NCBI GenBank assembly: GCA_947482665.1
Contig: CANKJK010000002.1
Coordinates: forward strand, 186,001 to 250,000
DNA length: 64,000 nt
Direction of reading: 5' to 3'
DNA from: Acidobacteriota bacterium
Lineage (GTDB): Bacteria > Acidobacteriota > Vicinamibacteria > Vicinamibacterales > UBA2999
Made by a program: the position numbers and the translations under genes. Of this stretch, positions 1 to 64,000 are shown in pieces. Every line of letters begins with the position of its first letter. Positions within the stretch are counted from its first letter, which is position 1. Below the pieces are notes generated by a model, which saw nothing but the letters and a program-made list of their open reading frames with translations, did not search any database and had not been told where the DNA came from.

Positions 1-185
1 AGAGCCGGAGGCTTGGCTATGCAAACCTGGAGGACGCCGTTCCAGCGGAACACTGGGGCCAGCGGAGTGACGGGCCTGATTTCAAGCATTTCCGTGGTGA
101 AGGGCATCGACTGACCGCTCGCGCGATCGACACATCCTTTCGGGATCAACTGCGGGCCTTGCCAGATCCGGTACCCGCGCCGTGA
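1..185 (+). CDS. C-terminal end of an SGNH/GDSL-type hydrolase-like protein (partial)
   Basis: The frame is already open at the window edge (first full codon at position 3) and runs to a TGA at 183-185, so only the last 60 residues are present. Near the end is D-F-K-H followed by G-x-G-H-x-L-x-A-x-A-I. This resembles the catalytic Asp-x-x-His block of SGNH esterases and the D/H pair of DltD- or AlgX-like surface acyl-transfer proteins. The stop overlaps the GTG start of the MBOAT gene by three bases (GTGA), so the two are probably translationally coupled. This family often pairs with MBOAT proteins in cell-envelope acylation. The call rests on a short fragment and the neighbour; the upstream sequence would decide it. 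Confidence 0.55.
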   Translation, partial: SRRLGYANLEDAVPAEHWGQRSDGPDFKHFRGEGHRLTARAIDTSFRDQLRALPDPVPAP

Positions 186-1606
186 TCTTCACCAGCTATA
201 CCTACCTCGTATTCCTGGTGCTGGCGTGCCTGTGCCACTGGCTGGCGCCGATCCGGCTTCGCAACGCCATCCTGATCGGGCTGAGTTACTGGTTCTATTG
301 TTCGTGGCAATGGCAGTACGGCTTCCTGCTTCTCGGGGTCAGCCTGTTCACCTACTACTACGGTGCATGGCTGACGCGTCGTCCGAGTGATGGGCGGCTG
401 CTCGCCGTGGGCATCGGGATTGAGCTCCTGCCGCTCATCTACTTCAAGTATTCGGAGTTTCTCCTCGTGAGCGGGGCCGGTGCCTTGCGTGGACTGGGAG
501 TTCACATCGCACCGCCCGTGCTGGATATCGCGTTGCCACTGGGCATCTCGTTCTTTACGTTCCAGGGCATCGCCTACCTTGTCCACGTTGCAGCCGGAGA
601 GACACCCTTTCGTCGCGCCACGGATTTCCTGCTCTTCAAGGCGTTCTGGCCCCAGCTGATCGCTGGCCCTATCATTCGCCCTGGCGAAATCGAGGCACAG
701 ATCACAGGCACGCGGACCTTGAGCTATCCAGACGTGGCGGCAGGTCTCCAGCGCATCGCCCACGGCTGTTTCAAGAAGGTCGTGCTCGCCGATCTGCTGG
801 CGCCCTACGTCGACGCGGCCTTTCTGCCGGGAGCGAACCCCGCAGCCATCGATTGCGCCGCAGGGATGCTTGGCTTTGGCCTGCAGATCTACTTCGACTT
901 CAGCGGCTATTCCGACATCGCCATCGGGAGCGCGCGCCTCTTCGGCTTCACATTTCCCGAAAACTTCGACTGGCCCTACGCGGCCCGCAGTCCACAGGAG
1001 TTCTGGAACCGATGGCACATGACGTTGTCGCGCTGGATTCGCGACTACCTGTTCACGCCGCTGAGTTTTGCTGCGCGGCGCCATCCGCGTGTGGCCCACA
1101 TCTGGTTGCTCCTGGCCATGGCGCTCTGCGGCTTGTGGCATGGCGCGGAGTGGACCTTCGTGCTCTGGGGTCTCTGGCATGGGGCGCTTCTGGTGCTTGG
1201 CCAGACGTGGCTGAAAGGACTCTTTCGGCTGTCACCTGGCGATGGGTTTCGTGCTGGGCTCGTGAACGCAGGGCGGTGCGGGCTCACCTTCGGACTCGTG
1301 ACCCTCGGTTGGCTGCTGTTCCGATCGCAGTCCGTAGCCCAGGTCGGCGACATGCTGCACGCCCTGCTGACGCTGCGCGGTGGACTCCGCCCGGCCGTGT
1401 TGCGGGAGAACGCGTTGATGATCATCGGCGCCGTCTTCCTGGGCTCACTTGCCGCGCGCTGGTTGGCCAGTAGCCGCATCGTCGGCCTGGCCACCGGCAA
1501 TGCGCGCTGGGCCAGTGCCGCCCGCGGCCTTTACTACGCACTACTCGTGATCGCGACGGTCATCTTCGACCGGGAAGCCAGGGCCTTTGTCTACTTCCAG
1601 TTTTGA
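182..1606 (+). CDS. MBOAT-family membrane O-acyltransferase (AlgI/DltB-like)
   Basis: A 474-residue polytopic membrane protein with GTG start. It carries the two MBOAT signatures: F-W-N-R-W-H-M-T-L-S-R-W at about residues 274-285, and G-L-W-H-G-A-E-W around 317-324, whose His (about 320) is the expected catalytic residue. Family members move an acyl group across the cytoplasmic membrane onto an extracellular polymer (alginate for AlgI, teichoic acid for DltB). The length is normal for AlgI-like proteins. It overlaps the upstream SGNH-like fragment by GTGA, and its 3' end overlaps the following ligase gene by 20 bases. With the ligase and carrier protein downstream it forms a likely activated-acyl export pathway. 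The acceptor polymer cannot be read from the sequence. Confidence 0.9.
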   Translation: MIFTSYTYLVFLVLACLCHWLAPIRLRNAILIGLSYWFYCSWQWQYGFLLLGVSLFTYYYGAWLTRRPSDGRLLAVGIGIELLPLIYFKYSEFLLVSGAGALRGLGVHIAPPVLDIALPLGISFFTFQGIAYLVHVAAGETPFRRATDFLLFKAFWPQLIAGPIIRPGEIEAQITGTRTLSYPDVAAGLQRIAHGCFKKVVLADLLAPYVDAAFLPGANPAAIDCAAGMLGFGLQIYFDFSGYSDIAIGSARLFGFTFPENFDWPYAARSPQEFWNRWHMTLSRWIRDYLFTPLSFAARRHPRVAHIWLLLAMALCGLWHGAEWTFVLWGLWHGALLVLGQTWLKGLFRLSPGDGFRAGLVNAGRCGLTFGLVTLGWLLFRSQSVAQVGDMLHALLTLRGGLRPAVLRENALMIIGAVFLGSLAARWLASSRIVGLATGNARWASAARGLYYALLVIATVIFDREARAFVYFQF

Positions 1607-3281
1607 CCGCCTGTGGGACCAGTGGTCGCATTGGGCAGAGGTCTCACCAGACGCGGAGGCGATCATCCACTACGCCGGCGGGAAGGCCGAGAAGCGCTGG
1701 ACGCGCGGCCACCTGATGATCCGCGCGCGAGCCTTCGCGGGGGCCTTGGCTGGCGCTGGCGTGGTGCCCGGGGACGTCTGTGCGCTCGTGATGCGCCACC
1801 ATCCCGATTTCTATCCGCTCTATCTCGGCATCGTGGGCGCGGGAGCGGTGCCCGCTGTGCTCGCCTACCCCAACCAGCGCTTGCACCCAGACAAGTTCGT
1901 GCATGGCTTGACGGGAATGGCGACGCATTCCGGCTTGCGCTGGATCGCAACCGAGCGCGCGCTGGAAGCCTCGCTCCAGCCTCTGGTGACGGGTGCGGCC
2001 AGTTCCGTCCACGCGTTGCTCTTTCCGCTCGAGTGGAAGCTGGATTCGAGCGCCGCGCCCGGTCGACTGGCCGGCGCTGATGCCAACCCAGACCAGCCGT
2101 GCCTGCTCCAGCACTCGTCCGGCACGACCGGCTTGCAAAAGGCGGTCGAGTTCTCGCACCGCACCGTCTTGACGCACGTACGCGACGTCGCACGTGCTAT
2201 TGCCTTGGGGCCTGACGACACGATCGCGAGTTGGCTTCCGCTGTACCACGACATGGGCATGATCGCGGCCTTCCAGCTCCCGCTCGCCACTGGCACCCGC
2301 GTTGTCCAGCTCGACCCCTTCGAGTGGGTGGCCGCTCCGGGATTGCTCTTCCAGGCGATGGCCGATGAGGGCGCCAGCATCGCGTGGCTGCCCAACTTCG
2401 CGTACCACCTGCTGGCGGACCGCGTGCATGACGAAGAGATGGAAGGACTGCGGTTGGATCGGGTTCGTCTCTTGATCAACTGCAGCGAGCCGGTTCGCGC
2501 GGACAGTCACCTCAGGCTGCTCCGTAAGTTAGAGCCTGTCGGACTCACGCCACGCGCGCTTGGTGCGTGCTACGCCATGGCAGAGGCCACGTTTGCGGTC
2601 ACTCAGACGGCTCCGGGATCGCCTCCGCGTGAATTGGCCGTCAGCCCAGCGGGACTCGCATCAGGCGACGTCATCCTGGTCGACACGCACGCAGCCGCAC
2701 GCGTGTGCGTGTCGTCGGGAGCGCCGCTACCGGGCACGCGCGTGCGCGTCGTGGATGACGCGGGACAGGACGTGGGCCCGGGGCGCGTTGGCGAGCTGTG
2801 GATTCACTCGGCGACGCTGTTTGATGGTTACCGCAATCGTCCTGACGAGACCGCCCGCGTGCTCCAGCATGGCTGGTATCGAAGCGGCGACCTGGGTTTC
2901 TGTTGGGACGGCGAGTACTACGTGATCGGGCGCCAGAAGGACGTCATCATCGTCGCCGGCAAGAACGTGTATCCCGAGGACGTCGAAGCCGCAGTGTCCG
3001 CCGTGCCGGAGCTCATACCCGGGCGGATTGTCGCGTTTGGCGCCGACGATACCTCTGCCGGCACTGAGCTCGTCTGTGTCGTGGCAGAGACGTTGGTCGT
3101 GGGCGAGACGGAGCAGCAGGCACTACGCGTGGCGATCCTGCGAGCCGCCATGGCGTTCGACATCACCGTGTCGCGCGTGTATCTGGCTCCGCCCCGGTGG
3201 TTGATCAAGAGTTCTGCAGGGAAGCCGAGCCGGAAACTGAACCGGGAGCGCATTCTCTCCGGCGCCCTGGAGGCACTCTAA
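1587..3281 (+). CDS. Fatty-acyl-AMP ligase (FAAL-like, ANL superfamily)
   Basis: A 564-residue adenylate-forming enzyme starting at TTG inside the end of the MBOAT gene. Visible motifs are the phosphate-binding S-S-G-T-T-G-L-Q-K (about 176-184), W-L-P-L-Y-H-D-M-G-M, C-S-E-P-V, Y-A-M-A-E-A-T, Y-R-S-G-D-L-G-F, G-R-Q-K-D-V-I-I, and a C-terminal S-S-A-G-K-P-S-R-K region with the catalytic Lys. The L-P-N-F-A-Y segment and overall pattern favour FAAL over acyl-CoA ligase or DltA. FAALs activate an acid as acyl-AMP and load it on an acyl carrier protein, which is encoded 20 bases downstream. The acid substrate is unknown. No in-frame ATG lies near the N-terminus, so TTG is the best start. Confidence 0.85.
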   Translation: MSTSSFDRLWDQWSHWAEVSPDAEAIIHYAGGKAEKRWTRGHLMIRARAFAGALAGAGVVPGDVCALVMRHHPDFYPLYLGIVGAGAVPAVLAYPNQRLHPDKFVHGLTGMATHSGLRWIATERALEASLQPLVTGAASSVHALLFPLEWKLDSSAAPGRLAGADANPDQPCLLQHSSGTTGLQKAVEFSHRTVLTHVRDVARAIALGPDDTIASWLPLYHDMGMIAAFQLPLATGTRVVQLDPFEWVAAPGLLFQAMADEGASIAWLPNFAYHLLADRVHDEEMEGLRLDRVRLLINCSEPVRADSHLRLLRKLEPVGLTPRALGACYAMAEATFAVTQTAPGSPPRELAVSPAGLASGDVILVDTHAAARVCVSSGAPLPGTRVRVVDDAGQDVGPGRVGELWIHSATLFDGYRNRPDETARVLQHGWYRSGDLGFCWDGEYYVIGRQKDVIIVAGKNVYPEDVEAAVSAVPELIPGRIVAFGADDTSAGTELVCVVAETLVVGETEQQALRVAILRAAMAFDITVSRVYLAPPRWLIKSSAGKPSRKLNRERILSGALEAL

Positions 3282-3301
3282 CGTTCGCACGAGGCACCGC
3301 C

Positions 3302-3541
3302 ATGATTTCCGAAGCACTGAAGCGCACGATTCTGGCTGAACTGAAGCTCACCGATTGCGACCTCGAAGACGCCACGCTCGCCAGTGAGGTGCCGGGCTGG
3401 GATTCGCTGAGCCACGTGCGCATCCTCACCGCGGTCGAGGAGACGTTTGGGGTGCGCTTTCGAGGGCTTGAGGTGCTGCGCTTGAAGAACGTGGGAGAGC
3501 TGCAGGCGCTGTTGGATCGCAAGCTCTCCGCGCAGCGCTGA
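3302..3541 (+). CDS. Acyl carrier protein
   Basis: A 79-residue protein starting at ATG 3302, close behind the ligase. The sequence G-W-D-S-L-S-H-V-R-I is the phosphopantetheine attachment site, with the modified Ser in D-S-L (about residue 37). Size and helix pattern fit a stand-alone carrier of the PP-binding family. Its position directly after a FAAL-like ligase suggests it receives the activated acyl group and presents it to the MBOAT protein, as DltC does for DltB. The frame is open further upstream, but that extension would lie inside the ligase gene and has no carrier-protein similarity. Confidence 0.85.
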   Translation: MISEALKRTILAELKLTDCDLEDATLASEVPGWDSLSHVRILTAVEETFGVRFRGLEVLRLKNVGELQALLDRKLSAQR

Positions 3542-3666
3542 TCAGAGCGGACTGACCTCCTCTGCGGCCAACGGAACTCACAGCGGCTGCCATATCGAGG
3601 AAGGGACTCGCTCCGACCAGAGCCACGAGAGGCCGGCGGCCCGACCTGGCTGACCAGCCAGACCGC

Positions 3667-5979
3667 TCAGTAGCGCAGCAACCGATTGACCTTCACGACG
3701 AAGCCACGGTTCAGGAGTCGAACGGTGCGGCCCTGCGGGAGGTCAGCCGTGTTGTCGTCGGTGTAGACCACGAAGATCTCACTACCGGGAGAGTATTCCC
3801 ACCGCCAGCGCACATTGCTGCTGAGGCTGTTGGCGGCGGAGTTGTACTGCACGAGGCCGCTCACAAACATCCGCGGCGTGAACGTGTAGTTCACGCGCGT
3901 CCGTACCACGCGCGTCGTATAGTCCACCGACGGAAAACTGAACCAGTTCAACGCCAGGCTCGGTTCGAGCGAGAACTGCGGGCTCAACTGGACGCGCCCG
4001 CTGGTGAGATTGAGGGTCTTCTGATCGCCCCCGTAGAAGGTCCCGACTCCGGCACTGACCGAGCCTGAGAGCTTCCGCTGGGAGCCGAAGCCGTAGCCGC
4101 CGTTCACGTTGTAGAAGTCGTAGGTCCCTGGCGCGATCGCCGGGCCGCCTGCCAGACGGAAGACCGCCTGGAGATGGTCCTCAGTCCGCACCGCCGTGGC
4201 AAATACACGATCGCTGCGATGAAATTCCGTTGACGCGCTTAGGGTGTCGATGTGCGTCACCAACTGCCCTGCGGTATTGGCGATGTACTCGACGTCGCCG
4301 TCCAGAAACACCTGGCGCACGGACTTCACGCGCCGCACGCGAGGGCTGAAGCGCGCCGACGCGAGCGTCCGCCGGATGTCTGGTCGCTGAACAAAGCCCA
4401 CCTCGGGATTGAACGCATCGCCGACGAACAACTGGTTCAACTCGAAGCCGTACCGGTCCGCGTTCCACTCCGCGCGAGCCTGATAGCTGTCCTGACGGCC
4501 CGTCAGGCCGGGCGTCTGGGACCGCATGTAGAACCCGTTGATGTTCAGATAGCTCAAAAACGAGAACGCGCCGTCCAGCCCGACGGTGGTGTTCGCCCGG
4601 CCCGGCGCCCGGAGCGACTCGGACCGGGAGGTCAGCATGGCCCCGATGCTGCTCCGCTTGAGCACATCCTGCCGGACACGCAGCACGGAGAAGTTGGTCT
4701 TTGGCGTGGCGGAAGCCGATTCCGCGTCGGTCTGCATGTTCAAGGCGCCGATCGTGGTGGACCCGATGCGCCCCGTCACCCTGCCCCCGGCAATGATGGG
4801 AATCACGCGCCCACGGTTCAGGCCTATCTGCCGGCTGAAGAACAACTCCGGCACGATGCCCCCGGTCGGCACGCTGCCCCGCACGAAGTTCGGACGGCCG
4901 AACTCGAAGATGCCGCGGCCCTCCAGGAAGAACTCCCGCTTTTCCGGGAAGAAGAGATTGAACCGCGTGAGGTTCACCTGCTGTTCGTCGACCTCCACCT
5001 GGGCGAAGTCGGTATTGACCGAGACGTCCAGCGTCGTGCTCTTGGTCAGGCCGTACTTCACGTCCAGGCCCGCCTGTCGGTCGATGGCGTTGGAGATGGC
5101 CGGCCGCACGGTGTTGTCCGTGCGCACACCGCCAATGGCGTAGGGCTTGATGTCGAGGTTCCGGCCTTCGGATGACGCTTCGAGGCCAACCATAGTCGCG
5201 GCTTTGGAGAGGCGCAGCCAGGCCCCGGATCCGTCAGCCGCCGGCAGGGGCGTCAGGTTGCTGTACTCATTCTTCCGGCGGATGCCACGGCGGAAGTTGA
5301 TGCCCCAGACCTGCTCCTTGCCGGACCGGTAGCGGATCGACTTGAACGGAATCCGCATCTCGGTCACCCAGCCGCCGTCGAAGACCTGCGACCGCACGGT
5401 CCAGACCGGATTCCAGTCCTGGTTGGAGCTGCCTTCGTTGGTCACCTGGATGTCGCGCTGCGCCGCCAGCACGTTGGTGATGAACATGTAGCCGTTCCGG
5501 CGGTCGTAGAAGGTGTCGATGATGACGCCGAAGCTGTCGTTGTTGGTGATCTGACCGTTGTCGCGGCGCATTTCGTTGGCGACCAGCGCGCCAGGCCCAC
5601 CCGTGTCCCAGCACCGCGCCGTCACATAGAACGCGGCGTCATCAAACAGCAGCCAGACGTCGGTCTTCTCCGTGGATGGCTTGCCGGCCTGTGGAATGTT
5701 CTGGATGGTGCCCGAGATGGCGCGGACCTGCTGATAGACGGCTTCGTCAACACGGCCGTCGACCTTGAGGGGCGAGGTCAGTCGCGTGGCGCGCACGGTG
5801 GCATTACCCTGCGCATCCCGAGTGATAACCTCCGGGGCCACCGGGGGCGGGGGGCCGAGGATTGCGGGCAACGCACCGGCGGGAGGCGCCGACGCAGGGG
5901 CCTGGGCCGCCAGGGAACCGGACCACAGACCACAGACAAGACCGAGAACAACGAGGGGACGGCGCGCCAAGCGAGTCAA
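3667..5979 (-). CDS. DUF5916 / family 9 carbohydrate-binding-like domain protein, outer-membrane barrel
   Basis: A 770-residue exported protein. A hydrophobic signal segment (about 8-25, ending A-A-Q-A) is followed by a proline/alanine-rich stretch. Next is a CBM9-like domain (about 70-250: L-K-V-D-G-R-V-D-E-A-V-Y near its start) and a long DUF5916 region with F-F-P-E-K-R-E-F-F-L-E-G, the usual DUF5916 landmark. The C-terminal half alternates short amphipathic strands, as in outer-membrane barrels. The substrate is unknown; relatives are often called hydrolases without proof. The start is TTG at 5979, with a perfect TATAAT -10 eight bases upstream and no Shine-Dalgarno, suggesting a leaderless mRNA. 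It converges on the acyl carrier protein gene and diverges from the GNAT gene. Confidence 0.8.
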   Translation of the reverse strand: MTRLARRPLVVLGLVCGLWSGSLAAQAPASAPPAGALPAILGPPPPVAPEVITRDAQGNATVRATRLTSPLKVDGRVDEAVYQQVRAISGTIQNIPQAGKPSTEKTDVWLLFDDAAFYVTARCWDTGGPGALVANEMRRDNGQITNNDSFGVIIDTFYDRRNGYMFITNVLAAQRDIQVTNEGSSNQDWNPVWTVRSQVFDGGWVTEMRIPFKSIRYRSGKEQVWGINFRRGIRRKNEYSNLTPLPAADGSGAWLRLSKAATMVGLEASSEGRNLDIKPYAIGGVRTDNTVRPAISNAIDRQAGLDVKYGLTKSTTLDVSVNTDFAQVEVDEQQVNLTRFNLFFPEKREFFLEGRGIFEFGRPNFVRGSVPTGGIVPELFFSRQIGLNRGRVIPIIAGGRVTGRIGSTTIGALNMQTDAESASATPKTNFSVLRVRQDVLKRSSIGAMLTSRSESLRAPGRANTTVGLDGAFSFLSYLNINGFYMRSQTPGLTGRQDSYQARAEWNADRYGFELNQLFVGDAFNPEVGFVQRPDIRRTLASARFSPRVRRVKSVRQVFLDGDVEYIANTAGQLVTHIDTLSASTEFHRSDRVFATAVRTEDHLQAVFRLAGGPAIAPGTYDFYNVNGGYGFGSQRKLSGSVSAGVGTFYGGDQKTLNLTSGRVQLSPQFSLEPSLALNWFSFPSVDYTTRVVRTRVNYTFTPRMFVSGLVQYNSAANSLSSNVRWRWEYSPGSEIFVVYTDDNTADLPQGRTVRLLNRGFVVKVNRLLRY

Positions 5980-5987
5980 ACCGGTGG

Positions 5988-5995
5988 ATTATAGT
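5988..5995. promoter_or_regulatory. Overlapping divergent -10 elements (bidirectional promoter)
   Basis: On the minus strand ATTATA at 5988-5993 reads TATAAT and lies 8 bases before the TTG of the DUF5916 gene. On the plus strand TATAGT at 5990-5995 lies 13 bases before the GTG of the GNAT gene. The two share bases, as in symmetric bidirectional promoters. No good -35 was found on either side. Confidence 0.5.
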
Positions 5996-6008
5996 AGGCA
6001 AACCGTCC

Positions 6009-6602
6009 GTGGAGCATCTCATCAAGCAATACGCGCTCGAACCCGGAGCGCTCGAAATCCAGTACATCGAGGAGTACTTCGGGGAATTTCCCCGAAAGAA
6101 GACCGCGGCCGAGATCATGGCGCGGCTCCACGACCGCGAGAGCCTGATCCTGATGGCCGAGGCTCCCCTGCCCGGCGACCCGTCTGGCACGGTCGTGCCC
6201 GTGTCCTTCAAGGTGGTGCACGAGCTCCGGGCCAGCGAGAGCGATCCCAGGCTGACGGATCTGGTCGCGCGGCTCCGGGATGTGGTGACCTTTGAGGGCC
6301 GCCGTGTCCTGTACACCTGGATCGGAGGCACGCGCCGCGACTGGCGTGGCCACGGCCACTTCCGGGCCCTCACGGAGGAGTCCGAGGTCTGGGCCCACAC
6401 CGTCGGATTCCAGGAAGTGGTGGTCAAGACGAAGAACCGCTTTTACGACATGCGCGGGACTCTCGACCACCTGCAGTTCGACGTCATCAAGTACGAGCCG
6501 CACCACGTCGACAATCGCGACTCGAAGGTCTACCTCTCCAAGCAGCTCACGGCGGACGTCCTCCGCACGCACACGAGCCACCGCACCGTCACGTTCGTCT
6601 GA
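6009..6602 (+). CDS. GNAT-fold acetyltransferase-like protein
   Basis: A 197-residue cytoplasmic protein with GTG start at 6009. The open frame extends further upstream, but that would run through the divergent promoter and gene. The middle holds a GNAT-like acetyl-CoA loop, R-R-D-W-R-G-H-G-H-F-R-A-L (R/Q-x-x-G-x-G type), followed by a hydrophobic strand and V-G-F-Q-E-V, matching the end of a GNAT domain (typical G-F). N-terminal I-E-E-Y-F-G-E-F-P-R-K-K is unusual. The substrate is unknown. It converges tightly with the aldo/keto reductase: the two stop codons are adjacent and form TGATCA. Confidence 0.65.
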   Translation: MEHLIKQYALEPGALEIQYIEEYFGEFPRKKTAAEIMARLHDRESLILMAEAPLPGDPSGTVVPVSFKVVHELRASESDPRLTDLVARLRDVVTFEGRRVLYTWIGGTRRDWRGHGHFRALTEESEVWAHTVGFQEVVVKTKNRFYDMRGTLDHLQFDVIKYEPHHVDNRDSKVYLSKQLTADVLRTHTSHRTVTFV

Positions 6603-7613
6603 TCAGCGCGGCTTCGGCCCGGACGCGTCCTTCGGCCCCTCGATGCCGAGCACCGGGTGCGGCCGGTAGAGCTCTTCGAGATACGAGATCTCGGCCTCGT
6701 CCAGCGTCAGATCAACCGCACCGACGGCCTGCTCCAACTGCTCAAGCTTGGTCGTGCCCACGATCGGCGCCGTCACGCCCTTGGCCAGGAGCCATGCGAG
6801 CGCGATCTGGGAAGACGGCACGCCGCGTCGCGCAGCGACCTCGCCGCAACGGTCGGCGATGGCGAAGTCTCCCGGCGTCGAGTAAAGATGGTGCGCGAAG
6901 TCGTCCGTGCGGGCGCGCGATGTGGCCGACCAGTCGCCCTGCTTCCGGTTGCCCGCGAGGACACCGCGTGCAAGGGGGCTCCACGGGATGATGCCGATGC
7001 CCTCCTTCCGGCACAGCGGAATCATCTCGCGCTCCTCCTCCCGATACAGCAGGTTGTAGTGGTTCTGCATCGAGATGAAACGCGACCAGCCTCGGTGATC
7101 CGCCATGGCCAGCGCCTGGGCAAACTCCCAGGCGAAGCCGCTCGAGGCGCCGAGATACCGGACCTTCCCGGTCCGGACCAGGTCGTCCAGGGCGCGCAGC
7201 GTCTCATCAAGGGGCGTGGAGCTGTCCCACCGATGAATTTGATACAGGTCGATGTAGTCGGTCCCCAGGGCCTTCAGCGACCGATCCACCGCATCGAAGA
7301 TGTGCTTACGCGAGAGGCCACGCTCGTTGACGCCAGCCCGTGTCGGGTAGAAGACCTTCGTGGCCAGCACGACCTGGTCCCGCGTCGTGAAGTCGCGAAT
7401 CGCGCGGCCCACCACCGCCTCGCCGACGCCGGCTGAGTAGAAGTCCGCGGTGTCGAAGAAGTTGAATCCCAGCTCAATCGCCCGCTGGAGAATCACGCGG
7501 CTGGCTTCCTCGGGCAGGACCCACTCGCGCCACACGGGCGTGCCAAACCCCATGCACCCCAGGCACAGCCGCGACACCTTCAACCCACTCGTTCCGAGAT
7601 TCGTGTACTGCAT
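6603..7613 (-). CDS. Aldo/keto reductase
   Basis: A 336-residue NADPH-type oxidoreductase with a TIM-barrel pattern. The catalytic tetrad is visible: Asp in F-D-T-A-D-F-Y and Tyr in the same segment (about 52-56), Lys in L-A-T-K-V-F (about 85), and His in Y-Q-I-H-R-W (about 126). A C-terminal G-T-T-K segment fits the cofactor phosphate site. The N-terminus Y-T-N-L-G-T-S-G-L-K-V is classic for the AKR family related to YghZ and Kv-beta. It acts in the cytoplasm on carbonyl substrates that cannot be predicted. ATG start, with a GGAGAGGA-like ribosome site about 5 bases upstream and a TATACT -10 at 7630-7635. Confidence 0.92.
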   Translation of the reverse strand: MQYTNLGTSGLKVSRLCLGCMGFGTPVWREWVLPEEASRVILQRAIELGFNFFDTADFYSAGVGEAVVGRAIRDFTTRDQVVLATKVFYPTRAGVNERGLSRKHIFDAVDRSLKALGTDYIDLYQIHRWDSSTPLDETLRALDDLVRTGKVRYLGASSGFAWEFAQALAMADHRGWSRFISMQNHYNLLYREEEREMIPLCRKEGIGIIPWSPLARGVLAGNRKQGDWSATSRARTDDFAHHLYSTPGDFAIADRCGEVAARRGVPSSQIALAWLLAKGVTAPIVGTTKLEQLEQAVGAVDLTLDEAEISYLEELYRPHPVLGIEGPKDASGPKPR

Positions 7614-7629
7614 CGTGTCCTCTCCGCCG

Positions 7630-7635
7630 AGTATA
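7630..7635 (-). promoter_or_regulatory. -10 element upstream of the aldo/keto reductase
   Basis: Plus-strand AGTATA reads TATACT on the minus strand, 16 bases before the ATG. It lies in the gap just before the VOC gene end, so the reductase probably has its own promoter. No convincing -35. Confidence 0.4.
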
Positions 7636-7644
7636 GCGACGGTG

Positions 7645-8115
7645 CTACTTGACGCTGGGCGCCACGAGTTCGACCTCGAAGTCGTCCGGCCCCATCACAT
7701 AGAGCGCCGCGTCGACCTGCCGGACCTTCAACCCGGCTTTCTCGAGCTTCGCCCGTGTCGTCTTGGGATCCCGGGCTGACATGCCCGGCACCTTCACGGC
7801 AAAGTGGTCCATGCGTGGAATCGGCCCACGCGAGATCCGCAGGTAGCCACGGCCGCCATCGGGCTCCAGCGGGATCAGCGCCCGGCCGTCGTCCACGCGG
7901 GCCGGCCCGAGCAGGGCCTCGTAGAACGCGGTGGTGCGGGCCAGGTCCACGGTCTTCAGTTCCACATGGTGCACACCTCCGGGGGTGACCAGGCCCGGGC
8001 GACCGGCCGCGGTGCCCACGGCGGCCTCGAACGCCACCGCCGCCCCGGCCAGAAAGGCCCTCCGATCGATCTGCCCGCGCTCATACCGGGCCAGCCAGTG
8101 CTCCAGCGTCTCCAT
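7645..8115 (-). CDS. VOC-family (glyoxalase/dioxygenase fold) protein with Tat-like leader
   Basis: A 156-residue protein. The N-terminus has an R-R-A-F-L-A-G segment (about 18-24) followed by an Ala-rich hydrophobic run, like a twin-arginine leader, preceded by an L-A-R-Y-E-R-G-Q-I-D stretch. A single VOC module follows: H-H-V-E-L-K-T-V-D near residue 50 supplies the first metal-ligand His, M-D-H-F-A-V near 103 the second, and F-E-V-E-L-V near the end the Glu. VOC proteins include lyases, dioxygenases and resistance proteins, so the reaction is open. A GGAGA ribosome site precedes the ATG. It is transcribed toward the aldo/keto reductase. Confidence 0.75.
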   Translation of the reverse strand: METLEHWLARYERGQIDRRAFLAGAAVAFEAAVGTAAGRPGLVTPGGVHHVELKTVDLARTTAFYEALLGPARVDDGRALIPLEPDGGRGYLRISRGPIPRMDHFAVKVPGMSARDPKTTRAKLEKAGLKVRQVDAALYVMGPDDFEVELVAPSVK

Positions 8116-8152
8116 CAGCGATCTCCTGCCAGCACACAGGCTGGCTCAGTGG

Positions 8153-8158
8153 CAGAAT
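8153..8158 (+). promoter_or_regulatory. Possible leaderless -10 element of the PQQ-like propeller gene
   Basis: CAGAAT lies exactly 8 bases before the ATG at 8167, and no Shine-Dalgarno is visible. The spacing matches other gene starts in this window. Confidence 0.3.
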
Positions 8159-8166
8159 AGGCGCCT

Positions 8167-9390
8167 ATGCGCCCGCTGCCAACCCTCATCGTTGCCGCGG
8201 TCTCGTCTCTGGCGTTAACGGCCGTCCTGAACGGTCAGGCGCCGGACTGGACCCAGTGGCGTGGACCGAATCGCGACGGCCGGTCCGCCGAGACCGGCTT
8301 GCTCAAGGATTGGCCCGAGGGTGGCCCGCCGATGCTCTGGCGCTCCACGGGAAACGGCAGCGGATACTCCTCGTTCGCGGCATCTGGGGGCCGACTCTAT
8401 ACGCTCGGGGCCCGCGGCTCGACTGAGTATGTCGTAGCGCTCGACGCCGCCACGGGCAAGAAGCTCTGGGAAACGCCCAACGGCGTACTGTTCTCGAACG
8501 ACCGTGGCGACGGCCCGCGGGGCACGCCCGTCATCGACGGCGACCGGCTCTTCGCCCTGGGCGGCAACGGGGATCTCTCCTGCCTGGAGTTGGCCACGGG
8601 CAAGCCCGTCTGGAAGAAGAACATCCTCGCCGAGTTCAAGGGCGACAACCCGTACTGGGGCCTCAGCGAATCACCCCTCGTGCTTGAAGACCGCGTGTTG
8701 GTCCAGCCAGGTGGACCGAGTGCCACGATCGTGGCGCTGAACAAGACGACCGGCGCGGTGATCTGGAAGACGCCGGAAAGCGACAAGGCTGCCTACTCTT
8801 CCGCCGTGGTGGCGACCATCGGGGGTCTGCGCCAGGCCATCTTCTTCACCCAGGATAACGGCATGGGCGTGGACGTCGCCACCGGGAAGGTTCTCTGGTC
8901 GAACGGCCGCGTGAACAACGGCACGGCCAACATCGCCACACCCATCGTCAGCGGCAACAAGGTGTTCTTCTCGTCCGCCTATGACACGGGCGCCATCCTC
9001 GTGGACCTGACGGGCGGAGGGGCGAAGCAGGTGTATTTCACGCGCGAGATGATGAACCATCACGCCTCGTCGGTCCTCATCGGCGAATACCTCTACGGCT
9101 TCTCCAACTCGATCCTCACGGCCATGCGCTTTGCCGACGGCAAGGTCGCCTGGCAACACCGGAGCGTCGGCAAAGGATCGGTCATCTATGCCGACGCGCG
9201 CCTCTACCTGTTCAGCGAGCAGGGGCAGGTGGCGCTGGCGGAAGCCACGCCCGTGCAATACGTTGAGCACGGCCGCTTCCGCATCACGGCGGGAGAGCTC
9301 CCGACCTGGAGTCATCCGATTGTCACCCAGGGGAAGCTCATCCTCCGGGATCAGGGAACCGTGTATGCCTACGACATCGCAGCCAAATAA
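8167..9390 (+). CDS. Exported PQQ-like beta-propeller repeat protein
   Basis: A 407-residue protein with a signal peptide (about 1-23, hydrophobic core V-A-A-V-S-S-L-A-L-T). It then has the W-T-Q-W-R-G-P-N-R-D-G signature common to secreted PQQ-like propellers and repeated blades of the type A-x-D-x-x-T-G-K-x-x-W (for example A-A-T-G-K-K-L-W, K-T-T-G-A-V-I-W, V-A-T-G-K-V-L-W). It probably acts in the periplasm. The PQQ cofactor is not assured, because many relatives keep the fold but not the Ca/PQQ ligands. A second gene starts 14 bases after its stop. A related propeller is encoded at 13864-15192. Confidence 0.85.
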   Translation: MRPLPTLIVAAVSSLALTAVLNGQAPDWTQWRGPNRDGRSAETGLLKDWPEGGPPMLWRSTGNGSGYSSFAASGGRLYTLGARGSTEYVVALDAATGKKLWETPNGVLFSNDRGDGPRGTPVIDGDRLFALGGNGDLSCLELATGKPVWKKNILAEFKGDNPYWGLSESPLVLEDRVLVQPGGPSATIVALNKTTGAVIWKTPESDKAAYSSAVVATIGGLRQAIFFTQDNGMGVDVATGKVLWSNGRVNNGTANIATPIVSGNKVFFSSAYDTGAILVDLTGGGAKQVYFTREMMNHHASSVLIGEYLYGFSNSILTAMRFADGKVAWQHRSVGKGSVIYADARLYLFSEQGQVALAEATPVQYVEHGRFRITAGELPTWSHPIVTQGKLILRDQGTVYAYDIAAK

Positions 9391-9403
9391 GGAGCCTGTG
9401 TCC

Positions 9404-9895
9404 ATGATCCGACTCGTCCGATTCACGCTTGCCATTCTCCTCGTCGCGGGCACCGCCTCCGCGGCGGATCAGAAGCCCACCTTGACGGCGGCTGACTACA
9501 CGGAAATCCAGATGCTGTACGCGAAGTACAACTACGCCTACGACAGCAGCAACACCGAGATGTACGGAAGCGTCTTTACCCCAGACGGCCTCTTCAAGAT
9601 CGGCACGGACCGGACGCTCAAGGGACGCAAGGAAATCGGCGAACTCGCCGCGGGCCGTGGGCCGCTCAAGACGCGCCCGAAGATCTTCCACATCTCCACG
9701 AACGTCCTCATCGAGCCCTCGGCGGAAGGCGCCAAGGGGTCATCCTACGTGACGCTGCTCGACCTGCAGAAGAACCCGGCGATTACCGGCGGCGGCAGCT
9801 ACGAGGACGTGATCGTGCGGACGAAGGAAGGGTGGCGCTTCAAGCAGCGCGCCTACTACGCCGAGGCCATGCCCGCCGCCCCCGCGGCCAAGTAG
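9404..9895 (+). CDS. Exported NTF2/SnoaL-like protein
   Basis: A 163-residue protein starting at ATG 9404, preceded by AAGGAGC. The open frame extends far upstream, but only through the propeller gene. A signal peptide (about 1-21, ending A-S-A-A) precedes a SnoaL-like domain: L-T-A-A-D-Y-T-E-I-Q-M-L-Y-A-K-Y-N-Y-A-Y-D, then S-V-F-T-P-D-G-L-F, L-K-G-R-K-E-I, and a C-terminal W-R-F-K-Q-R strand. This arrangement is the usual NTF2-fold pattern. The family includes isomerases, dehydratases and binding proteins, so the role is unknown. It forms a two-gene operon with the propeller, ended by the terminator at 9944-9976. Confidence 0.8.
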   Translation: MIRLVRFTLAILLVAGTASAADQKPTLTAADYTEIQMLYAKYNYAYDSSNTEMYGSVFTPDGLFKIGTDRTLKGRKEIGELAAGRGPLKTRPKIFHISTNVLIEPSAEGAKGSSYVTLLDLQKNPAITGGGSYEDVIVRTKEGWRFKQRAYYAEAMPAAPAAK

Positions 9896-9943
9896 GGCCA
9901 GCCGACTGGCGCCGGACCCGACCGGTGTACTCCTGAACGCAGA

Positions 9944-9976
9944 AACGGCCGGAGCAGCATCGCTGCCCCGGCCGTT
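9944..9976. terminator. Bidirectional hairpin terminator between convergent genes
   Basis: AACGGCCGG (9944-9952) pairs with CCGGCCGTT (9968-9976). An inner GCAGC/GCTGC extends the stem around an ATC loop, with one A/C mismatch. It sits between the NTF2-like gene and the convergent molybdenum-enzyme gene. Confidence 0.7.
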
Positions 9977-10003
9977 CGTGTGTGTGCCCGGACGAGCCGG
10001 ATG

Positions 10004-12310
10004 TTACGCCATGAGAATCGACTTCACGTAGGCGGGCGTCAGCGGAATCCGCTTCGGCTGGACGCCGGTTGCGTCAAAAAACGCCGCCGCGACCGCGTTG
10101 GCAGACACCGTATTCGCCGCCTCGCCGCCACCGTTGATCCCGCGACCGTCGCGCGAGGTGAAGACCGTCTTCACCAGCGGGGCATCCCCCATCGAGGGAA
10201 TGCGGTACTTCGTCCAGTCAGTGCTCGTGACCTTGGACTGGTCGAAGGTCACTTCCTCGAAGAGCGCCTCACCCAGCCCCATCACCGTGCCGCCTTCCAT
10301 GTTGGACTTGAGATGGCGCGGATTCATGACCTTGCCGACATCCACACCCGTCGTGAAGGACAGCACCTTGACGACACCCGTGTCCGGTGTCACCTCCACC
10401 TCGGCGATACCCACCCACTGGGCGCCGCTGCGGATCACCACGCCCACGCCGCGCCCGCGGACCGGCGTCGTGCCGGCCTTGCGCGCCTCAGGGCTGGGCG
10501 AAGGACGGCTCTTCCACCCTGCCGCCTGGGAGGTCTCGTTCAGGATCTCGATCAGGCGCTTGTCGGTCGTGTGCCGGACGCGGTACTCGATCGGATCGGC
10601 CTTCGCCACTGACGCCGCCTGCTCGACCGCCGCTTCCAGCGCGAAGTTCTGCTGGCGCTGCCACGGGGTCCGCATGATGTTGCCGCGCAGCCCGCCGTTG
10701 GCCGAGTCGTGAGCCAGATTGGGCACGCCGAACGCGGATTCCACGACGGCCGGAACCTTGTCGTAGGCCCAGACGGTCGAGATGGCCGGGTAGAACGGCT
10801 TGGTCTTCGGGCTGATCTCGGGCATGCCGGCCAGGACGGCCCCGATCATCCGCGCGTCGTTCTCGTGCGGGGAATACCAGTCGCTCTTGAACGCGACCAT
10901 GTTGTTCTTCGCGTCGAGGCCGATCTTCACGTCAGCCACCCAGCCGGGCGAGGTGCTGGACCAGGCCAGGTCCTCCGTCAGCGTCCACTGGACGCGCACG
11001 GGCTTGCCGACCAGCTTCGAGAGAATCGCGGCATCAGCCATCGCGCCGTCGCCGCCGTAGGTGGTCCGCCCGTACTGACCGGGCCCCTGCGCCCAGCGGA
11101 TCACGACCTTCTCCACCGGGACGCTCATGATGTGCGCGATGTGCGCACGGGCACCCTGGGCCTGCGACGACTGCGACCAGAGAGTGATCGCACCGTCAGC
11201 CTTGACGTCGGCGGTCGCCACGAAGGCACCCATGGGCGCGTGGCGCACGTAGGGCTGCTCAAAGGTCGCCGCAACGGTCCTGGCCGCCTTCCCCAGTGCC
11301 GCGTCCGCCTTGCCCAGGTCTCCCCGGCGCCCCACATCTTCAAACTTCTGTGAGCGCAGGTTCGACGTCAGGTTGCCGCTGCCGGGCAGGCCGGACCACT
11401 CAGTCCACTTGGTCACGGCCGCAACCGCACGCGCGGCGGACACAGCCTCCCACTCGTTCGGCGAGACGACCGCCACGAGGTTCTTCTGCACCACGACCTC
11501 GGCGGTCGGAAACTTGGCCTTGTCGATCTTGCCGGCCGCGATGAGCGTCGAGCCGAGCGTCGCCGGACGCACCATGCGCGCATGGAGCATGCCCGGCACC
11601 TTCACGTCGCCGCTATAGACGGGCTTCCCCATCACAATATCGGCCACGGTTGGGCGCGGGTGCGAGAGACCCACCGCCTTGTACTTCTCCGTAGGCTTCA
11701 TCGGCGGCTCGCCGGTCACGATGATGCCCATCAGGTCGGTAATCCCGATCGGATCCTTCGGGTCGATGCGCGCCAGCCGGCCCGTGACCGGAATCGCCAG
11801 GCTCAACTGCTGGCCCTTGACGAGATCGGCATAGCTCACGGACTTGCCACCACCGCTGACGACGCCATTGGCCACCGTCAGGCTGGCCACCGGCACCTTC
11901 AGGCGCTCGGCCGCGAGACCCAGCAGCGCCTGACGGGTGTAGGCGGCCACCTTCTTCAGGTTGTTCACACCGCCGAGGAAGCCGGCGGAATACCCGCCAT
12001 CCGGCGTCTCGTCCGTGTGGCCACCGATAACGGAGACCTTCATCGGATCAACATCCAGCTCTTCGGCCACGGCCTGCGCGTAGAACGCCGTCGAGGCCGT
12101 GCCGGTTTCGGTCTTGCCCGTGCGCGCGACGATGGAGCCGTCGGCGTGCAGTTCCAGCCAGGAGGCCAGCTTGCTGGCATCCAGCGTATGGGTGGCCGCA
12201 TCGGCGCCAGCCGCGGCCTTGGCCGGAGCGGGAATCGACGCTGAGACAACGAGGACGCCGCCGACCTTGACGAAGTCGCGACGGGTAAGTGTGGGTCCCA
12301 GGATGCTCAT
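10004..12310 (-). CDS. Molybdopterin-binding subunit of a xanthine dehydrogenase-family oxidoreductase (IorB-like)
   Basis: A 768-residue protein with ATG start at 12310, preceded by GGAGGAG. The N-terminus carries a Tat signal (L-T-R-R-D-F-V-K-V-G-G, about residues 8-18) followed by a hydrophobic stretch ending A-K-A. The body fits the aldehyde oxidase/xanthine dehydrogenase catalytic subunit of the isoquinoline 1-oxidoreductase beta type: G-K-T-E-T-G-T early, Q-G-P-G-Q-Y-G-R in the middle, and A-L-F-E-E-V and the C-terminal E-A-A-N-T-V-S-A-N-A-V-A-A-A. It would bind the molybdenum cofactor and hydroxylate or oxidise an aldehyde or N-heterocycle in the periplasm. The iron-sulphur partner is the next gene upstream. 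Confidence 0.9.
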   Translation of the reverse strand: MSILGPTLTRRDFVKVGGVLVVSASIPAPAKAAAGADAATHTLDASKLASWLELHADGSIVARTGKTETGTASTAFYAQAVAEELDVDPMKVSVIGGHTDETPDGGYSAGFLGGVNNLKKVAAYTRQALLGLAAERLKVPVASLTVANGVVSGGGKSVSYADLVKGQQLSLAIPVTGRLARIDPKDPIGITDLMGIIVTGEPPMKPTEKYKAVGLSHPRPTVADIVMGKPVYSGDVKVPGMLHARMVRPATLGSTLIAAGKIDKAKFPTAEVVVQKNLVAVVSPNEWEAVSAARAVAAVTKWTEWSGLPGSGNLTSNLRSQKFEDVGRRGDLGKADAALGKAARTVAATFEQPYVRHAPMGAFVATADVKADGAITLWSQSSQAQGARAHIAHIMSVPVEKVVIRWAQGPGQYGRTTYGGDGAMADAAILSKLVGKPVRVQWTLTEDLAWSSTSPGWVADVKIGLDAKNNMVAFKSDWYSPHENDARMIGAVLAGMPEISPKTKPFYPAISTVWAYDKVPAVVESAFGVPNLAHDSANGGLRGNIMRTPWQRQQNFALEAAVEQAASVAKADPIEYRVRHTTDKRLIEILNETSQAAGWKSRPSPSPEARKAGTTPVRGRGVGVVIRSGAQWVGIAEVEVTPDTGVVKVLSFTTGVDVGKVMNPRHLKSNMEGGTVMGLGEALFEEVTFDQSKVTSTDWTKYRIPSMGDAPLVKTVFTSRDGRGINGGGEAANTVSANAVAAAFFDATGVQPKRIPLTPAYVKSILMA

Positions 12311-12321
12311 GATCTCCTCCA

Positions 12322-12837
12322 CTAACCCGCGATGGCCTTGGATGCGCGCTGCACGGCCGCGACGATCCCTGTGTAGGTGCCGCAGCGGCACAGATGCGGT
12401 GAGGGCGGTGTGTTCGTGAACGCCGCGCGAATCTGCTGAACGGACGGTTTGGGATTCTGATCCAGCAGGTCCACGGCGGCGATCATCATGCCGCTCTGGC
12501 AGTAGCCGCACTGCGGCACCTGTTCATCGATCCAGGCCTGCTGCACCGGATGGACCGTCTCGGGCGTCAGCGGCTTCCCCGTCTTGGCGGCCCAGAGTCC
12601 GGGCAGCCCCTCGATGGTGTGGATCTTCTTGCCCGCCACGCGGGCCACCGTGGTCGTGCAGGAGCGAATCTCGCGACCATCCGCCAGCACCGCGCACGCG
12701 CCGCACTGGGAGAGCCCGCACCCGAGTCGCGTCGCCGTCAGGTTGAGGTCGTTGCGCAGGACATAGATCAGCGGCGTATCCGCAGCAGCGTTCACCGTCT
12801 GGGACTTCCCGTTCACGGTCAGGGTGTAGCTCGGCAT
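12322..12837 (-). CDS. (2Fe-2S)-binding subunit of the molybdenum oxidoreductase (IorA-like)
   Basis: A 171-residue protein. C40-x4-C45-x2-C48 and C60 form the plant-type [2Fe-2S] site, and C110-x2-C113 with C150-x-C152 form the second [2Fe-2S] site, exactly as in the small subunit of xanthine dehydrogenase-family enzymes. It passes electrons from the molybdenum centre to an external acceptor. It has no signal peptide and presumably rides out with the Tat-exported large subunit, which starts 11 bases downstream. No FAD subunit is present, as expected for the Ior type, where a cytochrome takes the electrons. A GAGGT ribosome site precedes the ATG. Confidence 0.93.
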   Translation of the reverse strand: MPSYTLTVNGKSQTVNAAADTPLIYVLRNDLNLTATRLGCGLSQCGACAVLADGREIRSCTTTVARVAGKKIHTIEGLPGLWAAKTGKPLTPETVHPVQQAWIDEQVPQCGYCQSGMMIAAVDLLDQNPKPSVQQIRAAFTNTPPSPHLCRCGTYTGIVAAVQRASKAIAG

Positions 12838-12870
12838 AGCACCTCGTCAGAGAAACGAATCCCGTGTTCC

Positions 12871-12887
12871 GCCCGGGGTTTCCGGGC
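12871..12887 (-). repeat. Leader hairpin upstream of the molybdenum oxidoreductase operon
   Basis: GCCCGG (12871-12876) and CCGGGC (12882-12887) form a 6-bp stem with a GGTTT loop, between the predicted -10 and the start codon. It could be a leader structure or a weak terminator of upstream readthrough. Confidence 0.35.
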
Positions 12888-12901
12888 CAAGGGTCACGCG
12901 A

Positions 12902-12907
12902 ATTATA
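12902..12907 (-). promoter_or_regulatory. -10 element of the molybdenum oxidoreductase operon
   Basis: Plus-strand ATTATA gives a perfect TATAAT on the minus strand, about 65 bases before the ATG of the iron-sulphur subunit and right after the stop of the preceding gene. No clear -35. Confidence 0.45.
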
Positions 12908-12925
12908 TGCCCCCGGGAGAGCGCA

Positions 12926-13864
12926 TCAGCGGCTCTTTAGCTCCGCGGAGAGGACCGCGAAGGCCGCCGCGGCCCCGGACAGGTCATAGCTCTTGAAGCG
13001 CTCGGGCAGCGCCAGCCCCTCGGCCGCCAGTGCGGGGGTCTTGCCGGCCGCGAGCGCCGCCTTCCCCGCGTCGACAAAGGCGCTCACGAAGTCGGCGTAT
13101 TCCTCGACATCCTTCCACTGCGCGGTGAGGGAAATCGGCATGATGGAGAGCGGCTTGTTGGCACCGGCCGCGCCACCACGCGGTGACTCACGCCCCGGCA
13201 CCGCCGAGCGCGCCGTCGTGACGACCGTGCGGACCTGTGCCAGCGTCTGGGCCAGGCCCAACAGGCTCCCACCCGCCGAGGCCTCCACGACCGGCACGGC
13301 CTTCTTCGGGAAGAGATCGCCCATGTAGGCCAGCCGCTTTTCCTTGAAGAACACCACCGCGTCGCCGTCCGTGCGGCCAGGCCCGGCCAGCAGCACCTCG
13401 GCGACATCGGGGCCGTCCAGCAACGTCATCCGGTCGGTCAGCAGCACTGACGGCGCGAACTTCGCCGTCGCTCCGGTGAAGAGGCCGAGTGTCGCGGCAC
13501 GATCCATCACGGCTTTGGGCGCCAGCACCTTCGTCACATCCGGGTACTCGAGATTGGCCTTCAAGTCCGCTGCGCCACTGCGCAGGTTGATGATCGTGCG
13601 CACGGGCTGGTCCGACACGGTGGCGATCGCCTCAAGCGAGGCCTTGCCCAGGCCCGCCGGCAGCGGGTCGATCAGCACGACTCCCTCGTCCCGCATCAGC
13701 GCCACGGCATTGCTGCCCCCGCCCGAGAGCACGTAGAGGATGTCGTAGGCGTTCAGATTCCACAGAGTCACGGCGGGCGCTGCTTGCGCGCGTGCCGTGC
13801 CGGACGCCGCCAGCACCACCAGCGCGGTAGCGACGGCGGCTCGACCGAGTCGGAGGGTGCCCAT
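12926..13864 (-). CDS. Exported metallo-beta-lactamase-fold protein lacking the metal-binding motif
   Basis: A 312-residue protein with a signal peptide (about 1-25, ending A-R-A-Q-A). The order of segments matches the metallo-beta-lactamase fold: G-S-N-A-V-A-L-M-R-D-E-G-V-V-L-I-D-P-L, then V-R-T-I-I-N, then G-D-A-V-V-F-F and Y-M-G-D-L-F. At the site where active members have H-x-H-x-D-H this protein has N-L-R-S-G-A-A-D-L, and the usual G-x-x-H-T-x-G-D is G-P-G-R-T-D-G-D. It therefore probably binds no zinc pair and is a binding protein or pseudo-enzyme. Its ATG overlaps the stop of the upstream propeller gene (TGATG), so the two are translationally coupled. Confidence 0.75.
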   Translation of the reverse strand: MGTLRLGRAAVATALVVLAASGTARAQAAPAVTLWNLNAYDILYVLSGGGSNAVALMRDEGVVLIDPLPAGLGKASLEAIATVSDQPVRTIINLRSGAADLKANLEYPDVTKVLAPKAVMDRAATLGLFTGATAKFAPSVLLTDRMTLLDGPDVAEVLLAGPGRTDGDAVVFFKEKRLAYMGDLFPKKAVPVVEASAGGSLLGLAQTLAQVRTVVTTARSAVPGRESPRGGAAGANKPLSIMPISLTAQWKDVEEYADFVSAFVDAGKAALAAGKTPALAAEGLALPERFKSYDLSGAAAAFAVLSAELKSR

Positions 13865-15192
13865 CACTTCCCGTCCCTGGCCAGCGACGCAGCGATGATC
13901 TCCTCGTCGTTTCTGGCGTAGATGTGCCGGTTGGCATAGGCCGGGTGCGACCAGTTCACATTGACGAGCTGTCGCCGGTTCCCGGGCGGTGACGTCGGCT
14001 TGATGAGGGCCGTCCGGCTGATCTCCTTGTAGCCGGCCGGGTCCGGCTGCACGATGATGAGCTCTCCGCGGTCGTTGTTGATGAAGAGTCGGTCGCCGTT
14101 GACGACGATGTGCCCCGTCGCCCACCGCGCCCGCTCCTTGGTCACGGCCTGCGTCTCCCACAACCGCTCGCCATCGGAGACGCGCATGCAGCGGAACTGG
14201 CCATAGCTGCAGATCCCGTAGATGTGACCGTTGACGATCACGGGACCGGAGAGGGTCGAGTGCAGGCCGTCGGTCTGCAGCTCGTTGTTGCTCTTCCCCT
14301 TCCACATCATCGTCGCGCCCGGCTTCTTGCCGTCCAGGCTCAGCATCAGGCCGCCGTCATAGAACGTCGAGAAGAAGAGATGCAGTCCGCTCTTGAACGG
14401 CATCGAGGCGGACGCGCTCCCGCCGACGCGCCACGGCGCCTCCCAGCGCTGCTTGCCGCTTTCCGGGTTCAGCGAGGCCACGGCGCCCGGGTACCAGACG
14501 ATGAGCTGCTTGACGCCGCCTTCCGTGATGAGGAACGGCTGGGCCGCGCCAAGCTCCGTCTCCATCGAGAGCGCCTTCCAGATCACCTGACCGGTGAACT
14601 TGTCGAGCGCGACGACTTTGGCGTCCGGCTGCCCGCCGACCATGCAGATCAAGTTGTTGCCGTCGACCAGCGGCGCACCGGTGTACCCGTAGTTGAAGGC
14701 CCAGGTCCGGGGATCCGCCCCCAGGTCCGCGACGTAGTCCTTCTTCCACACGAGCTGACCAGTGGCGGCCTTGAAGCAGAAGAGTTTGCCGTTCACGCCC
14801 AGCACGTAGACACGGTCACCGTCCACCGTTGGCGTCGCGCGCGGCCCGACCGGCCACAGGATGCCGCCGTAGTCGGCGGGCCACTCGTAGGTCCACAGCA
14901 CCTTGCCGGTCTTCTCATCGAGCGCCAGCGCACGCTCCGTGCCCTTCGGCCCCTTGTCCTCGATGAAGTCGGTGAGGAAGACCCGTCCACCCGCAACGGA
15001 TGGCCCGCTGAAGCCGCGATTGACAGGTGTGCGCCAGAGCACGGTGAGGCCGCCGGGCGGAAACACGTCGACGATGCCGGTCTCCTTCCAGACCCCTGTG
15101 CGGCCGGCACCACGGTATTCAGGCCAGTCTTCGGCAAACGTGGACGACGCGACGACGAGCAACGCAAGGGCACACAGGGCGGCCTTTCGCAC
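13864..15192 (-). CDS. Exported PQQ-like beta-propeller protein
   Basis: A 442-residue protein starting at GTG 15192, with AGGAGG four bases upstream. The signal peptide (V-R-K-A-A-L-C-A-L-A-L-L, ending F-A-E) is followed by D-W-P-E-Y-R-G-A-G-R-T-G, the N-terminal signature of this secreted quinoprotein-like family. Repeated blade motifs include D-E-K-T-G-K-V-L-W, A-A-T-G-Q-L-V-W, K-F-T-G-Q-V-I-W, and a C-terminal N-W-S-H-P-A-Y-A. It is likely a periplasmic scaffold or redox protein. It is coupled by a one-base overlap to the degenerate metallo-beta-lactamase-like gene, so the two products may form a unit. Confidence 0.85.
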   Translation of the reverse strand: MRKAALCALALLVVASSTFAEDWPEYRGAGRTGVWKETGIVDVFPPGGLTVLWRTPVNRGFSGPSVAGGRVFLTDFIEDKGPKGTERALALDEKTGKVLWTYEWPADYGGILWPVGPRATPTVDGDRVYVLGVNGKLFCFKAATGQLVWKKDYVADLGADPRTWAFNYGYTGAPLVDGNNLICMVGGQPDAKVVALDKFTGQVIWKALSMETELGAAQPFLITEGGVKQLIVWYPGAVASLNPESGKQRWEAPWRVGGSASASMPFKSGLHLFFSTFYDGGLMLSLDGKKPGATMMWKGKSNNELQTDGLHSTLSGPVIVNGHIYGICSYGQFRCMRVSDGERLWETQAVTKERARWATGHIVVNGDRLFINNDRGELIIVQPDPAGYKEISRTALIKPTSPPGNRRQLVNVNWSHPAYANRHIYARNDEEIIAASLARDGK

Positions 15193-15311
15193 GAGTCCTC
15201 CTTCCCGCTGACGCGGGACCGACACTACCGGTGTCTGGCTGGGCGGATTCTAGCTGCAGGAGACCGGCCTGCTCCACCACGAACTCGAAATGGGAACGAC
15301 CACCCACGCGT

Positions 15312-15317
15312 TACGAT
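15312..15317 (+). promoter_or_regulatory. -10 element of the YciH-like gene (probable leaderless start)
   Basis: TACGAT ends 5 bases before the ATG at 15323, with no Shine-Dalgarno. Transcription would begin at or very near the start codon. Confidence 0.4.
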
Positions 15318-15322
15318 CGGCT

Positions 15323-15679
15323 ATGGCGAAGTCAGGAAGCCGGCTGGTCTACTCAACTGGGCTTGGTGAGATGTGCCCGGGTTGCGGGTGGCCGGCAGCC
15401 AAGTGTCAGTGCAGCAGCCGGCGGACGGGCCAGGCACCGGTTCCCGATCGGCCCATCGCGAAGCTTCGGCTGGAGAAGGCCGGCCGAGGGGGCAAGGCGG
15501 TCACCGTCGTCTATGACCTGCCCCACAACGCGGTTTTCCTGAAGGACCTCTGCGCCGACCTGAAGCGCACGTGCGGCACCGGCGGCACGGTGTCGGAGAA
15601 CACGGTGGAACTGCAGGGCGACCTGCGCGAGCGGGTCCGCCCACACCTCCAGAAGAAGGGTTTCACGGTCAAGGGATGA
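15323..15679 (+). CDS. YciH/SUI1-family translation factor-like protein
   Basis: A 118-residue cytoplasmic protein. The N-terminal segment L-V-Y-S-T-G-L-G-E-M-C-P-G-C-G-W, followed by K-C-Q-C, is the typical beginning of bacterial YciH proteins, a likely small metal-binding knuckle. The C-terminal SUI1 domain (about 45-115) shows V-T-V-V-Y-D-L, L-C-A-D-L-K-R-T-C-G-T-G-G-T-V and the final K-K-G-F-T-V-K-G. Family members resemble eukaryotic eIF1 and are thought to influence start-site fidelity. The ATG at 15323 was preferred over one 33 bases upstream because similarity begins here. Its stop lies only 5 bases from the end of the convergent MFS gene. Confidence 0.88.
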   Translation: MAKSGSRLVYSTGLGEMCPGCGWPAAKCQCSSRRTGQAPVPDRPIAKLRLEKAGRGGKAVTVVYDLPHNAVFLKDLCADLKRTCGTGGTVSENTVELQGDLRERVRPHLQKKGFTVKG

Positions 15680-15684
15680 CCGCC

Positions 15685-16974
15685 CTAGAGCTCGTCGTAC
15701 TGGCCCGAGGGCAGCAACCGGACGCAGACGAGACTGATGATCGAACACACCATCAGATAGATCGCGATGGGCGTCGAGGATCCGAAGGTCTGGAAGAGAA
15801 ACAGCGCCACGATCGGGGCAGGCCCACCGGCCGTGATCGAGGAAAGCTGGTACCCAAGGGAAGACCCGGTATAGCGGACCCGGCTCGGAAAGCTCTCCGC
15901 AATAAGCGCCGCCTGGGGTCCGTACTGCATGTCGTGGACCGGCATGGAGAGGAAGATCGCCAGAAACACCAGCGAGGCCACCTTCGTGTTCAGCAGGCCG
16001 AACCAGATGAACGGGAACACGAGCATCACGACGCATCCGATGGCCGTCAGGCGGCGGCGGCCGATCCGGTCCGAGAGCCACCCGAAGAACGGCACCGTGA
16101 ACATCGAGAAGACAGCAGCGCCGCTGACGTAGCCGAGGATCGTGCCTCGGGCCAGGCCGAGGGCTGACGTGCCGTACTGCAGGATGTAGTTCGTGAAGAT
16201 GAAGAACGCCGTCTGCTGACTCGTCCGCAGGAACATCACCAGCAAGACCGGCCGCCAGTGCCCGCGTACGGCCTCCGGCACGGGCGACGTGGCCAACTGG
16301 CCTTCCTGTCGCATCTTCTGGAACGCCGGGGTCTCCTTCACGCCGGTGCGGATATACAGCCCGATCGCAATCAGGATCAGACTGGCGAGGAACGGAATCC
16401 TCCAGGCAAAGTCGAGAAAGCCCTGCTCAGTCGAGTAGGCAGACGCCAGCGCCAACGCGCCGTTGGCCAGCACCAGGCCCACCGGTGCGCCAATATGCGG
16501 CCAGCTCGTGACGAAGCCCCGATGCCGTTTCTCGCTCCATTCGGCCGCAAGCAGCACCGAGCCGCCCCATTCCCCGCCGACACCAATCCCCTGAAGCAGA
16601 CGGCCAACGGTGAGCAGCACGGCGCCCCAGATACCGATCCGGTCGTAGCCGGGCACGAGCCCGATACCAGCCGTCGCGATCCCCATCAGCATCAAGGTGG
16701 CGATGAGCGACACCTTTCGGCCCAGGCGGTCACCAAAGTGCCCGAAGATCGCGGCCCCAAGAGGGCGCGACACGAAGCCGACGAAATAGGTGGAATACGA
16801 GAGCAGCGTGCCGACAAACGGGTCGGCGGACGGAAAGAACTTATGCGGAAAGATGAGTGCCGCCGCAGAGCCGTAGAGATAGAAGTCGTACCACTCAATT
16901 GAGGTACCGACGGCCGAGGCGACGATCGCCCGGCGCATTTGACTGCGCCGGGCGGTAGGGTCCAGGGTCTCCAC
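15685..16974 (-). CDS. MFS transporter, metabolite:H+ symporter (MHS) type
   Basis: A 429-residue, 12-helix transporter. The first helix region V-G-T-S-I-E-W-Y-D-F-Y-L-Y-G is the MHS signature (ProP, KgtP, ShiA relatives), and G-D-R-L-G-R-K and D-R-I-G-R-R are the two cytoplasmic MFS loop motifs. Relatives import organic acids, betaines or shikimate with protons. It is the last gene of the long minus-strand catabolic cluster, 9 bases after a VOC gene, so it probably imports an acid product made by the exported enzymes upstream. GTG at 16974 is used; ATG at 16938 is an alternative. Confidence 0.9.
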   Translation of the reverse strand: METLDPTARRSQMRRAIVASAVGTSIEWYDFYLYGSAAALIFPHKFFPSADPFVGTLLSYSTYFVGFVSRPLGAAIFGHFGDRLGRKVSLIATLMLMGIATAGIGLVPGYDRIGIWGAVLLTVGRLLQGIGVGGEWGGSVLLAAEWSEKRHRGFVTSWPHIGAPVGLVLANGALALASAYSTEQGFLDFAWRIPFLASLILIAIGLYIRTGVKETPAFQKMRQEGQLATSPVPEAVRGHWRPVLLVMFLRTSQQTAFFIFTNYILQYGTSALGLARGTILGYVSGAAVFSMFTVPFFGWLSDRIGRRRLTAIGCVVMLVFPFIWFGLLNTKVASLVFLAIFLSMPVHDMQYGPQAALIAESFPSRVRYTGSSLGYQLSSITAGGPAPIVALFLFQTFGSSTPIAIYLMVCSIISLVCVRLLPSGQYDEL

Positions 16975-16983
16975 CGGGCCTGA

Positions 16984-17556
16984 CTACTTCCGATCCTTGG
17001 CGCTCGAGGCCGGATTGGCGTTGGCCGGCATCTGTAGCGGTGTCACTTCGAAGGTGATGGGCAGACCCGCGCCGTGCATGTCCACGTAGCTCGCCCACGA
17101 GGCAAACGCCTGCGTCTGCTTCCCGCCCTTCGACTCCAGATACTCACGAGCCTTGGTCACGTCCGCCACGTTGAAGCCGATGTGGTGAACGCCGTCGCCG
17201 CCATTCTTGATGTAGTCCTTCCACGGGCTCTCGCCATCCAGCGGCTGGAGGAATTCGAAACTGACGCCATTGATCATGAGCGACGTCAGCCTCCCGTGCA
17301 TGACCTTCCCGGGAAAGCGCGGCCCCCACGGAATGTCACGGAAATCCTTCGCGGGTGCCACCGGCACACCGAAGACCGCCCCAAACGCCTTCGCCGTCTT
17401 CTCGGCATCGGCCACCGCGAAGGAAATGTGCGAGAGCTTCCCTTCCACTGGCGTCGGTGCCTGCTTGGCCTGTCCCTTCACGACCTGCACGGCGACCGTG
17501 GCGCCCACCACGCAGCCGACCAGCGCGCCTGCCACAACCTTGAGATATCCCTTCAT
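16984..17556 (-). CDS. Exported or membrane-anchored VOC-family protein
   Basis: A 190-residue protein starting at ATG 17556 with GGAGGACGC upstream. The N-terminus (about 4-25, V-V-A-G-A-L-V-G-C-V-V-G-A) is a signal or anchor segment. The VOC domain follows: L-S-H-I-S-F-A-V near residue 48 and V-H-H-I-G-F-N-V-A-D near 125 supply the likely metal-binding His residues, and I-T-F-E-V-T near 170 the Glu. This is a two-module glyoxalase-like arrangement. The reaction is unknown. It lies 60 bases downstream of a cytochrome-DUF1080 gene and just before the MFS gene. Confidence 0.8.
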   Translation of the reverse strand: MKGYLKVVAGALVGCVVGATVAVQVVKGQAKQAPTPVEGKLSHISFAVADAEKTAKAFGAVFGVPVAPAKDFRDIPWGPRFPGKVMHGRLTSLMINGVSFEFLQPLDGESPWKDYIKNGGDGVHHIGFNVADVTKAREYLESKGGKQTQAFASWASYVDMHGAGLPITFEVTPLQMPANANPASSAKDRK

Positions 17557-17616
17557 GCGTCCTCCAGCGCCCGACCCAAGGCCGGGCGGCACATCGATGC
17601 TGTACCCGGCGCCGTT

Positions 17617-19017
17617 CTACTCGACATGGATGCGGATGTTCCGCCACTCTGTCGGCGACCCTTCGACCTGCATGCCGAAGAAACCCGCCGGATAGTCGTT
17701 GTGCTCCGTGATGGTCGACATGAGGGCTCCGTTGACGTAGGACTTCACGACGCCGTCCTTCGAGACGATCTCGATGTCGTTCCAGTCCCACACCTTCACG
17801 GCCTTTGTTTTCGCCGCGTTGTCATAGGTGAACTTCCCCTGCTTGCCGCCGATGAAGAAGATGTCGCCCATGTCACGCACGCGCCCTTCGACCTCGATGC
17901 TCTTGCCGAAGCCCGCCATGTTCGTGTCCTGGATGAACAGCAACCAGCCGCCGCCACCCATGTAGATGTCGTCATCGCCCACCCAGCCCTCGGGCTTGAT
18001 GAACTTGTGCTGGAAGCGCACGGTGAAGTTGGTCAGCTTCTTTGGGTAGTACCAGTAGCCGTGCAGGTCGCACTTGCAGTACATCTTCCCGCCCGGCAGC
18101 ACCGTCAGCGTGTCCCCGGGCTCCGTGCGGGCACACCCACCCGGTTCGGGGCCACAGCGCGTGCCGAGCACGAACTTCAGGTTGGAGAAGTCCTTCCCGT
18201 TGAAAATGTGTTCAAACCCCTGCTCGTTGAGCATCATCTGGCCCATCAGCTCGAGGTCGGGCTTGAGCTCCGTGTTTCCGGCCGGGAAGCCGTTGCGCTC
18301 AAGGATGTGCGCGATGATGTCCGCGCGCGTGTTGTTGCTGATCGACTCGTTGCCGAACGCCGGCATGCTCTGCATCTTCGTGTAGAGGTGGTACACGGTC
18401 GGATACAGCATCTTGCCGTAGTAGATGCGGCCGAGGAACGGCGCGGCAAAGGAACTCGGCAGCGGAGCCTCATCCACCTGCTTCTGCGTGAGCTTGGCAT
18501 CGTTGGTGGTATGGCAGAGACCGCAGTTCCGGTTGAAGGCCTGACGCCCGCGTTCCGCCTGCGCCTCAGTGAAGAACGCCTCACCCCGCTTCGGATCGCC
18601 GCCCTTCAGCGACAAATCTCCCGCGAACTCCTTCGCCCCAGCCGACACCTTGCTGTACTGCAGCATGTACGCGACGACATCGGCGTTGGCCTGCCGGGTC
18701 AGCGTGTTCGGGTTGTGGTACGGCATCCGCGCCTGCACGTATCCGAACAGCTCCCGGAGCGGCCGGCTCTGCCACTTGGCCACGAAGGCGGGCCCACCGG
18801 CCGCGGGCGCGAGATTGCCACCGGCCAGGTCCTTGCCGTGACAGAACACGCAGTGCTGCTGATACACCTTGGCCCCACGCGCCGCCTGGGCGTCCGTATA
18901 GACGCCGTCCCACTCAGCCTTGGCCGACTGCTGCGCCGACACCGGAGTCAACGCCAGCGCACTCACGCACGCAAGAAGGGCGGCTACAACCGCCACACGC
19001 AACGACACTGCCTTCAT
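17617..19017 (-). CDS. Exported dihaem cytochrome c-DUF1080 (3-keto-disaccharide hydrolase-like) fusion
   Basis: A 466-residue protein starting at ATG 19017, with AGGAGG upstream. The signal peptide ends near residue 29 (V-S-A-Q). Two cytochrome c modules follow: C56-V-F-C-H60 and C165-G-L-C-H169, with Met ligands likely in R-M-P-Y and S-M-P-A-F-G. From about residue 255 there is a DUF1080 domain (F-E-H-I-F-N-G-K-D-F, later W-N-D-I-E-I-V and the C-terminal G-S-P-T-E-W-R-N-I-R-I), which in characterised members hydrolyses 3-keto-glycosides. The fusion suggests hydrolysis of an oxidised glycoside next to electron transfer in the periplasm. It shares W-D-G-V-Y-T-D-A-Q-A-A-R-G with the small cytochrome at 42164-42601. 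Confidence 0.88.
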   Translation of the reverse strand: MKAVSLRVAVVAALLACVSALALTPVSAQQSAKAEWDGVYTDAQAARGAKVYQQHCVFCHGKDLAGGNLAPAAGGPAFVAKWQSRPLRELFGYVQARMPYHNPNTLTRQANADVVAYMLQYSKVSAGAKEFAGDLSLKGGDPKRGEAFFTEAQAERGRQAFNRNCGLCHTTNDAKLTQKQVDEAPLPSSFAAPFLGRIYYGKMLYPTVYHLYTKMQSMPAFGNESISNNTRADIIAHILERNGFPAGNTELKPDLELMGQMMLNEQGFEHIFNGKDFSNLKFVLGTRCGPEPGGCARTEPGDTLTVLPGGKMYCKCDLHGYWYYPKKLTNFTVRFQHKFIKPEGWVGDDDIYMGGGGWLLFIQDTNMAGFGKSIEVEGRVRDMGDIFFIGGKQGKFTYDNAAKTKAVKVWDWNDIEIVSKDGVVKSYVNGALMSTITEHNDYPAGFFGMQVEGSPTEWRNIRIHVE

Positions 19018-19041
19018 CTCTGCTCCTCCTGAACCCACGAG

Positions 19042-19890
19042 CTAATTCCCGCCGCCGAGAATCACGCGCCATCCCTGCTTGATCCGCTCGTCAATGGCCG
19101 CCTGACCACCGTCTACCTGCATGCCGCAGATCACGTTCTTGGCCTTGCACGCCACCAGGATCTTCTGAAAACCCTTCTCGGTGTCTTCGGGGTGCTTGGG
19201 CGCCCAGCGGCCGTTGCCGAGCGACATGCTGAAGTCGTTCGGCCCGATGAAGATCGCGCCGATGCCAGGGACGTCCAGGATCTCGTTGATGTTGGCGAGC
19301 CCTTCGGCCGACTCGATCATGATCATGTTGAAGAGTTCGCCGTTGGGGTTCAGCGGCCACACGTCGGCGTAGTTGTCGATGTAGTCATCGATGTCGAGCC
19401 CCCAGCGACGGGCCGCTTTCGACGGGGTCACATGGCGGAGGCCCGGGGGGTTCGGGTACTTCGCGCCCTTCTGGGGCTTGAAGCGATGCGTGCGCACGGC
19501 CAGTTCGGCCTGGGCCTTGGTTTCCACGCGCGGAAACACCACGCCCATCGCGCCGATCTCCAGAATCTGCTTCACGGCCCACTTGAAGCTTTCGTCTCCG
19601 TCCATGGGAATGCGGACGAGCGGCGCCATCTTGAGATCCACCTTGCCGTCCGGACGCCGGTTCTTCATCAGATCGTTGATGGTCTGATCGAGCTTCGTGA
19701 TGTCGAGCGGGTTGTGCTCAAGGTCGATGAACTGCCAGTCGCGCCCGCTGATCGCCGCGCCACCGTTGGCCAGCGCCGTGATCATCGGGTTCAACCGCTG
19801 GCGGGGCTGCGCTACGAGAACACGCCCCCAGCCGCCGATGCCTGTCACGCACACGATGCCGAGCACGGCAGTCAGACACAGTCGCTTCAT
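19042..19890 (-). CDS. HpcH/HpaI-family aldolase with signal peptide
   Basis: A 282-residue protein starting at ATG 19890. Catalytic features of the class II HpcH/HpaI/citrate-lyase family are visible: F-I-D-L-E-H-N-P (catalytic His), L-V-R-I-P-M (substrate Arg), M-I-M-I-E-S-A-E-G (metal Glu) and F-I-G-P-N-D-F-S-M-S (metal Asp). These enzymes cleave hydroxy-oxo acids to pyruvate or glyoxylate plus an aldehyde. It begins with a clear hydrophobic export signal (L-T-A-V-L-G-I-V-C-V-T-G-I-G-G, ending near V-A-Q), although characterised family members are cytoplasmic. A GAGGAGAG ribosome site lies upstream. It sits between two cytochrome-DUF1080 genes in one operon. Confidence 0.85.
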   Translation of the reverse strand: MKRLCLTAVLGIVCVTGIGGWGRVLVAQPRQRLNPMITALANGGAAISGRDWQFIDLEHNPLDITKLDQTINDLMKNRRPDGKVDLKMAPLVRIPMDGDESFKWAVKQILEIGAMGVVFPRVETKAQAELAVRTHRFKPQKGAKYPNPPGLRHVTPSKAARRWGLDIDDYIDNYADVWPLNPNGELFNMIMIESAEGLANINEILDVPGIGAIFIGPNDFSMSLGNGRWAPKHPEDTEKGFQKILVACKAKNVICGMQVDGGQAAIDERIKQGWRVILGGGN

Positions 19891-19988
19891 CGAGACTCTC
19901 TCCTCTGGATCCGGCCGCAGGGACGCGTCCGGCACGGCGCCCACACCGTACACGACAACACCGGGCGGCGCCAGCAGTTTCACCCAAG

Positions 19989-21098
19989 CTAGGGCTTGTC
20001 GTGATCCCGGATGCGGATGTTCCGCCAGCGCGCCGCGAACCCCTGCATCTGCAGGCCGATATAGCCCGGCTGGGTGTATTCGTGCTGCGTCACCGTGGAG
20101 ATCAGCGTGTCGTTGAGATACGCCTTGACGTTGCCGTCGCTCGACACGATCTCGATGGTGTTCCACTCGCCGAGCGGACGCTGCACTTTAAGCCTGGCGT
20201 CGTTGTCCCAGGTATTCGCGCGCATCTTCGTGCCGCCCAACGCAATGGGCTTCAGCAAGTCGCGCTGCTCGCCAGCCAGCGTCATCGACTTCGGCCAGAC
20301 GAACAGGTTTTCGTCGAGCAGGAAGAGGTGGTAGCCCGTGTTGGCGTAGTAGTACACGTCATCGGCATCCCAGTCGGCCGGCTTCTCGGATAGATAGTCC
20401 AGCCGCAGGGTGAAGTTCCGATACTTCCCTGCCGTATACATGAACCCGTGTTCCTTGCCGGACCCATAGATCACGCCGTTCTTGACGGTAAAGGCGAGGC
20501 CCGGTGTCGTGCGGCCGCATCCCTCGGGCGGGGGCGCGCAGCTCAGCCCCACGAGGAACTTCCAGCCATCGAGATTCCGGCCGTTGAAGAGCCGCTCGAA
20601 GCCGGGCTCATCCAGCGGCAGGAGCTTCATGGCGGCCGGGTCAGGGAGCAGGTCGGTGCGACCGGCAGGGAACCCGTTCTGCTTCAGGAGATACGCGAGG
20701 ATGTCCGTGCGGACAGGCGCTGTGATGCTCGTCGTCACAGCCGGCATCGACTCCAGCTCGCGGTAGAGGAAGTAGACCGACGTAAAAATGCGTCGGCCGC
20801 TGCTTCTCTTATCCGCGATGTAGCGGCCACCCAGATTGCTCGGCGTCTTCACTTTCGCGATGAGAAATCCGGCCGGGTCCGCCTTGAACTTCTCCGCGTC
20901 CGGCTCCGCGGCATGGCACGCGGCGCAGTGCTTCTCGAAGAGCTTCTTGCCGCGAGCCGCCTGCGCCTCCGAGTAGTACGCCTCGGGCTCGGGCCCACTC
21001 GGCGTCTGCGCGGACAGCGCGAGTGCGCCACCCAGGAGCGAACCCAGCACCATGCCGACCGTCATAACCCGGCTCTGCACCCTTCGTGTCCAGACCAT
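19989..21098 (-). CDS. Exported monohaem cytochrome c-DUF1080 fusion
   Basis: A 369-residue protein with a signal peptide (about 11-30, ending L-S-A-Q). One cytochrome c module has C58-A-A-C-H62 with a probable Met in S-M-P-A-V. A DUF1080 domain starts near residue 170 (F-E-R-L-F-N-G-R-N-L-D-G-W-K-F) and ends with F-A-A-R-W-R-N-I-R-I-R. It is a paralogue of the dihaem fusion at 17617-19017 but lacks one haem module. Start ATG 21098 forms TGATG with the stop of the upstream VOC gene; a GTG at 21101 is possible. It probably hydrolyses a keto-sugar linkage in the periplasm and handles electrons. Confidence 0.87.
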   Translation of the reverse strand: MVWTRRVQSRVMTVGMVLGSLLGGALALSAQTPSGPEPEAYYSEAQAARGKKLFEKHCAACHAAEPDAEKFKADPAGFLIAKVKTPSNLGGRYIADKRSSGRRIFTSVYFLYRELESMPAVTTSITAPVRTDILAYLLKQNGFPAGRTDLLPDPAAMKLLPLDEPGFERLFNGRNLDGWKFLVGLSCAPPPEGCGRTTPGLAFTVKNGVIYGSGKEHGFMYTAGKYRNFTLRLDYLSEKPADWDADDVYYYANTGYHLFLLDENLFVWPKSMTLAGEQRDLLKPIALGGTKMRANTWDNDARLKVQRPLGEWNTIEIVSSDGNVKAYLNDTLISTVTQHEYTQPGYIGLQMQGFAARWRNIRIRDHDKP

Positions 21099-22096
21099 CA
21101 CGGCACCTCGATCAGTTCGATAACCTCACGGCTCGGCCCTTCAATCAGCGCCGCACGGCCCTGGCCGAAGCGATAGGGACGCTTCAGGACGCGGACCCCA
21201 CTGCGCCGAAGTCGAGTCAGCCAGGCGTTGAGGCCATGCACCTGCAGACCCACGTGATCCATGACCTGTCCCCGCGAACTGACGAGCGGGGCGCTCCCCT
21301 GCCGCTGGTACCAGTTCATCTCGACGTCGCCGAACGCCACACCACCGGCCGGCTGGCGCTTGGTGCCCTCGGGCACCAGCGACAACCACGAGGGCTCTCC
21401 GTCCGGTACCGCGCAGTCTTGGTCGGAGGTCTTCCGGGCCGGCGCGTTCTTCGCGCTGGCGCTCACGGGCGCATGCAGGTGCTTCGCGTACCAGAGTTCC
21501 GCACAGAACACCTGGTTCTGGAACATATGCACATGGTTGAAGCGCTCGGCCGGATGGTCGCCGGCGTATTCGATCCACTCTCCGTCAGGCCCCGTCAGGT
21601 ACCCGTAGCCGAAGCTCCCGGACGGCGCGGCGCTGCGGGCCCGCGCGGCCTCGGCCGCAGCCTTGGTGAGCGTGCCAGGCAGCCACTCGCCGCTGAAGGT
21701 GACGGTGCCGCCCTGGTCGGTATGGAGCGGTGTCATCGGCGCGCCGGAGGCGCGGTAGCGCTCCCAGTACCCCTTGGCGGACGGCACATGCCAGCCGAAG
21801 TGCCAGTAGGCACTCTGAGGCGCCTTGGCGGCCTTGGGGCCCCGCGAAAACAGCAGCAGGACATGGCCCGTACGGACACCGGCGAAGCCGCCGACCGTCT
21901 CGGGAACAGCCGTCGAGAAGTGCTGCTGATAAAAGCGAACCGACCGGTCGGGGTCCGGGGTGTTCAGGTGGAGGTGGTGGAAGACCGGTACTTCGGTCTC
22001 CGAGGGGTCAGGCGCGCCGGCACGCATGCCGACGTCCGCCGCGGCCCAGGCAGCCAGGGCCAGGGTCGCGACGGCGAGAAAGGGGCGACTACGCAC
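21098..22096 (-). CDS. Exported VOC-family protein with two modules
   Basis: A 332-residue protein, probably starting at GTG 22096, where a signal peptide begins (R-P-F-L-A-V-A-T-L-A-L-A-A-W-A-A-A). The frame stays open further upstream but overlaps the preceding gene. F-H-H-L-H-L-N-T-P-D near residue 32 and M-D-H-V-G-L-Q-V near 285 supply VOC-type metal His residues, and R-E-V-I-E-L-I-E at the C-terminus the Glu. The central region, with repeated His (Y-W-H-F-G-W-H, R-F-N-H-V-H-M), is longer than in simple VOC enzymes. The reaction is unknown. It is coupled to the downstream cytochrome-DUF1080 gene. Confidence 0.75.
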   Translation of the reverse strand: MRSRPFLAVATLALAAWAAADVGMRAGAPDPSETEVPVFHHLHLNTPDPDRSVRFYQQHFSTAVPETVGGFAGVRTGHVLLLFSRGPKAAKAPQSAYWHFGWHVPSAKGYWERYRASGAPMTPLHTDQGGTVTFSGEWLPGTLTKAAAEAARARSAAPSGSFGYGYLTGPDGEWIEYAGDHPAERFNHVHMFQNQVFCAELWYAKHLHAPVSASAKNAPARKTSDQDCAVPDGEPSWLSLVPEGTKRQPAGGVAFGDVEMNWYQRQGSAPLVSSRGQVMDHVGLQVHGLNAWLTRLRRSGVRVLKRPYRFGQGRAALIEGPSREVIELIEVP

Positions 22097-22118
22097 GCCG
22101 GGGAGTCTACCGCGATCG

Positions 22119-23624
22119 CTACTGAAGCTGGCCAGGCCGCTTCGGCGCCGGTGGCTCCGACAGGTCGATGGCCTGACCGCGGGCCTTGGCGAGTGCGATG
22201 AGGCGCTCAGCGCTTTCCGGCGAGGCATGGAACAGGAACCCGTCCAGACCCGCCGCGTGGTGATACGGCCGCAAGCCCCGCTGGCTCACTGTGTCGAGCG
22301 GAACACCCTGTGCCGCGAGCCAGTCCACCAGTACCGGGGCGCCACGATTCGCCGCACCGTGCATCGCCGTTGAGCCTTCCCACTGCGGGTCTGGCTTCGA
22401 CCCGCCGCCAATCACCGCCTTCGGGTCCTGACCGAGTTCGGCGAGGTACTTCACCGACTCCAGCGCCTCGGCATTGGTGCCGGGGCACTCGCCCTCCCAG
22501 AAGCCAATCCCTGACGCCGCGAGCAACGGGGTAATCCCGGCCAGCGAGGGGATGTTCGTGTCGGCGCCCTTGGCCTTGAGGAACTTCATCAGCGGCACGT
22601 TCACGGTGGTGGCCGCGATGAAGAACGGAGTCGCACCGGCAAAACTCATCCGGTAGCCGCCCAGCGCAATCTTCCTCGGCGCGCCATACCCGTTGTAGCG
22701 GGCATTGATGTCGGCACCGCGCGTCAGGAGCTCGGTCATCAGCGCATACGTCTCAACCCCGGTCTGCGGGATCTGGCGCGGGAGCACCGTGGAGAGCGCA
22801 CGGTTGTCGGCGCGGTGCATGAAGGCCAGGATGTGCAGCGGCTTCCCGTTCGGGTCATCGCCATTCGGATCGGCGCCGCGCTCAAGCAGGACCTTCGCCA
22901 GCTCGTAGTGCGCGTTGATCATGGCCAGGGCCAGCATGTTCGTGCCATCGGCCGTCTTGCTCTTGACGTCGAGTCCGCTGTCGAGCAGGACTCGCGTCGA
23001 CTCAATGTCGTTCGCGCGAATCGCGAAGATGAGCGGTGTGATCTTGGTCTTGGACTGCGCCTTCGTATTGGCACCCGCCTCGACCAGCACCTTCACTACG
23101 GCCGGGTGCCCCTCGGCCGCGGCCCACATGAGGGCGGTCTGCTGACGCAGCGGCTCGGCCTGGTCAACCTTGGCGCCCTTCGCAATCAGCGCCTTCACCA
23201 CAGCCGCGTGCCCTGCACGGGCCGCCAGCATCAGCGCCGTATCGCCACTCTCTGTGCGAACGGCGTTCACATCCGCCCCGCCGGCCAGCAAGGCCTCCAC
23301 AACCGGGAGGCTACCGGCCTCGGCCCCGGCGCGCAGCGCCGTCACACCGTACCGATTGGCCACATTCGGCTTGGCGCCACGCTTCAGCAGCAGCGAGACG
23401 ATCTCGGCATCCCCACGACGGGCCGCCCACTGGAGCGCGGTCGTGCCGTCGAGCCCGGCCACGTTGACGTCCTTCGCCTCCGCGATGGCCGCCTTGACGG
23501 CCGCCCGGTCGCCGTCCCGCGCGATGTCCACCAGGTTCGCGGCAGACGCGACCCCAGTCATACCTGGGCACACCATCAAGCCCAGCACCATCACGACGGC
23601 CCACTTCATCTGCATGACTCGCAT
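22119..23624 (-). CDS. Exported ankyrin-repeat protein
   Basis: A 501-residue protein with a signal peptide (A-V-V-M-V-L-G-L-M-V, ending V-A-S-A-A). At least eight ankyrin repeats follow, recognised by D-G-T-T-A-L-Q-W-A-A, G-V-T-A-L-R-A-G-A-E, S-G-D-T-A-L-M-L-A-A-R-A-G-H and L-L-x-x-G-A-D-x-N segments. Long inserts appear in the later repeats. The end, L-D-G-F-L-F-H-A-S-P, resembles secreted acidobacterial ankyrin proteins. It probably serves as a periplasmic binding scaffold. It follows a strong hairpin after the TonB receptor gene, and its start ATG (23624) has no clear Shine-Dalgarno; M-Q-M-K-W a few codons on is an alternative. A paralogue is at 44456-46129. Confidence 0.87.
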   Translation of the reverse strand: MRVMQMKWAVVMVLGLMVCPGMTGVASAANLVDIARDGDRAAVKAAIAEAKDVNVAGLDGTTALQWAARRGDAEIVSLLLKRGAKPNVANRYGVTALRAGAEAGSLPVVEALLAGGADVNAVRTESGDTALMLAARAGHAAVVKALIAKGAKVDQAEPLRQQTALMWAAAEGHPAVVKVLVEAGANTKAQSKTKITPLIFAIRANDIESTRVLLDSGLDVKSKTADGTNMLALAMINAHYELAKVLLERGADPNGDDPNGKPLHILAFMHRADNRALSTVLPRQIPQTGVETYALMTELLTRGADINARYNGYGAPRKIALGGYRMSFAGATPFFIAATTVNVPLMKFLKAKGADTNIPSLAGITPLLAASGIGFWEGECPGTNAEALESVKYLAELGQDPKAVIGGGSKPDPQWEGSTAMHGAANRGAPVLVDWLAAQGVPLDTVSQRGLRPYHHAAGLDGFLFHASPESAERLIALAKARGQAIDLSEPPAPKRPGQLQ

Positions 23625-23669
23625 ATTCACGCCTGACTTGTTCAACACCGCTTCCCGATGAGCGCAGAC

Positions 23670-23694
23670 GGGCGGACCCTCACCGGGTCCGCCC
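23670..23694 (-). terminator. Hairpin after the TonB receptor gene
   Basis: GGGCGGACCC (23670-23679) and GGGTCCGCCC (23685-23694) form a perfect 10-bp stem with a 5-base loop. It lies just after the TonB receptor stop and before the ankyrin gene. No T-run follows, so it may only attenuate transcription or protect the upstream mRNA end. Confidence 0.6.
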
Positions 23695-23712
23695 ATCCGC
23701 ACAGTACTGCGT

Positions 23713-26700
23713 CTAGAACTCGAACGTGCCGCCCACCTTCAGCACGCGCGGTCCGAGGATGGCCGTCGGCCGCCGCCAGGCCGCGCCGAGCGTGTTGTTG
23801 ACCGCCAGAATCGTGCCCGCGTTGGCCACGTTGTAGATGTCGAAGTCGCCCTTCATCCTGGCCTTGCCGACCTTCACGATCTTCGAGAAACGAAGGTCGA
23901 GCTGGTTCACGCGAGACTCGAAGATCTGGTAGAGCGGCAGAATCGGCACGGTCACAGAGCCGGCGGCGCCAGCCGAGAGATTCCGGCCGAGCGACGGCAG
24001 CACCTGCGCGTTGGTAAAGGTGTTGTTGGCCTGCACACCGGCGCCGGGCAGATTCTGGAACGTGGCGCTCGCCTGGAAGCCCAGCGGCAGCGGATACACC
24101 GTGCTGAACTTGATCTGCGAGCCCGCTTTCCACCACGGCTGTGCGACGTGGCAGAACTCCTTGCGGGCATCCAGCAGCCCGAAGCCCGGGCCGCTGGTGT
24201 TGCCGGGAATCAGCCCTGGTGCATCAACCGTGACGCAGGAGTCGGTCACGTTCTGGCCGAAGGACACGCCACCCTGGAACAGGCCGCCCTTGCCGAAGCG
24301 CGCGCTGACAGCCGCGTCCACACCGTTGAAGTACTGCTTGTACTTGCCGAAGCTGTCGATCTGGGTGACCACGTTGTTCACCTGACCGAACTTCGCCGGG
24401 TTCACGTCCTGCAGCCCGCAGATCTGGTTGCCGCCACCGCCCGGCAGCAGCGAGTTGGTCGGCGCCGTCACGCAGAAGCTGTTGTAATTCTCCGGCGCAA
24501 CCAGCGTGTTGTCCGTCACGGAGATGTTGCCGAACCAGGTGCGGAAGTAGCCGACACTCACGGCCATGCCGGGCCGGAGTTCCTGCTGCACCGAGACCTG
24601 ACTCTGCCAGTTGAAGGGCCGAATCTGGCTGCCGTTGATGACATCCGTGGCAAACGTCCTGGTGGGGACCGACGTGCCGAAGCGGCTGTTGCTCAGCGCG
24701 CCGCACTCGCCGTTGGCCCCGGTGCTCGGGGTCAGGTCGCAATCGGGCACGTAGTTGCCGTTGGCATCGTTCCACGTGCGGGTCGCGGTCAGCACCAGCG
24801 CGAGCTGCGGGTTCACCTGTTCGGTGAGTCCGACGCCCATCGCCTGCACATAGCGGCCAAGGGACGCCTTGACCGCGGTCTTACCATTGCCGAACACGTC
24901 ATACGCCATCCCGAAGCGGGGCGAGATGTCCTTCCACTTGGGCGCATCGCTGACCGCGTCAAAGTGGCGGGCCGGCAGGAAGCGCGACGCCGGGAGATCC
25001 TGCGGCGGCGCGCTCCCGGTGAAGGTATCGAGCCGGATGCCGCCCGTCAGCGTGACCCGCTTGAGCGTCCACTGATCCTGCGCGTAGGCGCCCAGCCCCA
25101 GCATGCGATTGTCGGTCAGCACCGGCATCGCCCACTGCGTCAACGAGATCGGCGCGGTGTTGCGGAACGTGTAGCTCAGGAAGTTGTTGACGGTGCGGTC
25201 CTGGTGGTCCCAGCCACGATAGAAGATGAAGCCGCCCTTGAAGGCCTGCGACCCGGTGACGTAGGACGCGGCCACGCGGCCGTTCATCTGGTTGCCTTCC
25301 TGGCCTCGCGTGGTCACGTTATACGCGGTCGAACCCGTCGTCGAGAAGGCCCCGTAGGTGATGCCCAGACCGGAGTCGGTGATCGCGATGCTCTCGGGCT
25401 TCACGAGCTTGTCGAGCGGCGACTTCTTCGCATTGAACGAATAGGACACACCGGCATCCAGCAGCATCTTGTTGCTGGCCGGGTGGCTCCAGCTGACCTG
25501 GCTCAGCCAGAGCGGGTCGAAGTGGAGCGTCGTGACGGCCTCGGGCGACGCCGCGCTGCTCACGCTGAGGTAGCAGAAGCAGTCGGCCTGATGGCTCTCA
25601 TACCAGGCAATCTTGTGGGATTTCGAAAGCTGCCAGGTCAGGCGGACGCTCTCGTCCTTCATGTAGGTATCGGTAAAGGCCGGGCGGCTCGTGTCAGCCA
25701 CATACAGCAGGGGGTTCGTGGACTTGTTGAAGTACGCGCCGGGCTGATACTCCTTCGTGCCCCACGTACGCGCCGCACCGTAGAACCAGATCTTGTCGCG
25801 GACGATGGGTCCGCCAACGCCGCCGCCCGCGTCATAGATCTTCGCGATCGAGGACGCCGTCGTGAGACCGCGGGACTTGGCCTCGTCGCTGAGGTTCTTG
25901 CCCTGCATCGAGCCATTCGCGAAGTTGCCCGTCGCGTAGTACTTGAAGGAGTTGCCGCCTTCCTTCGGGACGTAGTTGACCTGCACACCACCGGTGTCAG
26001 CTTCCGCAGACATGCCGCTCGTCTCGATCGTGGTTTCCTGCATCATCGCGACGTTCGGGAAGTAGATCTTGTTGACGCCGCCGGCGTCGCCCGAGTTGTT
26101 GCCGAAGCGGAGGCCGTCGATCTTGAACATGCCGTCATTGCCGCGGCCGCCGTGGATGGCGATCGACGACACGCCGTCGCCCTTGTTGCCGCCGACGTCC
26201 TGCGTGGCCTGGTTCGTCGTGGTCGCGCCGAGCGTCAATGACGCAAAGGCGTTGGCCGTCTTGGCCGAGGGGATGGCATCCAGCGTCGCCTGCGAGAGCA
26301 CCGTCTGGCTGCGGACGTTCTGAATGTCCACGACCGGGCTGGCGCCCGTCACCGTGACCGTCTCCTCGAGCGAGCCCACCTTCATGTCCGCATTGATGTT
26401 CGCGGTCACGCCGGTGGTCAACTCCACCCCTTCGCGCTTGAAGGTCCCGAATCCGGGCAATGTGAAGGTCACCGAGTAGGTGCCTGGCCGCAGCTCGAGA
26501 ATCTTGTAGTTGCCGTTGGCGTCCGATGTCGCCGAACGGACCTTCTCGATGAGGGCCGGGCTGGCGGCCTCAACCGTCACGCCGGGCAACACACCGCCCG
26601 TCGCATCCTTCACCACGCCGGCGATCGCGCCGGCACTGGACGACTGCGCCCACGCCGTCGCCTGAGCCATCACCGCACACATGGCGGCAAGGCCGAATCC

Positions 26701-26718
26701 GATCAGTCTGTTACGCAC
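23713..26718 (-). CDS. TonB-dependent receptor, Oar-like with carboxypeptidase-regulatory domain
   Basis: A 1001-residue outer-membrane protein. Start GTG 26718 has AGGAGG seven bases upstream. After a signal peptide (about 1-24, ending A-W-A-Q) comes a carboxypeptidase-regulatory-like domain (about 30-105: I-A-G-V-V-K-D-A-T-G-G-V-L-P-G-V, then N-G-N-Y-K-I-L-E-L-R-P-G-T-Y). A plug domain follows (E-T-V-T-V-T-G-A-S-P-V-V-D, I-H-G-G-R-G-N-D-G-M), then a long beta-barrel ending in G-G-T-F-E-F with terminal Phe. These receptors are common in Acidobacteriota and import oligomeric nutrients. It lies 29 bases downstream of the quinoprotein gene, so substrate uptake and periplasmic oxidation are probably co-expressed. 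Confidence 0.92.
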   Translation of the reverse strand: MRNRLIGFGLAAMCAVMAQATAWAQSSSAGAIAGVVKDATGGVLPGVTVEAASPALIEKVRSATSDANGNYKILELRPGTYSVTFTLPGFGTFKREGVELTTGVTANINADMKVGSLEETVTVTGASPVVDIQNVRSQTVLSQATLDAIPSAKTANAFASLTLGATTTNQATQDVGGNKGDGVSSIAIHGGRGNDGMFKIDGLRFGNNSGDAGGVNKIYFPNVAMMQETTIETSGMSAEADTGGVQVNYVPKEGGNSFKYYATGNFANGSMQGKNLSDEAKSRGLTTASSIAKIYDAGGGVGGPIVRDKIWFYGAARTWGTKEYQPGAYFNKSTNPLLYVADTSRPAFTDTYMKDESVRLTWQLSKSHKIAWYESHQADCFCYLSVSSAASPEAVTTLHFDPLWLSQVSWSHPASNKMLLDAGVSYSFNAKKSPLDKLVKPESIAITDSGLGITYGAFSTTGSTAYNVTTRGQEGNQMNGRVAASYVTGSQAFKGGFIFYRGWDHQDRTVNNFLSYTFRNTAPISLTQWAMPVLTDNRMLGLGAYAQDQWTLKRVTLTGGIRLDTFTGSAPPQDLPASRFLPARHFDAVSDAPKWKDISPRFGMAYDVFGNGKTAVKASLGRYVQAMGVGLTEQVNPQLALVLTATRTWNDANGNYVPDCDLTPSTGANGECGALSNSRFGTSVPTRTFATDVINGSQIRPFNWQSQVSVQQELRPGMAVSVGYFRTWFGNISVTDNTLVAPENYNSFCVTAPTNSLLPGGGGNQICGLQDVNPAKFGQVNNVVTQIDSFGKYKQYFNGVDAAVSARFGKGGLFQGGVSFGQNVTDSCVTVDAPGLIPGNTSGPGFGLLDARKEFCHVAQPWWKAGSQIKFSTVYPLPLGFQASATFQNLPGAGVQANNTFTNAQVLPSLGRNLSAGAAGSVTVPILPLYQIFESRVNQLDLRFSKIVKVGKARMKGDFDIYNVANAGTILAVNNTLGAAWRRPTAILGPRVLKVGGTFEF

Positions 26719-26747
26719 ACACCCTCCTGCTGATTCCCGAACTACGT

Positions 26748-28730
26748 TCAATTGGCCACCGCTCCCTTGAGCGTGTAAGCCACAAGCGCCGAGTCCTCGC
26801 CGTTGCCGGTGGCAACCACGAGGTATTGCTTCCCTTTGTGGAGATAGGTCATGGGCGCAGCCGTCGAGAGACTGTCGCCCTCGAGCACGTGCACAATCGC
26901 GCCGCTCTTCTTGTCGAAGATGTAGACGAGCTTCTTCAGGAACCCCGGGTCGTTCCACTTTTCCCACGGCGGGGGCTGTGGCTGCCCCGTGACGAAGGTA
27001 TAGGTGACCCCGACAAAGAGCAGCGACTTCGTCACCAACGGTGCCGCCCCGAGCACGGAATCACCAAGCGGTGGGAGCTTTAGATCCTTGAGCAAGGGAT
27101 GATTCCGTGGCCCATTGCCAAGAGGCGTCATCCACGCGCGGTCGCCCGTATTGAGGTCAATCGCCGTCACGCGGGAGTACGGCGCCTTGATAATCGGCAG
27201 GCCGTCCACATACATCTTCGCGCCCTGATCTGCGGCGGCCGGCACGGCGCCTGGTGCGGAATCCGTGAACCGCGCCTTCAGGATGTCCATCGTGAGGCGC
27301 GTGGGCACATAGAGCATCCCGGTCTCGGGATCAAAGGCTGACCCGCCCCAATTCGCCCCACCAAGCGAGCCGGGCACCTTGAGCGTGCCCTTCACCGACG
27401 GCGGCGTGTAGAGTGGACCGGCCTCGAAGGCCTGCAGTTGCTCGAGGGCTCTCTTCTTCAACTCAGGGGTGAAGTCGATCAGGTTCTCCGGCACCGCACC
27501 GACCGTGTCCGCCGGCATCGGCTTGCTGGGAATCGGCTGCGTCGGCGACGTCCGCTCGCGGTTGGGCGCGGCCGACTGCGGCACGGGCGTCTCTGGAATC
27601 GGCCAGATCGGCTGACCCGTCTTGCGGTCGAGGACGAAGATCGTGCTGTTCTTGCTGATGCCGACGACCGCCTTCACGCGCTTGCGGTTCACGGTCATCT
27701 CGACCAGATTCGGGTGCATCGTGATGTCGTAATCCCAGAGGTCGTGATGAATCCCCTGGAAATGCCACACGCGCTTGCCGGTCTTTGCCTCGATGCAGAT
27801 CAGGCTGTCGGAGAACAGATTGTTGCCGGGCCGCAGGGCGCCGTAGTAGTCGCTGCCTGGCGCCGACGTCGCGATGTAGGCATAGTCCAGCTCGGGGTCG
27901 TACACCATCCCGGCCCATGCGTTGGCATTGCCCGTCCGTTCGGCCGACCCTTCGAGCCACGTGTCGTAGCCCACCTCACCCGGCAGCGGAATGGTGTGGA
28001 AGGTCCAGATCTCCTTGCCCGTCCGGACGTCGAACGCCTTGACGTACCCGGGAGGGGACAAATCTTCCTTGCCTGCCGTCGCATCCTGAATCGCGTTGCC
28101 GACGATCAGCACATCCCCCGCGACGAGGGGCCGGCGCCCGGTGAAGTTGCGGGCGCGGACGGCGTGGTGGAAGCCAAGCGCGAGGTCCACCTTGCCGGCG
28201 GTGCCAAAGGCCGGGTCCGGCTTCCCGGTCTTCGCGTCGATCGAAATCAGATACGCGTCAGGCGTGGCCGTGAGAATCCGCTCGGCCTTCCCGTCAGTCC
28301 AATAGGACAAACCGCGGACGACGAAACCCACGCTGTGCGGCTTGCCAGCCTTGTAGCTCTCGGGGTCGTAGACCCACTTCTGCTCACCAGACCCGGCATC
28401 GAGCGCGGCCACCATCCCGAGCGGCGTGCCGGTATAGAGAACGCCGTTCACCATCAGGGGCGTGTCTTCGTAGCGTGAGGCGCGGTTGAGGACGTTCGAC
28501 TTCTGCACGTCCCGGTCCGCCGACGCCCAGCGCCAGGCCACCTGAAGATCCTTGACGTTGTCCTTGTTGATCTGACCGAGGGGCGAGTACTTCATGCCGC
28601 CGGCATCGCCGGCGTACTCGATCCACTGCGAGGATGGTTGACGCTTCGGCCCCTGTGCCAGCACCAATGAGCCGACGGCGGCGGTCAGACCGGTCGCGAC
28701 CAGCACCGCAGCCCACTTCGTGTTTGCCAA
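26748..28730 (-). CDS. PQQ-dependent dehydrogenase (quinoprotein), exported, without haem domain
   Basis: A 660-residue protein with TTG start preceded by AGGGGGAG. A signal peptide (about 6-25, ending V-L-A-Q) precedes W-I-E-Y-A-G-D-A-G-G-M-K-Y-S-P-L-x-Q-I, the N-terminal signature of PQQ alcohol/glucose dehydrogenases. F-Q-G-I-H-H-D-L-W-D-Y-D at about residue 310 and A-W-A-G-M-V-Y-D-P-E fit the quinoprotein catalytic face. No C-x-x-C-H is present, so electrons must leave through a separate cytochrome, such as those encoded downstream. It probably oxidises an alcohol or sugar in the periplasm. It is the first gene of the 28730-to-15685 cluster. Confidence 0.9.
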   Translation of the reverse strand: MANTKWAAVLVATGLTAAVGSLVLAQGPKRQPSSQWIEYAGDAGGMKYSPLGQINKDNVKDLQVAWRWASADRDVQKSNVLNRASRYEDTPLMVNGVLYTGTPLGMVAALDAGSGEQKWVYDPESYKAGKPHSVGFVVRGLSYWTDGKAERILTATPDAYLISIDAKTGKPDPAFGTAGKVDLALGFHHAVRARNFTGRRPLVAGDVLIVGNAIQDATAGKEDLSPPGYVKAFDVRTGKEIWTFHTIPLPGEVGYDTWLEGSAERTGNANAWAGMVYDPELDYAYIATSAPGSDYYGALRPGNNLFSDSLICIEAKTGKRVWHFQGIHHDLWDYDITMHPNLVEMTVNRKRVKAVVGISKNSTIFVLDRKTGQPIWPIPETPVPQSAAPNRERTSPTQPIPSKPMPADTVGAVPENLIDFTPELKKRALEQLQAFEAGPLYTPPSVKGTLKVPGSLGGANWGGSAFDPETGMLYVPTRLTMDILKARFTDSAPGAVPAAADQGAKMYVDGLPIIKAPYSRVTAIDLNTGDRAWMTPLGNGPRNHPLLKDLKLPPLGDSVLGAAPLVTKSLLFVGVTYTFVTGQPQPPPWEKWNDPGFLKKLVYIFDKKSGAIVHVLEGDSLSTAAPMTYLHKGKQYLVVATGNGEDSALVAYTLKGAVAN

Positions 28731-28786
28731 GACTCCCCCTTACGGAATCCGCCGCCAGGAGGGCAGGCGGGCCAAGCAGGGCTGTG

Positions 28787-28816
28787 ATTCTATGGTGTCG
28801 CTCCGAGGACCCTCAA
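28787..28816 (-). promoter_or_regulatory. Promoter of the quinoprotein/TonB receptor operon
   Basis: On the minus strand, TTGAGG (plus 28811-28816) is followed after 18 bases by TAGAAT (plus 28787-28792), about 57 bases before the TTG start. It lies back to back with the kinase promoter. Confidence 0.5.
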
Positions 28817-28841
28817 TCACCTGAACAGGGTACCTATGCCA

Positions 28842-28870
28842 TTGCGCCCTCTCAGATGAGCCGGTACGAT
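28842..28870 (+). promoter_or_regulatory. Promoter of the propeller histidine kinase
   Basis: TTGCGC (28842-28847), a 17-base spacer and TACGAT (28865-28870). The ATG at 28891 is 20 bases further on. The divergent layout would let one bound regulator affect both units. Confidence 0.45.
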
Positions 28871-28890
28871 GACAGCCCTCGCCTGTCACC

Positions 28891-31785
28891 ATGAAGAGTT
28901 CAGCCTGCGGCCTCATGGCCGCCCTCCTGCTCGCGCTGTCCGGCCTCACGGTGCACGCCGCCCCGCCCGCGGGGGAGTACGCGCACGCGGCCTGGACCGA
29001 CTTCGGAGACCCCCTCCAGCCGGCCGGGGTCTACGCGATTGCCCAGGACCACCAGGGGTATCTGTGGCTTGGGCTCCTGAATGGCCTGGTCAGGTTTGAT
29101 GGCACCCAGTTCGTTCGCTGGGAGGCCCTTGGCCGGCCCACACTCCCCGAGCGTTCCGTCACCGCACTCACGGCGGACCGGGGCGGAGCCCTCTGGATTG
29201 GCTACGGGAATCTCGGCGGCATCAGCCGTTTCCAAGATGGCGCGATCCAGCACTTCACGGCACAGGACGGCGTACCCGCCGGCGCGATCCGCACGCTCGT
29301 CGTCAGCCCCGATGGAGAAGTCTGGGCAGCCGGCTATGGCGGCATCGCCCGGTTCTCCGGAGGTCGCTGGGAAGCCGTCCGCAACGACCACGACGAGCCG
29401 ATCGGCCCGGTGCAGTTCGTCCACCAGGACGACGAGGGCACGGTATGGATTGCCACGCCCGAGCAGCGCTACCGGCGACGCCCGGGTGGCCACAGCATCG
29501 AGACCCTGCCGGCGGACACCCCGTCCGCGGCCTTCTTCGGCCCCCGGATCGCCGCGGTGCTCTCACGGGCCGGCCAGGCGCTGACGCTCGCCTCCTCCAA
29601 TCCGACCATGCCGCCCCATGCGCTGATGGATGGACATGGCCGACTCTGGGCCGCCACCGAAAGTGCGCTGAGGATCGTCGACCCCGGCCAGCCTCAGCAC
29701 GACGCCGTCACCACGCTGACCACGCGCGATGGCCTGTCCAGCAGCCGTGTGAACACGCTGTTCCGCGATGCGGCAGGCCAGATCTGGATCGGCACACCCG
29801 CCGGCCTTGATCTCTTCCGTCTGCGGGGACGAGACCAGCTGCAACTGGTGCCAGGTATCCGGGAGCCCAGCCTGGCGGTATTGGCCGACCACGGGGACCT
29901 GTGGGTGGGTACGACGGCGGGCCTGGTCCGCGTGACGAGCGGCCACGCGAGTCGTGTGACGACGAACGAGGCGATGCCGGGAGACCGTGTGAGCGCGCTC
30001 CACCGCGATGCCGCCGGCCGACTCTGGATTGCCACTGACCAGGGCATACGATGGCTGCGCGGACGCGCGCTCGTGCCTGTGCCGGGCCAGGCGGGTCACC
30101 TGACGAATGTGTCCTCGATAGCCACCGATCCCGATGGCGGCGTCTGGTTGTGCCAATTTGGGGCTCTGCACCGCTTCCTGGGAGACGCCGCCGTTGATCT
30201 GGAGGCGATCCCGGCCCTGGCCGGCCAACGCGCGGGCGTCGTGTTCGCTGACCGCCAGGGGACGGTCTGGATCGGACTCTGGAACGGCTCGGTGGTGCGC
30301 TATCGCCACGGCCAGTTCAGGACCTTCACGACGGCGGACGGGTTGCCGGCCGGCCGGATCATCTCGCTCTCGGAAGATGCGAGCGGAGCCCTCTGGATCG
30401 GCTCCCTTGGCGGGCTCAGCCGAATGACAGGTGATCGCATCGACACGCCGGGACGCGCCAGCGGCCTCTCCGGCTTGATGGTCGTCTCGATTCAGCGCGA
30501 CGGCGCGAACGGCCTCTGGCTCGGTACGCTCTCGGGCCTGATCCGCCTCACGCTCGACGAGTTTGAGGCCGCCGTGCGATCGCCGCAGTACCGCCCGCGC
30601 CTCCGGATCTTCGATCCGCCACCTGATGTCTCGTTTGCGGCCATCGGCCAACCTATGGCCGCGGCCACACCTGACGGCACGCTGTGGCTGGCGTCCACGC
30701 AGGGCGTGGTGTCTCTGGACACGCGCCAGGTCACTGAGGTCGAGGCACCACGCGTCTTCACCAATGGCATCGCGGTGGATGACCATGCCAGGAACACGGA
30801 CTCGGCCGTACGGGTTCCGGCAGGTTCCTCCCGTGTCAGAGTCGACTTCTCCGCGGTGGCCTTCGGCATCCATCCCCGGGTGGCCTTCCGCTACCGGTTG
30901 GACGGCTTTGACTCGCAGTGGGTCGACGCCGGCACCACGAGACAAGCGGTCTACACCAGCCTGCCGCCAGGGGAATATCGCTTCCGCGTTGCGGCCAGCC
31001 ATGACGGGAGCGCGTGGAGCGAAGCCCTCCTGCCGGTGCCCATCCAGATCATGCCCGCGTTCTACCGGACAGCGTGGTTCTACCGAAGCTGCTTCGGTGC
31101 CCTCGCCCTGCTGATCTACGCCGCATGGCGGGCACGCCTCCGCCGCCTGCAGGGTGAGTACTCGGCCGTGCTGGCGGAACGCGCCAGGCTCGGCCGAGAA
31201 ATCCACGACACGCTGCTGCAAGGCATGGTCGGCGTCGCGCTGCAGATTCACAGCATCCTTGAACGCGCGAACCTCCCGGGTGAACTGGAGTCCCGCCTGG
31301 CCAGGGCCCGCGACACGCTCGAGCACTACATTCGCGAAACCCGCAACTCGATCTGGGATCTGCGGTCGCCGACGCTGGAACGGCTCTCGCTCGTCGATGC
31401 CGTGCGCATGGCCGGCGACACGCTGACGGCAGGCAGCGACACGACGTTCGAGCTGCGCGTGTCCGGCACGCCGGCCCGAGGCGCGCCACAAGTCGAAGCG
31501 CACCTGCTGCGCATCGCGCACGAGGCCATTTCAAACGCCGTTCGCCACGGCCACGCCACGCGTGTCAGCGCGGAAGTGGCCTATCACGACGATGGCGTCC
31601 GTGTGGCCGTGTCCGACAATGGCCAGGGCTTCGACGCCACGTCGCTGGCCGCCCGATCCGCTCACCAGTGGGGTCTGGCGACCATGCGCGAACGCGCCCA
31701 GCAGATCGGCGCGGAGTTCCGGTGCGAGAGCGGCCCTACCGGCACGATCGTGCAAGCCGAAGCCCCCCTGCCTCTGGCCAGTTGA
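28891..31785 (+). CDS. Two-component sensor histidine kinase with periplasmic propeller (HisKA_3 type)
   Basis: A 964-residue sensor. The signal segment (about 7-25) is followed by many two-component-regulator propeller repeats of the form G-x-L-W-I-G-T (examples: G-A-L-W-I-G-Y-G, G-Q-I-W-I-G-T, G-T-V-W-I-G-L). A Y_Y_Y domain follows (about 650-720: F-R-Y-R-L-D-G-F-D-S-Q-W and L-P-P-G-E-Y-R-F-R-V), then one transmembrane helix near 730-750. The phosphoacceptor helix is G-R-E-I-H-D-T-L-L-Q-G with H772. The ATPase domain has H-E-A-I-S-N-A-V-R-H-G near 875-885 and D-N-G-Q-G-F. It should sense a sugar-like or other ligand outside the membrane and phosphorylate the regulator encoded next. Divergence from the quinoprotein cluster makes that its likely target. 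Confidence 0.9.
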   Translation: MKSSACGLMAALLLALSGLTVHAAPPAGEYAHAAWTDFGDPLQPAGVYAIAQDHQGYLWLGLLNGLVRFDGTQFVRWEALGRPTLPERSVTALTADRGGALWIGYGNLGGISRFQDGAIQHFTAQDGVPAGAIRTLVVSPDGEVWAAGYGGIARFSGGRWEAVRNDHDEPIGPVQFVHQDDEGTVWIATPEQRYRRRPGGHSIETLPADTPSAAFFGPRIAAVLSRAGQALTLASSNPTMPPHALMDGHGRLWAATESALRIVDPGQPQHDAVTTLTTRDGLSSSRVNTLFRDAAGQIWIGTPAGLDLFRLRGRDQLQLVPGIREPSLAVLADHGDLWVGTTAGLVRVTSGHASRVTTNEAMPGDRVSALHRDAAGRLWIATDQGIRWLRGRALVPVPGQAGHLTNVSSIATDPDGGVWLCQFGALHRFLGDAAVDLEAIPALAGQRAGVVFADRQGTVWIGLWNGSVVRYRHGQFRTFTTADGLPAGRIISLSEDASGALWIGSLGGLSRMTGDRIDTPGRASGLSGLMVVSIQRDGANGLWLGTLSGLIRLTLDEFEAAVRSPQYRPRLRIFDPPPDVSFAAIGQPMAAATPDGTLWLASTQGVVSLDTRQVTEVEAPRVFTNGIAVDDHARNTDSAVRVPAGSSRVRVDFSAVAFGIHPRVAFRYRLDGFDSQWVDAGTTRQAVYTSLPPGEYRFRVAASHDGSAWSEALLPVPIQIMPAFYRTAWFYRSCFGALALLIYAAWRARLRRLQGEYSAVLAERARLGREIHDTLLQGMVGVALQIHSILERANLPGELESRLARARDTLEHYIRETRNSIWDLRSPTLERLSLVDAVRMAGDTLTAGSDTTFELRVSGTPARGAPQVEAHLLRIAHEAISNAVRHGHATRVSAEVAYHDDGVRVAVSDNGQGFDATSLAARSAHQWGLATMRERAQQIGAEFRCESGPTGTIVQAEAPLPLAS

Positions 31786-31786
31786 G

Positions 31787-32419
31787 ATGACCGCCCCCTC
31801 CCGAATCCGCGTCCTCTGCATCGAGGACCACGCCGTGGTCCGCGAAGGGCTTGAGCTCATCATCAACAATCACGACGACCTGCTGGTGGTCGGATCGTGC
31901 GCGACGGCCGAGGAAGGCATCGCGCTCTATGGGCGCCTGCAGCCGGACGTCGTGCTGATGGACGTGGAGCTTCCAGGCATGAACGGCATCGAGGCGACGC
32001 GCGTGATCCTGCGCAACGCGCCACAGGCACGCATCATCGTCCTGACCATGCACTCGGCCTCGGACAACATCGCGCAGGCGCTCGACGCGGGAGCGGCGAC
32101 CTACCTGCTCAAGGACACGATCTCGCGTTCACTGATCGAGGTCATCCGGGATGTGCATGCCGGCATCAACCGCCTGCCGGAAGACGTCGCCAGGCGCCTG
32201 CGCGAACGGCGCGCGCAGCCCGACCTCACGGCCCGTGAAATGGAGGTCCTGACCCTGGTCGCGCAGGGCTGCTCGAACAAGGAGGTTGCGCTCAAGCTGG
32301 GCATCAGCACCGAGACGGTGCATGCCCACGTGCGGAATGTGTTCGTGAAACTCGACGTCACGGACCGCACAGCCGCCGTGATGGCGGCCGTACGGCGTGG
32401 CTTGATCCCGACGCGCTGA
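31787..32419 (+). CDS. NarL/FixJ-type response regulator
   Basis: A 210-residue regulator whose ATG directly follows the kinase TGA, with one base between them. The receiver domain has acidic residues E-D-H (13-15), the phosphoacceptor D59 in L-M-D-V-E-L-P-G-M-N-G, the T-M-H-S switch strand and the conserved Lys in Y-L-L-K-D. The C-terminal LuxR-type helix-turn-helix (about 145-205) reads L-T-A-R-E-M-E-V-L, then Q-G-C-S-N-K-E-V-A, then T-V-H-A-H-V. It is the obvious partner of the propeller kinase. The frame is open further upstream but only inside the kinase gene. Confidence 0.95.
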   Translation: MTAPSRIRVLCIEDHAVVREGLELIINNHDDLLVVGSCATAEEGIALYGRLQPDVVLMDVELPGMNGIEATRVILRNAPQARIIVLTMHSASDNIAQALDAGAATYLLKDTISRSLIEVIRDVHAGINRLPEDVARRLRERRAQPDLTAREMEVLTLVAQGCSNKEVALKLGISTETVHAHVRNVFVKLDVTDRTAAVMAAVRRGLIPTR

Positions 32420-32425
32420 CCGCGC

Positions 32426-33088
32426 TCAGCGCGGAATCCCGCCGAAACCCTTCTCGAGGGGCATCCCGACGCTGTTCGTGTACATCGCGTTGAGGTGGTA
32501 GTTCCCGACCGTGAAGATCAGGTCGATCATCTGCTTCGTGTTGAAGATTTTTGACAGGCCGTTCCAGGTCGCGTCGCTGACGAAGTAGTCCTCGTGCAGC
32601 TCCTGCACGGCCTGCAGCAGCAGCCGGTCCTTCTCGCTCCAGCCTTTGGCCGCCGCGCCCTTCGGAATGCGGGCGATGTCCTCATCCGTCCGGCCGTTCC
32701 GCTTGGCGATGGGCACGTGCTGCCCCCAGACCCAGTCGTCATTGCAGAGATAGTTGACGCGGAGGATGACGAGTTCCTTGTCGTAGAGCGTGATGGCGGA
32801 CCCGACGCGGGCATCGGCGTTCCACACGAACGTCAGCCAGCTCCACCAGCGCTTTCCGAACTCCGGCTCATAGAGCGCTGACCGCAGATTGAGATTCGGC
32901 CGGGCATTCTCCCCCACGGCCGCCTTCTGCTCGGGCGTGAAGTCGGCGATCTCGATTGGCTTGATGCGCGGCACCGTGAGACGCACGTAGGCCTTCTTCG
33001 CCGCCGACACGCCGGGAGCGAACGCGCTCGCCAGCACGACTCCGAGCACCACACCTGTCACCAGCGTCGCGATACCAGACAGCTTCAT
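32426..33088 (-). CDS. Exported carboxymuconolactone decarboxylase (AhpD-like) family protein
   Basis: A 220-residue protein with a signal peptide (about 5-28, ending V-S-A-A). The core D-K-E-L-V-I-L-R-V-N-Y-L-C-N-D-D-W-V-W-G followed by Q-H matches the E-x-x-x-L-R-x...H pattern of the CMD/AhpD fold. The usual C-x-x-C of peroxidatic AhpD is replaced (only one Cys near the site), so it is more like the decarboxylase-type members or a non-redox relative. Export is unusual for the fold but frequent in this genome's gene set. A GAGGAGG ribosome site precedes the ATG. It converges on the response regulator with a 6-base gap. Confidence 0.75.
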   Translation of the reverse strand: MKLSGIATLVTGVVLGVVLASAFAPGVSAAKKAYVRLTVPRIKPIEIADFTPEQKAAVGENARPNLNLRSALYEPEFGKRWWSWLTFVWNADARVGSAITLYDKELVILRVNYLCNDDWVWGQHVPIAKRNGRTDEDIARIPKGAAAKGWSEKDRLLLQAVQELHEDYFVSDATWNGLSKIFNTKQMIDLIFTVGNYHLNAMYTNSVGMPLEKGFGGIPR

Positions 33089-33120
33089 CGACGGACCTCC
33101 TCAGTCAGCGTAGGCATTCT

Positions 33121-33134
33121 CGGCGGAACCGCCG
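33121..33134. repeat. Short inverted repeat upstream of the CMD-like gene
   Basis: CGGCG-GAAC-CGCCG type inverted repeat (CGGCGG at 33121-33126, CCGCCG at 33129-33134). It lies between a weak TTGTTC/GAGAAT pair on the minus strand, so it could be an operator. Low confidence. Confidence 0.25.
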
Positions 33135-33157
33135 AAAGAACAATCACAAAATGACAA

Positions 33158-33197
33158 CTGGCCGGCGCGTACCCCGTCATGGGGAGCCACCGGCCAG
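33158..33197 (-). terminator. Terminator of the E1-E2 operon
   Basis: CTGGCCGG (33158-33165) pairs with CCGGCCAG (33190-33197), and an inner CCCC/GGGG stacks within the loop. Reading on the minus strand, the stem is followed by a T-rich tract (TTGTCATTTTGTG), as expected for an intrinsic terminator after the E2 gene. Confidence 0.65.
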
Positions 33198-33213
33198 ACT
33201 GAGCGGACGCGAA

Positions 33214-34515
33214 CTAGAGGCCGAGCGCGATCGCGATCGGGTCTTCGATGAGCTTTCGCAGTTGCGACATGAACTCCGCGCCCGTCACGCCGTCGATGGC
33301 GCGGTGATCCGCCGCCAGCGTGAGGCTCATCACATGGCCCGGCACGATGGCCCCGTTCTCCACCACGGGCACCGACTCCGTCGCGCCGACGCCGAGGATG
33401 CAGCACTGCGGGGGATTCAGGATGGGCGTGATGCTGGTCACGCCGTACATCCCGAGATTGGAAATCGTGAACGTGCCGTTGGTGTACTCCTCGGGCTTGA
33501 GCTTGCCGTTCCGTGCTTTCTCGGACAGGTCCTTCAGGTCCCTCGAGATCGCGGCGACCGGCTTCTGCTCACACCCTCGCACCACGGGCGTGATGAGCCC
33601 CTGTGGCGTCGCGACGGCCACGGCGATATCCACCGACTGATACACGCGGACGCCATCACCCAGCCAGGCTGAATTGACAGCGGGCACGCGGCGCACGGCC
33701 AGTGCCACCGCCGTGACCAGCAGATCCGTGACGGTGATCTTCACCGCGCCGCTGGCGTTGATCTGCTGGCGCAGGGCCAGGAGCTTATCGACGCGGCAAT
33801 TGTTCTGCAGGTAGAAGTGCGGCACGGTCTGCTTCGACTGCTGCAGGCGCTGCGCCGTCACCCGCCGCACGACGTTGGCGGGCTTGTCTTCGAAGATCCC
33901 GATGGCCGGCACGGGAATCGGCTGCGCCGTCGCCACGGTCGTCACGACCTGCTGTGCACGCGAGCCAATCCCGCGGCTGAGCAGGACGGCCTCGACGTCC
34001 GCCTTGCTGATCCGGCGCCCCTGCGCCGGAATCGAGGCCAGATCGATACCCGCCACCTGGGCCATCTTGGCGGCGAGGGCCGTCGCCGGCACCTTGGCGC
34101 CAGACGTCGCGGCCGCAACCGGCGGCGGTGCAGCCACGGGGGCCGGTACCGGGACGGGCGCGGGGACTGGGGCCGGAGCGGGTGCGGGAGGAGCCGCGGG
34201 AGCGGGCGCCAGCACAGCCTTTGGGGCCTCAGCCTTCGGCGTGGGGGCTGATGCGGCGGGCGCCGGAGCGTCGCCCGCGGCACCGATCGTTGCAATCACG
34301 GTGCCCGCGGCGACCTTGTCGCTGCCGGCCGGCACGTGAATCTTCACGAGCACGCCGCTCTCGGGCGCCTCCAGCTCGACGCTCGTCTTGTCGGTCTCGA
34401 CCTCAGCGATGGGCTCGCCTTTGGTGACCGTGTCGCCTTCCTTCTTGAGCCAGGTCGATACCTTGACCGTGGCCATCGACTCGGTGAGCTGTGGGAGACG
34501 GAATTCAGTAGCCAT
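33214..34515 (-). CDS. 2-oxoacid dehydrogenase complex E2 (dihydrolipoamide acyltransferase)
   Basis: A 433-residue protein. The N-terminal lipoyl domain has the lipoylated K43 in V-E-T-D-K-T-S-V-E. A long Pro/Ala-rich linker (about 85-140) joins it to a peripheral-subunit-binding domain (P-A-T-A-L-A-A-K-M-A, then R-R-I-S-K-A-D-V-E-A). The C-terminal catalytic domain ends with D-H-R-A-I-D-G, giving the active-site H404 and D408. It accepts the acyl group from E1 and passes it to CoA in the cytoplasm. It has one lipoyl domain only. The gene lies 15 bases after the AceE-type E1 gene; no E3 is encoded nearby. Confidence 0.93.
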   Translation of the reverse strand: MATEFRLPQLTESMATVKVSTWLKKEGDTVTKGEPIAEVETDKTSVELEAPESGVLVKIHVPAGSDKVAAGTVIATIGAAGDAPAPAASAPTPKAEAPKAVLAPAPAAPPAPAPAPVPAPVPVPAPVAAPPPVAAATSGAKVPATALAAKMAQVAGIDLASIPAQGRRISKADVEAVLLSRGIGSRAQQVVTTVATAQPIPVPAIGIFEDKPANVVRRVTAQRLQQSKQTVPHFYLQNNCRVDKLLALRQQINASGAVKITVTDLLVTAVALAVRRVPAVNSAWLGDGVRVYQSVDIAVAVATPQGLITPVVRGCEQKPVAAISRDLKDLSEKARNGKLKPEEYTNGTFTISNLGMYGVTSITPILNPPQCCILGVGATESVPVVENGAIVPGHVMSLTLAADHRAIDGVTGAEFMSQLRKLIEDPIAIALGL

Positions 34516-34530
34516 GTTCTGTTCGAGTCC

Positions 34531-36891
34531 TTACGAGACGAGCACGCGGGCCGCGGCGTCCACCATGGCGTCCGCATCGAGGCCGTATGTGCGATAGAGG
34601 TCCGGAATGTTGCCTGACTGGCCGAAACGATCCACGCCGAGCGAGACGATCCGCTGGCGGCGCACGGCACCGAGCCAGGAGAGCGTTGCCGGATGGCCGT
34701 CCAGCGCGGTGACCAGCCCGGCATCCGGGGCCAGCATGCCGAGGAGGCGTTCGATGTGGCTCACACCACCCGTGCGGAGCGGATCCTTTTGCGCGGCCTG
34801 CCACTGCTTGTAGAGACGACTGGGCGAGGTGACCAGCATGAGGCCGGCGCCAGGGGCGTCCTCGACCAGTTGTGCATAGGCCTCAAGCGCCTCCGGCACG
34901 ACGGGGCCGCACACGATGAGTGCCAGGTCAGAGCCCTCGGACGGCGGCTTCAGCCAGTAGGCGCCGGCAAAGATGTCCTGCCGGAGTGCGTCGGTCATCT
35001 CGCGCTGCGGCTGCGCCAGCCCGCGCGTCGAGAGTCGGAGATAGATCGACCCGCCGTCCTCGGCCTGCATGTGCTCGAACGACCAGCGCAGGACCTCCGT
35101 CAGCTCGTCGATGTAGGCCGGCTCAAAGAGCGTCAGGCCCGGCTGGCTGATGCCGATGAGCGGCGTGATGATCGACTGATGCGCGCCGCCCTCAGGCGCC
35201 AGCGTGATACCCGACGGGGTCGCCACCAGAATGAACCGCGCGTCCTGATAGCAGGCGTAATTCAACGCATCGAGGCCGCGGCAGATGAACGGGTCGTACA
35301 CCGTGCCGATGGGCAGCAGGCGCTGGTTGAAGAGCGAACCCGCGAGCCCGAGCGCACCGAGCATGATGAAGAGGTTGTTCTCGGCGATGCCCAGTTCGAT
35401 GTGCTGCCCCTTCGGACCCACGGCCCACTTCTGCGGCGAGACCACCTGCGCGTCGGCGAAGACATCGCCCCGCTCGCGCCGGTCATACACGCCGCGGCGG
35501 TTGACCCACGTGCCCAGGTTGGTCGAGGTCGCCACATCCGGCGCGGTCGTCACGATGCGGTCGGCCAGCTCCGGGTGCGAACGGCCGATGGTGGCCATCA
35601 CCCGGCCGAAGCCTTCCTGGGTGGAGAGCGTGGTCGCCGACGGCGACTCAAAGGCCGCCGGCACCGGGACCTTCGCCGCCGTGAACCTGCGATTGCCGCC
35701 CTGGTTGAACGGCGCCTCCGCGAGCGCCTTCTTCAGCTCGGCCTCGGGCAGATCGAGACCCGCGAACGGCTCCCATTCCTGGCCCGGCGTGATGCCCATC
35801 TGCTCGCGGAAGGCCTGCATCTGGTCGGGCGTCATCAGCCCGGCGTGGTTGTCCTTGTGCGAGGCGAACGGCAATCCGCGCCCCTTGATCGTGTAGGCGA
35901 TGAACGCCGTCGGCCGATCGCTCGACACGCCGTGGAAGGCCTCGAGGATTGACGCCAGATCGTGTCCGCCGAGGTTCGTCATCAGCTCGCGGAGCGAGGC
36001 ATCGTCGCGGGAATCCAGCAGCTGCTTCACGCCGGACGCGCTGCCAATGTCCTTCTTGAGCCGCTCACGCCACGCCGCGCCGTCCTTGTTGGCCAGGACG
36101 GTGTAGTCGACGTTGGAGCAGTCGTCGATCCACTGCTTGAGCGCGCCACCGCCCTTCTCCGTGAAGGCCGCCTCGAGTTGCTTGCCGTACTTGAGGGTCA
36201 CGACCTCCCATTCCAGGTCCCGGAAGGTCGAGGCCAGACGGTCATACAACCTGTCGCTCGCCACGGCATCCAGACTCTGACGGTTGTAGTCGACGATCCA
36301 CCAGGTGTTCCGGATGTCGTGCTTCCAGCCCTCGAGCATCGCCTCGAAGATGTTGCCCTCGTCGAACTCGGCATCGCCCAGCAGGGCCACCATCCTCCCG
36401 GGCGGCTGCCCGGCGGGCATCCAGTCGCGAGCCCGCAGGTATTCCTCGACCAGCGCCTCGAAGGCGGTAATGGCCACGCCCAGGCCAACCGAGCCGGTCG
36501 AGAAATCGACGTCGTCGTGGTCCTTGGTACGTGAGGGATACGACTGCGCGCCGCCCAGCGACCGGAAGAGCTCAAGGTCGTGCCGGCTCTGCTTGCCGAA
36601 CAGGTACTGAATGGCGTGAAACACGGGGCTTGCGTGCGGCTTGACGGCCACGCGGTCCCAGGGCTTCAGGACATCGAAATAGAGCGCCGTCATCAGCGTC
36701 GCCAATGACGCGGAGGACGCCTGGTGGCCGCCAACCTTCAGACCGTCCAGCTTGGGGCGGATGTGATTGGCGTTATGGATGGTCCAGGACGACAGCCAGA
36801 GGATCTTCCGCTCCAGCGCCCGCAATGTGGCGAGGCGGGCGGCCGAAGGCTGGGTACCGGAGCGAACGGGAGCAGCAGTCTTTGGTGACAT
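34531..36891 (-). CDS. AceE-like pyruvate dehydrogenase E1 (homodimeric, thiamine-diphosphate enzyme)
   Basis: A 786-residue single-chain E1. G-G-H-Q-A-S-S-A-S at about 54-62 matches the AceE G-G-H-M-A-S region. The thiamine-diphosphate motif is L-L-G-D-A-E-F-D-E (about 180) with D-Y-N-R-Q-S-L-D some 28 residues later. H-T-I-K-G-type I-K-G-R-G and the C-terminal L-G-V-D-R-F-G-Q-S-G-N also match AceE and transketolase relatives. It is about 100 residues shorter than the enterobacterial protein. With E2 downstream, the expected reaction is oxidative decarboxylation of pyruvate (or another 2-oxoacid). Transketolase is a less likely alternative, given the E2 neighbour. It diverges from an Lrp-type regulator. 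Confidence 0.82.
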   Translation of the reverse strand: MSPKTAAPVRSGTQPSAARLATLRALERKILWLSSWTIHNANHIRPKLDGLKVGGHQASSASLATLMTALYFDVLKPWDRVAVKPHASPVFHAIQYLFGKQSRHDLELFRSLGGAQSYPSRTKDHDDVDFSTGSVGLGVAITAFEALVEEYLRARDWMPAGQPPGRMVALLGDAEFDEGNIFEAMLEGWKHDIRNTWWIVDYNRQSLDAVASDRLYDRLASTFRDLEWEVVTLKYGKQLEAAFTEKGGGALKQWIDDCSNVDYTVLANKDGAAWRERLKKDIGSASGVKQLLDSRDDASLRELMTNLGGHDLASILEAFHGVSSDRPTAFIAYTIKGRGLPFASHKDNHAGLMTPDQMQAFREQMGITPGQEWEPFAGLDLPEAELKKALAEAPFNQGGNRRFTAAKVPVPAAFESPSATTLSTQEGFGRVMATIGRSHPELADRIVTTAPDVATSTNLGTWVNRRGVYDRRERGDVFADAQVVSPQKWAVGPKGQHIELGIAENNLFIMLGALGLAGSLFNQRLLPIGTVYDPFICRGLDALNYACYQDARFILVATPSGITLAPEGGAHQSIITPLIGISQPGLTLFEPAYIDELTEVLRWSFEHMQAEDGGSIYLRLSTRGLAQPQREMTDALRQDIFAGAYWLKPPSEGSDLALIVCGPVVPEALEAYAQLVEDAPGAGLMLVTSPSRLYKQWQAAQKDPLRTGGVSHIERLLGMLAPDAGLVTALDGHPATLSWLGAVRRQRIVSLGVDRFGQSGNIPDLYRTYGLDADAMVDAAARVLVS

Positions 36892-36940
36892 AGGCGAAGG
36901 CGTGAACGATCGATGCTAACAGGAGGAGTACGCCGACTCG

Positions 36941-36978
36941 ATTGCGATTCAGGGTATCAGACGGCTCGGTTTCGCAAT
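36941..36978. promoter_or_regulatory. Inverted repeat in the E1/Lrp-type divergent region (putative operator)
   Basis: ATTGCGA (36941-36947) and TCGCAAT (36972-36978) are perfect inverted copies with centres 31 bases apart, close to three helical turns. They lie between the E1 start and the regulator start, where an Lrp-type dimer or octamer could bind. Confidence 0.4.
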
Positions 36979-37052
36979 ATCCTTGCTGGGCCTTGCCGCC
37001 TATCCGCAACAGGCGGCCTGAGGATGCCGGATTCAGGAACGGAACGCGACTC

Positions 37053-37652
37053 ATGCAACCGATGAAGCTTGACGAGATCGACCTCAAGATTCTCCACCAT
37101 CTCCAGCGCGAGGCGCGCATCTCCAATGTGGAGCTGGCCAATCGCGTCGGCCTCTCCCCGGCCCCCTGCCTCCGGCGGGTGCGGGCACTGGAAGAGGCCG
37201 GGGTCATCCTCAAGTACGTCGCGTTGCTGGACCCGCGGGCGCTCAATCTCAATGTGACTGTGCTGGTCCAGGTCAGCCTCGATCGCCAGGTCGCCGAGCG
37301 CTTCCAGATGTTCGAGCAGGCCATCCGGGACCGCCCGGAAGTGCTGGAATGCGATGTCACCACCGGGCCCTCGGACTTCCTCCTGCGGGTGGTCGTCACG
37401 GATGTGGCCGCGTATGAGCAGTTCCAGCGCGAGTTCCTGAGCCGCATCGACAGCGTGTCCACCACCAACTCGAGCTTCGCGCTCAAACAGGTGAAGTACT
37501 TCACCGAACTGCCGTTGACCGAGGCGCTGACTGGTGCGGTGGGAACGGGTGAGGCGGGAGACGAGGCCGAGGTGGAGGCCCACCTGCGTGGCCGGGCGCG
37601 CGGGGCCTCCGTGGAAACAGCGCAGACCGGCAAGGCGAACCGCCGGCACTAG
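37053..37652 (+). CDS. Lrp/AsnC-family transcriptional regulator
   Basis: A 199-residue regulator starting at ATG 37053 (M-Q-P-M-K-L-D). The N-terminal winged helix is typical: L-D-E-I-D-L-K-I-L-H-H-L-Q, A-R-I-S-N-V-E-L-A, then V-G-L-S-P-A-P-C-L-R-R-V. The RAM ligand-binding domain (about 70-150) includes V-L-E-C-D-V-T-T-G-P-S-D-F-L-L-R-V. A charged C-terminal tail of about 45 residues (T-G-A-V-G-T-G-E-A-G-D-E-A-E-V) is longer than in Lrp proper. Its divergence from the pyruvate-dehydrogenase genes, with an inverted repeat between them, suggests it regulates that operon and itself. Confidence 0.9.
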   Translation: MQPMKLDEIDLKILHHLQREARISNVELANRVGLSPAPCLRRVRALEEAGVILKYVALLDPRALNLNVTVLVQVSLDRQVAERFQMFEQAIRDRPEVLECDVTTGPSDFLLRVVVTDVAAYEQFQREFLSRIDSVSTTNSSFALKQVKYFTELPLTEALTGAVGTGEAGDEAEVEAHLRGRARGASVETAQTGKANRRH

Positions 37653-37668
37653 ATCGCCCAGGCGGTGT

Positions 37669-37697
37669 CGCTGGCGAGGGCAGAGCCCCCGCCAGCG
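37669..37697. terminator. Hairpin terminator between the Lrp-type gene and the DUF1552 gene
   Basis: CGCTGGCG (37669-37676) pairs with CGCCAGCG (37690-37697), and GGG/CCC extends the stem past one mismatch, with a CAGAG loop. It can serve both convergent genes. Confidence 0.6.
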
Positions 37698-37703
37698 TGG
37701 GAT

Positions 37704-39059
37704 CTAGAGGCCGGACAGCCCTTGGAAGCGGCCCGTGCTGTCGCCGATCTTCTCAATCGGGACGTCAACCATATCGAGCAGGGACAGCAGCAGGTTGCAC
37801 TGCGGGGTGTAGTCTCGCATGTTGAACGCGAGGTGTCGTCCCGGGCTGATCTGCCCACGGCCCTTGCCGACGAGGATGCTCGGGATGTCGAACGGGTCAT
37901 GGCTGTTCGGCTCGCCCATTCCCGCTCCGTAGAGCACCACGATGTGGTCCAGCAAGGAACCATCGCCATCGGGCGTGTTCTTCAGCTTGTCGATGTAATA
38001 GGTCAGCAGCTTCACGTGGTAGGCGTCGACCTTCGCCTTCTGCGCGATCTTCTCCTGGTCCCCGCCATGGTGCGACAGGGTGTGGTGCGCCGTACTGATG
38101 CCGAGGTTCGGATACGCGCGGGGCGTCTGCTCGCGGCTCATCTGAAACGTGATGACCCGGGTGACGTCGCCCTGGTACGCGAGGGTCTGCAGGTCGAACA
38201 TCAGCTTGACGTGATCCTCGAACTCCGACGGGATGTCGACCGGCCGCTCCGGCAACCCGGTCAGCTCCGTCGTCCGCGCCTCCGAACGCTGGATGCGGCC
38301 TTCAATGTCGCGCACCGAGTCCAGATACTGGTTCAGGCGCTGCGTGTCCGAGGGGCCCAGCGTCCGCTTCAGCTCGCCCACCCGCGTCGTCACGGAGTCG
38401 AGAATGCTCCGATTGGTCTTGAGCTCGCGGCGCTCCTCGGCCGGTGACCCGCCGTCCCCAAAGAGACGCTCGAACACGACCCGAGGGTGGGTTTCCATCG
38501 GCATCGGCGTTGATTCGTCGCGCCAGCAGATGGTGTTCAGATACATGCAGCTGTAGCCGGCCTCGCAGTTGCCGACCATCTTTTCGTTCTGCTCGATGGC
38601 CAGTTCAAGCGACGGCAATGGCGTCTCACGGCCGAGCACGCCGGCCGCAATCTGATCGGCCGTCCGCCCGGCGCGCACGTCCGCGCCTTCGGTGAACTTG
38701 ATGTGGACACCAGCCATCCACGCACCGGACACGCGCGAGTGCGGTCCTGGCGGGTCGCCCATCGGGTCCGCCATGCGATGCGCCAGGCCGGTGATGAGCG
38801 TCACATCATTCCGGTAGGGCTGCAGCGACGTCAGCGACGGCGTGGACTCCCAGTTCTTCCCGGCGGTCGCTGGCGTCCAGAACTTCTTCATGAACCCGTT
38901 GGGCGTGTAGACGAAGCCAAGGCGCGGCACCGGCTTGGCGGCGGTCTTGGCCAACGCCGTCGCGGCGGGCACCATCGCATTGAGCAGAGGCAGCGACAAC
39001 GCCGCGCCGGCGCCGCGCAGCAACGTCCGGCGTGGAAGTGCGAGCTTTCTGATGATCAT
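37704..39059 (-). CDS. DUF1552-family exported protein (copy 1)
   Basis: A 451-residue protein with a twin-arginine-like leader (L-P-R-R-T-L-L-R-G-A-G-A-A-L-S-L-P-L-L, about 8-26). DUF1552 landmarks are Y-T-P-N-G-F, L-T-G-L-A-H, R-V-V-F-E-R-L-F-G-D-G, N-Q-Y-L-D-S-V-R-D-I-E-G-R-I, Q-M-S-R-E-Q-T, L-S-H-H-G and G-A-G-M-G. The G-A-G-M-G-E-x-N-x-H-D segment suggests a sulfatase/phosphatase-like metal fold, but no reaction is established for the family. It follows a DUF1592 gene by 11 bases (GGAGC ribosome site), the standard pairing in Acidobacteriota and Planctomycetes. A paralogue lies at 46149-47510. Confidence 0.88.
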   Translation of the reverse strand: MIIRKLALPRRTLLRGAGAALSLPLLNAMVPAATALAKTAAKPVPRLGFVYTPNGFMKKFWTPATAGKNWESTPSLTSLQPYRNDVTLITGLAHRMADPMGDPPGPHSRVSGAWMAGVHIKFTEGADVRAGRTADQIAAGVLGRETPLPSLELAIEQNEKMVGNCEAGYSCMYLNTICWRDESTPMPMETHPRVVFERLFGDGGSPAEERRELKTNRSILDSVTTRVGELKRTLGPSDTQRLNQYLDSVRDIEGRIQRSEARTTELTGLPERPVDIPSEFEDHVKLMFDLQTLAYQGDVTRVITFQMSREQTPRAYPNLGISTAHHTLSHHGGDQEKIAQKAKVDAYHVKLLTYYIDKLKNTPDGDGSLLDHIVVLYGAGMGEPNSHDPFDIPSILVGKGRGQISPGRHLAFNMRDYTPQCNLLLSLLDMVDVPIEKIGDSTGRFQGLSGL

Positions 39060-39070
39060 CGAAATTGCTC

Positions 39071-41479
39071 CTAGCGGCGCGCGGCGGTCGTCACAGGTGA
39101 CGGCGCCGGGCGCGACTCGGCCTGCCGCATCTGGAACGGCAGGCTGTTGACGATACCCAGGATGAAGGACGAGAACCGGTAGTTGTCAGCCGCGGCCTTG
39201 CGCACAATCAAGCGCAGCGCCGGGCGATCGTAGCCCTCCATGCCACGGCCGGTGGCATAGATCATCATCTTCTCGCTCAGTGCGGTCAGGAAGATCTCAG
39301 GCTGGGTCATCAGCGCTTGCCGGAGTCCGGACGCGCCCTTGAAGACCGTACCGTCTGGCATCGCCCCTTCGGAATCCACCGCGGTGGCACCTTCGTGCGT
39401 GCGCCACGCGCCGACCGGGTCGTAGTTCTCCAGCGCGAATCCGAGTGGATCCATCACCTTGTGACACGCCGCACAGACCGGGTTCTTCCGGTGCTGTTCC
39501 ATCCGCTGCCGGAGCGTTCCCTGTACCGGGGTCTCTTCGAGCGACGGGACATTGGCCGGCGGCGAGGGCGGCGGTGCACCGAGGAGGTTTTCGAGAATCC
39601 ACTTCCCGCGCACCACCGGAGACGTGCGGTTCGGCTGCGAGGTCGCCAGCAGCACGCTCCCCTGCCCGAGCAGCCCACCGCGCTGGCCGTTGGTGAAGGT
39701 CACCCTGCGGAATTCGCTGCCGTAGATCTCGGGGATACCGTAGTGGCGGGCCAGCCGCTCGTTCAGATAGGAATAGTCGGCTCCGATAAGGTCGAGCACG
39801 CTGCGGTCTTCCCGGATGATGCTCGTGAAGAACAGTTCGGTCTCACGCCGGAAGGCAATCCGCAGGTTGTCGTCGAAGTTCGGGAACATGCGGGTATCGG
39901 GAATCGCGGCCTTGAGATTACGGAGGCGCAGCCACTGGCCGGCGAAGTTCTCCACGAAGGCCGAACTGCGGGAGTCGCGCAGCATCCGGCGGACCTGCCC
40001 ATTGAGCACGGTCGGCAGGTGCAGCCGGTCGGTCGCGGCCAGTTCCAGGAGCGGCTCGTCAGGAATCGAGCTCCACAGGAAGAAGGAGAGGCGCGACGCC
40101 AGTTCGATGTCACTGATGCGATAGGGCTTCCCCGCCACGGCGGTGGCCGGCTGCTGCTCCACGCGGAAGATGAAATCCGGGCTGGTCAGAATGCGCTGCA
40201 GGGCCACGCGGATGCCACGGTCGAAATCACCATCGGCGCGCGCGGTCTTGTAGAAGCCCATCAGGGTGTCGACCTCGGCCGGGTTCACCGGCCGTCGATA
40301 CGCGCGGCGAGCCAGTTGCGACAGGATGCGCCGGGCACAGGGGGCTTCCGTGGCGGCCGTGGTCGGACGGCAGACGAAGATCTTCCGCCGGCTGGGCGAG
40401 TCGCCGGGACCGCTCACGCTCACCGGGCCCGTGAACGACATCAACGCGATGTTCGAGCCGGCATAGCCACCCAGTCGAGCATGCTTGAAGGTGGAGACGC
40501 CCGGCGGCCGGAGATAGGGCTGAATGATGTCCTCGGGCTGGGCCACCGTCGTTTCGAGGAACGTGACCGCCACTTCACGCAGCCCGGCCTTGATCGGCAG
40601 GCGGACCTCGTAGTTGGTGCTGGCTTCGTCATCGTTGCCGACGGCCTTGCGCTGTTCAACCTGCTTGTAGAACACGCGCTTGCCGTCGATGGTCACTTCC
40701 ACGAAATTGGGTTCGTCTTCGGAGACCCCGACACCCGTCACCGTCTGGAAGCGCACCAAATACTCCCCGTCAACTGGGAAGTACCGGCGCACGAGCCGGC
40801 CACCGCGTGTGCCCATGGGCAGTTCCTCGAACTGCATGTCCTGTGACAGATCGTTGGGGATCATGTCCGTCTCGCCGTAGGCGGGAATCGTCGTGTCTCC
40901 CACGGCAATACGGGCCACCTTCCGCGCAGCGGCCAGATACCGCTCAAGGTGGGTGGGTGAGATACCCAGCGTGCCGGCAATGTTGTCGAAGCCGTAGCTG
41001 GCGTCATCCGACGGCAGCATCTGGTCGACGGCCAACCCCTCGACACCGAGCAAGTCACGGATGACGTTCCGGTATTCGGCACGGTTCAGGCGATGCATCC
41101 CTTCGACGCGCCCCGCATTGGGCTTGGCGGCTGCTGCGCGATCGAGACGCTCCGTCAACCAGGCCGAGGTGGCCAGGTAGGTGGCCTTGTCGGGTCGCGG
41201 CGCGCCGGGCGGCGGCATCGAGGCCGCCTGCAGCTTCCTGACCACGCGCTCCAGCGCGTCGCTGTGCTTGCCGATGTCCCCGAAATCCACCTGGGCCAGC
41301 GAAAGCCCCGCCGTCTTCAGCCGGTCGTTGTGGCAGGTCACGCAGTACTTGTCCAGTACCGCCTTTCCGTCAACGGCGGCACCCGCAGCCGGGGCCGTCT
41401 GGGTTGCCGCCGAGGCCGTCACGGCGAGGAGCATCGGCAGCCCACAGGCCGCCACGGCACAGAGAATCCACTTATGCAT
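39071..41479 (-). CDS. DUF1592-family exported cytochrome-like protein (copy 1)
   Basis: An 802-residue protein starting at ATG 41479. A signal peptide (about 4-24) is followed by a planctomycete-type cytochrome module with C46-V-T-C-H50. The expected domain train follows: DUF1587 (L-N-R-A-E-Y-R-N-V-I-R-D-L), DUF1595 (C-A-R-R-I-L-S-Q-L-A-R-R-A-Y-R-R-P), DUF1592 (D-I-E-L-A-S-R-L-S-F-F-L-W-S), DUF1588 (L-A-T-S-Q-P-N-R-T-S-P-V-x-R-G, C-A-A-C-H-K-V-M-D-P-L-G-F) and DUF1585 near the end. A second C-A-A-C-H in DUF1588 may bind another haem. It is a likely large periplasmic redox protein acting with the DUF1552 partner. Function is not established. Confidence 0.9.
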   Translation of the reverse strand: MHKWILCAVAACGLPMLLAVTASAATQTAPAAGAAVDGKAVLDKYCVTCHNDRLKTAGLSLAQVDFGDIGKHSDALERVVRKLQAASMPPPGAPRPDKATYLATSAWLTERLDRAAAAKPNAGRVEGMHRLNRAEYRNVIRDLLGVEGLAVDQMLPSDDASYGFDNIAGTLGISPTHLERYLAAARKVARIAVGDTTIPAYGETDMIPNDLSQDMQFEELPMGTRGGRLVRRYFPVDGEYLVRFQTVTGVGVSEDEPNFVEVTIDGKRVFYKQVEQRKAVGNDDEASTNYEVRLPIKAGLREVAVTFLETTVAQPEDIIQPYLRPPGVSTFKHARLGGYAGSNIALMSFTGPVSVSGPGDSPSRRKIFVCRPTTAATEAPCARRILSQLARRAYRRPVNPAEVDTLMGFYKTARADGDFDRGIRVALQRILTSPDFIFRVEQQPATAVAGKPYRISDIELASRLSFFLWSSIPDEPLLELAATDRLHLPTVLNGQVRRMLRDSRSSAFVENFAGQWLRLRNLKAAIPDTRMFPNFDDNLRIAFRRETELFFTSIIREDRSVLDLIGADYSYLNERLARHYGIPEIYGSEFRRVTFTNGQRGGLLGQGSVLLATSQPNRTSPVVRGKWILENLLGAPPPSPPANVPSLEETPVQGTLRQRMEQHRKNPVCAACHKVMDPLGFALENYDPVGAWRTHEGATAVDSEGAMPDGTVFKGASGLRQALMTQPEIFLTALSEKMMIYATGRGMEGYDRPALRLIVRKAAADNYRFSSFILGIVNSLPFQMRQAESRPAPSPVTTAARR

Positions 41480-41604
41480 GGTGTGTGTCTTCCGTCGAAT
41501 CGAGGAGACTCTAAAGAATCCCTCGTGAATCATAGCCGCGCGCCAACTGGGCCGGTATCCCCATTTCGGGGGACCTGATCGGACCGGGCTCCCGGGCAGT
41601 GGCC

Positions 41605-42108
41605 TCACTCCAGCAGGCCAGGCCGCGCCCGAAACCCGGTCTGTTCCGAGCCCTCCCTGAACCGGGCATGGCAGGCCGCGCACGCATCCGACACCGCGTC
41701 GACGCCCTCTCCGGCCGCCGACTGATCTGGCTCAGCCAGAGCCAGGACGACTCGCAGCCCTCCAAGGGCGGCAAGCGTGCGGTCGATGCCCTGCACGGCC
41801 TCGGCCTGGCCGCGGTCACTCAGGAACCGGCGGGCCGCGGAGAGGTTGGTCCGCATCTGCTCCACGCGCGTCAATCCGTCCCCCCTGACGCTATTGAGCA
41901 GATACGACGGCCCTTCCACGGCGCGGCTGATGATGCCCCAGTCGTCTCCGGTGCCCGCCATCGCGTCGGCAAAGCCCCTCGCGTCCGTGACAGCGACCCG
42001 TTCCTTCCCGGCCTGCGCCGCTGCACCCAGGCCCGCCAGGCCCCCGACCATCGCACCGAGGACCACGCAGCCAATCAACGCGAGGCCACGAGGCACACCA
42101 CGTGGCAC
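41605..42108 (-). CDS. Cytochrome c'-like protein with one C-terminal haem site
   Basis: About 167 residues, most likely from GTG 42108 (GTG 42096 also possible), because a hydrophobic segment G-L-A-L-I-G-C-V-V-L-G-A-M-V-G-G begins there. An ATG 84 bases upstream would overlap the divergent cytochrome gene. The haem site C-A-A-C-H-A-R-F-R-E sits about 25 residues from the C-terminus. C-x-x-C-H-x-x-F-R near the end of a helical protein is the mark of cytochrome c', a four-helix-bundle family that binds small gases or carries electrons. The rest is Ala-rich and helical. The start is uncertain. Confidence 0.55.
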   Translation of the reverse strand: MPRGVPRGLALIGCVVLGAMVGGLAGLGAAAQAGKERVAVTDARGFADAMAGTGDDWGIISRAVEGPSYLLNSVRGDGLTRVEQMRTNLSAARRFLSDRGQAEAVQGIDRTLAALGGLRVVLALAEPDQSAAGEGVDAVSDACAACHARFREGSEQTGFRARPGLLE

Positions 42109-42145
42109 GGCCGGACACTTCGGTCCACGACAGCACGCGCGCCCG

Positions 42146-42155
42146 ATGCTAGAGT
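42146..42155. promoter_or_regulatory. Overlapping divergent -10 elements between two cytochrome genes
   Basis: Plus-strand TAGAGT (42150-42155) is exactly 8 bases before the ATG at 42164, with no Shine-Dalgarno. Minus-strand TAGCAT (plus 42146-42151) faces the cytochrome c'-like gene. The two hexamers share two bases. Confidence 0.4.
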
Positions 42156-42163
42156 TTTCGGAT

Positions 42164-42601
42164 ATGCGGGTGGTCACGGTCGGTTTACTCACACTGTTCC
42201 TGCTGGGCGTGATCCCGGCGCGTACGTCTCTTCTCGCGCAAAAGCGCTCGGTGTGGGACGGCGTCTACACCGCCGAGCAGGCGGCCCGCGGTGAAAGATC
42301 TTTCTCCCGATCCTGCGGGGGCTGTCATCGCGATGATGCCTCCGGCGGCGACGATTCCGAGCCGCCGCTGCGCGGCCAGAACTTCACGCCGAACTGGGAG
42401 GATGCGTCCATCGCCGGACTATATGACTTCATCGCCACGAATATGCCCAGGAACAAGCCGGGCTCCCTCCCGCTTCCCGAGTGCGTGGACATCGTGGCGT
42501 TCCTCCTCAAGCTGAACGGCATGCCGCCGGGACAGACGGAACTGCCCACTGACATGAAGATCCTCTCGGCCATTCAGTTCACTGCCGCGCGGCCGAAATA
42601 G
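42164..42601 (+). CDS. Exported monohaem cytochrome c
   Basis: A 145-residue protein with signal peptide (about 1-25, V-G-L-L-T-L-F-L-L-G-V-I). The mature part begins W-D-G-V-Y-T-A-E-Q-A-A-R-G, then C51-G-G-C-H55, with a likely Met ligand in N-M-P-R-N. The last helix is C-V-D-I-V-A-F-L-L-K-L-N-G-M-P. It resembles the cytochrome module of the DUF1080 fusion at 17617-19017, including the D-G-V-Y-T motif, but stands alone. It is the only plus-strand gene in this stretch and probably carries electrons from periplasmic oxidases. The start is supported by a leaderless-type -10. Confidence 0.85.
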   Translation: MRVVTVGLLTLFLLGVIPARTSLLAQKRSVWDGVYTAEQAARGERSFSRSCGGCHRDDASGGDDSEPPLRGQNFTPNWEDASIAGLYDFIATNMPRNKPGSLPLPECVDIVAFLLKLNGMPPGQTELPTDMKILSAIQFTAARPK

Positions 42602-42603
42602 CC

Positions 42604-44442
42604 TCACTCCCTGAGCGTCACGGGGCGGTCGTCACGCCGGGCTCGTAACGCCTCCAGCACGGTGCGGCGTGGTCCTGACCCATCCCCCTGCCCGGCTTCC
42701 CGCTCCCAGATAGCCAGCGCCCGCTGGCTTGCCGCCATGCGCGCCTCTCTGTTCGAGAGAAAGTCATAGCCCTGCACGGCGCCGGGTGACACACGCCCCA
42801 GCGACCGCGCCGCAATGAACCGCACCGCCGGGTAGGGGTCGTCGAGCAGACTCGCCAGCACGGGCCGCGCCCAGTCCTGCCGTGCTGCCGCCCCGGCCTC
42901 GCGGCGTCCGAGCGCGTCAGCCACGATGGCGCGCTGCTGCGCATCGCCGGCCAGGGCCCATCGCACCGCGGCTGGGACACCGCCTGCGTCCACATCCAGG
43001 GCCGGCTGCGGCCGGCGGTACCACTGCTCGAGATATCCCGCGGTCCAGGTCAGCGGCCGATCGACGTGGCACAGGCTGCAGGCATCGGGACGCCCCGTGC
43101 GGAGCGCGACCGCCACATCCGGGCTCGTGATCCGGTGACTCCGCACCGTCTTCAGGAGTCCGTAGGTCGTATAGGGCATGTGGCAGTTCACGCACCGACT
43201 GCCCGCAGAGTCCGTGGCATGGCGGGTATGCGCGTCTCTACCCGTGCCCACCGCCGGGTGACAGTTGAGGCACGCCCCGTCGCCTGTCGCCGAGACCGCC
43301 AGTTGCTCATCGGCCCAGAACTGCAGCGGCCGCACGTCGGTCTTCTCGCGATGCAGGGCGTGACACGAGAGACACGTCATGGTCCGCTCGGGTGTTCGCG
43401 CCTGGGTGTAACAGGGTGATTCGATCAGGCCGTTGTATTCACGCCCCGCCACGGCAATGGTGCCGTCCGGCCAGAAGGCATCACGGACGAAACCGGGATC
43501 CTCCGCCAGCAAGGCGCGCAGGCGCGGCGCCTCGGGCTCACTTCCGGGCCGCGCCACGAACCGGAACCGTGAGAGTTCGTCTCCGGGCCTGAACTGCGGC
43601 CCGCCGTGGTTCTCCGTCTGCTCGCCGGCCTGATCGTGCCACTCCCACGCACTGTGGCATTGGCCGCACACCTCGGCAGCCCGGCGCGGATCCAGCTTTC
43701 GCGGATTATGGATGCCGCCGGCGCGCGGCGATCGGACATGCCCCGCCGACGGACCGTGACAGGCCTCGCACGCGATCCCGAATTCCCCGACGCGGGAATC
43801 CGCCTCGAGCGCATCCGCCGTCATCCGCATGGACATCGACGGGACGCGCGCCGCGCCGCGTGTGGTGTGGCAACTGATGCAGACCTGATTCCACTGTCCC
43901 GCTCCAGGCAGTAGCACCGGCGTGGGCGGCTGCAGGAAGGCCGCGCCGCGCGGGATCCACCGGCGCTCCTCAATCAGATACGTCAGGGGAAAGCGGCCGA
44001 GCACACGCGAGCGGCCAGTCTCGTACCAGAACACCTGCTGATGGTGCGACCCGGTGACAAGCGCGACCGGCCGGCTGAGGGCCGCGGGCGCACCGGGACC
44101 CGCGTGGTCGGGGTCGGGGAGTTCCGCCCAGAGGGCGCCCTGACGGGTGGAGAGGCGCAACGCGCCCCAGGTCGACGGGGGCGCGACGCCGTCAGTCACG
44201 AAGCGCGCCGCGGCCGGCGAGGCCTCGGCCGTCATGGTCCGATGAAAGGAGCCTCGCCACGACGCGTACGCGTCTGGATGACACGCACGACACGCGTCTG
44301 GGCGCGCAGAGTCCTCGTTCGTGACGCGCAGGGGCCGTCCCCCACGCGTCTCATCGGCGGATCGCGTGCAGCCGGCAGACGCCCACGCCACCCCGGCGAG
44401 CAGTGCCGCGACGCCCGCGATGAGACGAGGGAACCGCGACAC
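42604..44442 (-). CDS. Octahaem c-type cytochrome with C-terminal HEAT-like repeats, probable lipoprotein
   Basis: About 612 residues from GTG 44442. The hydrophobic start ends in W-A-S-A-G-C, a near-lipobox. Eight C-x-x-C-H sites are visible in order: C-R-A-C-H, C-I-S-C-H, C-E-A-C-H, C-G-Q-C-H, C-L-S-C-H, C-L-N-C-H, C-V-N-C-H, C-S-L-C-H. The last 150 residues (V-R-W-A-L-A-G-D-A-Q-Q-R-A-I-V-A, V-L-A-S-L-L-D-D-P-Y-P-A-V-R-F-I-A-A-R-S-L-G) form HEAT-like helical repeats. A role in multistep electron transfer at the envelope is likely; nitrite-reductase-type catalysis is possible but unproven. It is the last gene after a DUF1592-DUF1552-ankyrin series, 13 bases behind the ankyrin gene. Confidence 0.82.
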   Translation of the reverse strand: MSRFPRLIAGVAALLAGVAWASAGCTRSADETRGGRPLRVTNEDSARPDACRACHPDAYASWRGSFHRTMTAEASPAAARFVTDGVAPPSTWGALRLSTRQGALWAELPDPDHAGPGAPAALSRPVALVTGSHHQQVFWYETGRSRVLGRFPLTYLIEERRWIPRGAAFLQPPTPVLLPGAGQWNQVCISCHTTRGAARVPSMSMRMTADALEADSRVGEFGIACEACHGPSAGHVRSPRAGGIHNPRKLDPRRAAEVCGQCHSAWEWHDQAGEQTENHGGPQFRPGDELSRFRFVARPGSEPEAPRLRALLAEDPGFVRDAFWPDGTIAVAGREYNGLIESPCYTQARTPERTMTCLSCHALHREKTDVRPLQFWADEQLAVSATGDGACLNCHPAVGTGRDAHTRHATDSAGSRCVNCHMPYTTYGLLKTVRSHRITSPDVAVALRTGRPDACSLCHVDRPLTWTAGYLEQWYRRPQPALDVDAGGVPAAVRWALAGDAQQRAIVADALGRREAGAAARQDWARPVLASLLDDPYPAVRFIAARSLGRVSPGAVQGYDFLSNREARMAASQRALAIWEREAGQGDGSGPRRTVLEALRARRDDRPVTLRE

Positions 44443-44455
44443 GCGGAGTGCAGGT

Positions 44456-46129
44456 CTACTGCGCGGGAAGCGCCAGGTCCTCGGGCAGCGGCACATTCCC
44501 GCGCTGCACGTTCCGCAGGTCACGGCCCGGCCGGCACCGGTCAGCCAGCGTCCCGCCGGCAGGCGGAGGATTCACGTTTGCGCCGTGCCCGCAGACGCCG
44601 AACATGCGCTCATAGAGTTCGTTGTCGGTGGGCCGGTCCGTCGACAGACCGCGCTGCGTCATCTGCGCGCGGATGTAGGTGCCCATCTCAGGATTCTTGA
44701 TCTGCTGACCACCGTAGTTCTTACCCCACTCGGCAGAGATGAGCGGCGTCCAGCCAAAGAGATCCTTCACATCGAAGTTCGCGCCGTGATCGAGGAGGAG
44801 CTGCACGAGTGGAATCGGCCCGCGCGCGGTTGCTCCGAGGAGCGCCGATTCGCCGTACTTGTTCTTGGCATTCACGGGCGCCCCGAGACCAATCAGGAAC
44901 TTCGTCACCTCGATCGTCTCCTGGTCGTCATGGGTGTCCTCACCGGGATTGAACATCTCGACGCCGCAGGCGGCCATCAGCGGGGTGGTCTCGTTGATGT
45001 TCCGGATGTTCGGATCGGCCCCGAGTTCCAGCAAAACCTTGAGCAAGTCCAGGTCGCTGGCCTTGGCCGCCATCGCGAAGGCCGTGGCGCCAGGACCGAA
45101 GTTGTTGCGGACGTCGTCCCGGATCTTGCGGGTCATTTTCTTGTTGATGTCCGCGCCAGCCTTCACCAGCTTCCGCGCCAGCTCCAGGCCGCTCATCGTC
45201 CCGGTCGCCTCCGGCCACGGATAGCGGTTCACATCGAGACCACGGCGCGTGCGTGCCAACTGGTGGAGCGCCGCCCATCCCTGTCCGTCGGCATTGGGAT
45301 TCGCGCCGCGATCAATCAGGTAGGACGCCAGCTCCCAGTGGGCGTTGGCCACCGCGATGACCAGGGCGCTCGTCTTGTCCGTGAGCGTGTCGTTCACATC
45401 GGCGCCCAGTTCCAACAGGGTCTTGACCGCGTCCATGTGTCCCTGACGCACGGCAAACAGGAACGGCGTGGCCGCGTCCGGCCGATAGCGGGTCCGCCCG
45501 TACATCTCCACTTCCGGCTGCCCCTCGGTCGTGCGCGATGCCGTCTTCGGTCCGGTCGCCCGTGCCTTCAGTTCGGCGCCAGCTTCGACCAGCGTGCGGA
45601 TGGCGGCGGAATTGCCCTGCGAGGCCGCCCACATCAACGCTGTCTGCCCCCGCCGCGATTCACGCGCGTTTACATTCACCTTCGCCGCGAGCAACGCCTT
45701 GATCGTCTCCACGTCACCCGTGCGCGCCGCCGTCATCAGCAGCGTCTCGTCGCCCGCAAGCAGGGCCGAGGGATTCGCGCCGGCTTTCAGCAGGCGCTGC
45801 ACCATCGCGGCATCGCCGTTCTCGGATGCGGGCGCCAGCGGCATCACGCCAAAGCGATTCACCGCGTTGACGTCGGCACCGCCCTTGATCAGCAGATCGA
45901 CGATCGCCGCGTCACTGTGCTCCACCGCCCAGTGCAACGCGGTCGTGCCGTCGACATCGGCGACCTTGGCCGAACCCGGCCGCTGCGTGAGCACGCGGAC
46001 CGCCGCGACATCTCCCGCCTTCACGGCATCCATGAGCGCACCCTGGCGGGCCGCGCCAAGGCCGCTCACCGCCAGGAGGGCCACCAGGCCGCAACTGGCG
46101 ACAGAACCCCGAAGTGATCTGCGTGACAT
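44456..46129 (-). CDS. Exported ankyrin-repeat protein
   Basis: A 557-residue protein starting at ATG 46129. A signal peptide (about 10-27, L-V-A-L-L-A-V-S-G-L-G-A-A) precedes about ten ankyrin repeats: D-G-T-T-A-L-H-W-A-V, L-L-I-K-G-G-A-D-V-N-A-V-N-R-F-G, G-Q-T-A-L-M-W-A-A, A-T-P-F-L-F-A-V-R-Q-G-H, G-E-S-A-L-L-G-A. A unique C-terminal 80-residue tail has V-C-G-H-G-A-N-V-N and C-R-P-G-R-D-L-R. It sits between the DUF1552 gene and the octahaem cytochrome, mirroring the ankyrin gene at 22119-23624 in the other cluster. Probably a periplasmic protein-binding scaffold. Confidence 0.87.
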   Translation of the reverse strand: MSRRSLRGSVASCGLVALLAVSGLGAARQGALMDAVKAGDVAAVRVLTQRPGSAKVADVDGTTALHWAVEHSDAAIVDLLIKGGADVNAVNRFGVMPLAPASENGDAAMVQRLLKAGANPSALLAGDETLLMTAARTGDVETIKALLAAKVNVNARESRRGQTALMWAASQGNSAAIRTLVEAGAELKARATGPKTASRTTEGQPEVEMYGRTRYRPDAATPFLFAVRQGHMDAVKTLLELGADVNDTLTDKTSALVIAVANAHWELASYLIDRGANPNADGQGWAALHQLARTRRGLDVNRYPWPEATGTMSGLELARKLVKAGADINKKMTRKIRDDVRNNFGPGATAFAMAAKASDLDLLKVLLELGADPNIRNINETTPLMAACGVEMFNPGEDTHDDQETIEVTKFLIGLGAPVNAKNKYGESALLGATARGPIPLVQLLLDHGANFDVKDLFGWTPLISAEWGKNYGGQQIKNPEMGTYIRAQMTQRGLSTDRPTDNELYERMFGVCGHGANVNPPPAGGTLADRCRPGRDLRNVQRGNVPLPEDLALPAQ

Positions 46130-46148
46130 GTGCGTGTTCCTTTCGCGC

Positions 46149-47510
46149 CTAGACGCCCGCCAGCGGGCCGGAGCTGTCGCCCATCTGCTTGACGCCAATC
46201 CCGAGCTTGTTCAGCAGTGCGAGATTCAGGTTCATGAACGGAATGTTCTCGCCAACCGGATACACCAGCGACCGGCTGCCCTTGAGCTGACCGCACAGGC
46301 CGCCGACCATCGTGATCGCCAGGTTGTGCGGGTCGTGCGCATCGGCGTCGCCCATGCCGCTGCCGTGCACCAGCAGTGAGTGGTCAAGCAGATTCCCGTC
46401 GCCATCAGGCGTCGCCTTCAGCTTGCCAGCCAGATACGCGACCAGCGACGCGTGGTACGTGTTGATCCGCGTGTGCATCGCCATCCGCTCCGGGTTGTGC
46501 CCATGGTGGGACACGGAGTGGTGACCATCGGTCACGCCCACGTTCGGATAGGAGTGGTCGCTCTGCTCGCGGGAGATCTGGTAGGTCACCACACGGGTGA
46601 TATCCGCCTGCCAGGCGAGGAACACCAGATCCCACATCAGCTTCGAGTGATCGTCGAACGACTCCGGGATCGCGGCGGGCCGCGTCATCGGAATCGGCGA
46701 CTCGCTTGACCGCGCCTCGGCGCGCTGAATGCGGCCCTCAACGTCGCGGATGGTGTCGAGGTACTCATTCACCTTGCTGCGATCAGACGGGCCGAGCTTC
46801 TTCTGCAGGCCCACCATGTCGGCGCGCATCGCATCGAGGATGCTGCGGTTGTTCCGGAGGCGCTCCAGGCGTGCCTTGCCCGTGGAGCCATCGCCAAACA
46901 GCCGCTCGAACACCACGCGGGGATTGGTCTCACCCGGCTGCGGCATCGTCGGCGTGCGCCACGACATCGCGCTCTGATAGACGCAGGCATAGCCGTTGTC
47001 GCAGTTGCCGGTCATGTAGTTCGCCTCGAGGGCAATCTCGAGCGACCGCAGGGGCGTGTCCGTCCCGAGCGTGTCCGCGGCGTACTGATCGACCGTCTCA
47101 CCGAGTTCGATGTCCGCGCCCTCGGTGTACTTGGCCCGAGCGCCGCTCAGGTAGGCCGTGTGCGCCTTGGTGTGCGGTGCGCGGCTGTTGCCACGCGACT
47201 CAGCCGAGGGGCTCGCCAGCCCCTGAACCGCGACGAGCTGGTCACGGAAGGGAGCGAAGGGGCCGAGCGTCGTCGAGAGCTTGAACTCCGCGCCCTCGGC
47301 CGCGATGCCCTGCTTGCCGTTCGGGTACCAATCCTCAAGCAGGATGCCATTCGGCACGTAGGTCCACAGCATCCGGGGAATCGGCTTGGCGGCCGTACGG
47401 ACCTCGGCGGTCAGCGCGGGCACCATCGCATCCAGCAGGGGCAGTCCGAGCGCGACACCGGTCCCACGTAGGAAGGTCCGACGGGGCAACGCGAGTTTCA
47501 TGATGTTCAT
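46149..47510 (-). CDS. DUF1552-family exported protein (copy 2)
   Basis: A 453-residue paralogue of the 37704-39059 product. The leader L-A-L-P-R-R-T-F-L-R-G-T-G-V-A-L-G-L-P-L-L (about 6-26) is twin-arginine-like. It keeps Y-V-P-N-G-I, V-Q-G-L-A-S, R-V-V-F-E-R-L-F-G-D-G, V-N-E-Y-L-D-T-I-R-D-V-E-G-R-I, Q-I-S-R-E-Q-S, V-S-H-H-G-H and H-G-S-G-M-G-D-A-D-A-H-D. It follows a DUF1592 gene (copy 2) by 31 bases, so both pairs keep the same gene order. Function is unknown; export with the DUF1592 partner is implied. Confidence 0.88.
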   Translation of the reverse strand: MNIMKLALPRRTFLRGTGVALGLPLLDAMVPALTAEVRTAAKPIPRMLWTYVPNGILLEDWYPNGKQGIAAEGAEFKLSTTLGPFAPFRDQLVAVQGLASPSAESRGNSRAPHTKAHTAYLSGARAKYTEGADIELGETVDQYAADTLGTDTPLRSLEIALEANYMTGNCDNGYACVYQSAMSWRTPTMPQPGETNPRVVFERLFGDGSTGKARLERLRNNRSILDAMRADMVGLQKKLGPSDRSKVNEYLDTIRDVEGRIQRAEARSSESPIPMTRPAAIPESFDDHSKLMWDLVFLAWQADITRVVTYQISREQSDHSYPNVGVTDGHHSVSHHGHNPERMAMHTRINTYHASLVAYLAGKLKATPDGDGNLLDHSLLVHGSGMGDADAHDPHNLAITMVGGLCGQLKGSRSLVYPVGENIPFMNLNLALLNKLGIGVKQMGDSSGPLAGV

Positions 47511-47541
47511 GACGAGATTCTCCTCAGCCAGCTCTCTTCGC

Positions 47542-49986
47542 CTAACGGGATGCAGTCTTCGTCACCGGTGCGGCCCCATCGGCCGCCCGGCGCATCTGGA
47601 ACGGAACGCTGCGCACGATGCCCAGCACGACATCCGAGAACTTATAGCCACCGGCGCCGGCCCCACGCACCACCGAGCGGACGCTCGGCTGGTCGTAATA
47701 CTCAAGGCCGCGACCCAGCGCATAGATCATGAGCTTCTCCGTGACCGCCGTCACGAAGTTTTCCGGGGCCCGCACCAGGGCACCGCGGAAGGCCGACAGG
47801 CCATCAAACTTGGCGCCGTCCGGCATGGCGCCTGACGCATCGATGGCGACGAAGTTCTCGTCAACCTTGCGGAACTGCCCGACCGGGTTGAAGTTCTCCA
47901 GCGCAAAACCCAGCGGATCAATCATCGCGTGGCAACTCGCGCAGACCACGTTGCCGCGGTGGGCCGCCATCCGCTCCCGCATCGTCTGCGCGAGGACGGT
48001 GCCCGATTCCTTGAGCGGCGGCACGTTGGCGGGCGGCGCAGGCGGCGGCGTCCCCAGGATGTTCTCCAGGATGAACTTGCCGCGCACGACGGGGCGCGTA
48101 CGGATCGGGGAGGAAGTCAGCGTCAGGATGCTGCCCTGCCCCAGGAGGCCCCTCCGGGAGTTGTCAGCTGGGAACGTGACCCGGCGGAAGTGGCTGCCCT
48201 TCACGCCCTGAATGCCGTAGTGCTTGGCGAGCCGTTCGTTCAGGTAGGAATAGTTCGCCGTCAGCAGGTCCACGATCGGGCGATCGTCATGCCGGATGCT
48301 GTCCACGAAGAGTTCCGTCTCGCGGCGCATGTACTGCTTCAGGCTGTCATCAAAGTTCGGGAAGAGCTGCGAGTTGGGTCGCACCACTTCCACCTTGCGA
48401 AGCTGCAGCCACTGGCCGGCAAAGTCCTCCGTCATGGCGGCGGCGCGCGGATCAGCCAGCATCCGGCGCACCTCGCGCGCCAACACGGCCGGCTCCCGGA
48501 GGCGGCCGGCCGCCGCAAGCGCGATCAGGGCATCGTCCGGTCCGCTCCGCCAGAGGAAGAACGAGATCCGCGAAGCCAGTTCGATGTCAGGGATGCGGTA
48601 GTTCGCTCCCGCCACGACGCCCGCCGGGTCTGTCTCCACCCGGAACAGGAACGACGGGCTGGTCAGCACACGGCGCAGCGCCAGATCGAGGCCCGCCTCG
48701 AACCCATGCACCTTGCCGCGCGTAAAGAACTCCATCAAGCCGTTCACTTCGACAGGGGACACCGGCCGCCGATAGGCACGACGCGCGACGGTCGAGAGAA
48801 TCCGGCGGGCGCACGGCGTCTCGTCGACGGCCGTCGCCGGCGCGCAGACGAGCAGCCGCCGGCGTGCCGGGGTATCGCCTGGGCCTCCGGGGTTGTACGG
48901 CCCTCCGACGGTGATGCTCTGGATGGAGGGCTGATACACAGCCATCCAGTCCGCTGCCACGGCATTCGACCGGTGCATCGGCTTGTCGAACTTCTTCCGC
49001 ATGCCGTCAAATTCGTCCACAGACGGCTGCTTGAGGAACCAGACGGCGACCTGGTGCGGGCCCGCCTTCACGGCCGCCTGCACCTTGTAGGACTCCTTCA
49101 TCTCCCCTTCCGGGCTGCCCTTTTTCGGCAGACGGATGAGCGTGACGCGTTCGCCGTCGATGGTGAGTTCCATCTCGTGCGTGTCGGGGAAGACGCCTGC
49201 GCAGCCGCTCTCGCCGGTGACGATCGAGCCGCACATCATCTTCATCTCAAAGGTGTACTCGCCGTCGCGCGCAAACATGTACGTGGCACGCATGCCGCCG
49301 CGGGTCCCCATCGGGAACCCTTCCAGCCGCTCGTCCTGCGAGTACTCGTATGACGCCCGGAACTCCTTGAATGCGGGTGTGGCATCGCTGCCCAGCACCG
49401 TGGTGGTGATGGTGCCGGCGGCGGACAAGTACTGCTCCATCAGCGATTCATTGAGGGTCAACGTGCCCGCGATGTTGTCGAAACCAAAGCTCGGGTTGTC
49501 GACGGGCAGTAGATCCGCCACATCGACGTCGATGTCGAACACGTCGCGCACCACGTTCCGGTACTCGGTCCGGTTCAGGCGGTGGAAGGTGTCCTTGCGG
49601 CCGGGATTGGGACGCGCGGCGGCCTGCTGGTCGAGGCGGGACTGCAGCGCGGACACCAGCGAGGTATAGGTCTGCGCGTCGGGACGCGGGCGCCCGGGCG
49701 GCGGCATGAGGCCGGCCCGCAGCTTCCGCACCACGCGCTCAAGCGATTCGGCGCTGGTGGCCAGGTCGTCGAACTTGACGTTATCGAGAGCGAATCCCCC
49801 GGCATTGGCCTTATTGCGCTCGGTATGACACGTCACGCAGTACTGCTGCACCAGCGCCTGCTGGGGCGCGAGCGAAGCGGACTTCGCCGCCGCGGCTGGC
49901 GCACCGTGCGGCGCTGCAGCCTGGGCAACCAGTCCCACGACAGTCAAAATTCCCACGGTCATACTGACCGTACGGACGGTCTTCAT
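47542..49986 (-). CDS. DUF1592-family exported cytochrome-like protein (copy 2)
   Basis: An 814-residue protein starting at ATG 49986 behind GGTGGAGGC. The signal peptide (about 8-24) leads to a cytochrome module with C50-V-T-C-H54. The train DUF1587 (L-N-R-T-E-Y-R-N-V-V-R-D-V), DUF1595 (C-A-R-R-I-L-S-T-V-A-R-R-A-Y-R-R-P), DUF1592 (I-E-L-A-S-R-I-S-F-F-L-W-R), DUF1588 (C-A-S-C-H-A-M-I-D-P-L-G-F-A-L-E-N-F) and DUF1585 follows. Compared with copy 1 it has an extra 30-40 residues around the central domain, with C-G and C-A pairs. It is paired with DUF1552 copy 2, the secreted ankyrin protein and the octahaem cytochrome. Confidence 0.9.
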   Translation of the reverse strand: MKTVRTVSMTVGILTVVGLVAQAAAPHGAPAAAAKSASLAPQQALVQQYCVTCHTERNKANAGGFALDNVKFDDLATSAESLERVVRKLRAGLMPPPGRPRPDAQTYTSLVSALQSRLDQQAAARPNPGRKDTFHRLNRTEYRNVVRDVFDIDVDVADLLPVDNPSFGFDNIAGTLTLNESLMEQYLSAAGTITTTVLGSDATPAFKEFRASYEYSQDERLEGFPMGTRGGMRATYMFARDGEYTFEMKMMCGSIVTGESGCAGVFPDTHEMELTIDGERVTLIRLPKKGSPEGEMKESYKVQAAVKAGPHQVAVWFLKQPSVDEFDGMRKKFDKPMHRSNAVAADWMAVYQPSIQSITVGGPYNPGGPGDTPARRRLLVCAPATAVDETPCARRILSTVARRAYRRPVSPVEVNGLMEFFTRGKVHGFEAGLDLALRRVLTSPSFLFRVETDPAGVVAGANYRIPDIELASRISFFLWRSGPDDALIALAAAGRLREPAVLAREVRRMLADPRAAAMTEDFAGQWLQLRKVEVVRPNSQLFPNFDDSLKQYMRRETELFVDSIRHDDRPIVDLLTANYSYLNERLAKHYGIQGVKGSHFRRVTFPADNSRRGLLGQGSILTLTSSPIRTRPVVRGKFILENILGTPPPAPPANVPPLKESGTVLAQTMRERMAAHRGNVVCASCHAMIDPLGFALENFNPVGQFRKVDENFVAIDASGAMPDGAKFDGLSAFRGALVRAPENFVTAVTEKLMIYALGRGLEYYDQPSVRSVVRGAGAGGYKFSDVVLGIVRSVPFQMRRAADGAAPVTKTASR

Positions 49987-50050
49987 TGAGCCTCCACCGG
50001 AAAACACGTAAAAGGTACCACCCTTGGCAGGCGTCCGCTGTCGCAAATTA

Positions 50051-50063
50051 TGGCGGACCGCCA
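50051..50063. repeat. Short inverted repeat downstream of the NHL-propeller genes
   Basis: TGGCGG-A-CCGCCA (50051-50063) lies between the end of the propeller genes and the DUF1592 copy 2 start. On the minus strand it is followed by TAATTTG. It could be a weak terminator or an operator. Confidence 0.25.
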
Positions 50064-50118
50064 GGTTTTGCGCCCATTTTCGCGGAACACCCTCACCGGC
50101 ACGACCGGCGTGAAGACT

Positions 50119-51348
50119 TCAGTGGGTCGCGGGGCCCTGACCCAGGTAGCGGAAGCGCTGCACCCGCTTCCCCTCCCACACCTCACCCACGTAGACATTG
50201 CCCTGCCGATCGGTCGCAATGCTGAAGGCCGTCGTGAACTGCCCGGCGAAGTGCCCGCCCGAGCCAAACGACCCGACCGTCTCCATCGTGGCGCGATTCA
50301 GAATCCAGACCTTCTCGTTGGTTCCGTCCGCCACGTAGGCAAACCGCTGTTCAGGATCCTGAGAGAAGGCAATGCCGTAGGTCGTCCCGCCGGGCGTCGC
50401 CGCGGCCACCACCCCCTGCTTCACGAACGTGCCGTCCGGCCTGAAGACCTGGATGCGGTTGTTCACCCGGTCGCACACGTAGATGAGCCGGTCGCGGCTC
50501 ATGCCAATGCAGTGCACGTCGCCGAACTGCGGACTATTCACATCCGGGCTATCCGGCTTCATGACAGGGGCGTCGTCCGGCGGCTTGCCGTACGCACCCC
50601 AGTGCCTGAGGTACTTGCCGGTCTTGCCATCAAACACGATGACGCGACGGTTGCGCAGCCCGTCCGCCACGAAGACCTCGTTGTTCGTCGGGTCGATCAC
50701 GACGCCGGCCGCGCCGCGCATCACGGCCGTGTCGCCGCTGCCCTTCCCCTTTCCACCAGCCGCGCCAATCTGCAGCAGCGGACGCCCGAAGCGGCTCATC
50801 TTCAGCACCTGCCCGTCTCCCGGCCCATCGGCCCCGAGCCAGACGTTGTCATTGAAGTCGACGAAGATGCCGCGCTCACCGAACGGACCGGAGCCGTAGA
50901 AACTGTCCGGGCTCTTGGCGCCTGGCGTGGGCCACGCGATCCCGTCCTGCGGTCCGCCCCACATCTGCACCATGTTGCCGTCCTGATCGAATTCGATCAC
51001 GGGCAGCGCCGGCCGGCAGCAACCGGAGACCGCACCGACCAGCGCGCCGTAATGGCCGTCGGCCGCCTCGGACTCGGAAGGCTTCAGACTCTTCGGCCGC
51101 TGCACGACCCAGATGTGGTTCCGGGAGTCGACGCTGATGCCGACCACGTGGCCCACCTTCATGGCATTCGGCAACGGCTTCGGCCACGTCTTGTCGTACC
51201 GGAACTGCGGCACATCGCCGGTCGCCTGCGGCCGCGTGGCCGCCGGGCGCACCGGGGCGGCGGGCTGTTGCGCCGATACCCGTGGGAATACGGAGACGGC
51301 AACCGCTGCCGCCACCACGCCAATACCAATTACCCGCGCGCGCTTCAT
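50119..51348 (-). CDS. Exported NHL/six-bladed propeller-like protein (copy A)
   Basis: A 409-residue protein with signal peptide (about 4-26, ending V-S-A-Q-Q). The propeller blades are visible as G-I-S-V-D-S-R-N-H-I-W-V, G-I-F-V-D-F-N-D-N-V-W-L-G, G-V-V-I-D-P-T-N-N-E-V-F-V-A-D-G, C-I-G-M-S-R-D-R-L-I-Y-V-C-D-R and S-I-A-T-D-R-Q-G-N-V-Y-V-G-E, the NHL/SMP-30-type repeat. A vicinal pair in G-C-C-R-P-A-L-P-V-I-E-F-D is shared with copy B. Its ATG overlaps the copy B stop by four bases (ATGA). The ligand is unknown; co-expression with a TonB receptor suggests periplasmic handling of imported material. Confidence 0.85.
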   Translation of the reverse strand: MKRARVIGIGVVAAAVAVSVFPRVSAQQPAAPVRPAATRPQATGDVPQFRYDKTWPKPLPNAMKVGHVVGISVDSRNHIWVVQRPKSLKPSESEAADGHYGALVGAVSGCCRPALPVIEFDQDGNMVQMWGGPQDGIAWPTPGAKSPDSFYGSGPFGERGIFVDFNDNVWLGADGPGDGQVLKMSRFGRPLLQIGAAGGKGKGSGDTAVMRGAAGVVIDPTNNEVFVADGLRNRRVIVFDGKTGKYLRHWGAYGKPPDDAPVMKPDSPDVNSPQFGDVHCIGMSRDRLIYVCDRVNNRIQVFRPDGTFVKQGVVAAATPGGTTYGIAFSQDPEQRFAYVADGTNEKVWILNRATMETVGSFGSGGHFAGQFTTAFSIATDRQGNVYVGEVWEGKRVQRFRYLGQGPATH

Positions 51349-52571
51349 GACTGTGGCCTCAATCCCTTATAGAGGAACCGCTGCACGCGCTTCCCCTCCC
51401 AGGTCTCGCCGATATAGATGTTGCCGCGCGAATCGGTGGCGATGCTGTGGGGTGTCGTCATGCACCCACCCGCGTGCCCAGGGCAACCGAAGGACCCAAG
51501 AATCTCCATCGACTTCCTCTCGAGAATCCAGACCTTCTCATTGCGGCCATCGGGCATGTAGACGTAGCGCTCACCAGGGTCGGAGGACAGCGCCACGCCG
51601 AACGCCGTGCCGCTCATGGCGTGGTTCTCGACGAAGCGCTCCATGACGAACGTGCCGTCAACCTTGAAGACCTGCAGCCGGCTGTTGTTGCGGTCGGCGA
51701 GGTAGACGAACCCGTCCTTGCTGACGGCGATGCCGTGCGGCGTATTGAACTGCGGGTTCGGGCTGTTCGCGTCGTAGGCCCACTTCGTCGTGTCATCCGG
51801 CCGTTTGCCGTACGCGCCCCAGTGCCGCTTGTGCTTGCCGGTGTTCCGGTCCAGCACGACCACGCGCCGATTGCCGTAGCCGTCGGAAATGAAGATCTCG
51901 TTGGTGGGCCGGTATTCGGCAACGCCGGTGGCCGCATTCAACCGCTCGGTGGAATTGCTGTCGGCACTACCTCGGCTGGCCATGCCGGCCCCGGCTCTGA
52001 CGTTGCCGAACTGAAGGATGAACTTGCCCTGCCGTGTGAACTTCAGGATCTGGCCGTCGCCGGGACCCGTGCCCGTGAGCCAGACGTTGTCCTGGCTGTC
52101 GACGAAAATGCTGTGCATGCCGTTCGGCGTGCCGCCGACGTTGGGGTCAGGACTTTGCTCACCTGCCGTCGGCCAGTCGAAGGCATGCGTCGGACTCGGA
52201 CCGCCCCACGCCTGAATCAGGTTCCCGGCGTAGTCGAACTCGATGACGTGCGGCGCCCGGGTGCAGCACTCGCCCCGCTTGCGCTCGGCCTCCAGTTCGT
52301 TGGGATTCAGCGTCTCCGCGCGATGCGCGATCCAGATGTGGTCCTTCGGATCGACGTTCACGCCGACGACCGTGCCGATGATCCAGTGGTTCGGCAGCGG
52401 CACCTTCGGGAACGTGTCGTCCCACTCGAAATAGGGCACCATCTTCGGCGCAGGCGCGGGCAGTCTGCGCAGCGGCGCGCCAGCCTGCATCGCCCGAATG
52501 GACTGGTAGGCGCCGGCCGCGGCGAGGACCACAAGGGTCACGGCCACAGAGGCGCGTATGCGACGAGTCAT
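51345..52571 (-). CDS. Exported NHL/six-bladed propeller-like protein (copy B)
   Basis: A 408-residue paralogue of copy A starting at ATG 52571, with AGGAG ten bases upstream. A signal or anchor segment (about 6-22) is followed by blades G-V-N-V-D-P-K-D-H-I-W-I, S-I-F-V-D-S-Q-D-N-V-W-L, E-I-F-I-S-D-G-Y-G-N-R-R-V, G-I-A-V-S-K-D-G-F-V-Y-L-A-D and S-I-A-T-D-S-R-G-N-I-Y-I-G-E. The vicinal cysteines occur in G-E-C-C-T-R-A-P-H-V-I-E-F-D. Both copies end with G-K-R-V-Q-R-F. It lies 121 bases after the TonB receptor gene and is coupled to copy A by ATGA. Confidence 0.85.
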   Translation of the reverse strand: MTRRIRASVAVTLVVLAAAGAYQSIRAMQAGAPLRRLPAPAPKMVPYFEWDDTFPKVPLPNHWIIGTVVGVNVDPKDHIWIAHRAETLNPNELEAERKRGECCTRAPHVIEFDYAGNLIQAWGGPSPTHAFDWPTAGEQSPDPNVGGTPNGMHSIFVDSQDNVWLTGTGPGDGQILKFTRQGKFILQFGNVRAGAGMASRGSADSNSTERLNAATGVAEYRPTNEIFISDGYGNRRVVVLDRNTGKHKRHWGAYGKRPDDTTKWAYDANSPNPQFNTPHGIAVSKDGFVYLADRNNSRLQVFKVDGTFVMERFVENHAMSGTAFGVALSSDPGERYVYMPDGRNEKVWILERKSMEILGSFGCPGHAGGCMTTPHSIATDSRGNIYIGETWEGKRVQRFLYKGLRPQS

Positions 52572-52692
52572 CGGATCTGTACTCCTTCTGCGCCCGCCGC
52601 CGGCCAACGGCTCTCGACAGGCGCGCCATTGTCACCCGAACACGGGTACTGCATACGCCCTTCCCCGCAGGGCCGGTCTCGCGCGGACCGCA

Positions 52693-55683
52693 TCAGAAAG
52701 TCATGGACACGCCAAAGCGCGCCACACGCGGGGCGAGAATCTGGCTCACCAGATTGGCGTTTGACGCGTTCTGGACGACGCGCCGAGCCAGGTCGGTGCT
52801 CGCGTTGAAGATGTTGAAGACGTCCAGCGTCGCCTGAATCCTGCGGGGGCCCATGCGCCAGGACTTGTCGAGGCGGAAGTCCGTCGAACTGAAGACCGGC
52901 AGCCGGACATCCCCCACCTGGTCGAGCAACACCTGGACGGCCCCGGCCCGATTGGGTCGGGTCGCGATGTTGATCGAGGGCAGCAGGGGGTACCCCTGAC
53001 GCAGGTCGACAGTGGAGGCCAGCCCAATCTCGTGCCACGGGAGACGGTAGCTCCCCTGGAAACGCGTGATCCACTTGGCGTTCGGGTTGCTTGGATCCAG
53101 GCCACCGGTCGACACGCTGGGGGCGTATTGCGCGTTGTGCTGCTGGGCCACGTTGGTCGGGTCCTCGTAGGAGTCGGGCGAGTCGAACCGCAGCACGGTG
53201 CTGTTGTAGGCGAAGCTGCCGTTGAGCATCCACCGCTGCGACATGCGCTTGCGCACCATGAGCTCGATCCCGTTGAACTTTCGGAACTGATCGGGCTGGT
53301 TGGTCAGAATGGAGGCCGCTGGAACCGGGATGTTCGGCACCCAGTAGGTCACCGTGTCGCAGCGCGCGCCGGCTGGACAGGTGGCGGCCTGGGGCGTGAA
53401 GGTCGCCTGGGTGTAGTCGGCCGAGGTCAGGCCAATCCGGTCGTTCCAGGAGAAGTCGGCATAGCGGCGCCACACGTAGCTGGCGCTGACGCCCACTTGT
53501 CCGGGCAACTCCTTGTTGATGCCGACGACGATCTCGTCCGTTCGAGCATTCCTGATCTTCGGGTCCACCCGGTTCGGACTCACCTGAAGGCCGGGGTTGT
53601 TCGGATCGAAGCCCGCGCTGAACGACAGGATCGTGCGGGTATCGACCTCATTCGCCTGTACGACCTTGTCGCCGTTCAGGTCCTGCCAGGGCAACTCGAG
53701 CGTGTTGGCGCCAATGGTGTTGAGCGTGCCTGAGAGCTGGCCCGGGCTGCGTTGATCGTAGTACTGCGCATAGGACCCTTTGAGGACCGTCTTGCCGTCG
53801 CTGAAGAGGTCCCAGGTCACGCCGAGACGCGGCGCGAAGTTGTTCCAGACGGGCATCCCCTTCAGGCCCGCGAAGTCCACCGCCGGAAAGTAGTTGAAGG
53901 TGGCACCGTTCGAAGTGACCTGCCCCTGGAACGGGGACGCCGGCACGGTCGCCGCGCCCTGCCAGTCGTCCTGCCGGTCGAATCGGAAACCCGCAATCAC
54001 CGTGACGGCGCCGCGGGTGTAGGTGTCCTGGAAGTACAGCGAGTGCTGTGAGAGGTACTGCTCGCGCACGCTGTCGCGCGAGAAGAGCGCGCTGAACGGC
54101 GTCGAGAAGGGCGCCGCCGTGCGCCCGCTATTGAAGCGAGCGATGACATTGCCACCGGTGTGCGCGGTCGTGATCGACGGGTAGTAGAAGTACTTGTACC
54201 CCGCCCGGAAGGAATGGTCGCCCCCGAGCTTACCCGGCAGGAAGTAGTTCGTGATGACGTCCACGTTGTTCTTGATGATGAAGTTGACGCTGTCGCTGAA
54301 CGAGCGATCCCACAGGCTGGTCGCGACCTCGAACATCGGCTGGACCGTCTTGAGGTTGTCCTCGGCCAGAGCGATGTAGGTGCACGGGCAGAACCGCGCA
54401 TAAGCCACTTCCACCATAAAGCGGTCCGAGAACGTGTGCTGGTCGCCGAAGCGCCAGAAGGGCGGCCAGCCCGTCGTCCAGAACTTCGGCCCGAGCGCCT
54501 CATCCACGGCCGTCAGCCGCGTGGTCGAGGCGAAGGGGTGCAGGTCATCAGCCCCGCGGTTGAGCTGCAGCTTCAGGTCATAGCTGTTGCGGAAGCTGAA
54601 CTGATTCCCCGTGAAGGGCTGCAGACTGATCTTGTAGTTGATATGGCGGAGGTCGTTCGTGCTGGGCTCAAGGCACTTCCGCACCTCGCCCACGGAATGG
54701 CCGAGCGGTGAGGATGCGACCGCTCCACAGTCACCGGTCTTCTTGTAGTAGCTGTTGGCACCGACCGCGACCTGCTGGCGGCTCAGGCCGCCCCAGAACC
54801 ATGCGCGGCCCTTCTTGAGCGGTCCGCCGACTTCGAACCCGTAGTCCTTGATGTTCAGGATCGGACTGCCGGAGGAGGTGCCGCGCTGGCGCAGCGCATC
54901 GGACACGTTGTTGGCCTCGAATCGCTGGTCCGTGAGGAAGCCCCGCGCCGACCCCTTGAAGCGGTCGCTGCCGCTCTTCGTGATCATGTTGATCGTCGCG
55001 CCCGAGGTCTGCATCGTCACGTCCGCGCCGCCGGTATTGATCTGCACTTCTTCGAATGAGTCGAAGTCCATGTAGTAGGGCAGGTTCGCGCCTGTGCCGG
55101 CGTCGGCGCCATCCGAGAAGGTCCGGACCTGACCGGCCGATGCGCCCCGGGACAGCATCGTGTTCTGCTGGCCCAGATTGCTGCCGCCGACATTCTGCGT
55201 CGCCACGACGACGGCCGGCGCCTTGTCGAACATGCTGAAGATGTCGCGTCCCGTGGGCAGGGCCTTGAGTTCCTCGGTGTTGAAGCGCGCGCCCTGCGTG
55301 GTGCTGCGCACGTCGATAATCGGACTCGCCCCGGTCACCACGACATCCTCGTTGAGCGAGGCGATCTGCAGTTCACCGTTGACCTGCGCGTTGAAGCCGC
55401 CCTGCAGCTGGATGCCGGACTTCACGACGGCGGAAAAGCCCGCGAGTTCGAATCGCACGCTGTAGGTGCCGATGGCCAGGCCTGGAAACTGGTAGGTGCC
55501 GGTTTCGCTCGTCACCGCCACCCGGGGCTGGAGCAGTACCGGGCCGGACACCGTCACGGTCACGCCGGGGAGGACGGCGCCCGACGCATCGGTCGCCTTG
55601 CCGAAGATCTGACTGTTGGACTGTGCGTCTGCGATACCCGCCGCCAGCATGGCAGCCAGGAGAAACGAGAGGACACGCGCCAT
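52693..55683 (-). CDS. TonB-dependent receptor, Oar-like with carboxypeptidase-regulatory domain
   Basis: A 996-residue protein starting at ATG 55683. Signal peptide (about 1-20, L-S-F-L-L-A-A-M-L-A-A-G, ending A-D-A-Q). A carboxypeptidase-regulatory-like domain (about 25-100) shows G-K-A-T-D-A-S-G-A-V-L-P-G-V and E-T-G-T-Y-Q-F-P-G-L. The plug has E-D-V-V-V-T-G-A-S-P-I-I-D-V and N-T-M-L-S-R-G-A-S. A long barrel ends in R-F-G-V-S-M-T-F, with the terminal Phe used for outer-membrane insertion. It is a large nutrient receptor paired with the two downstream propeller genes. It diverges from the TAXI receptor module. Confidence 0.9.
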   Translation of the reverse strand: MARVLSFLLAAMLAAGIADAQSNSQIFGKATDASGAVLPGVTVTVSGPVLLQPRVAVTSETGTYQFPGLAIGTYSVRFELAGFSAVVKSGIQLQGGFNAQVNGELQIASLNEDVVVTGASPIIDVRSTTQGARFNTEELKALPTGRDIFSMFDKAPAVVVATQNVGGSNLGQQNTMLSRGASAGQVRTFSDGADAGTGANLPYYMDFDSFEEVQINTGGADVTMQTSGATINMITKSGSDRFKGSARGFLTDQRFEANNVSDALRQRGTSSGSPILNIKDYGFEVGGPLKKGRAWFWGGLSRQQVAVGANSYYKKTGDCGAVASSPLGHSVGEVRKCLEPSTNDLRHINYKISLQPFTGNQFSFRNSYDLKLQLNRGADDLHPFASTTRLTAVDEALGPKFWTTGWPPFWRFGDQHTFSDRFMVEVAYARFCPCTYIALAEDNLKTVQPMFEVATSLWDRSFSDSVNFIIKNNVDVITNYFLPGKLGGDHSFRAGYKYFYYPSITTAHTGGNVIARFNSGRTAAPFSTPFSALFSRDSVREQYLSQHSLYFQDTYTRGAVTVIAGFRFDRQDDWQGAATVPASPFQGQVTSNGATFNYFPAVDFAGLKGMPVWNNFAPRLGVTWDLFSDGKTVLKGSYAQYYDQRSPGQLSGTLNTIGANTLELPWQDLNGDKVVQANEVDTRTILSFSAGFDPNNPGLQVSPNRVDPKIRNARTDEIVVGINKELPGQVGVSASYVWRRYADFSWNDRIGLTSADYTQATFTPQAATCPAGARCDTVTYWVPNIPVPAASILTNQPDQFRKFNGIELMVRKRMSQRWMLNGSFAYNSTVLRFDSPDSYEDPTNVAQQHNAQYAPSVSTGGLDPSNPNAKWITRFQGSYRLPWHEIGLASTVDLRQGYPLLPSINIATRPNRAGAVQVLLDQVGDVRLPVFSSTDFRLDKSWRMGPRRIQATLDVFNIFNASTDLARRVVQNASNANLVSQILAPRVARFGVSMTF

Positions 55684-55819
55684 GGGTGCTGCTCCGTGAG
55701 AAAGCCGCCGCTGACGGAAATGGGCGGAAGGCCGGAGGCTAGCACGCGCCTCGGAGAGCCGACCTGTCTCAAATTGTCCTCGCACGCGTGCCCCGGCGCT
55801 GCCGCGCGCGGTCGATCGA

Positions 55820-55825
55820 TACACT
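55820..55825 (+). promoter_or_regulatory. Possible leaderless -10 element of TAXI receptor 1
   Basis: TACACT ends six bases before the GTG at 55832, placing transcription start at the start codon. There is no Shine-Dalgarno and no clear -35. Confidence 0.35.
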
Positions 55826-55831
55826 TTCCCG

Positions 55832-56854
55832 GTGTCTCCCCTGCGGGTTCACCCTCGGCGGCTCTCGCCTCGTCTCCTCGGCGTCTCGATCCTCGCGGTC
55901 GCGGTCCTCCTGGGATGCCGGACGGCGCCGGATGCGCAGCAGCCCCCCCAGGTCACGCTGCGGATGGTCGGGCCTGACCCGGCCGCGGCACTGGTGACCG
56001 CCTTCGCGCGGCGGGTGCCAGGGGTCACGATTGCCCTGCGGCAGACCAGCAGTCCGATGCTGGCCGTCCAGGCCATCGAGCACGACGACACCGACCTGGG
56101 CCTGGCCTTCGCGGACGCCGCGTATACGGCGCATGTGCTCGACGGCACCGGTTCGAAGATGCGTGCGATCGCTTCGCTGCACGTCGCGCCTCTCTTTCTC
56201 CTGGTGCACCCGGATTCCGGCATCCGGCGCATCTCGGATCTCCCGGGCCACACCGTGCGCCTGACCAGTGCCGGCCCTGGCGAAGATCCACGATTCCGCC
56301 TGCCGTTTCGTGCGAGCGCTCCAGGCGACAGCGCCCCGATGGACTCGTCGGTGTCATCCCTTTCCGCGCTGGTGCTCAGTGCGTTCGGCCTGCATCAGTC
56401 CAGCCTGCTCGTCAGGGACATGGCACCGCCGGAGGGTCTCGCCGCGCTCCGGGCCGGGACCCTCCAGGCCTACTTCACGTCGGCACCCTCGGACGATCTC
56501 GTCCGCGAGGCCACTGGCGCGGGCGCGCGGCTCGTGCCGATCGAAGGTCCGCAACTCGACGCCCTTCGCCGCCGCTACCCGTTCGTGCAGCGCGTCCGGA
56601 TCGAGCCGGGGACCTATCCCGGACAGACCGACATCCTGCACACCGTAGGCGTCGGCCTGGTGCTCGTCTGCCGCGCCGACCTCGCCCCGGACGTCGTCTA
56701 CCGGCTGACCCGCGCGGTCATCGAGGAACTGGAGCAGGTGTCGGGCCAGCAGACCGTCCTGGGCCGCATCCGCCTCGACCGCGTCCCTGTCACGCCGATT
56801 CCCCTTCACCCTGGCGCGGCCAGGTTCTACCGCGAGTGGGAACTGTTCCGATGA
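55832..56854 (+). CDS. TAXI-family extracytoplasmic solute receptor, lipoprotein (copy 1)
   Basis: A 340-residue protein with GTG start. The signal ends in a lipobox, A-V-L-L-G-C (Cys about 29), so it should be anchored to a membrane by lipid. The TAXI/NMT1-like binding fold shows D-L-G-L-A-F-A-D-A-A-Y, L-H-V-A-P-L-F-L-L-V, I-S-D-L-P-G, then G-T-Y-P-G-Q-T, T-V-G-V-G-L-V-L-V-C-R-A-D-L, and the C-terminal P-I-P-L-H-P-G-A-A-R-F-Y. TAXI proteins normally feed TRAP carboxylate transporters; here no TRAP membrane subunit is nearby. Instead a histidine kinase begins inside its stop (ATGA), implying a sensing role. Confidence 0.87.
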   Translation: MSPLRVHPRRLSPRLLGVSILAVAVLLGCRTAPDAQQPPQVTLRMVGPDPAAALVTAFARRVPGVTIALRQTSSPMLAVQAIEHDDTDLGLAFADAAYTAHVLDGTGSKMRAIASLHVAPLFLLVHPDSGIRRISDLPGHTVRLTSAGPGEDPRFRLPFRASAPGDSAPMDSSVSSLSALVLSAFGLHQSSLLVRDMAPPEGLAALRAGTLQAYFTSAPSDDLVREATGAGARLVPIEGPQLDALRRRYPFVQRVRIEPGTYPGQTDILHTVGVGLVLVCRADLAPDVVYRLTRAVIEELEQVSGQQTVLGRIRLDRVPVTPIPLHPGAARFYREWELFR

Positions 56855-58503
56855 CCCGCGGACGCCGTTCGATCCGCCCCGCCTGGCTCGCGGCCCTCAC
56901 CGTCGCGGCCACGGCCACGCTGGCGTGGACCAGCTATCAGGCCATCACGGCCTGGCGGCTCAGTGCGGCACAACTCGCGGACCGACGGGCCGAATCCTCG
57001 GTCAACCTGCTGGTAACGGCGCTGACCCGCGACATGCGCGCCGTGCAGACGCTCGTCCTCGCGCCAGCGATCACGAGTTCGCCGCAGGCCCTCACGGAAC
57101 AGGTCGCGGGCGCCTTCGCCCGCTATCCCTATCCGGATGTGTTCTTCGCCTGGCGCCGCACGGGGCGCGACGCCGGCCTGACCTTCTTCACGCGCACCGA
57201 TCGGCCGCCCTCGTGGCTGGCCGGCCCGGAAGCCCCCGGGTACGAATCGCTCCGGACGGTGGACAACCCCGTGCTCAGCCACGAGATCCTGGCCCGTCTC
57301 GAGCTGGACGCCTCCCGCTCCAGCCCCGTGGCGTTCTTCAACATCACCCACCACGGCACGGCGTACCAGCTCGTGGCCCAACTGGCCAACCGCGAGTCGG
57401 AGAGCGAGACACTCGACGCGGTCTTCGGCTTCCTCGTGGACCTGACCTGGGTGCGCGAGCACTATTTCGCCGGCATGGCCGACCAGACCCGCGGGATCGG
57501 CGGCATCGACCCGGCGATCACCTTCCGGATCCGGGACGCGGCCGGCCACAGCGTCGTGGGCCCGCAGGATGGCCGCCGTGCGCAGGGCCGCGCCTTTCCC
57601 CTGCTGTTTTTCGATCCGGTCCTCACCTCGTCCGCTCCGGCGCGGGACCTGGTGCGGGAGGTCTGGACGGCGGAAGCCGTGGTGGGCGATGACCCGGTGC
57701 TCGCAGCCGCGAACAAGGGCGCTCGTCAGGCCCTCCTCCTCGTGGGCCTGGCGGCTCTTGCACTGGCCGCCGGAGTCGTCCTCACGGTCCGTGCCGCCAA
57801 CGCCAGCGCCGATCTGGCCCAGATGCGCGCGGACTTCATGCTGGCGATCACGCACGAGCTGAAGACGCCCATTGCCAGCATGCGGGCGCTCACCGAGACG
57901 CTCGCCGCGGGCCGGGCGTCCGGCCCGGACATGGCGCGCGAATACGGCCGGCTGGCCGCGCATGAAGCCAAGCGGCTCGGCCGGTTGATCGAGAATCTCC
58001 TCGCGCACGCGCGGATTACCGATGTCACGCAGGCGTATGCCTTCGAGGTGGTCGGGGTCGATGTGCTCGTCGACGAAACGATCGGCGACTTCTCGACGCA
58101 GCTCGAACACGGCGGATTCGACGTCGACATTCACCTGGCCGCGGACCTGCCGCCGGTCCGCATCGACCGCGCCGCGATGCGGCTGGCACTCGGCAATCTT
58201 GTCGACAACGCCATCCGCTATTCCGGAACGTCTCGGCTGCTCCAGGTGCATGCGCGGGCGGATGGGGCATCAGTCGCCCTCGAGGTCTCTGACCGCGGTG
58301 TCGGCATCCCGCCCGACGAGATCCAGCACGTGTGGACGAAGTTCTTCCGGGGCCGCCGGGCAGCGGCCGGCGGCAGTGGCCTGGGGCTGGCCATTGCCCA
58401 TCGCATCGTGACGGACCATGGCGGCTCGCTCTCCGTCGAGCCGCGCGACGGCGCCGGCACGACGGTCCGCATCATCCTTCCCTCAGCAGAACAGACATCA
58501 TGA
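56851..58503 (+). CDS. Sensor histidine kinase paired with TAXI receptor (copy 1)
   Basis: A 550-residue membrane kinase. TM1 is at about 11-30, and a periplasmic sensor region (about 31-285) carries R-D-M-R-A-V-Q, A-R-Y-P-Y-P-D-V-F-F, T-F-F-T-R-T-D-R and G-F-L-V-D-L-T-W-V-R-E-H-Y-F. TM2 is at about 288-308. The cytoplasmic part is a HisKA helix with H335 in T-H-E-L-K-T-P-I-A, then an ATPase domain with N-L-V-D-N-A-I-R-Y, D-R-G-V-G-I and G-G-S-G-L-G-L-A-I. It overlaps the TAXI gene by ATGA and the regulator gene by ATGA. It is likely activated by the ligand-loaded TAXI lipoprotein. Confidence 0.92.
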   Translation: MTRGRRSIRPAWLAALTVAATATLAWTSYQAITAWRLSAAQLADRRAESSVNLLVTALTRDMRAVQTLVLAPAITSSPQALTEQVAGAFARYPYPDVFFAWRRTGRDAGLTFFTRTDRPPSWLAGPEAPGYESLRTVDNPVLSHEILARLELDASRSSPVAFFNITHHGTAYQLVAQLANRESESETLDAVFGFLVDLTWVREHYFAGMADQTRGIGGIDPAITFRIRDAAGHSVVGPQDGRRAQGRAFPLLFFDPVLTSSAPARDLVREVWTAEAVVGDDPVLAAANKGARQALLLVGLAALALAAGVVLTVRAANASADLAQMRADFMLAITHELKTPIASMRALTETLAAGRASGPDMAREYGRLAAHEAKRLGRLIENLLAHARITDVTQAYAFEVVGVDVLVDETIGDFSTQLEHGGFDVDIHLAADLPPVRIDRAAMRLALGNLVDNAIRYSGTSRLLQVHARADGASVALEVSDRGVGIPPDEIQHVWTKFFRGRRAAAGGSGLGLAIAHRIVTDHGGSLSVEPRDGAGTTVRIILPSAEQTS

Positions 58504-59192
58504 AGAAACGCGTGCTCGTCGTGGAAGACGACCCCGGCCTTGGCAGGGCCATCAGTGACAACCTCAGACTTGACGGCTATGACGTGGAGTGCGCCGCTGA
58601 CGGCGCGACGGCCCTCACCACGGCACGGGCCTTCTCCCCCGATCTCATCGTGCTCGACCTGATGCTGCCGGACCGGGACGGCTTTGAGCTCTGCGCGCGC
58701 TGGCGGCAGGAGGAGATCCCCGTCATCATCCTCAGCGCCCGCGGCCAACGGGAGGACAAGCTCCGCGGACTCTCGCTCGGCGCGGATGACTACGTCACGA
58801 AACCCTTTGATCTCGAGGAACTCCTGGCGCGGATCCGCGTGGTGCTGCGCCGCACGGACCCCGGCCTCTCCCGCGTCGTGCTGGGGCCTGTCACGATTGA
58901 TCTCGTGACGCGCGCGGCCTGGCGCAATGGCGTGGCGATGGAGTTGACGGGCCGGGAGTACGAAGTCCTGCGCTATCTCGCGTCCCGCCCCGACCGCGTC
59001 GTCCGCCGCGAGGAACTGCTGCGCAATGTCTGGGGCTACACGGAAAGCCCGGTCAACAGCCGCGCGGTCGATCACGCCATCGCCCGGCTACGCCGGAAGA
59101 TCGAGCCGGACGCCCACCACCATCAATTCCTGCATACCGTCTATGGGGACGGCTACTGCCTCACCCCGAAGGGCGGCGGGGCCGGACACTAG
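58500..59192 (+). CDS. OmpR/PhoB-type response regulator
   Basis: A 230-residue regulator whose ATG overlaps the kinase stop (ATGA). The receiver has E-D-D (9-11), phosphoacceptor D53 in V-L-D-L-M-L-P-D-R-D-G, the switch region L-S-A-R-G and the conserved Lys in V-T-K-P-F-D. The C-terminal winged helix (about 130-225) has L-T-G-R-E-Y-E-V-L-R-Y-L, E-E-L-L-R-N-V-W-G-Y, and V-D-H-A-I-A-R-L-R-R-K-I ending with V-Y-G-D-G-Y. Cognate to the upstream kinase. The second TAXI-kinase module downstream lacks its own regulator, so this protein may serve both. The frame is open earlier, but only within the kinase gene. Confidence 0.93.
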   Translation: MKKRVLVVEDDPGLGRAISDNLRLDGYDVECAADGATALTTARAFSPDLIVLDLMLPDRDGFELCARWRQEEIPVIILSARGQREDKLRGLSLGADDYVTKPFDLEELLARIRVVLRRTDPGLSRVVLGPVTIDLVTRAAWRNGVAMELTGREYEVLRYLASRPDRVVRREELLRNVWGYTESPVNSRAVDHAIARLRRKIEPDAHHHQFLHTVYGDGYCLTPKGGGAGH

Positions 59193-59297
59193 CTCCCGAT
59201 CGCACACATCGCGCCGACCGCCGTGCACCAGCCGGGTGTCCTTTCTGGGCGCCCGCGGAGCACAGGCCGCGCCTTACACCGACGCCAGCCCAGCCTT

Positions 59298-59816
59298 TCA
59301 GGGCTTCGGCTGGTACTTGTCCGGGAAGGTGTGAATCGCCAGGTAGGAGACGCTCTTCGGTACCTCGACCCACTGGTGCGGCATGCCCACCTGCACGGTG
59401 ATCATGTCGCCGGTCTTCATCTGAAACCGGCGCCCCCCTTTGATGGAGGCGGCGACCCAGTCGCCCGTGCCTCGGGGCTTCGGTTCCACCAGTTCCCCGC
59501 CGAGGACGAGCGTGCCACCGCCTTCTTCAATGATGAAGATGTGTCCGAAGGTGGAGTGCACCTCGGCCTCCGGCATGGTCGGGCTGGCCACCTTGCGGCC
59601 CATGCTGACGCGGATGCCCAGGTCGAGGTCCCGCGAGATCAGCTCGTTGGTGTGCCGCGCGGCGACGGTACCCGTGCGGATCGTCTCCTCGTGCTCGGCG
59701 GCCGGCACGTGAACAATTCGCTCAGGATATTGCGGAGGCATCGCTCCGGCCTTCACGGCCGCCGCGGCCGCCACCGTCACCATTAATCCAACGACCAGCG
59801 TCAACATTCGCGTCAT
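59298..59816 (-). CDS. Exported cupin-domain protein
   Basis: A 172-residue protein starting at ATG 59816, which lacks a Shine-Dalgarno but has TACAGT eight bases upstream. A signal peptide (about 4-22, ending V-K-A-G-A) precedes a cupin barrel: H-S-T-F-G-H-I-F-I-I-E-E-G-G-G-T-L-V-L-G-G (metal ligands likely the two His), then G-D-M-I-T-V-Q-V-G-M-P-H-Q-W-V (third His). Single-domain cupins range from dioxygenases and isomerases to ligand-binding proteins, so the reaction is open. It lies on the opposite strand between the two TAXI modules and could be a target of the local regulator. Confidence 0.82.
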   Translation of the reverse strand: MTRMLTLVVGLMVTVAAAAAVKAGAMPPQYPERIVHVPAAEHEETIRTGTVAARHTNELISRDLDLGIRVSMGRKVASPTMPEAEVHSTFGHIFIIEEGGGTLVLGGELVEPKPRGTGDWVAASIKGGRRFQMKTGDMITVQVGMPHQWVEVPKSVSYLAIHTFPDKYQPKP

Positions 59817-59824
59817 GGCGCCCG

Positions 59825-59830
59825 ACTGTA
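59825..59830 (-). promoter_or_regulatory. Probable leaderless -10 element of the cupin gene
   Basis: Plus-strand ACTGTA reads TACAGT on the minus strand, exactly 8 bases before the ATG at 59816. No Shine-Dalgarno is present. Confidence 0.4.
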
Positions 59831-59866
59831 GCCGACCGCGGCGCGCACTCCAAGTCCCAAAATGTC

Positions 59867-59872
59867 GATAAT
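59867..59872 (+). promoter_or_regulatory. Probable leaderless -10 element of TAXI receptor 2
   Basis: GATAAT, a close match to TATAAT, lies exactly 8 bases before ATG 59881. No convincing Shine-Dalgarno. This spacing also favours ATG 59881 over GTG 59875 as start. Confidence 0.45.
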
Positions 59873-59880
59873 GAGTGACC

Positions 59881-60873
59881 ATGAAGCCGGCCGTCCTTGC
59901 CGTCGTGCTCCTGCTCGCCGGATGCCGCGCTGCGCCGCCTGCGGGAACGACCACGGCCAGGCCGGTCCTCAGAATCGCCGGGACGCGCCTCGCGGAAGCG
60001 CTGGTCCGGGAACTCGCCGCGGCCCGTCCGGATCTGGACGTCCGGCATGTCAACGCGACACCGCTGACGGCACCCGGCCAGGTCCGCGACGGAGAAGCCG
60101 AACTCGGCGTCACCTTCGCGGACTCCGTCTATTTCGCGCACCTGGCTGACGGCGACGCCGCCACGCACGGACTCCGGGCCATTTCGGCGCTGCACGTCGC
60201 GCCGATTCTGCTGTTTGTCCGACCTGCTTCCGGCATCGCGAACGTCCGCGACGTCCGGGGGCATCCGGCCCGCACGGGCCCCCCACCGGCCCCCGGGACT
60301 GACCCCCGGTTCTCCGGCTGGCCGGTGCCGCGCAGCCTCACCGGGTCCGGCACCGGAACGGTGGAGGGCATCACCGCGCTGCCGCAGCTGGTCCTGCTCG
60401 CCTACGGCATCACCCCCGGCGATGTCAAAAACCTCCCAGTCAATCCCGGTGAAGCGATCACGGAGATGGGCAAGGGGAAGATGGACGCCATGTTCGCCAT
60501 GGGCTTCGAGGCCAATACGTTCACAGCGCAGGCCCTCGCCCAGGGCCAGAAACTGATGTCCATCGAAGGGGCAGCCGTCGACCGCCTGCGGCGCGAATAC
60601 GCGTTCATCCGGCCCGTGACCATTCCGGCCGGGACCTTCCCGGGCCAGACGTCGGCGGTGCGGACCGTGGGCGTCAACATGATCCTGGTCTGCCGGGCGG
60701 ACCTGGACGAGCAGCTGGCGTACGACTTGACCCGCCTGTACTTCGCCGCCCTGCCCCGGATCGCCGCAGGAGGTGACGTGCCCGGCATCGACCCTCAGCA
60801 GGCGCCGTTGACGCCCATTCCACTGCACGACGGTGCCGCTCGCTACTTCCGCGAGGCCGAGCTGTTCCGCTAG
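59881..60873 (+). CDS. TAXI-family extracytoplasmic solute receptor, lipoprotein (copy 2)
   Basis: A 330-residue paralogue of copy 1. The signal ends in L-L-L-A-G-C, a perfect lipobox (Cys about 15). The binding fold shows E-A-E-L-G-V-T-F-A-D-S-V-Y, L-H-V-A-P-I-L-L-F-V, V-R-D-V-R-G, G-T-F-P-G-Q-T, T-V-G-V-N-M-I-L-V-C-R-A-D-L, and P-I-P-L-H-D-G-A-A-R. The fragments shared with copy 1 (P-G-Q-T, V-C-R-A-D-L, P-I-P-L-H, E-L-F-R at the end) show a common origin despite divergence elsewhere. The next gene, six bases on, is again a sensor kinase and not a TRAP permease. Confidence 0.87.
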   Translation: MKPAVLAVVLLLAGCRAAPPAGTTTARPVLRIAGTRLAEALVRELAAARPDLDVRHVNATPLTAPGQVRDGEAELGVTFADSVYFAHLADGDAATHGLRAISALHVAPILLFVRPASGIANVRDVRGHPARTGPPPAPGTDPRFSGWPVPRSLTGSGTGTVEGITALPQLVLLAYGITPGDVKNLPVNPGEAITEMGKGKMDAMFAMGFEANTFTAQALAQGQKLMSIEGAAVDRLRREYAFIRPVTIPAGTFPGQTSAVRTVGVNMILVCRADLDEQLAYDLTRLYFAALPRIAAGGDVPGIDPQQAPLTPIPLHDGAARYFREAELFR

Positions 60874-60879
60874 GTCACG

Positions 60880-62577
60880 ATGCCGGCGCCCACCCACGCC
60901 TCTTCGACCGCCGCCCCTCCGCGCCGCCGTAGGCGCCCCGTCACGGGGATCCTCGTGGCAGGCGTGGTCCTCTCCATCGGCGTACTCGCCTTCATCGGGT
61001 ATCGTGCCGTCTCCGAGTGGCAGCGCAGTGCGACGCTGCTCGCCAGCCGGCGCGCGGCGGCAGCCGTGGACCTCTTCGTCCAGGCCCTCGCCCGCGACAT
61101 GCGGGGCGCGCAGGCGTCGGTCCTGCCGTCGACTGAGCATGCCGACGCGGACAACGAGTACGACCTGGTCGCCAGTGCGTTTGGACGTTACCCCTACCCC
61201 GAAGTGTTTGTCTCTGCACGCCCGCCGCTGCTGGCCGAAACAGCCACGTTCTATACGCGCGTCGACCGCTCCGCACACTGGCTGCCCACGCCCGCCAACC
61301 ACGCCCGCCAGCCCGTCTCCGTCGCGCATACGCCAACGGTGGCAGCGCTGCTGCTCGCCCGCGTGTCGAGTGACTCCGCGAACGGCGCACGCTATTCCGT
61401 CTTCGACATCACCATCGACGGGCACGCGTACCAAGCCGTCTTCCTGATTTCGTATGCGGACGCCTATCGCGAACACGTGACAGGCGTCTTCGGGTTTCTG
61501 GTCAACCTGGCCTGGGTCCGCGACCACTATTTCGAGGACCTGTCCACGCAGGTGGCGCGCATGGCCGGCGGCGGCGTCACGTTGACGGTGACCGACGAAC
61601 GCGGCGTGCCGGTCCTCGGCCCTGCGCCCGCACACGGAGCGGACGCCCGTGGACAGCGGGTGTTTCCCCTGCAGTTCTTCGACCCGACACTGGTCGCGGC
61701 GCGCCAGCCGGCCGACCTCGCCCTGCGCACCTGGACCGCGGGCGCCAGCGTCAGCGGGGACCCGACGCTGCACGCCGCCAACGAGGGCGCCCGGCAGACC
61801 CTGGTCATCGCGGCTGTCACGTCCCTCCTGCTGGCCATTGCCGTCTTCCTGAGTGTCCGCGCCGCCCGTGAGAGCGCGGCCCTGGCGGAGATGCGTTCGG
61901 ACTTCGTGGCCACCGTGACGCACGAGCTGAAGACCCCCATCGCCACCATCCGCGCCATCAGTGAAACCCTCGCGTCTGGCCGCGTGGACAACGCTGACGC
62001 ACGACGGGAGTACGCGCAGATGGCGGTTCACGAAGCCAAGCGCCTGACGCGGCTCATCGATAACCTCCTCGCCTACTCGCGGGTCACGGACGTCACCGAG
62101 GTGTATTCGTTCGAGGCCCTCTCACCCAACGAGATCCTGGGCGCGGCCCTGCGGGAGTTCTCCACGCAGCTGAGCGAGGGGCGCTTCGAGTTTCATATCG
62201 ACGTGGAACCCGACCTCCCGCTGGTGCGGGCAGACCGGACGGCCATCGGACTCGCGCTCACCAACCTGGTCGACAACGCGATCCGGTATTCGGGCGGGAA
62301 GCGCTTCCTCCGCTTGGCGGCGCACCGAGAGGGCGAGAGCGTGACGTTCGCGGTCGAGGACCACGGTGCCGGTATCGCACCGGAGGATCTGCCCAACGTC
62401 ACGCGACGCTTCTTCCGCGGCAGAGGTGCCGCCAGTGGCGGTAGCGGCCTCGGACTGGCCATCGCCCAGCGGATCGTGGCCGACCATCGGGGAAGGCTCA
62501 GCGTCTCAAGTACAGTAGAAGTCGGGACGACCGTCAGCTTCTCGCTGCCAACCGCCGCAGTATCTGCCCGCGGGTGA
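60880..62577 (+). CDS. Sensor histidine kinase paired with TAXI receptor (copy 2)
   Basis: A 565-residue kinase with a basic N-terminal tail, TM1 (about 22-40) and a periplasmic region matching copy 1: R-D-M-R-G-A-Q, G-R-Y-P-Y-P-E-V-F, T-F-Y-T-R-V-D-R, G-F-L-V-N-L-A-W-V-R-D-H-Y-F. TM2 is near 305-325. The HisKA helix has H348 in T-H-E-L-K-T-P-I-A-T, and the ATPase domain N-L-V-D-N-A-I-R-Y, D-H-G-A-G-I, G-G-S-G-L-G-L-A-I. No response regulator gene follows, so it is an orphan by position and may share the OmpR-type regulator at 58500-59192. Confidence 0.92.
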   Translation: MPAPTHASSTAAPPRRRRRPVTGILVAGVVLSIGVLAFIGYRAVSEWQRSATLLASRRAAAAVDLFVQALARDMRGAQASVLPSTEHADADNEYDLVASAFGRYPYPEVFVSARPPLLAETATFYTRVDRSAHWLPTPANHARQPVSVAHTPTVAALLLARVSSDSANGARYSVFDITIDGHAYQAVFLISYADAYREHVTGVFGFLVNLAWVRDHYFEDLSTQVARMAGGGVTLTVTDERGVPVLGPAPAHGADARGQRVFPLQFFDPTLVAARQPADLALRTWTAGASVSGDPTLHAANEGARQTLVIAAVTSLLLAIAVFLSVRAARESAALAEMRSDFVATVTHELKTPIATIRAISETLASGRVDNADARREYAQMAVHEAKRLTRLIDNLLAYSRVTDVTEVYSFEALSPNEILGAALREFSTQLSEGRFEFHIDVEPDLPLVRADRTAIGLALTNLVDNAIRYSGGKRFLRLAAHREGESVTFAVEDHGAGIAPEDLPNVTRRFFRGRGAASGGSGLGLAIAQRIVADHRGRLSVSSTVEVGTTVSFSLPTAAVSARG

Positions 62578-62618
62578 CGCTCCAGGCGAGCCGCGTGGCA
62601 CCTTGGTGCTTTCGTCCT

Positions 62619-62624
62619 TAGACT
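62619..62624 (+). promoter_or_regulatory. Possible -10 element of the reductase gene
   Basis: TAGACT lies 44 bases before the GTG at 62669. The leader then contains GGAGGA (62655-62660), 8 bases before the start, an ideal ribosome site. The -35 is unclear. Confidence 0.3.
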
Positions 62625-62668
62625 CACAGGGGAGGGCCGACTATCGGCCCACACGGAGGAATTTCGGC

Positions 62669-63715
62669 GTGGCACAGCGAGTATTGGTCACCGGCGGCAC
62701 CGGACTCATTGGCGGCGAGGTCATTCTGGCGCTGGCCCGGGCGGGCGTACGCGTCACAGCGGTGACCCGCGGAGGATCGCAGGCCATCGCCTCCCAGCGC
62801 CTGCGGGACCGGCTGCAGAAGTCACAGTGGTTTTCGCCGGAACTGCTGGGACAGGTCGAGGTCCTGGCTGGTGACACGACGCTGCCGGGTTTCGGGCTGA
62901 CGCCGCCGCTGGAGATTCCTCCGGACTGCATCGTGCACTGCGCGGCCAACACCCAGTTCAGCGACCGCGAGGAAGATGATGTCTGGCGGACGAATGTCGG
63001 CGGCGCCGAGCATCTGGTCGCCTTTGCCCGCGCGCATGCCCCCAGGGCGCGCGTCGTGTTCGTCAGCACGGCCTCGGTCACCACGGGTCCGGAAGGCGCC
63101 GTGGTCAACGAGGACACCGCGTTTCAAGGCTACGAGAATGCCTACACCCGGTCGAAGCGCCAGGCCGAGGCGATCGTCACCGCAAGCGGCCTGGATACCG
63201 TGATTCTGCGGCCCGCGATCGTACTCTCGCGCGGCATTGACGACGCGGCCATGGCACGCAGCATCCTCTGGGCCGTGCCGATCATGCGCGAGCTCGGTGA
63301 GGTCCCGGTCAGCCCGGACTCACACATCGACATCGTGCCCGTCGACTACACCGCCCAGTGCATCGCGGATGTCGCACTGGCACCCTCCCTTCCACACCGC
63401 CTGTACCACATCAGCGCCGGAACAACCTCTCAGTCGTTCAAGCAACTGCTGGATGCGGTTGCCGCCGAGTGTCCGGAGTTCAAGGGCATTGCCCCTGTCG
63501 GCCGCAAGCCATTGTCCAAGCGGGCCATGGCGCGCTTGATGCGGCCGCTGGAAAACTACCTGCCCTTCATGAACGCCGACATCCGCTATGCCAACGACCG
63601 GCTGCTGGGTGACTTCACCGCCATCGGCATACCCGCGCTGGCCACGTCGTATGTGCCGTCGCTGGTCGCGCTCATTTCGCTGGCCGACGCCCTGACCGAG
63701 ATGGTCCGCCCGTAG
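62669..63715 (+). CDS. NAD(P)-dependent reductase/epimerase of the extended SDR (thioester-reductase-like) type
   Basis: A 348-residue cytoplasmic enzyme with GTG start placed by a GGAGGA site. The N-terminal Rossmann motif V-L-V-T-G-G-T-G-L-I-G-G binds NAD(P). V-F-V-S-T-A-S-V supplies the catalytic Ser and A-Y-T-R-S-K the Y-x-x-x-K pair (about 172-176). The pattern L-A-G-D-T-T-L-P-G-F-G-L, I-V-H-C-A-A-N-T and I-D-I-V-P-V-D-Y is typical of the NAD-binding-4 (thioester reductase, male-sterility) branch, though sugar epimerases are related. The substrate is unknown. An SMR transporter gene follows with a one-base TAGTG overlap. Confidence 0.82.
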   Translation: MAQRVLVTGGTGLIGGEVILALARAGVRVTAVTRGGSQAIASQRLRDRLQKSQWFSPELLGQVEVLAGDTTLPGFGLTPPLEIPPDCIVHCAANTQFSDREEDDVWRTNVGGAEHLVAFARAHAPRARVVFVSTASVTTGPEGAVVNEDTAFQGYENAYTRSKRQAEAIVTASGLDTVILRPAIVLSRGIDDAAMARSILWAVPIMRELGEVPVSPDSHIDIVPVDYTAQCIADVALAPSLPHRLYHISAGTTSQSFKQLLDAVAAECPEFKGIAPVGRKPLSKRAMARLMRPLENYLPFMNADIRYANDRLLGDFTAIGIPALATSYVPSLVALISLADALTEMVRP

Positions 63716-64000
63716 TGCAAAGCTGGCTCGTGCTCGCGGCGGCGATTGTGTGCGAGGTGGGTGGCACGATCTGCATGGAACTCTCAAAGAGCCTCACTGA
63801 TCGCCGCTGGATCGCCCCCATGCTGGCGCTGTATCTGCTCGCATTGCTCGGACTGGCCATTGCCCTGAAGACGATCGACGTCGGCGTGGCGTACGCGGTG
63901 TGGGCCGGCACCGGCACGCTGCTCATTGCCACCATCGGGGTGTTCGCCTTCGGTGAGTCGATGTCCTGGCTCAGAGCGGTCAGCATGCTGATGGTCATCG
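63715..64000 (+). CDS. Small multidrug resistance (SMR/EmrE-like) transporter, truncated by the window end
   Basis: The frame starts at GTG 63715, sharing one base with the preceding stop, and runs out of the window after 95 residues. It is hydrophobic, with four predicted helices under way. The first helix has the conserved Glu in I-V-C-E-V-G-G-T (E14), and the third has V-A-Y-A-V-W-A-G-T-G-T-L, both SMR signatures. A small acidic loop F-A-F-G-E-S follows. SMR proteins export cations or quaternary amines by proton exchange. Most of the protein is present, but its C-terminus is outside the window. Confidence 0.88.
   Translation, partial: MQSWLVLAAAIVCEVGGTICMELSKSLTDRRWIAPMLALYLLALLGLAIALKTIDVGVAYAVWAGTGTLLIATIGVFAFGESMSWLRAVSMLMVI

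Follow-up and report, generated by a model that had tools for sequence, protein, structure and literature searches.

The nine minus-strand genes at positions 15685-28730 of the window (the whole 64,000-nucleotide stretch of acidobacterial DNA analyzed here) may form, together with genes downstream of them, a single putative extracytoplasmic oxidation operon. In the reading preferred here, to which a probability of roughly 0.4 is given, this operon would run on scavenged PQQ, with fused haems accepting electrons and DUF1080-fold domains binding a sugar-like substrate rather than cleaving it. An earlier note on this DNA had proposed that genes lying on one strand, among them haem-linked DUF1080 fusions and an MFS symporter, serve oxidation outside the cell. 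A same-strand cluster of this extracytoplasmic type is supported, and so is its conservation, by the protein families, the N-termini, the gene order in a second acidobacterial MAG (ND5) and the dN/dS values. A literature search, mostly without subscription papers, found neither cytochrome-DUF1080 fusions nor this operon.

All nine open reading frames were confirmed, and the families named for them were matched in a profile search. In gene order they encode a PQQ-type quinoprotein, an Oar-like TonB protein, an ankyrin protein, a two-module VOC protein (VOC2), a one-haem fusion, an aldolase, a two-haem fusion, a single-module VOC protein (VOC1) and an MFS symporter. The genes had been said to be separated by short gaps or overlaps; the short gaps stand, whereas several of the overlaps are artefacts of over-long reading frames. 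With the likely starts, the gaps in gene order are 29, 88, 22, -4 or 32, 98, 24, 60 and 9 nt, values that depend on the start codons picked by the present authors. Judged by eye, eight of the nine products, including the aldolase, have export-signal-like N-termini. Promoter and terminator scans gave results at chance level: the sole promoter-like site in 9500-29200, where 1.6 are expected by chance, precedes the quinoprotein gene (28787..28816, minus strand) and is suggestive by its place only. An Rfam search of the window returned no match.

The first gene (26748..28730, minus strand) encodes a 660-residue PQQ-type quinoprotein dehydrogenase (PF01011, E 6.7e-168) with a signal-peptide-like N-terminus and no haem motif. 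It is 30% identical to E. coli Gcd, one of the membrane-bound PQQ glucose/quinate dehydrogenases, and in the alignment D354, W404, D466, K493, R266 and E217 of Gcd are kept, which, with H262, we take to be PQQ-site residues. Unlike Gcd, the window protein lacks H262 and the N-terminal membrane part, and its host genome, in comparison with the Gcd system, lacks a full-length PqqU-like gene. PqqC has no match in the host genome (97.46% complete), PqqE has none over the cut-off in the host or in ND5, and PqqU-like matches in both of these incomplete MAGs are partial only. Since PqqC, PqqE and full-length PqqU are not detectable in the host, the quinoprotein would have to run on scavenged PQQ, which might enter by some other means, or on none. 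PqqC and PqqE are strongly matched in three genomes of the host's order. Across the order, PqqC was found in four of 60 genomes and quinoprotein matches in 80 of 120, so that most hosts would need to import PQQ if these quinoproteins function at all. The PqqU paper (PMC12124388) reports PQQ scavenging without synthesis in Vicinamibacteria; quinoproteins without detectable PQQ synthesis are common to that system and this one, whereas the host genome and ND5 differ from it in their merely partial PqqU-like matches.

The second gene (23713..26718, minus strand) encodes an Oar-like, probably TonB-dependent outer-membrane protein with the C-terminus ...GTFEF. Its designation as a TonB receptor is weaker than claimed: the CarboxypepD_reg domain is clear (E 1.5e-17), but the Plug domain falls under the cut-off (16.5 vs 23.9 bits). 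The barrel domain is unmatched in this protein, the PF25183 barrel being matched in a relative at locus L093, and a PDB sequence search found no relative. Next to it is a secreted ankyrin-repeat protein (22119..23624, minus strand; Ank_2, E 1.6e-51), whose gene (open reading frame 22119-23702) is one of the nine and was left unnamed in the earlier note.

The cluster has two cytochrome c-DUF1080 fusions. The one-haem fusion (19989..21101, minus strand) has a CxxCH motif at residue 59 and begins either at a GTGA overlapping the VOC2 stop or at an ATG at 21065; the two-haem fusion (17617..19017, minus strand) has two CxxCH motifs and a PF13442 match. Both match PF06439 (3keto-disac_hyd) over the cut-off, with E 7.3e-26 and E 3.1e-14, respectively. 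An AlphaFold model of the DUF1080 domain of the one-haem fusion alone has a mean pLDDT of 85 with 55 alignment rows, which include 48 canonical rows, a caveat on the fold result. A model of the whole fusion (7 rows, mean pLDDT 53) was set aside. As modeled, the DUF1080 domains of the fusions keep the 3-keto-glycoside eliminase/hydratase fold: the closest structures are the BT2157-type enzymes 8rr2 and 9fbe, the related 8tda and 8v31, and other DUF1080 proteins, with Z 18-20 to known 3-keto-glycoside enzymes. CBM66 modules have a lectin-like fold in common with the domain (Z 16), which differs from them in belonging to sequence family PF06439 and whose carbohydrate binding is putative. In CBM-cytochrome redox proteins of polysaccharide degraders a sugar-binding fold is likewise found beside haem.

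The family signature is altered in the fusions. Among 91 canonical DUF1080 domains from 59 proteins, some of which are counted twice, R is present in 72, Q in 71, D in 65 and H in 76. In ten of the 12 fusions (the C1 copy was mis-trimmed, and one reading frame at L108 was excluded beforehand), R is replaced by F in nine and by P in one, D by G in all ten and H by Q or E in all ten, and the canonical Q position holds a mixture of E, T, Q and L. The C1 copy had the same F, G and Q in an earlier alignment. Unlike the BT2157-type enzymes, the fusions have also gained a C176/C183 pair and N-terminal haems. Of the hydrolase pocket on which the earlier note had staked its interpretation, the fold is present and the conserved R, D and H are changed. 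Because most of the family-typical residues have been lost, the fusion domains probably do not cut keto-sugars by the known mechanism. In Pfam, PF06439 carries the name 3-keto-disaccharide hydrolase, and a haem-gaining, signature-changed subfamily with the same fold shows that the label can mislead.

The aldolase (19042..19890, minus strand; HpcH/HpaI family, PF03328, E 7.8e-26) is a secreted protein of 282 residues that starts at 19890, not 20166, and has a signal-peptide-like N-terminus; aligned to 4mf4, it has the H, R, E and D that are presumably the active-site residues of HpaI-type enzymes. Both VOC proteins are predicted to be secreted. A PDB sequence search with VOC2 (21098..22096, minus strand, with a predicted start; PF00903, E 4.8e-13) gave no relative beyond a chance antibody match, and the methylmalonyl-CoA-epimerase-like VOC1 (16984..17556, minus strand; PF13669, E 4.6e-13) has PDB relatives. 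The MFS metabolite:H+ symporter (15685..16974, minus strand; Sugar_tr/MFS) is of an organic-acid type by its profile matches, the TIGR00883 score (418.6 bits) being under the cut-off of 443.45. The cluster probably continues downstream to 10004 with a 2Fe-2S/molybdopterin hydroxylase, because genes for both subunits also follow the MFS gene in ND5. These are the 2Fe-2S subunit (12322..12837, minus strand; Fer2_2, E 1.9e-24) and a molybdopterin-binding subunit with a twin-arginine-like leader (10004..12310, minus strand; MoCoBD_2, E 3e-36), which is 76% identical to its ND5 counterpart. Two intervening minus-strand genes are of uncertain membership: one for a second, BamB-like beta-propeller protein (13864..15225; PQQ_2, E 2.1e-31), which begins 459 nt after the MFS gene, and one for a weak metallo-beta-lactamase-fold protein (12926..13864; PF00753, E 1e-4).

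A backbone of quinoprotein, TonB protein, ankyrin protein, VOC2, aldolase, two-haem fusion, MFS, 2Fe-2S and MoCo genes recurs in order in ND5, with 62-90% identity; the ND5 order was reconstructed across overlapping contig ends, one overlap being 97.5% rather than 100% identical. Between the window and ND5, dN/dS is 0.06-0.30 across the ten genes compared, and this purifying selection rules out pseudogenes or an artefact. The recurring order and these values argue that the cluster is more than chance. Conservation of the gene set is nevertheless incomplete, since in ND5 the one-haem fusion lies elsewhere and VOC1 is replaced by a DUF4440 protein. Haem-DUF1080 fusions occur in only two of 120 genomes of the order vs 80 of 120 for the quinoprotein, and the fusion is therefore not a general quinoprotein partner; the contig scan for fusions was pattern-based (187 stretches, 79 relatives) and may miss rarer ones. 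Cytochromes of this kind neighbor quinoproteins in three arrangements: unfused (6 nt from the quinoprotein gene at L100), fused to DUF1080 (the window, ND5 and, at 96 nt, L086) and fused to ankyrin repeats (L101 and L102), with reading frames in the compared loci called by a simple GC3 rule that can miss genes.

In the preferred reading, the quinoprotein, loaded with environmental PQQ, would oxidize a hydroxyl group on a small substrate that is sugar-like or a cyclitol/aromatic alcohol. Electrons would pass to the c-type haems carried by both fusions and from there to the respiratory chain. The DUF1080-fold domains would keep the substrate, or the glycan it comes from, close to the haems, acting as a CBM66-like carbohydrate-binding module and not as a keto-glycoside hydrolase. 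The secreted aldolase, the VOC proteins and the 2Fe-2S/MoCo hydroxylase may turn the carbonyl product into an acid, in an order of steps that is conjectural, and the MFS symporter may import that acid. The fusion cluster is a compact system for testing electron transfer from a PQQ enzyme to a putatively sugar-binding redox protein. A bolder and rather unlikely proposal is that the fusions make up a new class of sugar proteins wired to haems, in which an eliminase fold with a rebuilt signature (R to F/P, D to G, H to Q/E and a new cysteine pair) would present or oxidatively attack a glycoside while the haems take electrons from the PQQ enzyme with its scavenged cofactor.

Several other readings bear on these genes. 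The quinoprotein could make a 3-keto-glycoside, to be cleaved by the DUF1080 domains through elimination/hydration, with import of the acid and transfer of electrons to the haems. The structural neighbors and PF06439 matches are consistent with this, as is Caulobacter crescentus genetics, which is reported (PMC9007349) to tie periplasmic DUF1080 proteins to 3'-ketolactose. That work also describes extracytoplasmic oxidation and a secreted DUF1080 protein (CCNA_01705) near a dehydrogenase gene, as here, but C. crescentus has LacABC and a plain DUF1080 protein, whereas the window has a quinoprotein and haem-fused DUF1080 domains with a changed signature. The replacement of R, D and H in the fusions makes such cleavage improbable; AL2 (8v31) keeps the Q, D and H positions. 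The lack of detectable PQQ biosynthesis in the host also counts against this reading, and no C3-glycoside dehydrogenase of the LacABC or GFO/IDH type was matched among the nine operon and four downstream proteins searched. The earlier suggestion of keto-glycoside cleavage is thus not supported, and a lactose-type route was rejected for lack of a LacABC-type gene among those searched. A periplasmic quinate/shikimate-like or aromatic-alcohol route, in which the quinoprotein converts an alcohol to a ketone or aldehyde, the MoCo enzyme an aldehyde to an acid, and a shikimate-type MFS protein imports the product, would make DUF1080 incidental. The best NCBIfam model for the quinoprotein is indeed glucose/quinate/shikimate (TIGR03074, 355.8 bits), the shikimate transporter model gives the MFS protein 356 bits, and the MoCo/2Fe-2S genes are conserved downstream; both scores, however, are under the curated cut-offs (832.65 and 538), and dehydroquinate/dehydroshikimate dehydratase families are absent among the operon and downstream proteins searched. 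The probability of this route is low.

It is also possible, if unlikely, that there is no single pathway but a cassette specific to the lineage, whose secreted redox genes come from large paralogous families and are often shuffled, so that neighbors have regulation in common but not a substrate. Where the window has the BamB-like and lactamase-like genes, ND5 has genes for an SDR and an NHL protein, and with such replacements the components do not have to belong to a single route. The host genome has six aldolase, seven fusion and five quinoprotein matches, in different combinations where the surroundings were examined (for all but one of the five quinoproteins). The shared backbone order, and the finding that every one of the ten compared genes is under purifying selection, argue against this reading. 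Finally, the Oar-like protein may import PQQ for the adjoining quinoprotein, which would add another type of PQQ receptor to PqqU. The PQQ gene searches in the host and ND5 and the Vicinamibacteria scavenging reported in PMC12124388 are in keeping with this idea, and Oar-like genes also adjoin quinoprotein genes at L087, L101 and L102. It is very unlikely, however, as the Oar-like protein has no similarity to PqqU, genome G050 has a full PqqU-like protein plus the Oar-like/quinoprotein pairing, and the MAGs are incomplete. TonB-type receptors such as this one are, moreover, very common in this bacterial group.

Divergent from the cluster are genes on the plus strand for a histidine kinase of the Reg_prop/Y_Y_Y type (28891..31785; Reg_prop, HisKA_3, HATPase_c) and a LuxR-type response regulator (31787..32419; Response_reg, GerE). 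A relative of the latter, 62% identical, is divergent from the PQQ gene in ND5.

The nine minus-strand ORFs at 15685-28730 encode, in transcription order and by Pfam family, a PQQ-type quinoprotein, an Oar-like protein of the outer membrane, an ankyrin-repeat protein, a VOC protein with two modules, a one-haem cytochrome c-DUF1080 fusion, an HpcH/HpaI aldolase, a two-haem fusion, a single-module VOC protein and an MFS symporter. The nine co-oriented genes of the earlier note are thus borne out, and the cluster probably extends further. The short gaps described there stand at 9-98 nt with likely starts, whereas the overlaps were overstated by mechanical ORF starts, and only one, of 4 nt between the two-module VOC and one-haem fusion genes, is possible. 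Judged by eye, all of the proteins except the MFS symporter have a signal-peptide-like N-terminus. Secretion is unusual for the HpcH/HpaI aldolase family, but this aldolase is probably secreted, since a start at 19890 (gene 19042-19890) provides a signal-like leader. The best-supported reading of these sequences is an operon for extracytoplasmic oxidation whose DUF1080-fold proteins are wired to haems; in it the quinoprotein, with scavenged PQQ, would oxidise a substrate outside the inner membrane and the fusion haems would take the electrons.

Divergent genes upstream encode a Reg_prop kinase and a regulator of the LuxR type. Downstream, 459 nt separate the MFS gene from genes for a BamB-like propeller and a lactamase-fold protein, which are followed by those for the 2Fe-2S and molybdopterin subunits. 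The gene set is partly conserved in the acidobacterial MAG ND5_Bin_3_1 (G120; JAKFYA, deposited as Acidobacteria), which keeps the order quinoprotein, Oar-like protein, ankyrin-repeat protein, two-module VOC protein, aldolase, two-haem fusion, MFS symporter, 2Fe-2S and molybdopterin subunits, over three contigs that overlap at their ends by 237 nt (97.5% identity) and 126 nt (100% identity). That the last two genes follow the MFS gene in this MAG too argues that they belong to the cluster. Relatives of the LuxR-type regulator and of the window's CMD protein also precede its quinoprotein. However, the one-haem fusion is on a different contig (74-75% identity), a DUF4440 protein occupies the single-module VOC position, and an SDR and an NHL protein replace the BamB-like and lactamase-like genes. 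Identities between the two gene sets are 62-90% (global comparison), with dN/dS of 0.06-0.30 for ten genes, the one-haem fusion among them. One ND5 contig (L210) has four to five Oar-like receptor genes within one stretch.

The quinoprotein is 30% identical to E. coli Gcd and keeps D354, W404, D466, K493, R266 and E217 but lacks H262 in the alignment; D354, W404, D466 and K493 belong to the PQQ site. No PqqC was found in the genome of the window (3.53 Mb, 97.46% complete; the window is 186001-250000 of contig 2). Among 60 genomes of the order, four gave a PqqC match, a strong one in three cases, and these three were the only ones of 12 tested with PqqE above cut-off. Of 12 genomes searched, five (G036, G093, G041, G050 and G058) have a full-length PqqU-like protein, while the window's genome and ND5 gave partial matches only. 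Scavenging of PQQ without synthesis is reported for Vicinamibacteria in the PqqU paper (PMC12124388). The host here is itself acidobacterial, judging from its closest named relatives, and probably belongs to the Vicinamibacteria. Taken together, these data suggest that the quinoprotein either uses scavenged PQQ or does not work as annotated. Across the order, quinoproteins (E<=1e-100 in 80/120 genomes) far outnumber PQQ makers.

We infer that the fusion haems accept electrons from the quinoprotein, mainly because the same cytochrome type recurs beside quinoproteins in stand-alone, DUF1080-fused and ankyrin-fused forms. Elsewhere in the window's genome, the gap between a fusion and a quinoprotein is 96 nt at L086, and at L091 a fusion is near a further PF01011 protein; at L087 a quinoprotein is flanked by a two-module VOC protein and an Oar-like protein. 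In G050 the same type of cytochrome is a separate protein, encoded 6 nt away from a quinoprotein (L100); it also forms the C-terminal domain of secreted ankyrin-repeat proteins at quinoprotein loci in G050 (L101:3616-5517) and G112 (L102:14175-16103). A stand-alone cytochrome adjoins three one-haem-type fusions (L089, L092, L093); the two-haem type has both haems in one chain. Near quinoproteins or cytochromes at L086, L089, L099, L101 and L102, a large two-CxxCH protein, a protein starting MIVTK..PRRT.LRG.GA..ALP and an ankyrin-repeat protein recur, a set to which the family names DUF1592/DUF1552 presumably apply.

The earlier note proposed that a glycoside is oxidised outside the cell, its 3-keto form cleaved by the DUF1080 domains and the product acid imported. 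The fold this would need is kept in the predicted domain model (mean pLDDT 85), although 48 of the 55 rows in its alignment are canonical, which favours the canonical fold. Its nearest structures are DUF1080 proteins, 3hbk (Z 20.5, rmsd 2.3, 174 aligned), 9fbe (19.9, 2.4, 172) and 8v31 (18.5, 2.5, 172), and the CBM66 structure 4azz gives 16.3, 2.8 and 157. The signature, however, is changed. Canonical domains conserve R (72/91), Q (71/91), D (65/91) and H (76/91); the ten fusions have F (nine) or P (one), a mix of E, T, Q and L, invariably G, and Q or E, respectively. They keep the scaffold residues, and a cysteine pair is invariant among them. AL2 (8v31), titled a 3-keto-2-hydroxy-glucal hydratase, has E-Y-Q-V-L-D and D-H-G stretches in its alignment without the R, which is therefore dispensable for that activity. 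Measured against the earlier note's own refuting condition, that the DUF1080 domains lack the hydrolase pocket, keto-glycoside cleavage is weakened as a reading and looks less likely. A binding role for these domains would fit the overlap of DUF1080 and CBM66 models noted in a paper on Thermogutta (PMC5673643).

The fusion occurs in only two of 120 genomes of the order, that of the window (seven copies) and G036 (one), with two-module VOC matches in 36 and aldolase matches in 49 (six in the window's genome). A wider genome-contig search found it (39-75% identity) at four loci in three MAGs; the remainder of the 79 relatives matched as DUF1080 or cytochrome sequences with less than 37% identity, bar one 32-residue match of 56%, and ORFs read out from these relatives had no haem motif in other DUF1080 proteins. 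One acidobacterial-type fusion is in a MAG deposited as Acidimicrobiia (VFZH01000178.1, L107), a name that looks wrong because the contig, from its gene positions, appears identical to C178 of G036, a genome assigned to the same family as the window.

Follow-up and report, generated by a model that had tools for sequence, protein, structure and literature searches.

In the literature searched, TAXI-family binding proteins (SBPs) have only two kinds of partner, fused TRAP permeases and GltS. TAXI-TRAP proteins, exemplified by VcGluP/VcGluQM and TtGluBP, are stated in a review to occur always with fused DctQM (PMC5812351), and in Bordetella a TAXI lipoprotein (BP0403) is translationally coupled to GltS, a partner outside the TRAP family (PMC12344293). 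Signalling of SBPs through kinases is likewise established: about ten to eleven SBP-kinase couples are known, most of them encoded side by side, and receptor activation is known for at least 13 families of SBPs (PMC11113362, PMC9602780). Among the couples, BctC-BctE/BctD of Bordetella (TTT family) involves an SBP from a family of secondary transporters (PMC5812351, PMC9602780), and in CuaD-CuaS-CuaR the gene of a sensing SBP lies beside those of a kinase and a regulator (PMC10384115). LuxP-LuxQ is also made up of an SBP and a kinase. LuxP is soluble and belongs to another SBP family than TAXI, and LuxQ is a hybrid kinase. CuaD, again of a different SBP family from TAXI, is a cellobiose SBP from a Gram-positive host, which possesses a distinct ABC transporter for cellobiose in addition.

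Our analysis of a 64,000-nucleotide stretch of acidobacterial DNA (the window; contig C2, 186001-250000, numbered from its first base) revealed two gene modules in which TAXI is the SBP and a histidine kinase the partner. We consider it probable that these modules are two three-component sensors of TAXI, histidine kinase (HK) and response regulator (RR), in which TAXI, co-opted from transport, gives the signal to the kinase. They share the TAXI fold and family profile with TAXI-TRAP systems, and several TAXIs closely related to them are TRAP-linked members of this order, but the partner here is a kinase instead of a TRAP permease. The TAXI-GltS pair differs in that its partner is a transporter and its TAXI carries an extra domain, and BctC retains the transporter that the present modules have lost. 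We found no description of a TAXI-kinase pair in the open-access literature searched; SBP signalling through kinases being already known, the new element would be TAXI as the SBP. The kinase modules would thus represent a third fate of TAXI, namely pure sensing.

Gene content of the two modules

Module 1 is encoded on the plus strand by TAXI1 (55832..56854), a TAXI-family lipoprotein with a GTG start and the lipobox VLLGC (TIGR02122 E 1.1e-39, NMT1_3 E 1.2e-32), HK1 (56851..58503), a sensor histidine kinase with two TM segments (HisKA E 3.6e-12, HATPase_c E 1e-25), and RR1 (58500..59192), an OmpR/PhoB-type response regulator (Response_reg E 2.7e-28, Trans_reg_C E 1.7e-23). The start of HK1 overlaps the end of TAXI1 in an ATGA at 56851, and the start of RR1 overlaps the end of HK1 in another at 58500. 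This module and the next are separated by a small cupin-like gene of opposite orientation (59298-59816, minus strand). Module 2 continues on the plus strand with the lipoprotein TAXI2 (59881..60873; lipobox LLAGC, TIGR02122 E 1.1e-36) and the sensor histidine kinase HK2 (60880..62577; HisKA E 1.9e-15, HATPase_c present), separated by 6 bases without overlap. Family calls were made with Pfam and NCBIfam profiles. On TIGR02122 (TRAP_TAXI; cut-off 84 bits) TAXI1 scored 136 and TAXI2 126 bits, and no other protein of the window's genome (G000) scored above the cut-off. The lipid-anchor Cys that ends both lipoboxes (LLGC in TAXI1, LAGC in TAXI2) is invariant across 32 relatives of the TAXI subfamily, and the H-box kinases and receiver/winged-helix regulator conform to HisKA/OmpR two-component systems. 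A first-pass annotation of the window had assigned the same five genes, families, overlaps and lipoboxes, all of which were confirmed by the profiles and by reading the DNA. It had also noted that no TRAP membrane subunit is present in the window; we found no match to DctM anywhere in the genome, which is 97.46% complete, so that fused DctQM occurs neither next to the TAXI genes nor elsewhere in it. A search of the same genome for GltS (Glt_symporter) likewise gave no match.

For HK2 the annotation had recorded no regulator and had proposed that it may share RR1. Both statements had to be given up. Module 2 has its nearest counterpart at locus L075 of genome G018, in which the genes for TAXI, kinase and regulator follow one another directly. 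The L075 regulator, used as a query on the window's genome, had its top match (76% identity) at 250111-250788 of contig C2. The matching gene, RR2, begins some 100 bases past the edge of the window on the strand of HK2 (window-equivalent 64099-64803, L226:3100-3804; Response_reg E 1.9e-26, Trans_reg_C E 6.7e-25) and is 74-76% identical to the L075 regulator, compared with 61% for RR1. From 62603 onward the genes on this strand are a Male-sterility-like NAD-binding reductase/epimerase (62669..63715, plus strand; NAD_binding_4 E 3.4e-32), a small multidrug resistance family transporter (63715..64000 and on to window-equivalent 64050, plus strand; Multi_Drug_Res E 1.4e-20), and then RR2; sister modules have no such insertion between kinase and regulator. 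Judged by its orthology to the L075 regulator, RR2 is the regulator of module 2, and both modules are therefore complete, module 2 with two inserted genes. Cross-talk between HK2 and RR1 may nevertheless occur, as the recognition positions differ little among close family kinases: residues +7, 8, 11, 12, 15 and 19 from the His read ASALTG in HK1 and ATAITG in HK2 and are near-identical among close family members. Two further OmpR-type regulator matches in this genome (C6:100511-101188 and C4:140398-141141) contain one in-frame stop each and are possibly pseudogenes or assembly errors.

The two modules are not recent copies of each other. TAXI1 and TAXI2 align with 40% identity, HK1 and HK2 with 46% overall and 39% over their sensor parts, and in the TAXI and sensor trees module 2 groups with a module of another genome and not with module 1. 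The term duplicated, as used in the annotation, is thus appropriate for an old paralogy, while a recent tandem duplication is ruled out.

TAXI-kinase pairing in related genomes

A sensor-domain search of 162 genomes of the order, taken to be Vicinamibacterales from its Luteitalea members, separated two classes of hits, about 36 strong ones (>250 bits) and weak ones (<~116 bits). Outside the window there are 34 strong loci, spread across 29 genomes of several families, and a TAXI gene lies beside the kinase in 32 of them, upstream and on the same strand in 31/33. As in SBP-activated kinases of the LuxPQ and CuaDSR kind, the conserved arrangement is thus that of an SBP gene neighbouring a kinase whose periplasmic sensor is large (the latter according to the sensor model), and the lack of TAXI-kinase adjacency in related genomes that had been named beforehand as grounds for refutation was not what the neighbourhood survey found. 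DctM was beside the sensor-bearing kinase in none of the 34 related modules. Two loci depart from the pairing. At L200 the contig ends at the kinase; in genome G002, a kinase lacking TAXI (L193) and a TAXI lacking a kinase (L205) lie on different contigs. Each of these last two is closest to one half of a single module of genome G003, as if the pair had been split and both halves kept. L193 and L205 each adjoin a TonB-type receptor gene.

Loci of the weak sensor class encoded a response regulator in 8/8 cases and TAXI in 0/8. Several genomes of the order contain a related kinase family (L065-L072) whose sensor is of this class and which comes with a regulator but without TAXI. Conversely, DctM was present at every one of the 17 high-scoring TAXI loci in the order at which the sensor is missing. 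When 84,980 species were scanned with the TAXI alignment, eight of the best 80 TAXI loci had the sensor, all of them acidobacterial, and the rest were mostly TRAP-linked; among 396 genomes of the phylum Acidobacteriota, strong sensors were confined to Vicinamibacterales. A natural fusion of TAXI and sensor was looked for and none was found. At L120:6098-8807 an alphaproteobacterial TAXI gene, beside flagellar-looking genes, follows a small kinase-like ORF two genes further downstream and may represent an independent TAXI-kinase association.

TAXI and sensor also appear to have evolved together. Their distances correlate at 0.83 across 29 modules, a value that includes shared inheritance; the correlation is 0.58 with the kinase core removed, and that between TAXI and kinase core is 0.27 with the sensor removed, a comparison affected by differing rates. 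The clades of the TAXI and sensor trees are largely the same, and nearest neighbours were concordant in 20/32 modules (shuffled null: mean 1.0, maximum 7). Where a genome has several modules, the TAXI fits the sensor of its own kinase better than that of the sister kinase in 11 of 12 cases; the two modules of the window do so by a narrow margin (0.71 vs 0.68, 0.73 vs 0.67). Adjacency, tree congruence and paralog matching together lend good support to the annotation's central proposal that a TAXI lipoprotein and its kinase sense a ligand together, with no TRAP partner.

In the unrooted TAXI tree, three changes separate kinase-linked from TRAP-linked proteins. The kinase-linked TAXI of genome G361 (L197) falls inside a small TRAP-linked group (L079, L207, L208), and for this reason TAXI has probably switched its partner more than once, in either direction. 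These four close TAXIs, one kinase-linked and three TRAP-linked, are well suited to a study of the partner switch, and TAXI with TRAP versus TAXI with a kinase inside one order provides a natural contrast set for the change from receptor to sensor subunit.

Ligand pocket, sensor domain and proposed signalling

The model of TAXI2 (pLDDT 86) matches the TAXI crystal structures 1us4, 8s4j and 4ddd at TM ~0.7-0.8, and the subfamily profile finds TAXI structures at E ~1e-60. The residues for glutamate binding are not retained. In the alignment with VcGluP (8S4J), both TAXI1 and TAXI2 have a gap at the position of Tyr45 and a Phe in place of Gln93, so that the VYYP loop and the Gln of the glutamate site are lost, and the canonical GSGTE loop is replaced by a longer segment, modelled with low confidence in TAXI2. 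Tyr45 is found in 78% and Gln93 in 54% of TAXIs, and their mutation in VcGluP lowered the glutamate affinity 213- and 990-fold, respectively (PMC11574862). From these replacements we expect the ligand of TAXI1 and TAXI2 to be other than glutamate, or that there is none. TAXIs of the same subfamily in genomes G361, G148 and G020 keep near-canonical loops.

No Pfam family and no sequence of a solved structure matched the sensor alignment. The model of the HK2 sensor (pLDDT 90) is a tandem-PAS domain with a long N-terminal helix, and its best structural matches are dCACHE/tandem-PAS domains (Z up to 12.1), including the tandem-PAS periplasmic domain of LuxQ (Z ~10, and 9.8 in the complex with LuxP); Z values of ~10-12 with rmsd >4 support the fold class and not a function. 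By its model, the HK2 sensor is thus a dCACHE/tandem-PAS domain. A comparison with sensors from TAXI-less relatives, a narrow sample of 7 sequences, showed that the positions conserved in TAXI-linked sensors are kept there at 8/42 in the membrane-distal half and at 9/13 in the proximal half (p 0.0014), the lost positions being concentrated in the N-terminal helix and the distal half. From this pattern of residue conservation, the membrane-distal half is likely the docking surface for TAXI.

The course of signalling is most likely as follows. TAXI would act as a lipid-anchored Venus-flytrap SBP that has left transport, with a small molecule as its ligand at the membrane surface. It would then dock on the periplasmic tandem-PAS/dCACHE sensor and alter the activity of the kinase, which in turn would phosphorylate its own OmpR-type regulator (HK1 to RR1, HK2 to RR2), and the regulator would alter transcription; plausible targets are genes for outer-membrane receptors or for other uptake functions.

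Alternative roles of TAXI and candidate target genes

The pocket could also be read differently. The TAXIs might be ligand-free accessory activators, comparable to QseG for QseE, with the flytrap in a structural role, adjusting the kinase to the state of the envelope. Lipoprotein activators of kinases are known, as described for QseG-QseE (PMC6075780, PMC12691602), all members of the TAXI subfamily are lipoproteins, and the loop and residue losses of TAXI1 and TAXI2 fit such a role. However, the near-canonical loops of the three other TAXIs, a two-lobed fold that has been retained, and pocket residues that differ between subfamily members, as different ligands would predict, make this role unlikely in our opinion. 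We give far less credit to the idea that the TAXIs serve as receptors of a transporter whose genes lie elsewhere, with the kinase as no more than its regulator. Some DctM protein does occur in 19 of the 29 genomes with TAXI-kinase modules, but DctM is absent from the window's genome and from 6 of 20 such genomes of high quality. The recurrent unlinked permeases scored 12-53 bits on the profile of TAXI-type permeases, compared with 320-680 bits for TAXI-linked ones, and the SBPs beside unlinked TRAP permeases were DctP-type in all three cases tested. An unlinked permease as a hidden partner of TAXI is thereby rejected, and the TRAP permease gene consistently co-inherited from elsewhere, which according to the annotation would have spoken against sensing, did not emerge.

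Caution on the binding of TAXI to the sensor is nevertheless warranted, since neighbouring SBP and kinase genes can be functionally unlinked: no binding was seen for AgtB/PA0602-AgtS and PA4985-AruS (PMC11113362). Together with the resemblance of the sensor to dCACHE domains that bind ligands directly, and with distant sensor relatives that work without TAXI, these pairs would be in line with operon hitch-hiking, in which the kinase senses a ligand of its own via dCACHE and TAXI has an unrelated role. An adjacency maintained over 29 genomes and several families, the survival of both halves where a pair was split, and a matching specific to paralogs are hard to reconcile with hitch-hiking, which we therefore regard as highly improbable. 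Signal transfer from TAXI to the kinase thus remains our preferred reading. Its extension to the order as a whole, by which the Vicinamibacterales TAXI would have turned from transporter subunit into kinase co-receptor, with many paralogous non-glutamate sensors, docking at the distal lobe of an as yet unnamed sensor family and control of TonB-type uptake, is tentative and, taken as a package, possible rather than probable. If true, this switch would make TAXI a further family of binding proteins with a known role in kinase signalling. The analysis also names a testable sensor-TAXI interface in soil Acidobacteriota, which are abundant and hardly studied.

A TonB-dependent-type receptor gene on the minus strand (52693..55683; OMP_b-brl_4 E 2e-33, CarboxypepD_reg E 5.3e-14) diverges from TAXI1, and the two have an intergenic region of ~148 bases in common (55684-55831). 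TonB-type receptors make up 10 of the 47 genes adjoining TAXI-kinase modules, compared with 10 of 128 genes farther away (p 0.017); next to TAXI-TRAP loci the count is 0 of 29 (p 0.005). A promoter scan gave nothing above chance. The enrichment is suggestive of the receptor gene as a candidate target of the regulator. Farther upstream, at 44459-50046, the window contains a row of genes for an ankyrin-repeat protein, a DUF1552 protein and a DUF1592/1588/1587 cytochrome-type protein, and DUF1592-type genes are also found near the sister module L075.
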